This document shows positions 1 through 35,808 of a stretch of 35,808 nt of DNA, piece by piece. The position numbers and the translations under genes were made by a program. The stretch covers positions 1 through 35,808 of IMG/VR virus record IMGVR_UViG_3300025138_007237; one strand, given 5' to 3'. The notes beneath the pieces were generated by a model. The model worked only from the letters and a program-made list of their open reading frames with translations. It was not told the DNA's origin and searched no databases. Within the stretch, counting starts at the first letter, position 1. Every line of letters begins with the position of its first letter. The stretch is from a virus.

Positions 1-132
1 AAGCTCGTCTAGATTAATGTGAGGATTTATACCCTCACCGTTCATATTACGATCACACATAGGACAACTAGCCTGACAGTTTTGTGTTACTTCTAAATGA
101 ATACTTTTTATATCTTGATAATTATACATCAT
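1..132 (-). CDS. Radical SAM protein, N-terminal fragment (runs off left edge)
   Basis: Reading from 132 down to base 1 gives 44 open codons starting with two adjacent ATGs (132 and 129). The translation contains a strand-like lead-in, HLEVTQNC, followed by CQASCPMC: Cys19, Cys23 and Cys26 form the CxxxCxxC motif that binds the 4Fe-4S cluster of radical SAM enzymes. Unlike the six radical SAM proteins upstream, the motif sits only 18 residues from the start, so there is no N-terminal twitch segment; any SPASM or twitch domain would have to lie beyond the edge. The start overlaps the end of the 75-aa gene by 8-11 bp, so it belongs to the same polycistron. Function and substrate are unknown. 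The family call is firm because the motif is canonical and in frame. Confidence 0.82.
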   Translation of the reverse strand, partial: MMYNYQDIKSIHLEVTQNCQASCPMCDRNMNGEGINPHINLDEL

Positions 133-349
133 CTAACACCAATTTTATATCTTTACCCGGACTACACTTGCTAGGTAAATCTCCATATTGTTCTACATAC
201 CAGTTTATAACAGCCCCATACCAATGCTGGCTATTATGATGTGCTTGTTTATTAAATTGATGTATGTTATTATTTGTAGCTTGCATTGTACTCAGAGCTC
301 TGGCGCTTTCTGTTTGTAGTTGTCTTAATGTCAAGTTACTTATATCCAA
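122..349 (-). CDS. Small hypothetical protein, 75 aa
   Basis: I do not recognise this protein. It lies between the methyltransferase-like gene (14-bp overlap) and the left-edge radical SAM gene (8-11-bp overlap). No ATG is available near the beginning. An in-frame stop lies two codons before the TTG at 349, which has an AAGG about 10 bases upstream; TTG at 334 is the other possible start. The protein is polar, with a Gln/Asn/His-rich stretch (residues about 24-42), an aromatic segment WYGAVINWYVEQYG, one Cys and an acidic C-terminus. No signal peptide or membrane helix is visible. Tight packing between two enzyme genes supports it being real. It could be an accessory protein or a substrate of the neighbouring radical SAM enzymes, but nothing in the sequence proves either. 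Confidence 0.6.
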   Translation of the reverse strand: MDISNLTLRQLQTESARALSTMQATNNNIHQFNKQAHHNSQHWYGAVINWYVEQYGDLPSKCSPGKDIKLVLDDV

Positions 350-1301
350 TTCTCATAAACCTTTTGTACTTAGGAAGCTCTAATTCACCGTCGTATAATA
401 TTTTTGATAGTGGTGCTTGACTTGCAAAATCATCTAAATCGTTTACACAGTTAACATGTTCTTCAACTTCGAAGAAATTATTATTTTGTAGTATAACTAA
501 TTTACCAGTGGGTATTTTTGAATACCATTCTGTAAAGTTATCAATATGTTCGCAACTTGTGTTTATAATAGTATCAGGTGTATCATCTAATGGACATGCT
601 GTTCCGTCTGCTCTAAATACTTCGTAGCTTTCAAACTCATAATTAATATCCATTATATCTTTTGTACAAGATTTGAATTGCCATTTATCCTTTACCCAGG
701 GTCTATTAAATGTTTCAGCAATACTACGACAACTAGGATCAATGTCAAAAGATCTAACTTTATCTACTTTAATGTTACTCTCAAATAACATTGTAGCAAG
801 GGTAGCATACCAACCGGCACATAAAAAGACTGTACCTATATCAGTACAGTTTTCTTCTAGTGTTTCTATTAGCCATAGCTTACTTTGTAATTGTCCTCGG
901 CTGAAGCAATCATCCCATATAGTTGTATCATTAACAAAAAAGTTTTTAAATGCTTCAATAAACTGTGTATCAGTATACCTATGTAACACCGGCCATAACT
1001 TCCATGTATTGTCTTCTAGTACTAATTTACGTAAATCTTCATCCTCTACTAGTCTAAAAATACTATGTAGGTTATCTTCGATTACTGCTTTTCTAAGTTC
1101 TTCGGTATTAAACGTATCTACGATTCTAAAAATACTATGCAAATTCTTTTCCATAATTGCTTTGCGTAGCTCTTCGTCAGCATCTAACAGTCTAAAAATA
1201 CTGCTTAAATCTTTATCAATATAGGATCTGCGTAAATCAGCTAACTTGGAGTTAGTAGGATATAGTAATTCAAATCTATCAAGTAGTTCAAATGTCTGCA
1301 T
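336..1301 (-). CDS. Class I SAM-dependent methyltransferase-like protein with N-terminal repeats
   Basis: The ATG at 1301 is chosen because AAAGGAG lies 7 bases upstream; a TTG one codon earlier is less likely. The 321-aa product has two parts. Residues about 21-107 hold four copies of a 20-residue unit resembling EELRKAVIEDNLHSIFRLVE, probably helical. Residues about 155-321 look like a Rossmann methyltransferase: a degenerate glycine motif I (FLCAGWYATLA, 159-169), an acidic post-I strand (SFDID, 184-188), a motif like INTSCEHI (246-253), and late beta strands near LVILQNNNFF. Motif I has only one Gly, so activity is uncertain. The gene overlaps the upstream glycosyltransferase by 14 bp and sits among radical SAM genes, suggesting methylation of the same unknown substrate. 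The fold is inferred from motifs only. Confidence 0.72.
   Translation of the reverse strand: MQTFELLDRFELLYPTNSKLADLRRSYIDKDLSSIFRLLDADEELRKAIMEKNLHSIFRIVDTFNTEELRKAVIEDNLHSIFRLVEDEDLRKLVLEDNTWKLWPVLHRYTDTQFIEAFKNFFVNDTTIWDDCFSRGQLQSKLWLIETLEENCTDIGTVFLCAGWYATLATMLFESNIKVDKVRSFDIDPSCRSIAETFNRPWVKDKWQFKSCTKDIMDINYEFESYEVFRADGTACPLDDTPDTIINTSCEHIDNFTEWYSKIPTGKLVILQNNNFFEVEEHVNCVNDLDDFASQAPLSKILYDGELELPKYKRFMRIGYK
981..1241 (-). repeat. Four-copy tandem repeat coding the methyltransferase N-terminus
   Basis: Four diverged 20-residue units occur at residues about 21-40, 43-62, 67-86 and 88-107, spaced 21-24 residues apart. The core is E-[ED]-L-R-K-[AL]-[VI]-x-E-x-N-L-H-S-I-F-R-[LI]-[VL]. The similarity remains at DNA level: tctaaaaatac recurs at 1053, 1125 and 1191, so copies two to four arose by duplication fairly recently. 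The fourth protein copy, nearest the catalytic part, is the most degenerate. Confidence 0.8.
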
Positions 1302-1968
1302 CAAATTGCTCCTTTAGCCAGGCAAAGTCATTAATTAATCTTAGATTATCAGCGTTATTGCGGTTAGCAATGCCAAAGTCACGGCCGCGCCTAGCACCTC
1401 GTATGCAAAATGATCCGAACTCTCTTTCTTCTCCTTTTGTACACCATGTGTCAAGTCTTTTTTCTGTTTCGTCATCTTTTTGCCTTTCTATTACTTTGCT
1501 TGCTAACTTAGTACATTCCCTAAACGCACTTTTCCAAGTATTAAACGGATCAGTGTTAAATTTTGCAATATTAGATACTTCTGGCATAGCCTTAAATCTA
1601 TTTGTAATGCTAGTTGTCATATCAGCTTTGCTAGTATCCATATCAATAGTTAATTGCCTAGGAAATAATTTTACTCCTCCATTACCGTAAACTAAATCAT
1701 TGACTGGATTTTTGGCTCTCCAGACATGTACTGTATTTAAGTTGTGCTTATCTGGCTCATAACTAAAATCAAAGTCATCCATAAGAAGTGCATCTGCATC
1801 TACAATCCAAAACATATCTGTGTTTGCTAGTTTAGCCGCATGTATATGAGCTTGATGTATTCCTTTTACACCATGCACACGCTGAGCCCAAAAATATGTA
1901 TTAGTTAAATGTTTCCAGTTTTTTTCTGCTTCTACTTCGTTATAACTTATGAATATTATATCATACAT
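1288..1968 (-). CDS. Putative GT-A-type glycosyltransferase, 226 aa
   Basis: The protein starts with a beta strand and nucleotide-binding-like lead (YDIIFISYNE). At residues 57-59 it has a DAD motif inside FWIVDADALL, matching the metal/nucleotide-sugar DxD motif of GT-A enzymes. It is clearly paralogous to the 305-aa product at 10435-11352: both share WAQRVHGV/WAKRVHGV, the DxD strand and a GNGG[VL]K...P[RK]Q motif (near residue 96 here). It is shorter at the C-terminus. The gene overlaps the upstream radical SAM gene by 8 bp (ATGTATGA) and the methyltransferase gene by 14 bp. Donor and acceptor sugars are unknown. The family is assigned from motifs, so a related nucleotide-sugar enzyme is possible. 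Confidence 0.72.
   Translation of the reverse strand: MYDIIFISYNEVEAEKNWKHLTNTYFWAQRVHGVKGIHQAHIHAAKLANTDMFWIVDADALLMDDFDFSYEPDKHNLNTVHVWRAKNPVNDLVYGNGGVKLFPRQLTIDMDTSKADMTTSITNRFKAMPEVSNIAKFNTDPFNTWKSAFRECTKLASKVIERQKDDETEKRLDTWCTKGEEREFGSFCIRGARRGRDFGIANRNNADNLRLINDFAWLKEQFDADI
1309..1315 (-). promoter_or_regulatory. Ribosome binding site fixing the methyltransferase start
   Basis: AAAGGAG lies exactly 7 bases upstream of the ATG at 1301. It sits inside the 3' end of the preceding glycosyltransferase gene, whose stop is at 1288. This selects the ATG over the in-frame TTG at 1304. Confidence 0.75.
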
Positions 1969-3100
1969 GTTGATTCCACTTCTCTATATTATAGCATATA
2001 TTATTGTATTCGTCAAAGGTTTTTGCAAACTCTTCTCCTCTTATCAAATCTACACGTTTTACAAAGTCTAAAAATTTGTTTGTTAAGTCTTTATCACTTG
2101 TATACATAAAATTTACAATGTTATCAACATTTTTTCCTGTTAATTTTTGTTTAATTTTATCTTTAACTTCTATTTTAAGATTGCTTATAGATTCATAATC
2201 TGGATAATGTAGTAAATTTAAGTAGATTTCATGCTGTACAAACCCTTGACTTTGTGCCCATTCTAAAAATTCATCAACATAGTAAATATTAAATGCACTA
2301 ATAGTATGGCATAATGTAATACTAGCAAAGTCCTTTTCCTTAAATGTGTTTAATGTTTGTATAAATGTATCCCATTTAGCAGGATGACGCATATATTCAA
2401 ACTTATCGTATATTCCATCTATACTAAACATAACTTCAACATGTTTGAATTCTTTCCAAACTTCAAACATATCTTTAGGTGGCATCACAGTACCGTTTGT
2501 ATTGTAATGTATTTTTATATTCTTAGCATAACCCAATTCTACTGCTTTGCGTAGTAGTGCATAATGTTTTTTTATTAGTAAAGGTTCTCCTCCTGTAAAA
2601 TCAAAAAACTCTACTGTTGGTAATAACTTTTCTAAATCATTCCATATTGGCTTCTCATCTGAAATCCAATAACTTTTTAAATCTTTATTAAGTGGCTGTC
2701 CAAATAATTCTGTTTCATCTTCTGCCCACTTAAAGCTACTTGCTGTACTACATGTTCTACATTTTAAATTACACACAGTTCCAAATTTTAAGTCCATATA
2801 CACCGGCAACTGTAATTCTTCATAAGGTTTGTTTTTATGATGCTCAAATCTTTTATTATCTGTAATACGCTTAGATTCATTTCCAGCTTGTTCTACTGAT
2901 GTACATCCAGCACATCCTATTGGTGTCTTTCCGGCTAGAAATTGTTGTCGTAATTCTTGCATATTAATAGAATTCCAAATTTCATCAAGTGTCTGTGTGT
3001 TAAAATTACCGACTGCAGAATTATATATACAACACGGTTTTGCTTTACCGTTTGCTTCAGCTTCTAAATGTATCCAAGGAAGTAAACAAATATTATCCAA
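1961..3100 (-). CDS. N-terminal-twitch radical SAM protein, Cys-Cys type
   Basis: A TTG at 3100 is preferred to the ATG at 3121. GGAG sits 7 bases upstream of the TTG, the overlap with the preceding gene becomes 8 bp as elsewhere in the operon, and the first Cys then falls at residue 5, as in its paralogues (5-7). Numbered from there (379 aa), the twitch-like segment has Cys5 in ICLLPWIH, Cys23-Cys24, EIWNS, and Cys63-x2-Cys66. The radical SAM core follows with CNLKCRTC (Cys110, 114, 117), GGEP at 170-173 (SAM-binding region) and FSIDG near 225-229. The C-terminal D..R...F...F tail is shared with the other members. These enzymes cleave SAM to start radical chemistry, and the Cys-rich segment probably holds an auxiliary cluster. 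The substrate is unknown. Confidence 0.9.
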   Translation of the reverse strand: MDNICLLPWIHLEAEANGKAKPCCIYNSAVGNFNTQTLDEIWNSINMQELRQQFLAGKTPIGCAGCTSVEQAGNESKRITDNKRFEHHKNKPYEELQLPVYMDLKFGTVCNLKCRTCSTASSFKWAEDETELFGQPLNKDLKSYWISDEKPIWNDLEKLLPTVEFFDFTGGEPLLIKKHYALLRKAVELGYAKNIKIHYNTNGTVMPPKDMFEVWKEFKHVEVMFSIDGIYDKFEYMRHPAKWDTFIQTLNTFKEKDFASITLCHTISAFNIYYVDEFLEWAQSQGFVQHEIYLNLLHYPDYESISNLKIEVKDKIKQKLTGKNVDNIVNFMYTSDKDLTNKFLDFVKRVDLIRGEEFAKTFDEYNNICYNIEKWNQHV

Positions 3101-3956
3101 AAGAATACTCCAAAACTTCATCAGAGATTTTTGTTGGCAATAACGTATTACCTATGTCAATATTTCCTATAGGCCATCTATTCAAAGTTTTATTAGGACA
3201 CAATCTGTTATGCCATTCGTTAAATTCTTTACTGATCAGAACATTATGATAAACCTTATTGACATCTATCATTATACCAGGAGTAAAAAAAGTGTTACCT
3301 GTTATATCCTTATTATTTGGATCATCACCGTCAAGAAAACATCTTATTAAATCTTTTCCAAGGATATCTTCGTTTAGCCATACATTATGATTAGTATCTT
3401 CTTTTGTATGATCAAAATTACAATTATGTATTTGATTTTCTGTCCATATACTAGTATCATAATCACCTTGTTTGGTATTTGCATTTGTAAATACTATTGC
3501 AATCACCTTGCCTTTATATTTTTGTCTTAGAGGTAAATTAAGATGTGTACAGAATACTTCTAATTTGTGTACACCTGTGTTAATATCATGCACTCTTTGA
3601 TTAAGTAATAAACCATCGTCATCTGTTAGATGATTGTCTATAGTCTGCGTAGTAAACTGTCTATGTATTAAATTTAAATAATGTTGAGAAGCATTTTTCT
3701 TAAAACGTTTTAAAGATTTCTTTGACTGTGCAAAATTAAATGTATCAATATTTTTATCACAATATTGTAAAGCATCCTCGATTAATTTTATATTGGCTTT
3801 AATACGATTTGAGTCTTCCTTCCAGCCTTGGAAGTACCATTGATTCATATTAAAGGAAGGCTGATTAATCCTATTCATATACTCCTTCCATTTACTAACA
3901 AAATTTGTATCTAACATGTTTATTTTAAGTTCTGTTTCTGTTGTTTTAATAATCAT
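3093..3956 (-). CDS. Hypothetical protein, 287 aa, embedded among radical SAM genes
   Basis: I do not recognise this family. The ATG at 3956 overlaps the preceding radical SAM gene by 11 bp, and the end overlaps the next radical SAM gene by 8 bp, so it is translated as part of the same chain. The N-terminal half (residues about 20-100) is charged and probably helical. The C-terminal half is richer in strands and includes KGKVIAIVFTNAN (about 147-159), FLDGDD and TPGIMIDVNKVYHNVLI. Four Cys are scattered without a cluster motif. No membrane segment, signal peptide or known catalytic motif is visible. Its place between two N-twitch radical SAM genes suggests a partner, scaffold or substrate-related role, but this is inference from position only. 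Confidence 0.75.
   Translation of the reverse strand: MIIKTTETELKINMLDTNFVSKWKEYMNRINQPSFNMNQWYFQGWKEDSNRIKANIKLIEDALQYCDKNIDTFNFAQSKKSLKRFKKNASQHYLNLIHRQFTTQTIDNHLTDDDGLLLNQRVHDINTGVHKLEVFCTHLNLPLRQKYKGKVIAIVFTNANTKQGDYDTSIWTENQIHNCNFDHTKEDTNHNVWLNEDILGKDLIRCFLDGDDPNNKDITGNTFFTPGIMIDVNKVYHNVLISKEFNEWHNRLCPNKTLNRWPIGNIDIGNTLLPTKISDEVLEYSFG
3108..3111 (-). promoter_or_regulatory. Ribosome binding site supporting a TTG start
   Basis: GGAG lies 7 bases upstream of the TTG at 3100, inside the last codons of the 287-aa gene. The competing ATG at 3121 has no comparable purine-rich site. The site therefore decides the start of this radical SAM gene. Confidence 0.6.
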
Positions 3957-5157
3957 TTTTATATCTCAGTATTTCATTCCATTCTCCAAATACATTTTCA
4001 AATGATTCTTTTCTTATTTTGTCTAACTTATTATTAACTTCAAAAAATTCGTTAAAGTGCTTTGGGTTATTATCTATATTTAAGAAGTTTTGAAACCTAC
4101 TATGCAGTGGTGTATTAACCAACTTATCTAATACTTTTTGTTTTGCATAAGGCGGTAAATTTACCGCATTATAATGTCTAGGATCATGTACAAAGTTATG
4201 ATCTACTCTTAGATTAAGTTTTTTAAAAAAGTCTTGAGCTTCTTTTACATAATAGATATTCATTATACTTACTGTTTGCATTATTCTAGATCGTAATCTA
4301 TGCTCTCCTCGATCTTCATACTTGTATAAGTTACTAAACCATTTTAATGCTTCAATTGTTTTATCCCAGTTAGAAGGATATCTAAGATATTCGTTTCTTT
4401 CTTGTATATCGTCTATACTAAGTAAGAAATCAACATATTTAAATTCTCTCCAAATATCTACATAACTTTTATCAATTATAGTACTGTTTGTACTATATGT
4501 TAATTCTATATTTTCAGCATATCCATTGTCGACTAAAAATTGTAAAAAATGTTTGTGCTTATCAATTAATAGAGGTTCTCCTCCGTTAATGTATAAATGT
4601 TTTATTTTTTTACAATGTTTTTTAAGGCTATCCCAAAACTTTTCGTCTAAGGGCCAATTAAATAAATTTTGTTTAACTGGTGTTCCGCCATGTAGTTTCT
4701 CCCAATCTTTAATCCATTTTGTACTACTAAACGGGTTACAGGATCTACAAGCTAAGTTACAATGATTTCCAAGCCGCAATTCAATAAATTCAAAATTTGT
4801 ATGATCAATATGTCCATCAAAGTTAGTATCTACAATAGCATCTTCTAAACTATAATCAAGTCTCTCTAATTCTATAGTACGCTTACTGCCGTTGCCCATA
4901 CTTTCGTATTTGTAGCACTTTGAACAAACACTAGGCTCTTCTCCGTTAAGCATTTGCATACGTACTTCTTTAAATAAATCACTATTCATAATTCTATTCA
5001 AGTCGTATTCTGTAGTATGAAATGTTTGATAGTCTTTATTTGCATTTTGTGAATCGCTTGCACGGTTTGTCATATCACTCTCACAACAAAGTGTAACAGC
5101 ACCATGCGGATGTGTTGCTAAATGTGTCCAAGGTAAGGGGCAAAATGTTTTACTCAA
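3946..5157 (-). CDS. N-terminal-twitch radical SAM protein, Cys-Cys type
   Basis: Three starts are possible: GTG 5187, ATG 5184 or TTG 5157. The TTG gives an N-terminus (SKTFCPLPWTH) that aligns with its paralogues and an 8-bp overlap with the upstream gene, so I use it, with moderate certainty. In that numbering (403 aa) the twitch-like segment has Cys6, Cys24-Cys25 and Cys78-x2-Cys81. The radical SAM motif CNLACRSC places Cys at 133, 137 and 140, and GGEP is at 192-195. YSTNS and LLSIDD follow, as expected along the partial TIM barrel. The C-terminus carries the shared D..R...F...F....E pattern. It is the second of the four Cys-Cys-type copies when counted from the promoter-distal end. The substrate is unknown. 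Confidence 0.9.
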   Translation of the reverse strand: MSKTFCPLPWTHLATHPHGAVTLCCESDMTNRASDSQNANKDYQTFHTTEYDLNRIMNSDLFKEVRMQMLNGEEPSVCSKCYKYESMGNGSKRTIELERLDYSLEDAIVDTNFDGHIDHTNFEFIELRLGNHCNLACRSCNPFSSTKWIKDWEKLHGGTPVKQNLFNWPLDEKFWDSLKKHCKKIKHLYINGGEPLLIDKHKHFLQFLVDNGYAENIELTYSTNSTIIDKSYVDIWREFKYVDFLLSIDDIQERNEYLRYPSNWDKTIEALKWFSNLYKYEDRGEHRLRSRIMQTVSIMNIYYVKEAQDFFKKLNLRVDHNFVHDPRHYNAVNLPPYAKQKVLDKLVNTPLHSRFQNFLNIDNNPKHFNEFFEVNNKLDKIRKESFENVFGEWNEILRYKNDY

Positions 5158-6451
5158 TGTTATCCCACCATTCCTTACCTGCATCACTTAGCGTATCTCT
5201 AAATGTAACATCTTGTTTTCTAATACTTTCTAAGAATAGTATATTCTTTTTACCATGTTTCCAACCGTCAGCATAATTAATAAATTCTTCTTCAAATGTT
5301 TTACGTTCTAACATATTTTCAAGTGTTTCTTGATACACAAGAGTCTTGGGTGTTACTCTAGGCTTAATATGATCTAGTAACGTATGTATTTGTTCATCTA
5401 ATACTGCTCTAGGCAAACACATAGGGCTCATTAGTACGCTAGGGTCAAATGCAAATGTAATTTTAAAGTAACTTTTTACGTTTAGTTCTGTGACCACATC
5501 AAACATTTTTTTTAAATCAAACAATCCAGGAGTAGTTAGGGTTACATCAAACACCATTGCATCATCGCCGTACTTGTCTACAAGAAACATACCGTCTTTA
5601 AAGTTTTGTAACCATTCGTTCCATTTGAGACCTGTTCTAATATACTCGCCTACTAATCCTACACCGTCTATACTAGCACAAATGTTTACACGTTTAAAAT
5701 TATCTAGCATGTGATATAATTTGTAGTTTTTGTAGTGTGTCCTACTAAGGTTTGTATTGTAACGAACAACTACATCTCGACTTTTGCTTTCATCTACTAG
5801 CTGTTGCATAATACGCCAATGTATATCATACATAAGTGGCTCGCCGCCTACCCAGTATAACTCCTCTACAATGCCTTTGTCAACTGCTTCTTGTAGTTCT
5901 GTTTCGAGAACTTCTTTTTGAAATGTAGCAATCTTCTTTCGTGTGTCTGGTTGCATCCATTTTTCACGTTCGTAGTTAACTACATTGTGTTTAATCTTTT
6001 CAGTTTCCCAACTTGAGCTCAGTTGTTCACCACACATGCGACATTTAAAATTACAAAGATTGCTTATACGGTAATCAAAACTAATTGGTTGCATAGTTGT
6101 ATAGCCGTCTTCTCTTGTACTTTCTATTATGTCTTTAACCTTGTGCGGAAATAGTGTATTAGTAAAATAGTTTTTATATGTATGCAAGTTTAATACTTGA
6201 TTATTACACACGTCACACTGGCTTAGTTTTTCGCCGGCTAACATACGCTTACGAATATCTTTCATATACTCGCTGTTCCAATGTTCTTCAAGTGTTATTG
6301 GATCGAATTCTGTGTTGTCTTTATCGCCAGCATCGATGTATTGCTTTTGAAAGCTCGCATCTTCTCTACTAGCACAACATAACCTACGCTCGCCTTGGGG
6401 GCTAACATAAGTGTGTGTCCACGGTGCTGTACAAAAGCTATCGCTAATCAT
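5150..6451 (-). CDS. N-terminal-twitch radical SAM protein, Cys-Cys type, 433 aa
   Basis: The ATG at 6451 overlaps the preceding gene by 8 bp (ATGATTAG). The N-terminal segment has Cys7 in SFCTAPWTH, Cys25-Cys26, a LEEHWNSEYM motif near residue 54-63 and Cys79-x2-Cys82. The radical SAM motif CNFKCRMC is at Cys133, 137 and 140, and GGEP at 202-205, followed by RYNTN and CASIDGVG. About 20 extra residues lie between the cluster motif and GGEP (around 150-190), and the C-terminal D..R tail is more diverged than in its neighbours, so this is the most distant Cys-Cys-type member. It is cytoplasmic by appearance, with no signal or membrane segments. Reaction and substrate are unknown. Confidence 0.92.
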   Translation of the reverse strand: MISDSFCTAPWTHTYVSPQGERRLCCASREDASFQKQYIDAGDKDNTEFDPITLEEHWNSEYMKDIRKRMLAGEKLSQCDVCNNQVLNLHTYKNYFTNTLFPHKVKDIIESTREDGYTTMQPISFDYRISNLCNFKCRMCGEQLSSSWETEKIKHNVVNYEREKWMQPDTRKKIATFQKEVLETELQEAVDKGIVEELYWVGGEPLMYDIHWRIMQQLVDESKSRDVVVRYNTNLSRTHYKNYKLYHMLDNFKRVNICASIDGVGLVGEYIRTGLKWNEWLQNFKDGMFLVDKYGDDAMVFDVTLTTPGLFDLKKMFDVVTELNVKSYFKITFAFDPSVLMSPMCLPRAVLDEQIHTLLDHIKPRVTPKTLVYQETLENMLERKTFEEEFINYADGWKHGKKNILFLESIRKQDVTFRDTLSDAGKEWWDNIE

Positions 6452-7640
6452 TGTACAGCTCTGCTAATTCAGGTAAAACATCAATAAGATTTTCATTTCT
6501 CACTACATCAACCTGCTGTTGTCTAAGTTTAAACTGAGAAATTAAGTTAGTTTGATCGCTTGAATTCATATAATCAACTAATGCAATAAAATTATCTGCA
6601 AGAGGATTGCAATCTTGTTTACGCAATACCTCAGCATACTCTTGATATTCAATAGTTAATTTGTCTTTTAAATGTTGTGGTAAAATTTGTATTCTAAGAT
6701 AGCTAGGATCTTGCACAAAGTTTAAATGCATCTGCCTAGGATGACTAATTAATCCTTGTTCAACTAGATACTTGTGAAAATTTATAATTCGAAAACTGTT
6801 TAGTACGCTTACTGTGCATGTAATAAAAAAATCAGCATTAGGTGCTTTCTCTATCATTGCTAGTCTGTTTTTTACTATATCAGGCCAAATTGTTCCCTTA
6901 CGTATGTACTCTCCTGCTTTGTTATGAGCATCTAAACTTGCTCCTACTGATACACTATCAAATTTTGACCAAACATCTAGTACATTCATTTTCTTATATT
7001 GCATACGACTAAAATTAGTATTGTATCTTATTCGTACATTAGTTTTGCCCATATCAACTAATTTATTTAATATCCTATAATGTTCTTCCATTATTAACGG
7101 TTCACCGCCAGCAAAATATATTTCCTCAACGATATCAAACAAAGGAACTATTTCCTCCCACATATTCTTATTTTTGCCAGGATCTGGCACATCATCTGGT
7201 AAGTGTCCCCATAATTTTTTTGTATCTTCGTACCATCCAGTGCTTAATTGAGGTCCGCAAGATCTACAACGCATATTACATATATTTGAAAATCTAAAAT
7301 CCCAATAAACAATAGACAAATCATCTAACGAACCGTCTGGATTTGTTTCTGCGGGCCTATGTGCATGTTTTCGAAACCTAGTTGAAAAAAAATGTCTAAG
7401 ACTATCTTGTCCGTGGCTTTCGAGTTCAATACACTTACTACATGTTTTTAAAGGTAAGTTGCCTTTTAACATGCTTAGTCTCATGTCTTTTAATTCTTGA
7501 GAATTCCAAACTTGTTCTAATGTTTGATTTTTAAGATTTCCTACCGGATTTTCCATTGGTGCTAAACAACAAGGATAAACATCATTGTTAGGCCATGTAT
7601 GTAAGTGTGTCCAAGGTGCTAGACAAATTTTATCAGTCAT
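6444..7640 (-). CDS. N-terminal-twitch radical SAM protein, Cys-Cys type, 398 aa
   Basis: The ATG at 7640 overlaps the preceding gene by 8 bp and has AAGGAA 10 bases upstream. The N-terminal segment reads like a SPASM-type cluster domain: Cys6 in KICLAPWTH, Cys24-Cys25, VGNL, LEQVWNS, then Cys67-x2-Cys70. The radical SAM motif CNMRCRSC is at Cys121, 125 and 128, GGEP at 178-181, then RYNTN and GASLDA. The C-terminal segment keeps the family pattern VDVVRNENL.....PE. The order of domains, cluster segment first and radical SAM core second, is the reverse of classical SPASM proteins and fits the N-terminal twitch radical SAM family seen in marine phages. The substrate is unknown. Confidence 0.93.
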   Translation of the reverse strand: MTDKICLAPWTHLHTWPNNDVYPCCLAPMENPVGNLKNQTLEQVWNSQELKDMRLSMLKGNLPLKTCSKCIELESHGQDSLRHFFSTRFRKHAHRPAETNPDGSLDDLSIVYWDFRFSNICNMRCRSCGPQLSTGWYEDTKKLWGHLPDDVPDPGKNKNMWEEIVPLFDIVEEIYFAGGEPLIMEEHYRILNKLVDMGKTNVRIRYNTNFSRMQYKKMNVLDVWSKFDSVSVGASLDAHNKAGEYIRKGTIWPDIVKNRLAMIEKAPNADFFITCTVSVLNSFRIINFHKYLVEQGLISHPRQMHLNFVQDPSYLRIQILPQHLKDKLTIEYQEYAEVLRKQDCNPLADNFIALVDYMNSSDQTNLISQFKLRQQQVDVVRNENLIDVLPELAELYND

Positions 7641-9078
7641 ATGTTGCTAGTTCCTTATCAATATTCTTATTATTAGGGTTTAATATCCAACCTTCTTTTT
7701 CTGCAAGTTCCATAATACTTGAATCTGTATCAGGAATACTATCTACCCAATCAGTAAGTATTTTAGGAAATACATCTAAGCTTCTATGTCGACGTAAATC
7801 GTACTGTGCATAAAATGTTTTAAAGTCACGCCATAGTGTGGTAGGATTACTTGTGCGTCTATGCGGAGCATCTACAGTTACTAAGTAATCAATTAGTCTT
7901 TCAATACTTGCTTTCTCATGTTCGTGCCATAACTTTTTATGCTTATTTGTATTGTACCAATTGTTTAATTTATTATAACAATAGTCTTTTAGATGTACAG
8001 GTAATGCTAATGGACTTTGAAAACTCGGAAAACGTAGTAAGTTTAAACTAACTGTTGGTGTTTTTGTTCCTGTGCGTTCCTTTAGTGTATAAATTTGATC
8101 TAGAAATTCTGTGATACTAAACAAACACAAACTGTTAATAGTCATCATACAATGTAGCTCTACCTCAGTTTCATCTAAAATACGTGTTACATTATTCAAC
8201 CACATATCATAGTCTAATCCATCGCGAATATACTCTGCTTGATCGCCAACTGCTTCGCAACTAGTATAGATATGAAACTTTTTAATTCCTTGTGCTTTTT
8301 CTATTAACTTATCTATAATTTTATCTTTAGCAATTAAATTACTGTTAATAGCAAATCTCATATCAGACTTTTGTTTAGAATACCAATCAAATAATTTCCA
8401 AGTGTTTCCGCTCATTAACGGCTCTCCACCTGTAATACGCAACTCGTCTAAGCTATCCGCAAGACCGTTGTCCCACCATTTCCAAAATGCTTGTATATAA
8501 GGATTATCTTCATCATTATCATACGGAGCGGCCCAATCACCATTATGTTTAAAGGCACCAGCACCGTCACTAACTAAATTTTCATAAGGTCCGTGTTTAT
8601 TAATATCTTTTGCCCATGTAGTACTAAAACTAGCATTACAATAACTACATGCTAGATTGCAAACTCTATCAAATGCTATTTCAAATGTTTTAAGATTAGC
8701 ATTTTCATTCCAGTCAGCATCATATGCGGCTTGCAATTCTTCATCTGTATAGATGATAGTTTTAAAAGTTCGATCGCTTACTGCGTTCTTTTTCATATCT
8801 TCCATTTTCCAACAGTACTCGCACTCTGCTGGACGTTCGCCTACTAACATTTGCCTACGCATTTCTTTTTTATGCTTAGTATTATGAATAGCTGTATAAT
8901 TTTCTTCTACTTCTTCCAAAGGAATCTGATGTGCCGGCGGGTGGTGGCAACTAGCTGTTGTACCACTACCTAGCCAAGTCGTTGCATTAAACCATTTTGC
9001 TCCGCAAAAACTTGCACTTTTAGGATCTATTATACGTTGCCTATATTGCAGTAACGTTTCGTCTTGTTTAGCTGGCAT
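7633..9078 (-). CDS. N-terminal-twitch radical SAM protein, Cys-His-His type, 481 aa
   Basis: The ATG at 9078 has AGAGGA 5 bases upstream and an 11-bp overlap with the preceding gene. This is the longest copy. The cluster segment starts later than in the Cys-Cys type: Cys25, then CHHPPAH at 44-50 in place of Cys-Cys, then LEEVEEN, and Cys86-x2-Cys89 (ECEYCWKMED). The radical SAM motif CNLACSYC is at Cys140, 144 and 147, and GGEP at 217-220. An acidic insertion with DNDEDNPYIQAFWKWW (188-203) is shared with its sister at 9068-10438 and absent from the others. SAM-radical chemistry is implied by the motifs. Replacing a cluster Cys by His may change the auxiliary cluster or make it a different metal site. 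The substrate is unknown. Confidence 0.92.
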   Translation of the reverse strand: MPAKQDETLLQYRQRIIDPKSASFCGAKWFNATTWLGSGTTASCHHPPAHQIPLEEVEENYTAIHNTKHKKEMRRQMLVGERPAECEYCWKMEDMKKNAVSDRTFKTIIYTDEELQAAYDADWNENANLKTFEIAFDRVCNLACSYCNASFSTTWAKDINKHGPYENLVSDGAGAFKHNGDWAAPYDNDEDNPYIQAFWKWWDNGLADSLDELRITGGEPLMSGNTWKLFDWYSKQKSDMRFAINSNLIAKDKIIDKLIEKAQGIKKFHIYTSCEAVGDQAEYIRDGLDYDMWLNNVTRILDETEVELHCMMTINSLCLFSITEFLDQIYTLKERTGTKTPTVSLNLLRFPSFQSPLALPVHLKDYCYNKLNNWYNTNKHKKLWHEHEKASIERLIDYLVTVDAPHRRTSNPTTLWRDFKTFYAQYDLRRHRSLDVFPKILTDWVDSIPDTDSSIMELAEKEGWILNPNNKNIDKELATYD

Positions 9079-10438
9079 GCCAATCCTCTAATAATGTTGC
9101 GTACTCAGGAAAAGTATTTTTAAAATTTTTACCACGGCGTTTATCATATGCTACTATATATTCACAAAAATCTTTTCTGTATTCTACAGCTGACTTAGTG
9201 CTTCTTAAGTAATTACATAATCTTTTTATCTGGTCGAATTCTTCTAAGTACATCCTTGCATATTTTTCTTTACTATAGTATTTAAGCCAGGATTTGCAGG
9301 TGGTTTCGATTTCATCTGCATAGGATGTCCTTTGTTCTGTATCTAATAACGTAGTTTGCAAATGATGAGGCCATCTAAGATAGTTTATACTAAGAGGTAT
9401 TCTATTGTATTCAAAATTTAAATTATAATGTGTTCTAAGTTCCATTACATCTGCTATAAACTTACTAAAACTAGGTAAACTTAAAATATTAACTGTTGTC
9501 ATCATTGCTACGGTACTGTTAGTTTCATATAATATACGATTTACGTTAGCATACCAAGATCTATAATTCATGCCATCTCTTACATAATCATTTTGATCTC
9601 CTACTGCTTCTGCACTTGTGTATATGTCTAGTTTTTTTAACTTACCTTGAAGTTCGTTACAATAGTATACTAGCTTATCTATTAGTTTTGCAGGAACATT
9701 AAGATTTGTATTAACAGCAATTTCTAACTGAGGCTGAGGATTAGTGTTTATATACTCAAGTAACTTCCAAGTGTCTTTTGACATAGTTGGTTCGCCACCT
9801 GTAATTCGTAATACTTTAAGATGAGGAAGTGCATCAGGAAACCATTTCCAAAATGCAGTTACATAAGGATTATCTTCACTTTGTTTATAAGGAAATTTTC
9901 CTGTTTGCTTTAAATAATCTAAGTTATGCATACCGTTTGGATATTCTCCATTTTGTTTTATATCCTCCATCCACTTACTACTAATTTCAGGAGAACAATA
10001 CGCACATGCAAAGTTACACGCATTGCTAAAGCTAACTTCTAAGTAACTTGGGTAGATATTATCATCTGGATTACTTCCAGCAATGTCCTCAAATCTATCC
10101 CAGGCCCAGTAATCAGATGTTTTATAATGCCTATCCGAAAAATATTCTTTGTCTAAATCCTCAATCTTCCAACAATAGTCGCATTCTTTAGGACGTTCTC
10201 CGTTAAGCATCATAGCACGTTGTTGTTTTTTAAACTTACTATTATGTAATGCCGCAGGATCTACTTGTATTTCTTCTAGTGGAATTTTATGCGGTGCCGG
10301 ATGGTGGCAACTATGATTGTACCCATTTTGCAACAAAAGAGTTGTTTGTAGCCATTTAGCCGTACAGAAGCTACAACTAACAGAATTAATTAAATCCCGT
10401 TTTAGTTTTAATTCTTCAATACGTGCTTCATTACTCAT
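9068..10438 (-). CDS. N-terminal-twitch radical SAM protein, Cys-His-His type, 456 aa
   Basis: The ATG at 10438 overlaps the stop of the preceding glycosyltransferase by 4 bp (ATGA). No good ribosome binding site precedes it, so translation is probably coupled. It is the sister of the 481-aa protein: Cys25, CHHPAPH at 44-50 and Cys86-x2-Cys89 fall at identical residue numbers. The radical SAM motif CNFACAYC is at Cys141, 145 and 148, and GGEP at 214-217. The shared SEDNPYVTAFWKWF insertion precedes GGEP. The C-terminus ends with YDKRRGKNF....PE, the family tail. It is the first radical SAM gene reached from the promoter at 14.04 kb. The substrate is unknown. Confidence 0.92.
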   Translation of the reverse strand: MSNEARIEELKLKRDLINSVSCSFCTAKWLQTTLLLQNGYNHSCHHPAPHKIPLEEIQVDPAALHNSKFKKQQRAMMLNGERPKECDYCWKIEDLDKEYFSDRHYKTSDYWAWDRFEDIAGSNPDDNIYPSYLEVSFSNACNFACAYCSPEISSKWMEDIKQNGEYPNGMHNLDYLKQTGKFPYKQSEDNPYVTAFWKWFPDALPHLKVLRITGGEPTMSKDTWKLLEYINTNPQPQLEIAVNTNLNVPAKLIDKLVYYCNELQGKLKKLDIYTSAEAVGDQNDYVRDGMNYRSWYANVNRILYETNSTVAMMTTVNILSLPSFSKFIADVMELRTHYNLNFEYNRIPLSINYLRWPHHLQTTLLDTEQRTSYADEIETTCKSWLKYYSKEKYARMYLEEFDQIKRLCNYLRSTKSAVEYRKDFCEYIVAYDKRRGKNFKNTFPEYATLLEDWHAS

Positions 10439-11352
10439 TCAGGATCAATTACAAACTGTTGTTGTGCATTTCTACTTGGATTTTGATAAACTGTTTTAAA
10501 AAACTTACTTTGTTCTGCGTCTAAAGGAACTCTTGCAATAGGAACTTCTAGTTCATTAATAAGTTTACTACCGTATTCCTCGATAGATTCCTGTAGTCCA
10601 TCCATTGATACCTTTGGTTCAACTTCTTCCCACATATTATTAAGGTATTCAAAGTCTCTTACATTTACAAAGTCCCAATCAGTACACATTGTTTTGTACA
10701 AGCCTTCGCGAGCACCATAGATTGCCCATTTGCCGTTTTCTATATCAGATCCTATCATTAACCATACCCACAATCTATGTAAGTTCTTCCAATGGCCCTG
10801 TAAAAATGCTTCTTTAGTTGGCTTTACTCCTTGATCAAGTGCCATCTTTACACCTTCTCTAAATCCAGCTCTCCATGCTTGATGCGGAGTTTCATTATTA
10901 TATACATCACTATACCAACTGTTTTGCTGTATATATTGTAAGTCCCAGCAAAAGTCAACTTGTGCATTAGGATTATTAGGATCGGCATTTTCATGTGTTT
11001 TCATATCTAACACATATTGCTTAGGCCAACACTTTAAGCCGCCATTGCCGTACATAAGTCCATTAATGATATTACGGCCACACCAACTAATTACACTGTG
11101 TTCTAAATCTGCATGTTCATCAAAGTTTAACACTTGATTTAAAAATTCTGGCTTAATAATATTATCACCATCAACTGTAATAAACCTATCTGTTTCACTT
11201 AGGTTAGCACATGCTTTATGTGCGGCGTCTGATCCTTCTACACCATGCACACGTTTTGCCCAGGGCACTTTGCTTAATAGGTCTGCATAATTCTTTTCTG
11301 CATTTGGTTCATCATAACTTAAATAAATGATATCATAGTCTATAATTTTCAT
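10435..11352 (-). CDS. Putative GT-A-type glycosyltransferase, 305 aa
   Basis: The ATG at 11352 has AGGAG 7 bases upstream and a 4-bp ATGA overlap with the preceding gene. The N-terminus YDIIYLSYDEPNAEKN is followed by WAKRVHGVEG and a DGD motif at residues 61-63 (FITVDGDNII), the likely metal/nucleotide-sugar DxD motif. The SWCGRNIINGLMYGNGGLK block matches the WRAKNPVNDLVYGNGGVK block of the 226-aa protein at 1288-1968, so the two are paralogues. This copy carries about 80 extra C-terminal residues and an insertion with many aromatic residues (about 128-150). It would transfer a sugar in the same pathway as the radical SAM proteins. Donor and acceptor are not predictable from the sequence. 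Confidence 0.73.
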   Translation of the reverse strand: MKIIDYDIIYLSYDEPNAEKNYADLLSKVPWAKRVHGVEGSDAAHKACANLSETDRFITVDGDNIIKPEFLNQVLNFDEHADLEHSVISWCGRNIINGLMYGNGGLKCWPKQYVLDMKTHENADPNNPNAQVDFCWDLQYIQQNSWYSDVYNNETPHQAWRAGFREGVKMALDQGVKPTKEAFLQGHWKNLHRLWVWLMIGSDIENGKWAIYGAREGLYKTMCTDWDFVNVRDFEYLNNMWEEVEPKVSMDGLQESIEEYGSKLINELEVPIARVPLDAEQSKFFKTVYQNPSRNAQQQFVIDPE

Positions 11353-11975
11353 ACTAGTTCTCCTACTTTATGATGGTATGTTAAGAAATCTCTACGACAC
11401 AGTAATCTAACATCTTGTGTTACTACTGTTGTGTCAAAATCTGCAATGGTGTATGCCGGCGATGTAAAAACTTCTATATCTTTTTGATCTTTGATTCTAA
11501 TACCTCGTTGCTTCCAACTTTCTTTTTTAGTTAGTATGTCTTTAGCCGGCACTGTAAGAGTGTCTAATAAAATAAATCTGTTGTCTTTAGCTACAATATA
11601 AAATGTATAAACCTTTTTTTCTATTACGTCTTTATTTAACATAAGTAAATTATTAATTGGATCCATTCCAAAATATGCTTGTGCGTACCAAGTTTTACTT
11701 TCTTTATCCTGTGTTACTACCATACAGTTTTCAATTATTTTATCAGTTAGTGTCATAGGTATTCTTGAATCTGTATACTTTTCCAAAGCTATTGATTCTT
11801 TTTCTAACAGTCTACCTCCAATTACTGCATAATCAACATAGTTAAACTTCTGTTCAGCAAAGGCAAGAAACATTTCTTCGTCAAGTATAATGTACTCGTC
11901 TAATGAATTGGGATCATTTTCATTAGTAACTTGTGTTACTTCACATTTTTCGTTATAATATGCATAATAACTCAT
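11349..11975 (-). CDS. Hypothetical protein, 208 aa
   Basis: I do not recognise this protein with confidence. The ATG at 11975 has GAGGAAG just upstream and a 4-bp ATGA overlap with the glycosyltransferase before it, and the gene overlaps the next by 4 bp. The start is rich in Tyr and acidic residues (SYYAYYNEKCEV). Residues about 25-60 have the alternating look of a beta-rich domain (EYIILDEEMFLAFAEQ, then YVDYAVIGG), and the rest is mixed, ending in a basic stretch. It has three Cys and no membrane segment. The N-terminal pattern loosely recalls small proteins encoded near tail fibres in T4-like marine phages, so a virion or fibre-assembly role is possible, but its position between two glycosyltransferases favours a role in the modification operon. 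Confidence 0.78.
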   Translation of the reverse strand: MSYYAYYNEKCEVTQVTNENDPNSLDEYIILDEEMFLAFAEQKFNYVDYAVIGGRLLEKESIALEKYTDSRIPMTLTDKIIENCMVVTQDKESKTWYAQAYFGMDPINNLLMLNKDVIEKKVYTFYIVAKDNRFILLDTLTVPAKDILTKKESWKQRGIRIKDQKDIEVFTSPAYTIADFDTTVVTQDVRLLCRRDFLTYHHKVGELV

Positions 11976-12811
11976 ACTGCTTCCTCTAGTATACTAATTA
12001 TCTCGTCTGTTAAAAACTCATCTTCAACATAATGAAATACTCCTGATTGTTTAATTCCGCCAACTATTAAGTTAAGATCTGTATTAAAATCTACAAATAA
12101 ACTATCCGTCCATTTATTGCCAATATCAACATTTTGTAATCTTGTTTTCATATGAGTAAACTCAAGTATATTATTGTTGTCACCAATAGTATAGGCTCTA
12201 TTTAATAGCTTTGCAGTTATAGCAGTACAGACATCAAAGCTACACCACTCTTGTGGAATTTTTTGTAAACTAATTTTATAAAAATCTCCCCAATTCCACA
12301 TAACAGTTTTTAATAATCCAAAAAAGTTCTTAGTTGATTCACATTTTTTAAAATAATACATACCTGAATACACATCAGGTAAATCATTGGCATCAAAAGT
12401 TTTCCTATAATACCTATTAGTAATAATTTCGTTTCGATAATTAATTACTTGGGTAGTAAATAAAATATCATGATCTACATTATTTTTTTGTATTTGATTC
12501 CAGTAGATATCTAAGTCTTCAAGAACTAACATGTCTACATCAAATACTATTGTATGCTTATACGGAGTAGCATGATATACCTTCCATCTATTTTCTATTT
12601 TCCAATCACTTTTAATTGCACTATCGTCCCAAGGAATAGAAATAATTTGATCAAAAATCTTTTTGTGCTTATCGCTTACCGTATCATTAGTAATAAGACT
12701 CACTTTTTGTTTAGGAGACTTAGCTATAATACTTAATGCTAGTGCATATGCTTGCCTAACATAATTAGTATTACTATTGTTCTGTGCTAATAAGCATACA
12801 CCATTACTCAT
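11972..12811 (-). CDS. Putative GT8-like glycosyltransferase, 279 aa
   Basis: The start is the ATG at 12811, with AAGG 10 bases upstream and an 8-bp overlap with the preceding gene; a TTG two codons earlier is less likely. The protein shows the plan of nucleotide-sugar transferases of GT8-like type: an N-terminal strand (NGVCLLAQNN), a second strand VSLITND (37-43), DVD at residues 91-93 (HTIVFDVDMLVLEDL), and an acceptor-side motif DVYSGMYYF (146-154) like the SGxxxF of that family. A Trp-rich loop MWNWGDFY follows. It is a clear paralogue of the neighbouring 282-aa protein (NGVCLLAQ versus QGVLLFAY openings, same DxD position relative to the core). Substrates are unknown. Confidence 0.75.
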   Translation of the reverse strand: MSNGVCLLAQNNSNTNYVRQAYALALSIIAKSPKQKVSLITNDTVSDKHKKIFDQIISIPWDDSAIKSDWKIENRWKVYHATPYKHTIVFDVDMLVLEDLDIYWNQIQKNNVDHDILFTTQVINYRNEIITNRYYRKTFDANDLPDVYSGMYYFKKCESTKNFFGLLKTVMWNWGDFYKISLQKIPQEWCSFDVCTAITAKLLNRAYTIGDNNNILEFTHMKTRLQNVDIGNKWTDSLFVDFNTDLNLIVGGIKQSGVFHYVEDEFLTDEIISILEEAV

Positions 12812-13652
12812 CTGCAAAAACCTTATCGATACATCGTTCTAACGAAAATTTATTCATTACATGTACATTAGCATTACTAATTGTTCCTGCTTGATAGTCG
12901 TATTCTTTATGTAGTAGCAGAGTTAACTTAGTTTTATTTATAGAATGTAATATATCTGTATCTACAGTAATCCAAATACTTGCAGGAACACACTGTGGCC
13001 ATGTAGCATCTTTCATTCCACGTAATATATGTACAGCAATGCTAAATGCATAATCGTTTCTAAATTTAATTTCGGAAATTTCATAAACTAATCTATAAAA
13101 GTGCCAGTTTTCTTTTATATGTTCAATGAGATCAAAGAATGTATTGGTAAATGCTGTTTTTTTAAAATAAAATGCTGTTGCCCAAAACATATCACACGTT
13201 GTATCTGAAACTTTATCAAATTCTGAGTAGTCACGTTTCATATCAACAAAATTATAGTCTTTTGATATTAAAAAGTCTTCAGTAGATCCAAAGCATCTAT
13301 TTAATTCATCATTAAATAATAATACATCTGTATCTATCACAATGGTTTCGTCAAAGGGCGTTAAGTCATAGCACGAACTTCTATTAGTATTATACCAACG
13401 CTGTCTGTCACTATGATACAGCCCATCGTTGTAAACTCTTTCTTGTACATTATCTTCATGTCCAGTAGTAATGACATGATCAATATATTTTTCATAGAAA
13501 GGATACTGACGTTGAATATATTCTTCGTTATCAGTTACTAGTGCAACTTCTTTATTAAGGTATTTTTTAATAAGTTTTGCACAATATATAGCTTGCTTTG
13601 TATAATCCATATTTTTAGAATTATATGCAAATAACAGTACGCCTTGTGTCAT
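12804..13652 (-). CDS. Putative GT8-like glycosyltransferase, 282 aa
   Basis: The ATG at 13652 overlaps the preceding gene by 4 bp. The N-terminus TQGVLLFAYNSKNMDY is followed by EVALVTDNEE (35-44) and DTD at residues 107-109 (ETIVIDTDVLLF), the expected metal/nucleotide-sugar motif. A segment DMFWATAFYFKK (154-165) takes the place of the SGMYYF motif in its paralogue. Similarity to the adjacent 279-aa protein runs through the whole length, pointing to a tandem duplication. The gene lies second from the sigma70-like promoter. No membrane segment is visible, so it is probably cytoplasmic, acting on a soluble or membrane-linked acceptor that the sequence does not identify. Confidence 0.75.
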   Translation of the reverse strand: MTQGVLLFAYNSKNMDYTKQAIYCAKLIKKYLNKEVALVTDNEEYIQRQYPFYEKYIDHVITTGHEDNVQERVYNDGLYHSDRQRWYNTNRSSCYDLTPFDETIVIDTDVLLFNDELNRCFGSTEDFLISKDYNFVDMKRDYSEFDKVSDTTCDMFWATAFYFKKTAFTNTFFDLIEHIKENWHFYRLVYEISEIKFRNDYAFSIAVHILRGMKDATWPQCVPASIWITVDTDILHSINKTKLTLLLHKEYDYQAGTISNANVHVMNKFSLERCIDKVFADE

Positions 13653-13984
13653 AAATCAATTAGTTCCTCTACTGACCTTTTCGATTTAATCTTTTTAAAC
13701 TCCATAAGATATTTACGAGATGCAGTATCATACATTGCTGTTATTTTTTTAGTAAAATCCTCTACATCATCAATAAGCATCGGAGTTTTATTGTCATCAA
13801 TTACAACTGTTGGTGTTTTTTTACTAGAACAATAATTAATTAATGAAAGATCTACACTAATCTTATGTCCATCAAAGTAGTAAATTAAGTTATCTTTGTA
13901 TTGTTTGTGTAATATGTTCTTCTGATTTTGATGTGTTTCTAACGCTTTGCTAACATCTAACGCTTTGGCTAGTCGTTCGTCCAT
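13649..13984 (-). CDS. Hypothetical protein, 111 aa, first gene of the modification operon
   Basis: I do not recognise this protein. The ATG at 13984 is preceded by GAGGAG (13990-13995), a strong ribosome binding site, and is the first start downstream of the sigma70-like promoter. The stop overlaps the next start by 4 bp. The N-terminal third (residues about 1-28) is charged and helical-looking; the middle has strands (LIYYFDGHKISVDLSLINYC and TPTVVID); the C-terminus is basic and helical (KYLMEFKKIKSKRS). No catalytic motif is apparent. Being promoter-proximal and small, it could be a regulator, chaperone or carrier for the downstream enzymes, but the sequence gives no direct support for any of these. 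Confidence 0.75.
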   Translation of the reverse strand: MDERLAKALDVSKALETHQNQKNILHKQYKDNLIYYFDGHKISVDLSLINYCSSKKTPTVVIDDNKTPMLIDDVEDFTKKITAMYDTASRKYLMEFKKIKSKRSVEELIDL

Positions 13985-14011
13985 GGTTACTCCTCAAGAT
14001 ATCTATACATA

Positions 14012-14023
14012 TAGTATATACTA
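14012..14023. other. 12-bp perfect palindrome overlapping the -10 box
   Basis: TAGTATATACTA reads the same on both strands and covers the -10 element of the sigma70-like promoter. It could be an operator half-site pair or just a product of AT-rich sequence. It is too short and AT-rich to act as a terminator stem. Confidence 0.35.
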
Positions 14024-14041
14024 AATTTTAAGGATTGTCAA
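14013..14041 (-). promoter_or_regulatory. Sigma70-like promoter of the radical SAM/glycosyltransferase operon
   Basis: On the minus strand TTGACA (14036-14041) is followed after exactly 17 bases by TATACT (14013-14018), one base from the consensus -10. It lies between the stop of the 298-aa structural gene (14045) and the ATG at 13984, and is the largest gap in the left 14 kb. Transcription would start near 14006. No comparable -35/-10 pair was noticed upstream of the fibre genes, which instead have T4-type late motifs. A degenerate late motif, TATAGATA, lies at 14000-14007. Confidence 0.72.
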
Positions 14042-14044
14042 TGG

Positions 14045-14941
14045 TTAAAGTGAAGATACAGTTACAAAACTTGGTGCATCAACTGATACATATATCCCAC
14101 TTGCACGAGTAAACTTAACTGTACTAGTTAATGTACCATTAACTAGTTCGTCAAAGTTTGGATTTCCTGAGTCTTCTTCTTGGAATAGTATCGTAAACTC
14201 TAGCTGTGTTGTAGAGTTTGCTTTTGCAAGAACAAAATAGTCGTTTGCACTATAAACACCGCTTCCTGGTTTCCTAAATAACGTTTGATTTGTTCCTGTT
14301 AAGTCAAAATTACCTATTGCACTAGTTGTACCTGTACCAGTTGTACTAGTTGCAGTATGATTCATTGCAATAGTACCCATGTTACTTAACATACTTGCCC
14401 AGTCGTTTGATTTTGCGCCGCTTTGACCTGATAATGATGCTTCAAATTTAATTGATCCGCCACTATTAAAATAATGTCTACGTGCATCAGCACTTGTAAA
14501 GTCAACTCTTACAAGATGAGTAACATCTGTGTTCCATTGTGCAGTCCTAGTACTAGTAATTCCTGTGCCGCTAGTTGATTGTCCTGCAGACAACGAAAAT
14601 CTTGCTGGATCTGCTTCAAATGTAGTTATTAATCCTTCAAAATCAGCAAAACCTTTAAGTATACCATCCGGATTATCACTTGTTTCATCTGCAATAGTAT
14701 CACCTATAACTACTTGAGAAACACTGTTGGGTGTTCCTCCTGTTTGATGTATTCTTCCTGCAACAATATCTGTGTATAAATTGTTAAGATGAGCGGCTGT
14801 AATTGTTAAAGATGTGTTAACTTGTGAACTATTTAATGTTTGACCGTACCCTTCAGTAGTGGACCCAGTACCCATAATTGCCGCAACTCTTGCCTGGGCA
14901 TTATTAAACCTTGCCGCTGTAATTATATCGCCTACTGCCAT
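14045..14941 (-). CDS. Putative virion structural protein, 298 aa
   Basis: The ATG at 14941 has AAGGAAAAG just upstream and a perfect late promoter motif 29 bases away. The N-terminus MAVGDIITAARFNNAQARV, followed later by TAAHLNNLYTDI, is of a kind often seen in marine T4-like phage structural proteins: a short repeated element binding or trimerising at the base, then a beta-rich body. Residues about 110-298 are rich in Ser, Thr, Gly and Asn with alternating strands, no Cys and no catalytic motif, and resemble a fibre-tip or decoration domain. It follows three fibre genes on the same strand. The virion role is inferred from composition, promoter type and neighbours; the exact part of the particle is unknown. 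Confidence 0.72.
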   Translation of the reverse strand: MAVGDIITAARFNNAQARVAAIMGTGSTTEGYGQTLNSSQVNTSLTITAAHLNNLYTDIVAGRIHQTGGTPNSVSQVVIGDTIADETSDNPDGILKGFADFEGLITTFEADPARFSLSAGQSTSGTGITSTRTAQWNTDVTHLVRVDFTSADARRHYFNSGGSIKFEASLSGQSGAKSNDWASMLSNMGTIAMNHTATSTTGTGTTSAIGNFDLTGTNQTLFRKPGSGVYSANDYFVLAKANSTTQLEFTILFQEEDSGNPNFDELVNGTLTSTVKFTRASGIYVSVDAPSFVTVSSL

Positions 14942-14970
14942 TTACTTTTCCTTAAAACTACGTATATAAC

Positions 14971-14978
14971 TATTTATA
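14971..14978 (-). promoter_or_regulatory. T4-type late promoter, perfect TATAAATA
   Basis: TATAAATA on the minus strand lies 29 bases upstream of the ATG at 14941 and overlaps the last codon region of the 489-aa gene. It is an exact match to the T4 late promoter -10 element read by the phage sigma factor gp55. Confidence 0.7.
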
Positions 14979-16443
14979 CCTTTAGTACACACTCAATCAA
15001 TTTTTCTTCTTCTTCCGTACTAGACTCTAATGCAATACCAACTAGTCCGCTACTTGCAATAGTTGATCCTATACCATCTTGCCAAGCATAAATTGCTTGT
15101 CCTTTTGATACAACACCGCTTACTCTTACAGGAACACGCCCTTTAAGTGCTACTGCCTGGCCGTCAAGTGCTGAATTCATTAAATATGCCGGTTCAGCTG
15201 ATATAACACCTATTACATGATCACTAACTTTGGCTGGTCTTGTTTCTGCTTCTCCACCAACTGCCATAATTGTACCTACTACATGCTCTTCAGCAGTAGT
15301 GTACATTTCTGCTAAGTCAGCATACCGTGCTTGAGTTGCAATACCTTGGAATAAATTTGCTGTTAAGTTACCTGATGCATCTCTTAATGCGGCTGTGTTA
15401 GCTGTAGCACTTGCATCAGGTGCGTAAACAGAACCACTTAATTTTAATGAACTTGCACTAGTTGCATTACCTTGGAATGATGTTGCATAAACGTTTGCCC
15501 ATACATTGCCGGATGCACCAATATTAAATGTATTTGTACTTGCAGGTGTCATGCCTAATGCTGTAAATGTTGCAGAATGTATTTCAGCCCCTGCCGCATT
15601 TGCCGCTTTTATTTTAATAATACTATTAGTACCAACTTGGTTTGATATTACGCCGTCGTTACCATTCTCAATTTTAATAACTAAGTCATTACTATCACCT
15701 ACTGAAAGTCCTGCATCAGCAAAACGTACAACATCAGTAAATGCTCCTGCTGAACTTAGTAAGTAATCACTTGCTAAATTTCCGCCTAATCTTAATGCAT
15801 TAGATGCTGTTCCCCAATAAACATGATCGCTACTTGTTACACCATTAGTTGATGCAATAGTATTAATCATAGTAAGGCCTTGTTTAACTACGTCAAATCC
15901 TGTAATAGCATTTGAAGGATCTGTACTATCAATAGTAAATGCAATACTACTAATAATATATACAACTTCATCATTAATTGTTGCGGCAATAACACTTCTA
16001 TTTATTGAAGTAGTATCTTTAACTGTTCTACTTCTCATCTGTGTAACACCACTACCTGTACTTTGAGGTCCTACTAAGATAAATGACGTACCGTCAAATG
16101 CATATAATTGATTGTTTCCGCTGTCCCACCAAAAATCACCTGAAGTTAAACTAGTTGGCTGTGTTGCTGAAACTTCTGCGCCACCTGTATTTTTAAATCT
16201 AGTACCGTTATAAAACTTTAATTTTTGTACTGCACTATCATACCATACTTGTCCTGAAACAGCTTTAGGCGGTTGTGATGTTCCACTAAAGTTTTCTAAT
16301 AAGAATAAAAAGTTCTCGTTTTGTATTTCACCATATCCAGCATAGTTTTTACCAACAAACCGCAAATCGGAAGTTGCATCAACTGTACCATCTTGCACTG
16401 TAGCTAATGTTGCGCCGCTGTATCTATTAATTGTGTATGCCAT
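14974..16443 (-). CDS. Tail fibre-like protein with shared N-terminal module, 489 aa
   Basis: Residues about 1-125 form a module repeated in the next two proteins: YTIN start, FVGKNYAGYGEIQNENF, QVWYDS....LKFYNG, then GDFWWDSGNNQLYAFDG. The middle is a beta-rich shaft containing phrases such as NTFNIGASGNVWANVYATSF. Residues about 375-489 carry a C-terminal domain common in T4-like marine phages: ARYADLAEMY, VGTIMAVGG, HVIGVISAEPAYLMN, ALKGRVPVRVSG. That domain resembles the conserved end domain of many fibre proteins (peptidase G2-like or chaperone-like in some). No Ser/Asp/Lys autoproteolysis site can be assigned by eye. GAGG lies 10 bases upstream of the ATG, and a late promoter motif lies 26 bases away. 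It likely forms part of the tail fibre or baseplate appendage. Confidence 0.82.
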   Translation of the reverse strand: MAYTINRYSGATLATVQDGTVDATSDLRFVGKNYAGYGEIQNENFLFLLENFSGTSQPPKAVSGQVWYDSAVQKLKFYNGTRFKNTGGAEVSATQPTSLTSGDFWWDSGNNQLYAFDGTSFILVGPQSTGSGVTQMRSRTVKDTTSINRSVIAATINDEVVYIISSIAFTIDSTDPSNAITGFDVVKQGLTMINTIASTNGVTSSDHVYWGTASNALRLGGNLASDYLLSSAGAFTDVVRFADAGLSVGDSNDLVIKIENGNDGVISNQVGTNSIIKIKAANAAGAEIHSATFTALGMTPASTNTFNIGASGNVWANVYATSFQGNATSASSLKLSGSVYAPDASATANTAALRDASGNLTANLFQGIATQARYADLAEMYTTAEEHVVGTIMAVGGEAETRPAKVSDHVIGVISAEPAYLMNSALDGQAVALKGRVPVRVSGVVSKGQAIYAWQDGIGSTIASSGLVGIALESSTEEEEKLIECVLKV

Positions 16444-16469
16444 ATGTTTTGTACCTCGTTATGTTTATA

Positions 16470-16477
16470 TATTTATC
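16470..16477 (-). promoter_or_regulatory. T4-type late promoter variant, GATAAATA
   Basis: GATAAATA on the minus strand lies 26 bases upstream of the ATG at 16443, just after the stop of the 604-aa gene. It fits NATAAATA, the form I recall for late promoters in marine T4-like phages, and differs from the T4 consensus only at the first base. Confidence 0.58.
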
Positions 16478-16478
16478 G

Positions 16479-18293
16479 TTACACGCTACTACTTAGGTTT
16501 TGATCAAATGTCCAGCTTCCGCTTGATGTGATAAACTGTTTCAAACTTCTTGATACACTAACAGATACTGAACCAGTTGCGTTGGTAAATCCAATATCTT
16601 GTAATACTGACTGATTTTGTGTTCCATTAGCATCAACAGCAATAAAGGATTTAGTCAATACTGCTGTTATATCAATACCTGTTACTGATGCACCTCCAAG
16701 TGTTGTACAGTGTATTCTAGCTGTAGTTCCGTTAGACACACCTGATGCTGGAACTAGATCATTAATAACTAATGCAATTTGAGAATCATTTAGTCCTGTA
16801 ATATCCATGCTAAAGGAAATAGCCGCGCCGGCAATTTGCTGGTCGACATATAATTTATTTGTAACATCTGCGTTAGCTGTAGGAGCGCCTACTCCTGTAA
16901 TTTTTTTACTATTACCAATAGTAATAGTATCAGCACTATTAATTGTTAGTCCTAGTGCTGAAGTTGTAATTGTTGCCGCATTAATATTTAAGTTGTCAAC
17001 TTGTAATGCACCCAATGTACCAATAGTAGTTAAACCAGTTGCAGTAGTTACCGTATTAGCTAATGTTGTTGCTGATAATAAGTCAGCACCATTAAGTTTA
17101 TACGCTTTTCCTGTTGGAATATCAATATGCTCAGATGATGTCCAGGCTTTATTTGCATTTATCCATGTAAACTTTTTGTCATTACCTGTAACTCTAACCA
17201 CTATTCCTGCATCGTTTACACCAGAATCGTTTAATAATGTACTATCATTCGTGATAGCAAGTTCTATTTGTTTATCCTCTACTCTTAGTGTTGAAACATC
17301 AATGCTTGCACTGGCACCTTCAACAATTAAATTGCCAGTTACACGCATATCGCCAGTAACGTCTAATGTATGCAACGGAGTATCTTGGAATATACCAATA
17401 CGCTTAGTTGATGCATCAATATGTAACGCATCAATAACCTGTGAGCCAGCCGCAGAGCTTGTAACTTTAATAATGTAATCATCATCAATTCTAGCATTTT
17501 CTGTAACAAAACTGTTACCGACAACTTTCATAATTTGGTTAGCATTTGCTCCAACTGTTATACCGTTTGAATTTAATACTTGTAACGCCCCAGTTGTTGT
17601 TCCATCTGCAACTGCTGATAAAAAGCTATCTGCACTAACTGATGTGCCATCTGCTTTAATTAAATTTAATGCTTTGTCTGCTACCCCCTGCAATGTAAAT
17701 CCTGTTGCAGAGTTTGTATCAATTACGTTAATACCTTTTTTAACATCTCCTGTAAATCCAGGAATAGCAGTACCAGGAGTAAATGTAATATTACTCATAA
17801 TTGCCATTAGTGTGCCACCAATATATAAATCAGCACATGTTCTAGTTCTACTTTGAACATCTAGTCTAGAAACTATCTCAAAACCTGACTTACCTTGAAT
17901 AGACGAATATAACGGTCCTGCTAATACCGGATTATCTGCTCCATCAAAAAAGTACATTTGGTCAGTATTATTATTAATCCATAAATCTCCAGCAACCATT
18001 GTAGGTTGTGAAGATTGTACAAATGGTCCTCCAACTGCCTTAAATTGTGTTCCATTATAAACTTTTAATCTAGCATCTGATGTATCCCACCACACTTGTC
18101 CTTGTATAGGATTTAACGGACTTGTTGAATTTGAAAAACTTTCTAATAGCTTTATATAATTTTCGTTTAAAAATTCTCCAAATCCTGAGTAGTTTCTTCC
18201 TACTAATGTAAGTGACGTTGTAGCTGTATCAATTGACCCATCTATCAAATCTACAAGCAATGTTCCGTCTGTTTTGTTTAATTTATAACTCAT
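16479..18293 (-). CDS. Tail fibre-like protein with shared N-terminal module, 604 aa
   Basis: The ATG at 18293 overlaps the collar gene stop by 4 bp (ATGA) and has GAGGAAG upstream. Residues about 1-130 repeat the fibre N-terminal module (LVGRNYSGFGEFLNENY, GQVWWDTSDARLKVYNGTQF, GDLWINNNTDQMYFFDG). The middle contains a shaft with LHTLDVTGDMRVTGNLIVEG (near 305-325), a phrase typical of phage fibre shafts, and LSATTLANTVTTATGLTTIG. The last 110 residues (SFSMDITGLNDSQIAL onwards) form a beta-rich, Cys-poor tip domain unlike the ends of its two paralogues. This shows a common base with exchangeable tips, a pattern expected for receptor-binding fibres. The receptor is unknown. Confidence 0.82.
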   Translation of the reverse strand: MSYKLNKTDGTLLVDLIDGSIDTATTSLTLVGRNYSGFGEFLNENYIKLLESFSNSTSPLNPIQGQVWWDTSDARLKVYNGTQFKAVGGPFVQSSQPTMVAGDLWINNNTDQMYFFDGADNPVLAGPLYSSIQGKSGFEIVSRLDVQSRTRTCADLYIGGTLMAIMSNITFTPGTAIPGFTGDVKKGINVIDTNSATGFTLQGVADKALNLIKADGTSVSADSFLSAVADGTTTGALQVLNSNGITVGANANQIMKVVGNSFVTENARIDDDYIIKVTSSAAGSQVIDALHIDASTKRIGIFQDTPLHTLDVTGDMRVTGNLIVEGASASIDVSTLRVEDKQIELAITNDSTLLNDSGVNDAGIVVRVTGNDKKFTWINANKAWTSSEHIDIPTGKAYKLNGADLLSATTLANTVTTATGLTTIGTLGALQVDNLNINAATITTSALGLTINSADTITIGNSKKITGVGAPTANADVTNKLYVDQQIAGAAISFSMDITGLNDSQIALVINDLVPASGVSNGTTARIHCTTLGGASVTGIDITAVLTKSFIAVDANGTQNQSVLQDIGFTNATGSVSVSVSRSLKQFITSSGSWTFDQNLSSSV

Positions 18294-20335
18294 GTTACTT
18301 CCTCACCAGCATAGATAATATAATTAACGGACATAAAAGGATTCATTGTATCTAATGCTTGTCCTGTTGTACCTGAAACTCCACCACTTGTAGAAACAGC
18401 TTGCCCTTGCCCTGATCCTGTTGGAGCATCAAAAACAATAGACGAAGCAGGCGACTCTGCACCTTTTGCCGCATCTAAAATTGCATAAAATTGCGTTCCT
18501 TCAACAACTAAATCATGTTCATGTTCAGGTAAATTATTAAGTCCTATAGTTACATTCTCAGTACCACCTGTATTACCAATTTCAGAACCTTTTAGTCCTG
18601 TAACTCTTCCAGCGGCACTACCGCCCATATTATCTAAACCAATTGGTCCTCTACCTCTTAAGTCAGGTAATGCAAATTTTAGAACTCCGCCGTCACTTAA
18701 TAAATTTGCTTGTTTGTAATCAAACCCAATTAATACAAATAAGTCCGGCCATTGTGATTGAAGTATTTCACTACCGTCACATAATAACCATCCTGGATAC
18801 TTTGCTGTATCTGGAACTGTTCTACCAGTATATGGCATTATGACACCTGGTGGATTAGTTGGTACACTTGCTAATAGAGCACCTCTACTTACCCTATAAA
18901 GGCCAGTTGTTCCAGTTGTTCTGTTTAATAAGAATTCGTCTTCTCTAACTGTATTTGGTGTACTTGTTTTATTACTAATAAATGCGTTTGAAACTGACGT
19001 TGTAAATACTTTTGTGCTTCCGCCTGTTTGACCATCAAATACTAATTGGTTAGCTACTACTTCTCCTGTTATTTGAAAGTTTGTACTACTTGCTAATTTA
19101 TCTGCACTACCTGCTCTACCACTAACTGTACCAGTTACATTTCCTAATAAATTACCATTAAACGTAGTTGCATATATTCCTAAGTATTTGTTAGCTGAGT
19201 TACCAATATTCCTCACGTTTGGTGAGTCTGGTGCTATATTTTGGGTAGTTAAAATTCCGTCAATATCAAATGATCCGCCTACATTTAAATTTCCTGCAAT
19301 TCCTGCGCCGCCTGCAACTACTAAAGCACCGTTACCAAAATTTGTACTAGATGTTGTTCCATCTACAAATAAGTTTCCGCTTAATTTAATATTACCTGTT
19401 ACGTCTAACTTTTCACTTGGAGCTGTGTTGCTTATACCAATATTAGTTGTTGAATCAATACGCATTGCTGTTTGTGTTGTACCAGCATTATTAACTCTGA
19501 TATCGATATTACTTCCACTAGTGTTATGTGTAATAACACCTGCTTCGCCCTCAACTTCAATAGCAAGTTGGTTACCTGTTCCTAATAATAGTCCTGAATC
19601 ATTTTTAATCTTAATTTGATGATTTGTTGTACTTACTGCATCGCCTCTTAAAAAGTTTACTGCCGCAACATTTGTGGTTCCTACTAGTAAATTTTCTGCA
19701 ACTGTTGATGGTCCTACAAATTTAGGAGCACCATCTCCTGTAATATTAGTAGTACTTAAATTAATACCCGGACTTATAGTAGTAAACCCGTTAATAGTTG
19801 CTTTAGGAGTAAAACTATCTGCTGAAATAATTGCTACTGGTTTTGCCGAAACTTCTACTTGTACTGTATTATATGTAACATTATCTTGACCTACAATTTC
19901 AACTGGTTGAGCACCTGTTGTAAGCCCTCCTGAAAACTCAGGACCTATTAGTACCCATCCTGATCCAGTAAATAAATATAATTGTTGATTATCAGTATCA
20001 ACCCACAGATCACCAACAACACTACTTGATGCCTCAGGCTGTGTTAATGCTTTCTTTAAACCACCCGATGCTACCCAGTTTGTTGCATCGTATACTTTTA
20101 ATTGTTCACTACCAGGAGTATTATCGTACCAAATTTGTCCTTCAATAGGGTTACTTGGAGCAGAATTCTTTGCAAAATTTTCTAATAAGTGTAAAAAGTT
20201 TTCGTTAATTGCAGTACCATACGCTGTAGTACTTCTTCCTGGAAAACTTAAACTAGTTTGGACATTTAAGGTATTATCCTCAACAGTAATGCTTCCTTTA
20301 TTTGATACATCTGTAAAATTAATAGTATATGGCAT
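18290..20335 (-). CDS. Tail fibre protein with phage tail collar domain, 681 aa
   Basis: The N-terminal 135 residues are the fibre module shared with the two genes downstream (INENFLHLLENF, GQIWYDNTPGSEQLKVYD, GDLWVDTDNQQLYLF). A shaft follows, with SEKLDVTGNIKLSGNLFVDG near 308-327 and repeated GNLNVGG-type strands. Residues about 495-600 match the phage tail collar domain: PPGVIMPYTG, YPGWLLCDGSEI, FALPDLRGRGPIG. The C-terminus has LPEHEHD (near 600) and ends MNPFMSVNYIIYAGEE, both hallmarks of collar-domain fibres such as T4 gp12-like proteins. The His pair in HEH is a possible metal site. It follows the 201-aa structural gene with a 3-bp gap and probably shares its late transcript. This is the most secure fibre assignment in the window. 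Confidence 0.9.
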   Translation of the reverse strand: MPYTINFTDVSNKGSITVEDNTLNVQTSLSFPGRSTTAYGTAINENFLHLLENFAKNSAPSNPIEGQIWYDNTPGSEQLKVYDATNWVASGGLKKALTQPEASSSVVGDLWVDTDNQQLYLFTGSGWVLIGPEFSGGLTTGAQPVEIVGQDNVTYNTVQVEVSAKPVAIISADSFTPKATINGFTTISPGINLSTTNITGDGAPKFVGPSTVAENLLVGTTNVAAVNFLRGDAVSTTNHQIKIKNDSGLLLGTGNQLAIEVEGEAGVITHNTSGSNIDIRVNNAGTTQTAMRIDSTTNIGISNTAPSEKLDVTGNIKLSGNLFVDGTTSSTNFGNGALVVAGGAGIAGNLNVGGSFDIDGILTTQNIAPDSPNVRNIGNSANKYLGIYATTFNGNLLGNVTGTVSGRAGSADKLASSTNFQITGEVVANQLVFDGQTGGSTKVFTTSVSNAFISNKTSTPNTVREDEFLLNRTTGTTGLYRVSRGALLASVPTNPPGVIMPYTGRTVPDTAKYPGWLLCDGSEILQSQWPDLFVLIGFDYKQANLLSDGGVLKFALPDLRGRGPIGLDNMGGSAAGRVTGLKGSEIGNTGGTENVTIGLNNLPEHEHDLVVEGTQFYAILDAAKGAESPASSIVFDAPTGSGQGQAVSTSGGVSGTTGQALDTMNPFMSVNYIIYAGEEVT

Positions 20336-20338
20336 TTA

Positions 20339-20944
20339 TTACGCTCCTGACAAACTCTGTACACGCACAGTATAATCTATTTGTATGAGTCTATTCAAAG
20401 ATTTTTGTACTGGATGGAAAATTACATGAGTAATTAGTTTACCTGTTCCTCCTGGATCATAGCTTTTTAATCCTAACTCGTCAAATACATATGTGCTAGT
20501 TGCATCTGTAGCAGTATCAAATGCGTCTTGGCCTGCAGGTTCGCCATAATCTAATAAGCATGTTACAACAATATCGGTATAATTAGTACCACTTACGTGC
20601 CTTGTTTCTAGTTTATTTCTAACAGGGTCAGTATTGTTTGTGCTTAGATCATCAACAACCTTAGTAAAAGTTTGGTTATATAAGCTGGCATTTGTTCCAG
20701 TACTATTGGGCGTTAAATATGTAATAATACCTGTAGGATCTACACTAGTACCTCCATTACCAAAGCTCATTTCGTAAATGGGGCCTTTACCTGCGTTAGC
20801 TAAACTTTCAGCAAGTGCAATGCTCATATTTTCATAATGAATAGCATTACGCTTATCAATATAAATTTCGCCATTGCTAGGGTCAAATATCTTAATATGC
20901 CCTGTTATTGCTACTCCTGATTTATCATTTAATTTATCTGTCAT
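20339..20944 (-). CDS. Putative virion structural protein, 201 aa
   Basis: The ATG at 20944 is preferred; a GTG four codons earlier (20956) is the alternative. The ribosome binding site is weak (GAG seven bases upstream of the ATG). A late promoter motif lies 21 bases upstream, over the end of the giant gene. The sequence has a Gly/Asp-rich N-terminal half (GHIKIFDPSNGEIY, YEMSFGNGG) and beta-type C-terminal strands (THVIFHPVQKSLNRLIQIDYTVRV), without catalytic motifs or membrane segments. The length and position, between a giant tail protein and a collar fibre, fit a baseplate or fibre-connector subunit. I cannot name a specific T4 homologue. Confidence 0.72.
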   Translation of the reverse strand: MTDKLNDKSGVAITGHIKIFDPSNGEIYIDKRNAIHYENMSIALAESLANAGKGPIYEMSFGNGGTSVDPTGIITYLTPNSTGTNASLYNQTFTKVVDDLSTNNTDPVRNKLETRHVSGTNYTDIVVTCLLDYGEPAGQDAFDTATDATSTYVFDELGLKSYDPGGTGKLITHVIFHPVQKSLNRLIQIDYTVRVQSLSGA

Positions 20945-20965
20945 TTTGTTTCTCACTGCTATGTG

Positions 20966-20973
20966 TATTTATT
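20966..20973 (-). promoter_or_regulatory. T4-type late promoter variant, AATAAATA
   Basis: AATAAATA on the minus strand lies 21 bases upstream of the ATG at 20944 and overlaps the stop region of the giant gene. It matches NATAAATA. Placement at a third start in the virion gene region makes chance less likely, although the sequence is AT-rich. Confidence 0.5.
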
Positions 20974-23900
20974 TGACTAGCTCGGTTACTTTCGTTCTAA
21001 TAAACCTCGCAATGTCATTTTCTTGTCTACTTAGGCTAGTTCCAGGATCTGTCCAGAGTTTACCTTTTTTACGCACTATAATAATCTTCTGATTCTCTAA
21101 CGGAGCAGTAGTAAGTGTTAAAGTACTAGTAGTACCATCTATACTAAACTCTGCCACACTAGTTGCATCACCTTCCGGACTGTCTAAGTCAGTAGCCGGA
21201 TTAAAGATTGATATAGCGTTCTTCCTCATACGCTTACCTGCAACAAATACTTCAAATTCATTTATACTTTTTGGTATAAAGTCTAGTTCGTAAGCAGTTG
21301 ATGTTCCGTCTGCTGTAAGTACTTGTGTAAGTGTTTCATCCATATAAGGAATATTTTGTCCAATACTCTGTTCTGTTACTGAGGATCCTGCTGGATAGGT
21401 TGTTTTAACTCCTGTACCTAACGTTCCTCTACGTATTTGTCTTAAAGTATTATTTTGTTTCACAAAGTATTCAATTCTTTCTCCATCAATAAACACTACT
21501 CCTGGTATTTTTGACGTTTTGTTAGGCGTTGGCAATTGACTTGCATCTAATAAATGTATTTTTAGATCTGACCAGTTAAGAGCCTGTGCTAACATATACT
21601 TATTCGAATCGTCCATACGCTTATAGTGAGTTCGGTTTAACATATCTTTAAACTGTCTAAATCCAAACTTTTGTAATGTTGGAGGAGCCGTAAAATGTAT
21701 TAACTCAACTGTATCATTAACACTAATTGGTTTTGTTATTTTAATATGGTTTTTATCTTCAGTAACATAATAATCTATTACTGATGTTAGCTGTACTCCA
21801 TTTAATACTACCCATACATATTTTGAATTATTAACTGGTTTACGTAACTTCACAAATCCGTTAGTTAATAGTGTATATTCTTGGAAATCTACTGTACCTT
21901 CTGATATTGAAGTTCTAGTAATAACATTATACTTAATACGCTCTATATCTTGGATATCGTGATTACTAAATGTAATTACTTCAACTGTTGCATCAAGAGC
22001 TGGAGCATTATCAAAATAGATTACTCCGGGAGTTGAGATAAACTTAGTTGAACTATCTGGTCCTGCTTCGATACCTACATACCCAAATGCATATTCGCCG
22101 TCTACTACTAAAAATATATCAAGTACTTGTCCTGCTGTTGATACACTAGGTACCATGTTAACTATATTACTAGATGAATCCCATTTATATTGAATGTTCC
22201 TTACCAACTTAATGCCATCTAAATAAACTTCAATATCTTCACCTCTAATGGTGTTAAGTCCTAATTGCCAGTTTTGTAATTGATATTGCAAAGAGCTTGT
22301 TATAATGTGTCTATCACTATATCCTGAATTTAATATAACTCCGTTAACTTTAACTATTGTTTGATTTGCAACAGGTGTGCTTCCTATTGGTGCTGTAGCC
22401 AACGTATAAGTTTTTGTACTTCCATCTGCTGTAAATGTTTGCGATGCAACTTGACTGAAATTTGTTCCTGTTGCATAAAATAATCCATAATCAATAACTG
22501 CATCTAGTGCAGGTGCTGTGTTAAATCTAATACCTGCATAGCCTTTATCAACTCCATAACTATCGCCTGCGGAGAAAATAGTGACTGACTGTGCAACTCC
22601 GTTAATATTAACAAAGTTTGTCATATTAGCTTGCCATTCTACATTAGTAATAAACTCTACTGAACTTCCATCACCTGTAAACTTATTAATATCCAGGATC
22701 TTCTGTCCTGCTTCTCCCAAAACTATTATATTCAGTAGTTTTCCTGTTACAGGCGCTGTTGTAAATGTAACAGTATTAGTTGTATAATTTATAGTATATG
22801 AACTTGGTGAAACTTTAGTATTATCAAGTCTTACAAATACTGCATCAGCTGAATTAGGATGTCCTCCTAAACTAAATGTATCTTTAGTACCATCAGTAAA
22901 ATATACATCACTATAAATTGTACTACCGCCATCAACTGCACGATGTACTACTTTTAAATCCATAGTATCTAATATTTGCCCAGTAACTAACTCTTCCGGA
23001 CCTTTGCTAGTAGTCGGTGTAACAAACAGGTCACCATCTACTACTATTTCAGAAGCCGCTATACCCCTAGCTGTATCATATAAAGTGGTGCCGCCATCAA
23101 GTAGTGTATCATAAGATGTAACATCAGGTTTAAAACTACCGTCACTAGTTGTTTTTCTTATTATAAACGTATCATCATTATTTGCAATAATTCCTAAATC
23201 TTGTAAATTTAATTCAGTTTGACCTGCACCTGTAATACTAAGCATCTTAGCATTTGGATTTGTTGCTTCACTTGAATCATTATAATAAGGATCATCAATT
23301 CTTACATTATTTTTATAAACGTTATAAGTAACTCCCGTTTGTAAAGCCGGTGACCATGTTAGTGTTGATGTTGACCCGTCTAATTGGAATATTATATCTT
23401 CATATGTATTATCATAAGTGTCAAATGTTTCTGTAAAGAACGGATCAGTATCCCAACCTGCACTACCTTCAAACCCAAAACTCTTAATTTCAACTCCGCC
23501 GTAATCAATACCTTCCATTAACTGCGAAATATCTTTACCTATCATACCCGTAGTAGGATTATAAAGTAAATTAATTCTATCCTGTGCATCTAGTAAGTTT
23601 GCATCTTTACTATATGTAACAGTTATTGCCGCTCCTGCTTTAGGCGGCGTAGTAAAATTAATTTGACCAATTTCTCTGTCATATCCTTTAGTAACGTCTT
23701 TAATATTTGTAAATGTATATTCACTTCTTAGTAACTCAATACCTGTTACAACTATTGTTGTATTTGTATTTTTTCTATCCATTGGCCATTTTAAATTGTA
23801 TCTAAATTGAGTTCCGGTTCCTGTGAATGTCTCTGTTGTAGCAAGTGTGGTAATATGATAATTTCCGCTAACTCTATCAAACTTAAATTTAACTGTAGTA

Positions 23901-26900
23901 CCTCTAGCTGTACCGTTTCCTAGAATAGCGGTTGCTCTACCAATCGTTCCTGTATCACTTAATCCGCCATCAAGTATAACTGTAGGAGCACTTAGATAAC
24001 CTTTACCAGAAGTTAGTACTTCAATTTTACTTAATTTTCCGTTATTTAGATAAGCCTTTGCTGTTGCACCTGAGCCGCTGTTACCCTCAAATTTAATTAC
24101 CGGTGGCAGGTTGTATAAAGTTCCTGTATGCCCAATTTCAACACTCTTAATTTCATATCCTACGTTTTCAAACCAATGTTTATCTGGATAGGATGTTACA
24201 TCACGTTGTCCAAAAATTACTTCATTAGCTACCTTAGCTGTTGATGCTTCGATTCTTGTTGTTTCTAAACTATACTTAGGAGGTAAATCAAAGTCTGATA
24301 CTGTAGTATTAGTTGGATCTACTTTTTCATATGAACTTACATATTCTCTAACTTTTGTCTTATAAGGCTTAACTTCATTAATGTATGTTTGATAACTTTC
24401 TAAGTTATCATTTTTAAATGTAACCTTTTGTGCTAACTCTCCTAAATTATGCTGTGCTTTAACAAAACTTGATTTAAATGCCCAATCAATATTTGGTTGT
24501 TCGCTAAATGCATATCTAATACTTGATAAGAATAATTTATTATATTCAACTTCTAGATTGTCAACAAAGATCTTATCTCTTAACGTTTCTAAAATTATTC
24601 TAGATTCAGTTACAGGCTGTGCATCAAAAAATACGGTATCGTAATTATTACTATCGAATCCTACTTTACTTTTTCCTACGTTATATAATGTCTCAGTAAA
24701 CATAATAGTCGCATCTTGCTTACCCACTGTTTTATAATTTACTGTATAGTCGTCTGTAACTGTATTATTAATTTTTTCTAATAATAACCATCCACCTGAT
24801 CCGATATTTGAAATCTTTACTATATCTCCTACATTATTGTTTAATCCTGATAGCAAATAACTTGCTGAAATTAAATCTGAAACTTGTGTAAAACTATTAT
24901 ATCCAGGAGCATACCAGTCTACATAATTCCAATAAAGATTTGTATCATATCTCTGACTTACACTCCTTACCCACTTAGTTCCTATAAGCTCATATATGCT
25001 CCATTTATTAGATACATTTGAGTCTGAACTAACTAGTGCTGAGAAAGGTCTAACCGTAAGTATAGTATTTGCATCGTATCCAGTACCTGCATTAAGAATA
25101 TTTACTGTAGCAATTTGTCCAAGTTCGTTTAGTGTGCATTCTATTTGTGCATCTTCACCTATGCCAGTAACTGTAATTTTTGGACCTTTTCTAGTACCAC
25201 TAGTGTAGGTAGAATCTATATAACCTCTGCCGGCATCTGTTATTAATATTTGAGTTATTGAGCCGTCTATCACTGTAGGTGTTAGTGTAGGAGTCTTTTT
25301 ATTTCCTATTCCGACAAATGCTACATCTTCCATTGTATCAGCTACTACATCATATAGTTGTGTACTAGTACTTGGTGCTGGATCACTTTTAACTAAGTTA
25401 CTAATATCAAACTCGTCAACGATTATATTCTTTTTTAGTACATCATTAGCTCTTTCAATAACTTGCTTTAACGCTTCTGCTTTGTTTATAAACAATCCTT
25501 GTCTAGGTCTATCCTGTATTCCGTATTTTAATTTAACACTTAATGCAGGATCAGGTACTAACCTGTCTTTAACATCATATCCAATTAAACTATCAAACCA
25601 CTTACGTTCAATATCTCTATTCGGTTTACTATTTGCAACACCTTGTGCAATCATTTGATATTCATTATGTATATTTTGATTTTTATTAGTAGTTGTCCAA
25701 TAGCGTATATTTAAAGCTATATTCTTATCTTCCATTAAAGGTGCTACATTATATAATGCAAGTCTATCTTTAGACATAAGTGCGGCAAATTTATATCCCG
25801 AACCTGCAGGATCTTTAATAAGTTGTTGTACAGCACTTGCACTTAAATTTCTAAAATCTACATTTGGTGTAGTTTTCTTATTCAATGTCCAAAAATAATA
25901 TTTTGTTGATGTTGAATTAGAAATCTTATCCCAAACTAATTGCTGACTATAAGCGGTATCACCATATTTTGATAATCCACTTATTCCTTGTGCTATACCT
26001 TCCTCAGTATCTGCTAAAGTGTCCCATTCACTTGGAAGTACATCTGACTCAACCCATTCCCATATTGCTATATCTGTTCCTGGAAATACTTCTGACCAAA
26101 AATTAGTTTGATATGTTATATCATTTTGATAATAATTGTAATACTTTACTGCACTTAGATCCCACCATAATTTACCAACTGTATCGCTTGTCCATCCGCC
26201 ATATGTGTCTACTACAACACTTGCATCTCCTATATTATAGGATGCAGGATCATAATATGTTTTAAAACTTAATTCTTGTTCTGCCGGTCCTGGAATTTTT
26301 CCTTGTACAGGATCAATTAAATCAATATCAGAAACAAGTGTATTAGTTTTTGTATTATATATAAATGCACCTTTAATATTAGATAAGTCAACCTGATCAA
26401 GTGGACTTCTATGTGTAACCCATGCAGTAGTACCAAGAAGTTTTCTATAATCAACTACCATACCTTGGTACGTATTATAATCTGTCATATGAGGCATACT
26501 AGCATAAACATGATTATTGCTTACTAATATATTTTTACCAAACATCATAGAATCTGAATCATCAAACATAAATTCTTCAGCGTATACTAACGTTTCGTTA
26601 ATTCTTTCGTAAGTGTAAATGACTCCACTATCCATCATTACTGTTTTAAACTTAGTAAATTTATTATCAAAGTAAGTAGTGTCTGAGTCGTATGTTGTTG
26701 GTTTATCGATATTACCTTGTAAAGATGTAATAGCTAAAACATTTCCATCAAATCCTAAAGCAGTACCAAACTGTTCAGCGACTTCATTATTGTGGCTAGT
26801 TAGCGTTTGAGATAATGCAAATGTTCCTGCTGTTTGCTTATAGATATAAACTTTACCTTGAGTACTTGCAACTGAACTATTATAAGGCTCTCCTATAGCA

Positions 26901-29900
26901 ATCAAAGTGCCGTCTGCACTAATTGATATTGCATCGCCGTATCCAGTAAGTGTATCAGTACTTACATCAGTATACGGTGCAGTAATAGTCTGAGATATAG
27001 TAAATTGTCCGTTAACCTGTCGATAAACGTTTACTGCTCTAGATCCTGTACTGTCATTACCTTGGATTTTGGTACTAGTAATTAGTACTTGTCCTAATTT
27101 ATCCTGATCAAACTTTCTAGCAAAGTCTCTAATTCCGCCTTGTGGTGTATAAATCCCTTCTCCTATAACTAATTGTTCCGGAGTACTTGGTATATACCCA
27201 ACATGCGTAGTAGTACTGGATAGCTTAGTCCAATTTGCTATAGTAAATACTGATCCGCTAGCGATATTTTGCTTTGCACTATATAACTCTTTATTGTATA
27301 CTACTATTTCATTTATTTTATAAAAAGTAGATATATTAAACTCGCCTCTAAACAACGGATTAATATCTAACTGCCAATCGTAATCTACAAAGGTGTCTCC
27401 TATAGTATTTTCACGTCCGTGTTTTATAAAATGTATACTACCTGGATTAGACTCTGTATTATTACCATTTGAAGCAATAGCAACTCTATACAAAATATTA
27501 ACTCCGACACCAGTTTGTGTTATTTGTAATTCATCGCCAAACTTTTTAAAATTTTCTCTTTCTGGAATAACGTAGGAATTGTTATGTTCAAATTGATTAA
27601 CTTCGCTTATTGAATAAACAGAGATCATACCTTCTTGTGTTAGTCCACTTCCTGTAGCATTAGAAGTATTGCTTGCAACTAAGTTATTAACTTGTCCCCA
27701 GTCATTATTATTACTAGAAGGAATGTTAGCACCCCTAGCGATACCCTGTAACGTAATTTCATTATAGATCCAATATTCTTTGTCTACTAGTTCTGTTGTT
27801 GCAACGTTAGCAAAGTTTGTTGCTTCTGTAATAATAAATATTTTACCAACAACAGATGTACCTAAGGATACAGCTTTAACTTCTCCCATAGTTCTATCTG
27901 GTGAGCCCTGTCTAATAATATCAGTAGTTTGACTCCAGTCATCACCTAAGCTCCATGTTCCTGTAACATTTTTTACGTAAATCCTTACATCGTTAAACTG
28001 TCTTTTATAAAACACAACCTCAGCAGTAGCACCCGATGATGAATCTCTAACTATACTACCAATTGCAGGTTCAAATGGTAACTGATTAAGTGTACTAAAG
28101 TTATCAAATACAAAGTCGATATATCCGTCCCATACATCAGCAATAGTATGTTGCTTATTAAGTATATCAAATGTAAATGCTGTACTTGTTAAATCAACTT
28201 GGCCGCTTTGATTATCAACCTTAAGATAGAAGTCATCACCTGTAGTCTTTGTATCTGAAAATGCTTTAGGAACTCTTATTGCCCACTGATTTGAAGGTTG
28301 TACTGCAAAAACTTCTCCAGGATCGCCTTCATATGTAAAACTTTCAATAAATGATATCTGATCATTTAAACTAGTTTTTGTTCCAATAGCTTGTATATTA
28401 TCTTGAATATTAAAATAATAGTTTGGTGTTCTAGCAGAACCTTGCTTAATAACATCTACATATATTAAACTATGTCCTGGATCTACAAATATGTTTGAAC
28501 TATCTGCTGATGTTTCGTATGCAGGTGTTGTTATCATCCAATATCCACCAACATTGCTTGAAGGATTTACATAGTCTTCTGTATAATCTCCTACAGTAAT
28601 ATCTTCTATGAATAACTGTCCGGTTGATGCAAATGTTCCATTAACATCTTTAACATAAACTATCGCCGATCCGTCTGCATCGCCAACATAAGCTACTGTA
28701 CCACTTGCAACTGCACTGTTTACCGTTTGTCCTACACCTGGTAAGTTTTGGAACGTTGCAATATGTAAAACATTTTCAACTTTATGTACAATAGGATGAG
28801 TAGCACTTAAAAATGTACCTGTTATCTGTGGGAATTCTCCATCAAACGGTTCAACACTAACGTTACTTCCTTGAATGTTTATGCTACTGTAATTATTCCA
28901 GTTTAGTACAATACTGTCTCCTGCCTGAGAGCCTTCATATGCTTGTTTAGGAGCTCTAACTAATAAGTGTGTTGTATTTGCTTTACTATTAAGTTTATAG
29001 TTGCCTGTTTGTAGTAAGTTAAGCAACGAACTATCAGTGTCTGTTACTATATCAGCATACGAATCAAAAGTAGTATACGGAATAGACCCAACTGCACCGT
29101 CAATAACTGCTATTGCTTTAAACAAGTTAGGACCATATTTTATTATATCATTTTTATTATAATTACTACCCTCAACATATTCTCCTTTAAATGCTGTCTT
29201 TACATTACTTGCATGCGGAGATCCAATAATTAAATATTTTCCGTCTGGACTAAACGAAAGGCTTTCACCAAACTTTTGTGATGTAATTTCTGTGCTTCCA
29301 TCATACGTATCAACATAGGTTGAAGGAGCACTAATTGTTTGATCAAATATTAAATTATTTGCATCACTAGAACGTTTGTAAATATGTACTTCTCCGTTTC
29401 CTTTATCAGGAATACCAACAGCTAATAATGTATTAGATTCGTTTACGGCAATACTATGTCCAAAATTATGTTGGGTACTATCTAAAGCAAGACTACTTTT
29501 AAGTGTTTGGGCTTGAGAATACACAGGAGAATTTTTAATAACTTTCCATTTACCTGTATCATCGTCATCAACCCAAATAACTTCTTTTGATTGTAAATCT
29601 TTAGTGCTAAGATTATTAGCTTCAGATAATGTAGTAACTCTTTGTGTTGCAAACTTTGTTATAATTCCATTTAGGTTAGTAAGTGATGATAATTTTTCCC
29701 AATCAGCAAGTTCTGATGTTAATTCAATCTTATTATTAAAAACATCAGTAATAGTATAAAATGCTTCTACTGTTGTTGCTGTTGTATCAGTGCCTACAAT
29801 TTGATCTATATTGTAAAGACCTATAATATCATTAATAGCAAGATTAACTGTCCTATCACAGTTAAGTGTAATAGTTTGAGCTTCCTGTGTTATTGATTGA

Positions 29901-32900
29901 ACTATTATATTGCTATCAATATGTTTTAGCACATCCCATGTTAGATCATCTGTTGCTACCCAGACGTATGATCCCTTGTCTAAATCGCTAGTAGCAAATC
30001 TCATTATTCCTGCAGGGGTCGAAACTGCTCTGTTAACGTCTTCGCCGGTAACATATCCTACTGTTTTTACATATTCATCATTCAAAAATTTTGTTGGAAG
30101 TCTATTTGTTTCATAATCTTTTGGCTTTAAAAATACATCATAATGCGGAATTCTATATGTCAAATCAGTTGATGCTGTTGGTAATACACTTACCAATTCA
30201 ATAGGCTGAGGTTCTAGTCTAAATTTAGATTCGTCTAATTGGTATTCAATTTCTTCAAACCCGTCACTTGCACCATATTGTGCTGACTTAATTGCCCACT
30301 CTTCAAAAAAGTCAACGCTATCTTTATCAGCACTTGCTAAACTATCAAATAACTTATCAATCGCATTCCTTGTACCCTTATCCGCTATCATCCCCTGATA
30401 AAATTTGTATTGACTTACTTCATCGTTAATAATATTTTCTAGATACTGCCTTTTTTGATAACCAATTAGATGTTGTGCCATTTTTTGTTGATCAGCATCA
30501 AAATTATCTGAATCAAGATCGTAGAAATCAGCAAACTGATTAATTTTATAATCAAAGTTTGGCATTAACTTTGGATTAGGCTTTTGTTCTAGACGTGCCC
30601 ATTTTAACGGATCAAATATTTCTGCGCCAGGTACATCACTATTAGCAGTATAATAAAATTCTTTGTACTTAACTATATCGCCTATAGAGAAGTCAGTCCA
30701 TTGTGTCCAGTTTAGTATTATAGCAGAATCAAATATAAATCCAGGAATATTTAAACTACCGTCCCAACCTGCGGCAACATATCCAAGTACTTTAATTCTT
30801 TCTTGCCTATAACCTGTAGCAGGACTATATATTACATCTTTAAATACTGAGCTATTATCTAAAACTATAACATGTTCAAGTTGTACTGTTGGAAGAACTA
30901 TGTGATACAATCCATCAGCAGTATTTTTAAGTTGTACAACAAAATTTCCTGAATCTCTATTAAGCCTTGTTAATTCTTCAGTTATTTTTTCTCCACTAGC
31001 ATTTAAAATGCTGTAATCATAAAAGCTATCATACAAATTATCAATAACTGAATACTTTGAATTAAATTCTAACTTTGTAGCGGAAGGACTAACTGATAAT
31101 ACTGTTCCGGCTGCCCAGTTCTGTGTTGTAAAATATAAAAATTCTTTTGTACTTAGTTTCCAGTCTTCAACAATTTGTAATTCTTTATTATAGTAATCAA
31201 ACTTAAATCCTACAGACTCTAAGTATTTTCCGTAACCAAGTAAGAAGTCAACAACATCCTGAATACTTTCAAGTAGTGTACCATAAGGAACAACAGTTCC
31301 TTTATTATCAAAAGACTTTCTATATACTGCGGTAACACCGCCAGTAGTAGGAAGTTCAACTAACGACTGGAAATTATTAGCATCAAATGAAGTAGTACTA
31401 GTGTGATTCTGTTTGACTCTATAGAATTTATTACTATCTCTAACATTAGTACCTACTAAGTACCTTTGTCCTGATGCCCACTCTAAAAACGATTCTGATA
31501 TACCACCAACATTAATATTTGGGTCGCTTATAGTTTGTTGTGGCTCGTTATATGTAAATGTTGGATTTGTAGTATCATATCCTCTAACTATAAATCCTTT
31601 TGTAGCTTTTTCAATCATTACACCGCTATAAGATGCTACTGACAACGGAGAACTTTTATTAAGAAAAATATTATAATTTTCTGCTGGAAGAAATACATTT
31701 CCTTTATTAAAAGGAGTTCTACTATCTAATATAAATTTTAACTTATCTTTATCAGTAAAAGATCCTAATTTAATACCTAACTGATTTTTAATTAATTTAA
31801 AACTTTCTTTATATGTTTCAAAATTTGTTGTTGCTTCGCCGTTTAGGTAGTCAACAATATAGTTAATTAATCCTGATGTATGTGTTTCTGTTGTATCTGT
31901 TATTAATGTAGGATAAACTAGGCTTTTTGACGATAATGCTGTACCTGATGTTTTGTATATCCACTGATTTGATAACGACTTTATCATTCTAGATGTGTCA
32001 AATCCTAATCCCATTACTTTATGAGGTTGATTTAGTACCCAAGACTTAATTAAACTAAACGGATATTCACCACTTCTTCTCCAAGCAGTTTCTGTCGGAG
32101 CTTCGTCTCCAAATTTAAAACTTGATGAAATATTAGGTGATACATAACCTGAACTATATCCAGCTTCTTGCGGACTTAAAAGTTGTCCACTTTCATTAAC
32201 AGGAATATTTTTAAGTAGATCTTTCCTCTTATACTTCTTAATAATTTCTATTGGTACTCCTGGTGATTTAACTCTGCCTTCTTGTAAATCTTCCCATAGA
32301 ACTAAATTGTCGCTTGTATATGGTGCTGATCCATATACAGACTCCCACCAAGTGGGCATTATTGTAAAGCCTAGCATCTCCCAAGGATGTGTATGAGGTC
32401 TATCTGTATCATACGCATTTTTATAAACAGCTCTCCAAAATCCTGGTAAGTTTTTATTATCTCGGGTTGACATGCCTGTATAATTCCATGTAAAACTATT
32501 AGATCTATCATAAAAACTACTACTACTGGTGTAATCAACACCCCCTAAACTTTCTGTCCATTGTACAAAGTCACGCATCATTGCCGAGTCAATCTGTACT
32601 TTACTAAACTTTGTATCTCTTCTTATACTAGGAATATAGTCATGTATATCTAATCTTGTAGTATCATATGTTGCTTTAATATTATTAAATATTCTTTTTT
32701 CTAATTCTAGTAATAACTGATCTCTATAATCCATATATGCTATTGTTTTACTACCGTCATGACCTTGTATTACTCTAGTAGTAGTTTGATAAGTGCTATC
32801 ATCAATTATCTCTGGATAATATGTAGGATATAATCCTAACTTACTAGGAGTTGGTGGAATATAACTACCGTCTGTATTTTCGTATTCATATATTTCAATT

Positions 32901-35764
32901 AAATCATCTTTGGCTTTTGTTGCTGTTATAACAGCAAATCCGTCTGTATTAAATGTGTAATCTTTATTATGTATTAATTGAATACCATTTTTATATATTA
33001 ATACTGCCTCTGAAGATAAAGAACTTAAACTATGTGCCTTACTTAAAGAAAAGAAGTTATTTTCTGTATCATATACAGAAAACTCTAAACGTTTAAATCC
33101 TTCTGAGGGGATCATATCACTAAAATAGTAAGGGTCTGTGTTTATTTTATTTTTACTAACTTCTTTTAATATTAAATCAACATGTTGTTTTATAGGTCCA
33201 TCATAACCTAATGTATCAGCAATCTGTATAAAGGATCTTTTAAATTTTCTATACTCTTTTCTAGCATAGTCAATTGCCTTAATTACGTTTGCATCTTTAT
33301 CAGTAGCATGATATACAGTAGTGTTAGGAGACCCTGCATATTGTAAAAATTTTCTACCATATGAAGATATATTACCTAGGTTTGCAAGATTACTTGGTCC
33401 CGGAAACATTCCTACAAATCCCGGTAAGTCTTCAATCATAGTATTAACATGATCGTTAACTTCTCCTAAAGTAAAAGTACTAAGATTTTCATTTTCTGGA
33501 TTCTTTTCCATTGAGTGTGGAAATTCGTAATATCCGTTAGCATTTTTAACTGTATCACTATTAGTCTTAATTATCACACTACTATTTGCAGGAATTGCTT
33601 TTGAAAATCTAACCGTCTTAAATCCATCGACATCTACAAGTGTATAATCAAATCTCCATTTATTATTAACTTGAACTGCACATTTTAAATCTGTTAGTGT
33701 ACTACTGTTATTATATACATCAATATTAAAATCTGTTTGGGCTGTAATAACATCATACTGTCTAATAACTTTTGAAATCGTATTTGTACTTGCTTTTTTC
33801 CATCCGTTGCAATAAGTAAAACTATCAATGTCTGTATATATTCTATAAAATCCTACATCACTATTTTTTAATAACGGAGTGTTATTAACCTGATAACTAA
33901 AACTATCAGTTACTAGATTAAAATCAAAAGTTATATCACCAACGTTTTCTAAAGCTCTATAAGTAATTGGAAACCCTAATTCAACATCGTTCTTTCCTGT
34001 CCCTACTTTATAGCTAAAAATTTTATTACCTGCAAAATTGCTTACTGGATATGTTGTAGAATCAGTAAAGCTAATTCCGTTGTTATCAAATAATTCAAAT
34101 AATGGTTGTTGGTTTATTTTTGTTTTAAGCTGAGCAACTTTCCAAGTAGTTCCATCGTAGTAATATTGCTTACCGGCATTAGTTCCTTTAGTAATTAATG
34201 CAACTTGATTAGTAATTGGTAACGTATCAGTTTCTTCAACTAATGCAATCTGTGATACAGTTGAATTATGTTTGATCATTTTAACTTTATAAATTCTATC
34301 TTTTACAAGTAAGTCTGGATCAGCTGTAAACAAAATACGCATATTATTAGTAACATCAACACCATCAATGTTATATCCTTCTCTACCATTTATAGTAGAA
34401 AATACATCAGTAGTAAAAGTATCAATTAGATCTACATTTTCGGCCTTTGCTTCTGTACCAAATTGATGTAATTTTATTCCTGCATTAAATTCAATAATAG
34501 GACGTTTTGCTCTTGCACTTTGATCGATATTGAATATCTGCCCGTTAAGTGATGCTGTTTTTTCAAGAACTGATTTATGAAACCATCTATTATTTCTAGT
34601 CCAAGCATTTTTATCAGGAGAACTTCTATTAATAACAACATAATCTTTAGTAGCGGCATATGAACTAGCAGTGCCGTATGGCAAGTTATCAAAATTATTT
34701 GCATCAAATAATACTTCTACATCTGCTGAATATGTTTGAGGTATTACTAAATCAGTATTTTTTATTAATATAATTTTATCGCCAACACCTTCAACATACC
34801 AAGATCCTGTTGCATATTTTTCAGGAGTAACTGTACCTGTAAAATTTAGCTTCATACCATTCATTAATTCGGTACCATTTGCTGAGGTATATGTTTTTTT
34901 ACCTAGTATATCAGTCGCAACATCAATAGATGTATTTGATTCAATTTCAGCAATTCTAAATGTTCCGCCTGTGTTAACATCGGTTTCTGCTACATAGTAT
35001 AGTCTGTCAGGTGCATTAATAGGAACAGTAAATGTAACTACACCATTATCAACACCAGAATTAGTAATACCAGTTGAATATTCATTATCGCTTTCGATCA
35101 ATCTTGAAGTTCTAATTGTAAACGGAAGACCTGGTGTGCTTACATCAAATATATAAGTTTGGCCTCTATATAATTCTAATGTAGGATTCTGTGCTAGGTT
35201 GCCGTTGAATGCATAACCTTTATTACCAGCATTGTCAATACTATTTACAGTATATGTACTTGTTACTTCATCAGACTGTCCAAAAATTGAAATTGGTGCT
35301 GGTCCGCTTGGTAGCCAATAGTATTCACGGAAGTTAGTAAGTTTATCCCAGTCTACACCCGAGTCCCATGCATAATATTCTTGGCTATTAAATAAACTTT
35401 CGTTAGAAGTAGTACCTCCTAATATATCAAGCTGATTTCTAAAATCGTTATAGTCTTTATAAAATGAAACGTTATTTAATAAATCCTTAGAAACTAATGC
35501 AGGTTCTAATTGGTAATTAGTTCTAGTAGTAGTTACATCACCTAAGTAATTATCGCTAGGACTATATGCAGGTGCTGTCTTTCTACCAAAATATCCGTTT
35601 AATTTTTTAGCTGTTCCCGGAGAAGTAATTTGATCAATTGTAGATCCTAAAAACTTTTCATTTGTGTCTGATCGGAAATATTTTGGTAATAATTCTGACG
35701 TTCTTCTTTTACCTGGTTTTCCATTAAATGGAAGTGGATAGTCTTTTTGATCATCGTACGCCAT
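20969..35764 (-). CDS. Giant virion structural protein, 4,931 aa
   Basis: One uninterrupted frame of 14.8 kb encodes a protein of roughly 540 kDa. The ATG at 35764 shares one base with the upstream stop. Domains seen in order: a conserved N-terminus (ESLFNSQEYYAWDSGVDWD near 120); a cupredoxin-like beta domain lacking the usual metal ligands (about 190-271); mixed helical regions (about 900-1400); short aromatic modules resembling CBM5/12 carbohydrate-binding units near 1428, 1685, 2193 and 2807; seven FG-GAP-like strands between about 2100 and 3107; two GxGY-type beta segments (about 3502-3572 and 3876-3934); and a C-terminal chain of DGST-type beta repeats (about 3976-4931). No signal peptide or enzyme motif was recognised. 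Very long structural genes are known near the tail region of marine T4-like phages. It is probably a tail or baseplate appendage that binds glycans. Confidence 0.85.
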   Translation of the reverse strand: MAYDDQKDYPLPFNGKPGKRRTSELLPKYFRSDTNEKFLGSTIDQITSPGTAKKLNGYFGRKTAPAYSPSDNYLGDVTTTRTNYQLEPALVSKDLLNNVSFYKDYNDFRNQLDILGGTTSNESLFNSQEYYAWDSGVDWDKLTNFREYYWLPSGPAPISIFGQSDEVTSTYTVNSIDNAGNKGYAFNGNLAQNPTLELYRGQTYIFDVSTPGLPFTIRTSRLIESDNEYSTGITNSGVDNGVVTFTVPINAPDRLYYVAETDVNTGGTFRIAEIESNTSIDVATDILGKKTYTSANGTELMNGMKLNFTGTVTPEKYATGSWYVEGVGDKIILIKNTDLVIPQTYSADVEVLFDANNFDNLPYGTASSYAATKDYVVINRSSPDKNAWTRNNRWFHKSVLEKTASLNGQIFNIDQSARAKRPIIEFNAGIKLHQFGTEAKAENVDLIDTFTTDVFSTINGREGYNIDGVDVTNNMRILFTADPDLLVKDRIYKVKMIKHNSTVSQIALVEETDTLPITNQVALITKGTNAGKQYYYDGTTWKVAQLKTKINQQPLFELFDNNGISFTDSTTYPVSNFAGNKIFSYKVGTGKNDVELGFPITYRALENVGDITFDFNLVTDSFSYQVNNTPLLKNSDVGFYRIYTDIDSFTYCNGWKKASTNTISKVIRQYDVITAQTDFNIDVYNNSSTLTDLKCAVQVNNKWRFDYTLVDVDGFKTVRFSKAIPANSSVIIKTNSDTVKNANGYYEFPHSMEKNPENENLSTFTLGEVNDHVNTMIEDLPGFVGMFPGPSNLANLGNISSYGRKFLQYAGSPNTTVYHATDKDANVIKAIDYARKEYRKFKRSFIQIADTLGYDGPIKQHVDLILKEVSKNKINTDPYYFSDMIPSEGFKRLEFSVYDTENNFFSLSKAHSLSSLSSEAVLIYKNGIQLIHNKDYTFNTDGFAVITATKAKDDLIEIYEYENTDGSYIPPTPSKLGLYPTYYPEIIDDSTYQTTTRVIQGHDGSKTIAYMDYRDQLLLELEKRIFNNIKATYDTTRLDIHDYIPSIRRDTKFSKVQIDSAMMRDFVQWTESLGGVDYTSSSSFYDRSNSFTWNYTGMSTRDNKNLPGFWRAVYKNAYDTDRPHTHPWEMLGFTIMPTWWESVYGSAPYTSDNLVLWEDLQEGRVKSPGVPIEIIKKYKRKDLLKNIPVNESGQLLSPQEAGYSSGYVSPNISSSFKFGDEAPTETAWRRSGEYPFSLIKSWVLNQPHKVMGLGFDTSRMIKSLSNQWIYKTSGTALSSKSLVYPTLITDTTETHTSGLINYIVDYLNGEATTNFETYKESFKLIKNQLGIKLGSFTDKDKLKFILDSRTPFNKGNVFLPAENYNIFLNKSSPLSVASYSGVMIEKATKGFIVRGYDTTNPTFTYNEPQQTISDPNINVGGISESFLEWASGQRYLVGTNVRDSNKFYRVKQNHTSTTSFDANNFQSLVELPTTGGVTAVYRKSFDNKGTVVPYGTLLESIQDVVDFLLGYGKYLESVGFKFDYYNKELQIVEDWKLSTKEFLYFTTQNWAAGTVLSVSPSATKLEFNSKYSVIDNLYDSFYDYSILNASGEKITEELTRLNRDSGNFVVQLKNTADGLYHIVLPTVQLEHVIVLDNSSVFKDVIYSPATGYRQERIKVLGYVAAGWDGSLNIPGFIFDSAIILNWTQWTDFSIGDIVKYKEFYYTANSDVPGAEIFDPLKWARLEQKPNPKLMPNFDYKINQFADFYDLDSDNFDADQQKMAQHLIGYQKRQYLENIINDEVSQYKFYQGMIADKGTRNAIDKLFDSLASADKDSVDFFEEWAIKSAQYGASDGFEEIEYQLDESKFRLEPQPIELVSVLPTASTDLTYRIPHYDVFLKPKDYETNRLPTKFLNDEYVKTVGYVTGEDVNRAVSTPAGIMRFATSDLDKGSYVWVATDDLTWDVLKHIDSNIIVQSITQEAQTITLNCDRTVNLAINDIIGLYNIDQIVGTDTTATTVEAFYTITDVFNNKIELTSELADWEKLSSLTNLNGIITKFATQRVTTLSEANNLSTKDLQSKEVIWVDDDDTGKWKVIKNSPVYSQAQTLKSSLALDSTQHNFGHSIAVNESNTLLAVGIPDKGNGEVHIYKRSSDANNLIFDQTISAPSTYVDTYDGSTEITSQKFGESLSFSPDGKYLIIGSPHASNVKTAFKGEYVEGSNYNKNDIIKYGPNLFKAIAVIDGAVGSIPYTTFDSYADIVTDTDSSLLNLLQTGNYKLNSKANTTHLLVRAPKQAYEGSQAGDSIVLNWNNYSSINIQGSNVSVEPFDGEFPQITGTFLSATHPIVHKVENVLHIATFQNLPGVGQTVNSAVASGTVAYVGDADGSAIVYVKDVNGTFASTGQLFIEDITVGDYTEDYVNPSSNVGGYWMITTPAYETSADSSNIFVDPGHSLIYVDVIKQGSARTPNYYFNIQDNIQAIGTKTSLNDQISFIESFTYEGDPGEVFAVQPSNQWAIRVPKAFSDTKTTGDDFYLKVDNQSGQVDLTSTAFTFDILNKQHTIADVWDGYIDFVFDNFSTLNQLPFEPAIGSIVRDSSSGATAEVVFYKRQFNDVRIYVKNVTGTWSLGDDWSQTTDIIRQGSPDRTMGEVKAVSLGTSVVGKIFIITEATNFANVATTELVDKEYWIYNEITLQGIARGANIPSSNNNDWGQVNNLVASNTSNATGSGLTQEGMISVYSISEVNQFEHNNSYVIPERENFKKFGDELQITQTGVGVNILYRVAIASNGNNTESNPGSIHFIKHGRENTIGDTFVDYDWQLDINPLFRGEFNISTFYKINEIVVYNKELYSAKQNIASGSVFTIANWTKLSSTTTHVGYIPSTPEQLVIGEGIYTPQGGIRDFARKFDQDKLGQVLITSTKIQGNDSTGSRAVNVYRQVNGQFTISQTITAPYTDVSTDTLTGYGDAISISADGTLIAIGEPYNSSVASTQGKVYIYKQTAGTFALSQTLTSHNNEVAEQFGTALGFDGNVLAITSLQGNIDKPTTYDSDTTYFDNKFTKFKTVMMDSGVIYTYERINETLVYAEEFMFDDSDSMMFGKNILVSNNHVYASMPHMTDYNTYQGMVVDYRKLLGTTAWVTHRSPLDQVDLSNIKGAFIYNTKTNTLVSDIDLIDPVQGKIPGPAEQELSFKTYYDPASYNIGDASVVVDTYGGWTSDTVGKLWWDLSAVKYYNYYQNDITYQTNFWSEVFPGTDIAIWEWVESDVLPSEWDTLADTEEGIAQGISGLSKYGDTAYSQQLVWDKISNSTSTKYYFWTLNKKTTPNVDFRNLSASAVQQLIKDPAGSGYKFAALMSKDRLALYNVAPLMEDKNIALNIRYWTTTNKNQNIHNEYQMIAQGVANSKPNRDIERKWFDSLIGYDVKDRLVPDPALSVKLKYGIQDRPRQGLFINKAEALKQVIERANDVLKKNIIVDEFDISNLVKSDPAPSTSTQLYDVVADTMEDVAFVGIGNKKTPTLTPTVIDGSITQILITDAGRGYIDSTYTSGTRKGPKITVTGIGEDAQIECTLNELGQIATVNILNAGTGYDANTILTVRPFSALVSSDSNVSNKWSIYELIGTKWVRSVSQRYDTNLYWNYVDWYAPGYNSFTQVSDLISASYLLSGLNNNVGDIVKISNIGSGGWLLLEKINNTVTDDYTVNYKTVGKQDATIMFTETLYNVGKSKVGFDSNNYDTVFFDAQPVTESRIILETLRDKIFVDNLEVEYNKLFLSSIRYAFSEQPNIDWAFKSSFVKAQHNLGELAQKVTFKNDNLESYQTYINEVKPYKTKVREYVSSYEKVDPTNTTVSDFDLPPKYSLETTRIEASTAKVANEVIFGQRDVTSYPDKHWFENVGYEIKSVEIGHTGTLYNLPPVIKFEGNSGSGATAKAYLNNGKLSKIEVLTSGKGYLSAPTVILDGGLSDTGTIGRATAILGNGTARGTTVKFKFDRVSGNYHITTLATTETFTGTGTQFRYNLKWPMDRKNTNTTIVVTGIELLRSEYTFTNIKDVTKGYDREIGQINFTTPPKAGAAITVTYSKDANLLDAQDRINLLYNPTTGMIGKDISQLMEGIDYGGVEIKSFGFEGSAGWDTDPFFTETFDTYDNTYEDIIFQLDGSTSTLTWSPALQTGVTYNVYKNNVRIDDPYYNDSSEATNPNAKMLSITGAGQTELNLQDLGIIANNDDTFIIRKTTSDGSFKPDVTSYDTLLDGGTTLYDTARGIAASEIVVDGDLFVTPTTSKGPEELVTGQILDTMDLKVVHRAVDGGSTIYSDVYFTDGTKDTFSLGGHPNSADAVFVRLDNTKVSPSSYTINYTTNTVTFTTAPVTGKLLNIIVLGEAGQKILDINKFTGDGSSVEFITNVEWQANMTNFVNINGVAQSVTIFSAGDSYGVDKGYAGIRFNTAPALDAVIDYGLFYATGTNFSQVASQTFTADGSTKTYTLATAPIGSTPVANQTIVKVNGVILNSGYSDRHIITSSLQYQLQNWQLGLNTIRGEDIEVYLDGIKLVRNIQYKWDSSSNIVNMVPSVSTAGQVLDIFLVVDGEYAFGYVGIEAGPDSSTKFISTPGVIYFDNAPALDATVEVITFSNHDIQDIERIKYNVITRTSISEGTVDFQEYTLLTNGFVKLRKPVNNSKYVWVVLNGVQLTSVIDYYVTEDKNHIKITKPISVNDTVELIHFTAPPTLQKFGFRQFKDMLNRTHYKRMDDSNKYMLAQALNWSDLKIHLLDASQLPTPNKTSKIPGVVFIDGERIEYFVKQNNTLRQIRRGTLGTGVKTTYPAGSSVTEQSIGQNIPYMDETLTQVLTADGTSTAYELDFIPKSINEFEVFVAGKRMRKNAISIFNPATDLDSPEGDATSVAEFSIDGTTSTLTLTTAPLENQKIIIVRKKGKLWTDPGTSLSRQENDIARFIRTKVTELVK

Positions 35765-35808
35765 TAGTAGCCATACCCTCCGCCTGAGCTACCTGAGCTA
35801 CCTGAGCT
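35764..35808 (-). CDS. C-terminal end of an upstream gene, Gly/Ser-rich
   Basis: The last 14 codons and a TAA stop are visible: SSGSSGSSGGGYGY. The stop shares one base with the ATG of the giant gene, so the two are probably co-transcribed and translationally coupled. Gly/Ser-rich tails are common in phage structural proteins, but the rest of the protein lies outside the window and its function is not known. Confidence 0.7.
   Translation of the reverse strand, partial: SSGSSGSSGGGYGY
35783..35808. repeat. 9-bp tandem repeat coding Ser-Ser-Gly
   Basis: The unit acctgagct occurs twice in full (35791-35799 and 35800-35808), preceded by a partial copy, and encodes SSG units at the end of the off-window gene. 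It may continue beyond the edge. Such repeats change copy number easily by slippage. Confidence 0.75.

Follow-up and report, generated by a model that had tools for sequence, protein, structure and literature searches.

A 4,931-residue viral protein encoded directly after a gp6-like gene belongs to a known virion protein family and is a candidate for the gp7 place in the baseplate wedge of jumbo phages

What does a virus gain from a single open reading frame that fills a large part of its sequenced DNA? This question is raised by IMG/VR record IMGVR_UViG_3300025138_007237, whose whole stretch of 35,808 nucleotides is called the window here. The original prediction described an uninterrupted frame of 4,931 residues covering about 40% of the window, and proposed, from the high cost of such a protein, a central role in adsorption or tail architecture. 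The frame was located on the minus strand (the prediction had given no strand), it begins with ATG, and its share of the window is 41.3%. The protein had also been called larger than any T4 protein, which agrees with the portion of PMC3004832 consulted, where gp34 ranks first in size among the T4 proteins and gp7 next.

20969..35764, minus strand: giant ORF, 4,931 aa, PHROG 10938 virion structural protein (ORF list, profile match)

Judged by base composition, a run of 4,931 codons would lack a stop with a probability of about 10^-186, and in the five remaining reading frames the longest stop-free runs span 46 to 134 codons. The complete length is kept in 52 contigs, and dN/dS against two relatives was 0.105 and 0.117 for the whole gene and stayed within 0.05-0.13 in each sub-region. 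The giant gene is real and conserved, and purifying selection acts on it (dN/dS about 0.11); it is ordinary in kind, and useful for the role that it suggests. One close relative carries an in-frame TAG in the propeller region (L006:18930-19180), which divides its giant ORF into parts of 2,995 and 1,889 aa, and the source of this stop may be a sequencing error, decay or recoding.

The protein family is already known and not new. Across the conserved core, the giant matched the profile of PHROG 10938, which is represented in isolated viruses, with 1025.6 bits (E reported as 0). When the two halves of the giant were searched against translated phage genomes, 73 and 57 records were returned, all below 60% identity and chiefly from jumbo phages, and a protein search of viral contigs gave 75 distinct related loci, 52 of which have complete ORFs (3,676-5,953 residues; completeness limit 3,000 aa). 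The relative with the in-frame stop was left out of this complete set because its longest ORF, 2,995 aa, falls under the limit. The main alignment contained 43 of 61 giants (the window, eight isolates and 52 contigs) after thinning by shared 5-mers, while the alignments used for structure prediction contained 35 giants (the window and 34 contigs) and, in the second, 33. The isolate members include RaK2 ORF070w, CBB_236, PBECO4 gp538, PA5oct gp355, Atu_ph07 gp180, SCTP-2 gp140, Phosso 294 and AP-J-162 gp58, and the homologues measure 3,326 aa in RaK2, 3,333 in PBECO4, 3,340 in CBB, 3,771 in Vibrio 2.275, 3,807 in SCTP-2, 3,857 in PA5oct, 4,449 in Atu_ph07 and 4,555 in Phosso. They resemble the window protein in being homologous over both cores and, except in SCTP-2, in having the same gene order; the window protein is longer (4,931 versus 3,326-4,555 aa), its C-terminal part is longer, and the propeller region is largely missing from the isolates. 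A search of a viral structure library returned the giant's own family. T4-type capsid Gp23 was found on seven of nine giant-bearing contigs tested, two contigs being 372 and 453 kb long. Within the open-licence PMC text searched on the giant and its relatives, we found no function assigned to it, and gp070 is absent from the searched text of two RaK2 papers; very large phage proteins of up to 7,694 aa, some of them tentatively structural, have been noted before (PMC7162821, in the part consulted).

In relatives, the members of this family are virion proteins. CsCl-purified CBB particles yielded 21 unique peptides of CBB_236 with 7.72% coverage (PMC5259590, as given in Table 4); this protein is gp236 in the CBB record and adjoins the gp237 wedge protein. 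The record of PA5oct gp355 bears the note ESI-MS/MS. In Table 1 of PMC7247149, phAPEC6 gp245 (381.88 kDa, 17 peptides) stands beside the gp244 baseplate wedge, and gp245/gp244 probably match PBECO4 gp538/gp537, judging from size and gene order rather than from compared sequences. Coverage of about 8%, in CBB and in phAPEC6, is compatible with a full-length protein as well as with processed fragments. AP-J-162 gp58 (4,455 aa) is listed as "Structural protein" after gp57, "Baseplate wedge protein", in the printed table of PMC11242549. Absence from particles had been named as the observation that would speak against the original prediction, and this point is largely answered for the family, because virion mass spectrometry lists the CBB and PA5oct proteins.

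The genes on either side of the giant are the following.

35764..35808, minus strand: last part of a gp6-like baseplate wedge gene upstream of the giant, ending GGGYGY stop (identity from contig L004)
20339..20956, minus strand: conserved 205-aa protein, PHROG 11259, after the giant (profile match)
18290..20335, minus strand: tail-fibre-like paralogue 1, 681 aa (sequence comparison)
16479..18293, minus strand: tail-fibre-like paralogue 2, 604 aa (sequence comparison)
14974..16443, minus strand: tail-fibre-like paralogue 3, 489 aa (sequence comparison)

The stop of the upstream gene shares one base with the ATG of the giant. On L004, a 63.6-kb contig with a 100% identical giant, this gene is complete, encodes 1,192 aa and is preceded by gp25-like and hub/lysozyme gp5-like genes; its product matches PHROG 10646 and PHROG 219, the latter being matched by T4 gp6 itself. 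The L004 gp6-like protein (L004:6423-10001) is long compared with the 660 residues of T4 gp6, and ends in a long serine/glycine tail with GGGYGY as its last residues. The gene order at giant loci is hub/lysozyme gp5-like, gp25-like, gp6-like, giant, 205-aa protein and fibre-like genes, and a gp6-like match ends at most 400 nt upstream of the giant in 51 of the 52 complete loci. The remaining locus was not named in the output; L060, a relative with a late ORF start, would fit it. The adjacency is broken in the Salicola phage SCTP-2, in which about 90 kb separate the gp6 match and the giant. In T4 the gene order is 53-5-6-7-8-9-10, with gene 7 directly after gene 6. The three tail-fibre-like paralogues have about 300 N-terminal residues in common, at 31-35% identity.

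Within the giant, residues 1-2000 and 3100-3900 are conserved and residues 2000-3100 variable in the 43-member alignment. The standard deviation of region length among 35 members was 17 for residues 1640-2050, 43 for 3110-3960, 81 for 420-1640, 256 for 3960-4931 and 333 for 2050-3110 (63 to 1,375 residues). The parts that we distinguish are listed below.

34760..35242, minus strand: residues 175-335, small module common to many cyanophage tail-fibre and baseplate genes
30845..34504, minus strand: residues 421-1640, conserved N-terminal core, with a tailspike-docking-like module at 889-963
31340..31492, minus strand: residues 1425-1475, CBM5/12-like chitin-binding module 1 (Pfam, own HMM, model)
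30575..30721, minus strand: residues 1682-1730, CBM5/12-like module 2 (self-comparison, own HMM, model)
30155..30577, minus strand: residues 1730-1870, near-invariant FYxGxIxxKGT segment, within the least length-variable part, with a putative gp6-contact role
26435..29614, minus strand: residues 2051-3110, beta-propeller with FG-GAP-like blades (self-comparison, own HMM)
27206..27346, minus strand: residues 2807-2853, CBM5/12-like module 3, inside the propeller region (own HMM)
23885..26434, minus strand: residues 3111-3960, second conserved core, helical EYNxLF...VDWxFKTSFVKA...EVKPYxTKIRE segment
25040..25258, minus strand: residues 3503-3575, GxGY double-hairpin domain copy 1 (self-comparison, own HMM)
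23957..24157, minus strand: residues 3870-3936, GxGY double-hairpin domain copy 2, recurring in cyanophage giants
20972..23884, minus strand: residues 3961-4931, array of related beta modules with DGST-type starts (about seven by our reading)

Profile self-comparison found related blades in residues 2050-3110, two GxGY domains, two chitin-binding-like modules and many C-terminal modules. Among windows picked after this self-comparison, the pairs above 70% probability were 12 of 12 for blades and 15 of 19 for C-terminal modules; in the control pairs they were 2 of 78 (core-core), 0 of 84 (core-blade), 0 of 42 (blade-C-terminal) and 15 of 98 (core-C-terminal), the last figure arising because C-terminal-type modules also occur near residues 680-1004. 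The propeller of the original prediction was thus recovered as homologous blades, both by profile self-comparison and by our own HMM, which placed them at about residues 2095, 2156, 2902, 2931 and, weakly, 3068; the Pfam FG-GAP match is below its cut-off. An insertion of about 500 residues divides the propeller, which is nearly absent in the shortest relatives. The predicted carbohydrate-binding-like repeats were also present, as three copies by our own HMM, with a possible chitin-binding fold in the model and a Pfam CBM_5_12 match (E 2.7e-4, 21.4 bits) under the curated cut-off of 26.2. As a literal motif, GxGY is not above chance, because four occurrences compare with a mean of 1.35 and a maximum of six in shuffled sequences, so that part of the prediction stands only as the two true domain copies. 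Literal DGST occurs three times versus 0.23 in shuffles, as proposed, and by our reading of the sequence these sites mostly open diverged C-terminal domains. Giant residues 1-589 match 233 records. The cyanophage matches of the first search were rejected as core homologues, for they match the small module at about 175-335 only, and Bellamy gp29 (481 aa, annotated as baseplate wedge initiator) was rejected as a relative, having matched through the same module.

AlphaFold models were obtained for residues 700-1899 (mean pLDDT 74.9, pTM 0.64) and 3080-4279 (mean pLDDT 72.1, pTM 0.41). By Foldseek, neither 1,200-residue model had a PDB match at E <= 0.001, and the conserved core beyond the small modules gave no clear PDB fold match. 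In the first module of the C-terminal array (residues 3968-4056), residues 3968-4055 matched the docking (XD) domain of CBA120 TSP4 (7rfv, Z 9.6, 64 aligned, rmsd 1.6 A), and also T5 (Z 9.5), the N-terminus of T7 gp17 (Z 7.8) and a T4 baseplate chain (Z 6.7). Two further matches lie below the Z 8 guide: residues 889-963 with the TSP4 XD type (7rfo, Z 6.9, 77 aligned, rmsd 2.4), and residues 1425-1471 with chitin-binding 3wx7 (Z 7.1, 45 residues, 1.3 A). The latter small fold is also present in phage structural entries, namely the Milano baseplate (8fqc) and the T4 head (7vrt and 1yue). XD domains mediate fibre branching in CBA120, where two of them bind other tailspikes, and five have been proposed for fibre branching in RaK2 gp528 (PMC10253068, in the part consulted). 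CBA120 TSP4 is a separate tailspike protein, whereas the docking-like modules of the window protein lie within one giant chain.

In the T4 baseplate, gp7 occurs in six copies as a monomeric wedge protein with several domains; jointly with gp8 it forms a platform for the dimer of the gp6 N-termini, and one of its domains is bound by gp9 (PMC3004832, same portion). T4 gp6 and gp7 make a 2:1 trimer, (gp6)2-gp7, resembling TssF-TssG (PMC6300606, in the part consulted). The giant resembles gp7 in its place after gene 6, in being large and multi-domain, and weakly in the KGT motif; it differs in that gp7 has 1,032 aa and shows no significant sequence match with it, nor a significant fold match with the two models. 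We scanned 12 records, comprising eight isolates, two large contigs, T4 and the cyanophage Syn10. The gp6 profile (PHROG 219) was found in all 12, including the ten jumbo records, and the gp7 profile (PHROG 964) in T4 and Syn10 only (0/10 jumbo records); giant segment 1730-1870 had the complementary distribution, in 10/10 jumbo records and in neither T4 nor Syn10. Apart from one poor match, T4 gp8 was likewise undetected in the jumbo records, and therefore the absence of gp7 may reflect general divergence.

The cyanophages offer a comparison at the same position. In Syn10, CPUG_00079 (PHROG 701; L093:21057-39287, minus strand) has 6,076 aa and stands after gp25 and gp6. Among 80 cyanophage-type loci, 24 have complete largest ORFs, of 3,151-6,706 aa, and a profile was built from 18 representatives including Syn10. 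Residues 729-760 of T4 gp7 align to this profile with 92.6% probability. When ten single T4 proteins were compared with the cyanophage giant, gp7 reached 63.2% and the other nine at most 1.0%, with 0.1% for a reversed gp7 profile; PHROG 964 matched the Syn10 giant with E 1.2e-4 and, in a second scan, 9.0e-6. Judged from its sequence, the Syn10 protein looks like an inflated gp7. The cyanophage giants share with the window giant the place after gp6 and the repeated GxGY domains, which match those of the window protein at 97.2%, but differ in having a recognisable T4 gp7 motif. Beyond the GxGY domains, no further related region appeared among the hhalign alignments listed.

T4 gp7 contains the sequence FYSTKGI, which reads FYSTKGT in the Syn10 giant; the window family has its nearly invariant FYxGxIxxKGT motif around residue 1796, in a segment with six invariant residues in 43 members, all 43 of which matched PHROG 10938 here. 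Direct gp7 homology by whole profile was rejected (hhalign probability 0.2%). The KGT windows of the giant reached 0.4-6% probability against the gp7-core, cyanophage-core and combined profiles. With the combined gp7/cyanophage profile, the top four of 137 giant windows all hold KGT, aligned KGT on KGT at 1-3% probability, and the cyanophage-core profile also ranked KGT windows first, below threshold; the best window with the gp7-only core profile lay elsewhere, at 2281. Because the KGT matches are sub-threshold and not at the top with gp7 alone, the giant was not filed as a member of the gp7 family, and its homology to gp7 by sequence or fold is not proven. Searches of the KGT segment against Pfam, PHROGs and PDB sequences gave no gp7, TssG or P2 gpI match, and TssG, P2 gpI and Mu gp48 were not among the 12 Pfam families obtained at E <= 10 with 43 segment members. 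Beyond PHROG 10938, the segment matched weakly the unnamed PHROGs 23528 and 13743; we regard a Pfam Phage_T7_Capsid match, seen in 10 of 43 members with a best E of 0.0073, as chance. gp7 was not recognised among the fold-search rows, which derive from models spanning 2,400 of 4,931 residues with pLDDT below 50 for residues 1733-1837 within the segment. Strong conservation without a stable fold of its own would fit a contact that folds on its partner, and a poor model would explain it equally well.

Taking these data together, we think that the giant is probably a baseplate protein of a contractile-tailed jumbo phage of the T4 superfamily, filling the place of gp7 in the wedge. It would be made straight after gp6 from overlapping genes, and gp6 would be the assembly partner of its two cores (about residues 1-2050 and 3110-3960), with the motif around residue 1796 as the probable contact. 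The exchangeable modules, namely the chitin-binding-like modules, the split propeller, the GxGY pairs and the C-terminal docking-like array, would form the baseplate periphery and may offer attachment sites for tail fibres, for example the three downstream paralogues. Any copy number assigned to the giant in the baseplate would be presumptive. A different arrangement, which we hold to be unlikely but still the strongest competitor, is that the giant is a baseplate/tail-fibre protein forming an extra peripheral platform around the wedge, while a small unrecognised protein serves as the gp7 equivalent. The lack of significant gp7 homology, the fibre or docking type of most fold-matched modules and the 205-aa protein adjoining the giant would all suit such a platform; its direct position after gp6 with an overlapping start and the conservation of the KGT core in every jumbo record argue for the wedge, as does the failure to find an alternative gp7, although that search may be too weak.

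The role proposed in the original prediction gains on its tail-architecture side, from the position in the baseplate operon, the virion homologues and the conservation in every jumbo record tested. Its adsorption side does not gain, since the chitin-binding-like modules and the propeller may have a structural function. A protein mainly of adsorption, with these CBM5/12-like modules and the propeller binding host surface glycans directly, seems improbable to us: baseplate and capsid entries of phages also contain the small chitin-binding-like fold, only 63 residues of the propeller region are left in the shortest aligned member while the cores persist, and three separate fibre genes lie downstream. 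Least credible of all is a head or internal protein, for which the PHROG 10938 category, head and packaging, would speak; the nearest neighbours of known role are baseplate and tail genes, and in our view virion proteins without an assignment seem to be put in that category by default. The argument from high cost is also weak, because giants of 5,000-6,700 residues are usual in the same slot of cyanophages of about 175 kb.

With the giant placed in the wedge, a broader and more doubtful proposal can be made, to which we incline somewhat less than to its opposite: within the T4 superfamily the product of the gene-7 slot may have grown repeatedly into a giant hub, in cyanophages mostly of 5,000-6,700 residues and with a gp7 motif that can still be read, in jumbo phages of 3,300-6,000 residues and too diverged to be recognised except for the retained FYxG...KGT core. 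Each such protein would act as a scaffold made of one chain, and its docking modules would determine the number of fibre types on a virion. In the eight of 52 loci that could be scored, the C-terminal array varied from 805 to 1,514 residues (from the boundary used) while the fibre-type ORFs were constantly three, so a relation of one module per fibre found no support in these loci. Many jumbo phages have a member of this family among their largest proteins, and the records call these proteins no more than structural or hypothetical; placement in the baseplate wedge would give them a concrete, testable role, suggests that the head and packaging label is wrong, and would be one way to explain the attachment of complex fibre systems by large phages. 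Should the giant indeed occupy the gp7 slot, the jumbo giants would be united with the cyanophage giants.

The rest of the window carries other genes. At its end, a 322-aa protein (336-1304, minus strand) has a weak, below-cut-off Pfam SPARK match, which is probably chance. Positions 1961-10438 on the minus strand encode six tandem paralogous radical-SAM proteins, each with CxxxCxxC, at 20-37% pairwise identity among the reported pairs. The usual order is a radical SAM domain first with SPASM after it; this is reversed in the window, where SPASM lies N-terminal to the radical SAM domain in two of three paralogues scanned with Pfam. The two proteins flanking the set (10435-11352 and 1288-1968, minus strand) are mutual paralogues (33% identity, E 1.6e-30) and gave no family matches. 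Matches to one radical-SAM paralogue were found in 13 of 20 related contigs, with up to seven per contig. In Atu_ph07 (L085:12-1070) and Phosso (L090:1335-2396), a radical-SAM gene lies a few genes downstream of the giant, possibly a smaller version of the cluster in the window.

Follow-up and report, generated by a model that had tools for sequence, protein, structure and literature searches.

How can seven FG-GAP-type motifs make one beta-propeller when several hundred residues lie between two of them? The question is raised by the window, the whole stretch of DNA analysed here (35,808 nucleotides of IMG/VR virus record IMGVR_UViG_3300025138_007237), in which an initial annotation had proposed an integrin-like seven-bladed propeller split by a long insertion within a single giant protein. 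The record comes from an uncultured virus, and the sample series to which its relatives belong points to a probable marine origin. This protein matched the phrog_10938 family ("virion structural protein") along its backbone (E = 0, 1,026 bits), and its homologue in PA5oct is likewise annotated as a virion structural protein and marked as detected by ESI-MS/MS, the annotation on which the presence of the giant in virions rests. The gene order around the giant is that of a baseplate region: the PA5oct gene adjoins a baseplate wedge gene, with a tail-fibre gene close by; the gene upstream of the giant in one relative (L004) encodes a baseplate wedge subunit (E = 1.9e-303); and fibre-like genes lie downstream of the giant gene in the window. 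Kinship with T4 gp7 is not claimed, as one relative matched Gp7_5th at E = 0.02 and a full-length scan gave nothing. The features are as follows, with loop boundaries set by DSSP on the predicted models and the codon of residue i of the giant at 35764-3(i-1).

20969..35764, minus strand: giant virion structural protein ORF, 4,931 aa, phrog_10938 family
26435..29518, minus strand: residues 2083-3110, the entire propeller block, flanked by backbone residues 2082 and 3111
29498..29518, minus strand: D-like strand before blade 1, residues 2083-2089 (YSQAQTL), a strand in both models
29285..29476, minus strand: blade 1, residues 2097-2160 (profiles and model DSSP)
29192..29284, minus strand: first half of blade 2 (strands A and B), residues 2161-2191 (similar to strands A-B of blade 5 at E = 1.4e-14)
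27656..29191, minus strand: residues 2192-2703, the 512-aa insert that interrupts blade 2 in its B-C loop (MAFFT against L136)
29045..29191, minus strand: CBM_5_12-like module opening the long insert, residues 2192-2240 (14.3 bits at 2190-2219 with the family CBM profile)
28571..28861, minus strand: insert repeat copy 1, residues 2302-2398 (profile match to copy 2)
27938..28225, minus strand: insert repeat copy 2, residues 2514-2609 (profile match to copy 1)
27554..27655, minus strand: second half of blade 2 (strands C and D), residues 2704-2737 (similar to strands C-D of blade 5 over 2705-2740, at E = 4e-6)
27365..27553, minus strand: blade 3, residues 2738-2800 (profiles and model DSSP)
27185..27364, minus strand: CBM_5_12-like module, residues 2801-2860, filling the D-A loop that connects blade 3 to blade 4 (72 bits)
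26957..27148, minus strand: blade 4, residues 2873-2936 (profiles and model DSSP)
26783..26956, minus strand: blade 5, residues 2937-2994 (the strongest of the blades against FG-GAP_2)
26555..26782, minus strand: blade 6, residues 2995-3070 (profiles; B-C loop about 200 aa longer in relative L005)
26435..26554, minus strand: blade 7 (strands A-C), residues 3071-3110 (profiles and DSSP; the weakest blade)

The plain regular expression FG...A[VI]G.P...G.V.[IV]Y matched only two of the seven repeats (0.28 in the shuffled protein), and because this is weak evidence we replaced it with blade profiles built from 77 IMG/VR relatives and compared in all pairs. Blades 1, 2, 4 and 5 were mutually strong (E = 2e-7 to 3e-17; B2-B5, 3e-17; B4-B5, 2e-16; B1-B5, 4e-15; B1-B2, 2e-11), blades 3 and 6 moderate (B1-B3, 8e-7; B5-B6, 4e-7), and blade 7 weak (best match B5-B7, 1e-4). 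The Pfam family FG-GAP_2 (PF14312) matched all 23 relatives scanned (best 6.6e-16), reaching 66.4 bits in L136 and 28.4 bits on the window region alone, above the cut-off of 23, compared with only 19.4 bits in a whole-protein scan of the window giant. Judged from sequence profiles, the seven repeats are not a product of chance, and the claim of seven FG-GAP-type repeats is borne out by the blade profiles, Pfam and model DSSP together. Most of the proposed motif positions also stood, with FG or YG at 2101, 2165, 2742, 2941 (GYGD), 2999 and 3075, except that the motif placed at 2889 sits near a B strand and the matching A strand (DFARKF) lies near 2878. No calcium motif (DxDxDG, DxNxDG or a looser form) was found in residues 2081-3115. 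A tblastn search of 50,697 phage records with the window propeller region gave no match; the same search with a relative's propeller copy returned Sinorhizobium phage Phosso gp108 as its sole match. A PDB search with the window sequence alone gave nothing usable, and a PDB profile search gave weak integrin matches (E = 0.008-0.08); profile matches to the 50S L21 protein were judged to be chance.

The insertion that splits the propeller is real, but it measures 512 residues instead of about 550 and lies inside blade 2, in the B-C loop, and not between blades 2 and 3 as first described. This placement follows from two results: the second half of the blade alone matched strands C-D of blade 5, outscoring each of the 43 windows, 36 residues long, that were taken along the insert, and the two halves joined artificially (2161-2192 and 2708-2737) formed a complete blade that matched blade 5 over 55 columns. 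Moreover, all 512 residues fell at one site when aligned by MAFFT against the uninterrupted relative L136. Within the insert, repeat copies 1 and 2 matched each other (profile E = 3e-10). Of the carbohydrate-binding-like modules previously assigned to the insertion, a weaker one (2190-2219) does open it, whereas the clearest (2801-2860) is an insertion of its own, placed after blade 3 and before blade 4. The profiles of the opening module (2192-2240) and of this second module matched at E = 1e-14, and the second also matched a phage tail fibre in the PDB (9rkv, E = 1.5e-6). Since Pfam CBM 5/12 (PF02839) scored 14.4 bits on the window region, below its cut-off of 26.2 (relatives reach 3.5e-10), we call these modules "CBM-like". 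Pfam scans gave no match to a vWA domain in the window insert, and no source for the insert was found among the other phage proteins searched, its profile matching giants only.

Uninterrupted relatives provide a direct comparison. A PA5oct-backbone scan yielded 57 loci. In 29 of them the propeller occupies the same site of the backbone, and their alignment to the L136 propeller runs unbroken through its 544 columns; the insert profile matched neither these 29 loci nor the L136 group, and in uninterrupted relatives the same seven repeats lie within about 440 contiguous residues. When both kinds were aligned with MAFFT, the additional residues of the window clade, 504-533 in number, all fell in one place, following L136 column 132 and within the B-C loop of blade 2; the early columns of L133 are unreliable in this alignment, as its fragment was cut too short. 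In six loci (L158, L172, L175, L176, L178 and L179) this same loop is longer by about 57 residues, which the CBM-like profile covers, and the divergent lineages L186 and L132 with L185 are also without the insert. L029 was rejected as an uninterrupted relative, having been placed so in the tree only through an in-frame stop that splits its ORF.

We further compared AlphaFold2 models of both forms. Model 1 (window residues 2051-3168; 1,118 aa, 77 sequences; pLDDT 86, pTM 0.70) contained 28 DSSP strands, arranged as seven sets of A, B, C and D, and its top PDB matches were integrin-alpha heads (E = 4e-8), but with TM of only 0.35-0.39 and rmsd of about 12 Å, which we read as an effect of aligning through the 512-aa insert. 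In BFVD its first match was to an uncultured phage's FG-GAP protein, and giant-virus proteins were also among the matches. Model 2 (L136, 544 aa; pTM 0.83) likewise had 28 strands, and all of its 50 top PDB matches were integrin alpha heads, aligned end to end (E = 1e-13; rmsd 6 Å, with TM 0.66 for a head of 444 aa). The proposal withstood structure prediction, the check suggested with the initial annotation, and also the comparison with natural relatives in which the propeller is uninterrupted. A closed ring is shown by prediction for the uninterrupted L136, and because this relative, with the same propeller, matches whole integrin heads, we infer that the window's own propeller probably closes as well. 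These results support the proposal that seven FG-GAP blades form an integrin-like propeller which a long insertion interrupts. That the seven motifs instead belong to separate, unrelated beta-domains, the outcome named as refuting the initial annotation, is very improbable, since the poor superposition of the window model on known propellers and the divergence of blades 3, 6 and 7 are outweighed by the contiguous repeats of the uninterrupted relatives, the match of the L136 model to whole integrin heads and the similarity of both halves of blade 2 to blade 5.

The propeller block as a whole (2083-3110) is, on comparison of the homologous proteins, itself an insertion in a backbone common with jumbo phages, a point missed in the initial annotation. 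The phrog_10938 giants (PA5oct, RaK2-like, CBB-like and rhizobial jumbo phages) have the same backbone, with about 24-34% identity over about 1,850 N-terminal residues and from residue 3111 on, and the same baseplate neighbourhood, but their site is without a propeller. PA5oct, RaK2, SCTP-2, Atu_ph07 and Phosso share with it the first 1,880 or so residues as well as the block from roughly 3,103 onward, and in these five cultured jumbo phages the backbone is continuous across the propeller junction. A profile joining residues 2061-2082 to 3111-3168 gained 23.8 bits over the five no-propeller phages relative to its right half alone, compared with at most 6.1 bits (0.4 on average) for 49 control joins, and none of the 57 cultured-phage records that match the giant had a match inside the propeller. 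The segment after 3111 (W-x-x-x-R ... vD ... iK.a.iYn) is conserved in the no-propeller phages and belongs to the backbone. The ends of the propeller meet at one backbone site, which fits a closed ring, and an empty backbone site together with uninterrupted propellers therefore argues for a nested arrangement of backbone, propeller and insert.

The order of these events was considered by maximum likelihood, with a quick tree built from the backbone beside the propeller; long branches meet in this tree, and its root is arbitrary. All insert-bearing proteins formed one group (SH-aLRT 99), the no-propeller phages grouped apart (98), and the uninterrupted and CBM-only lineages fell outside the insert group. 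With the no-propeller phages as outgroup, the tree can be read as the propeller arriving first and the 512-aa insert being gained once, later, and the relatives with a smaller insert or none may show how it could have grown. The uncertain root leaves some room for an ancestral insert that was lost in the L136-type relatives; this is quite unlikely, given the single, well-supported group of insert-bearers, the short B-C loops of ordinary FG-GAP propellers, and the fact that the L136 group, L186 and L132, and the L175 group have no insert or a CBM-sized piece only.

Closure of the ring raises the number of blades. In both models blade 1 is preceded by three strands and blade 7 is followed by a hairpin, so that strands in 2062-2089 and the C-terminal hairpin 3133-3147 could be taken for an eighth blade or another closure. 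We consider this unlikely: the segment from about 3111 on and, less so, 2061-2082 are conserved in phages without a propeller and hence belong to the backbone, and the best structural matches are seven-bladed. In integrin propellers, an N-terminal strand closes the ring. As the segment after 3111 is backbone, residues 2083-2089, in weak but consistent register with the D strands of blades 1, 4 and 5, probably supply the outer strand of blade 7 in the same way.

Loop lengths across the 77 relatives, counted on the MAFFT alignment (hmmalign failed across the insert and misplaced blades 1-2), showed that every large expansion is in a B-C or D-A loop. The B-C maxima were 595 (blade 2), 245 (blade 6, in L005) and 93 (blade 7) and those of D-A loops 95 and 70, while A-B and C-D loops never exceeded 15 aa, the seven A-B loops summing to at most 30 residues and the seven C-D loops to at most 47. 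In propeller topology, the B-C and D-A loops share one face, and it is there that integrins bind ligand and carry the alpha-I domain. With the face assigned from this standard topology, the expansions would all lie on the upper face of the propeller, and the constant length of the other face is as expected if it meets the backbone.

Taken together, we favour, at a probability of roughly 0.7, a reading in which a seven-bladed FG-GAP propeller was inserted, blade 2 later gained its insert, and one face displays modules to the host; its architectural part is highly probable, and a role as an adhesin at the baseplate, turned toward the host surface, has about even odds. Sequence and models show the propeller (2083-3110) to be an insertion in the backbone of a giant virion protein of the baseplate region; in one clade the blade-2 B-C loop appears then to have gained 512 residues, a CBM_5_12-like module first, and a second CBM-like module occupies the loop between blades 3 and 4. 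The propeller could serve as a closed, rigid platform, held at its lower face by its neighbouring ends, whose upper face would present carbohydrate-binding-like and other beta-rich modules toward the host surface, such that loop swaps would alter binding range with the baseplate undisturbed. The main rival to host binding holds that propeller and insert are structural, bracing baseplate or tail parts and binding no host molecule, and that the upper face contacts other virion proteins instead. The insert is no more variable than other loops (mean entropy 2.02 bits vs 2.01-2.34 in B-C, C-D and D-A loops) and its length is steady (504-533 aa in the rows examined), in keeping with such bracing, which we regard as possible, though somewhat unlikely, in view of the CBM_5_12-like modules, the one-sided expansion and the cultured relatives, which have no part of the block and whose virions assemble nonetheless.

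The interruption had been called unusual, which holds for a tail protein; as a design it has a precedent in the integrin alpha-I domain, a vWFA domain of about 200 aa between blades 2 and 3 (PMC3791550, PMC12422189). Integrin alpha heads with alpha-I (e.g., alphaX and alphaL) are alike in their seven-bladed FG-GAP propeller, an insertion at or near blade 2 on the ligand-binding face, and insert-free relatives, whereas the phage insert comprises 512 beta-rich residues, led by a CBM-like module, inside blade 2 and without a vWA match. The phage protein also differs from an integrin alpha subunit in being without the calcium motif, thigh and calf, membrane anchor or beta subunit, and its flanks are phrog_10938 backbone; Pfam scans of the giant found no other integrin domains. 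The phage propeller is not an integrin, the likeness being one of fold and design, with homology traced no further than the FG-GAP repeats. Among phages, phiKZ gp131C (PDB 4GBF) has seven blades and sits at the periphery of a jumbo myophage's baseplate, where it is proposed to be a receptor binder or enzyme (PMC4901313), but it is the C-terminal domain of a separate protein and not inserted in a giant backbone, and no sequence match to the window propeller was found. Phage phi11 RBP Gp45 uses a five-bladed propeller for host recognition at the baseplate (PMC4901313), differing in its five blades and as a trimeric siphophage RBP with no nested insert described, and propeller proteins of the Kelch type occur in CBB, including one that is part of the virion (PMC5259590). 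Phosso gp108 carries FG-GAP-type repeats that match the propeller profile (14 stretches, 4e-71), but as a separate protein encoded elsewhere in the genome, not in the giant backbone. No description of the present arrangement was found in the open-access literature. We tentatively raise the idea, itself rather doubtful, that phages independently reached the integrin solution, in which the upper face of an FG-GAP platform takes whole binding domains, through stepwise nested growth (none, a CBM-like piece of about 57 aa, a 512-aa composite) in a propeller itself taken whole into a baseplate backbone.

The entry of a domain into a folded domain without wrecking the fold has mostly been argued from endpoints. 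In the present virus protein family four stages persist today, namely an empty backbone, a bare propeller, one small module and a 512-residue insert, and because all stages exist in living relatives, each step of insertion can be recreated and measured. If the face bearing the insert does bind hosts, it would mark host-range determinants in a large group of uncultured phages; and if phages did reach the integrin solution, these proteins would be a natural record of how stepwise, nested domain insertion makes a host-binding device.

The giant structural protein carries CBM-like modules in its backbone as well as in the propeller region, and a tail-fibre-like protein is encoded in the same window:

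30584-31483, minus strand: two more CBM_5_12-like modules in the backbone of the giant, outside the propeller (residues 1428-1467 and 1686-1727)
14974-16443, minus strand: tail-fibre-like protein whose C-terminal part is a Peptidase_G2 / intramolecular-chaperone autocleavage domain (PF11962, 28.3 bits)

Window positions 1961-10438 (minus strand), which follow the tail-fibre genes on the downstream side, encode a cluster of six radical-SAM proteins (Pfam PF04055); some of these, more than two, also contain SPASM (PF13186), and glycosyltransferase-like ORFs are close by. One possibility is that this cluster has a role in modifying the fibre or surface.

Among the relatives of the giant, the one at locus L005 (L005:9992-13981) has approximately 200 additional residues in its blade 6 B-C loop, one stretch of which is CBM-like; this expansion is independent and lies on the same face as the other propeller expansions. 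In two further relatives, an otherwise intact giant of approximately 5,000 codons is broken by one in-frame stop (TAG at L003:12839-12841; TGA at L029:11945-11947), which may reflect sequencing error, a pseudogene or readthrough.

In the examined part of gp108 (L130), a large protein of the Sinorhizobium phage Phosso, 14 stretches matched the propeller profile, possibly representing several propellers arranged in tandem. The giants of Atu_ph07 (L127) and Phosso (L129), which lack the propeller, contain, immediately upstream of the site where the propeller is missing, approximately 1,500 residues of other, internally repetitive sequence. It looks as though this stretch of the backbone were a frequent acceptor of modules.
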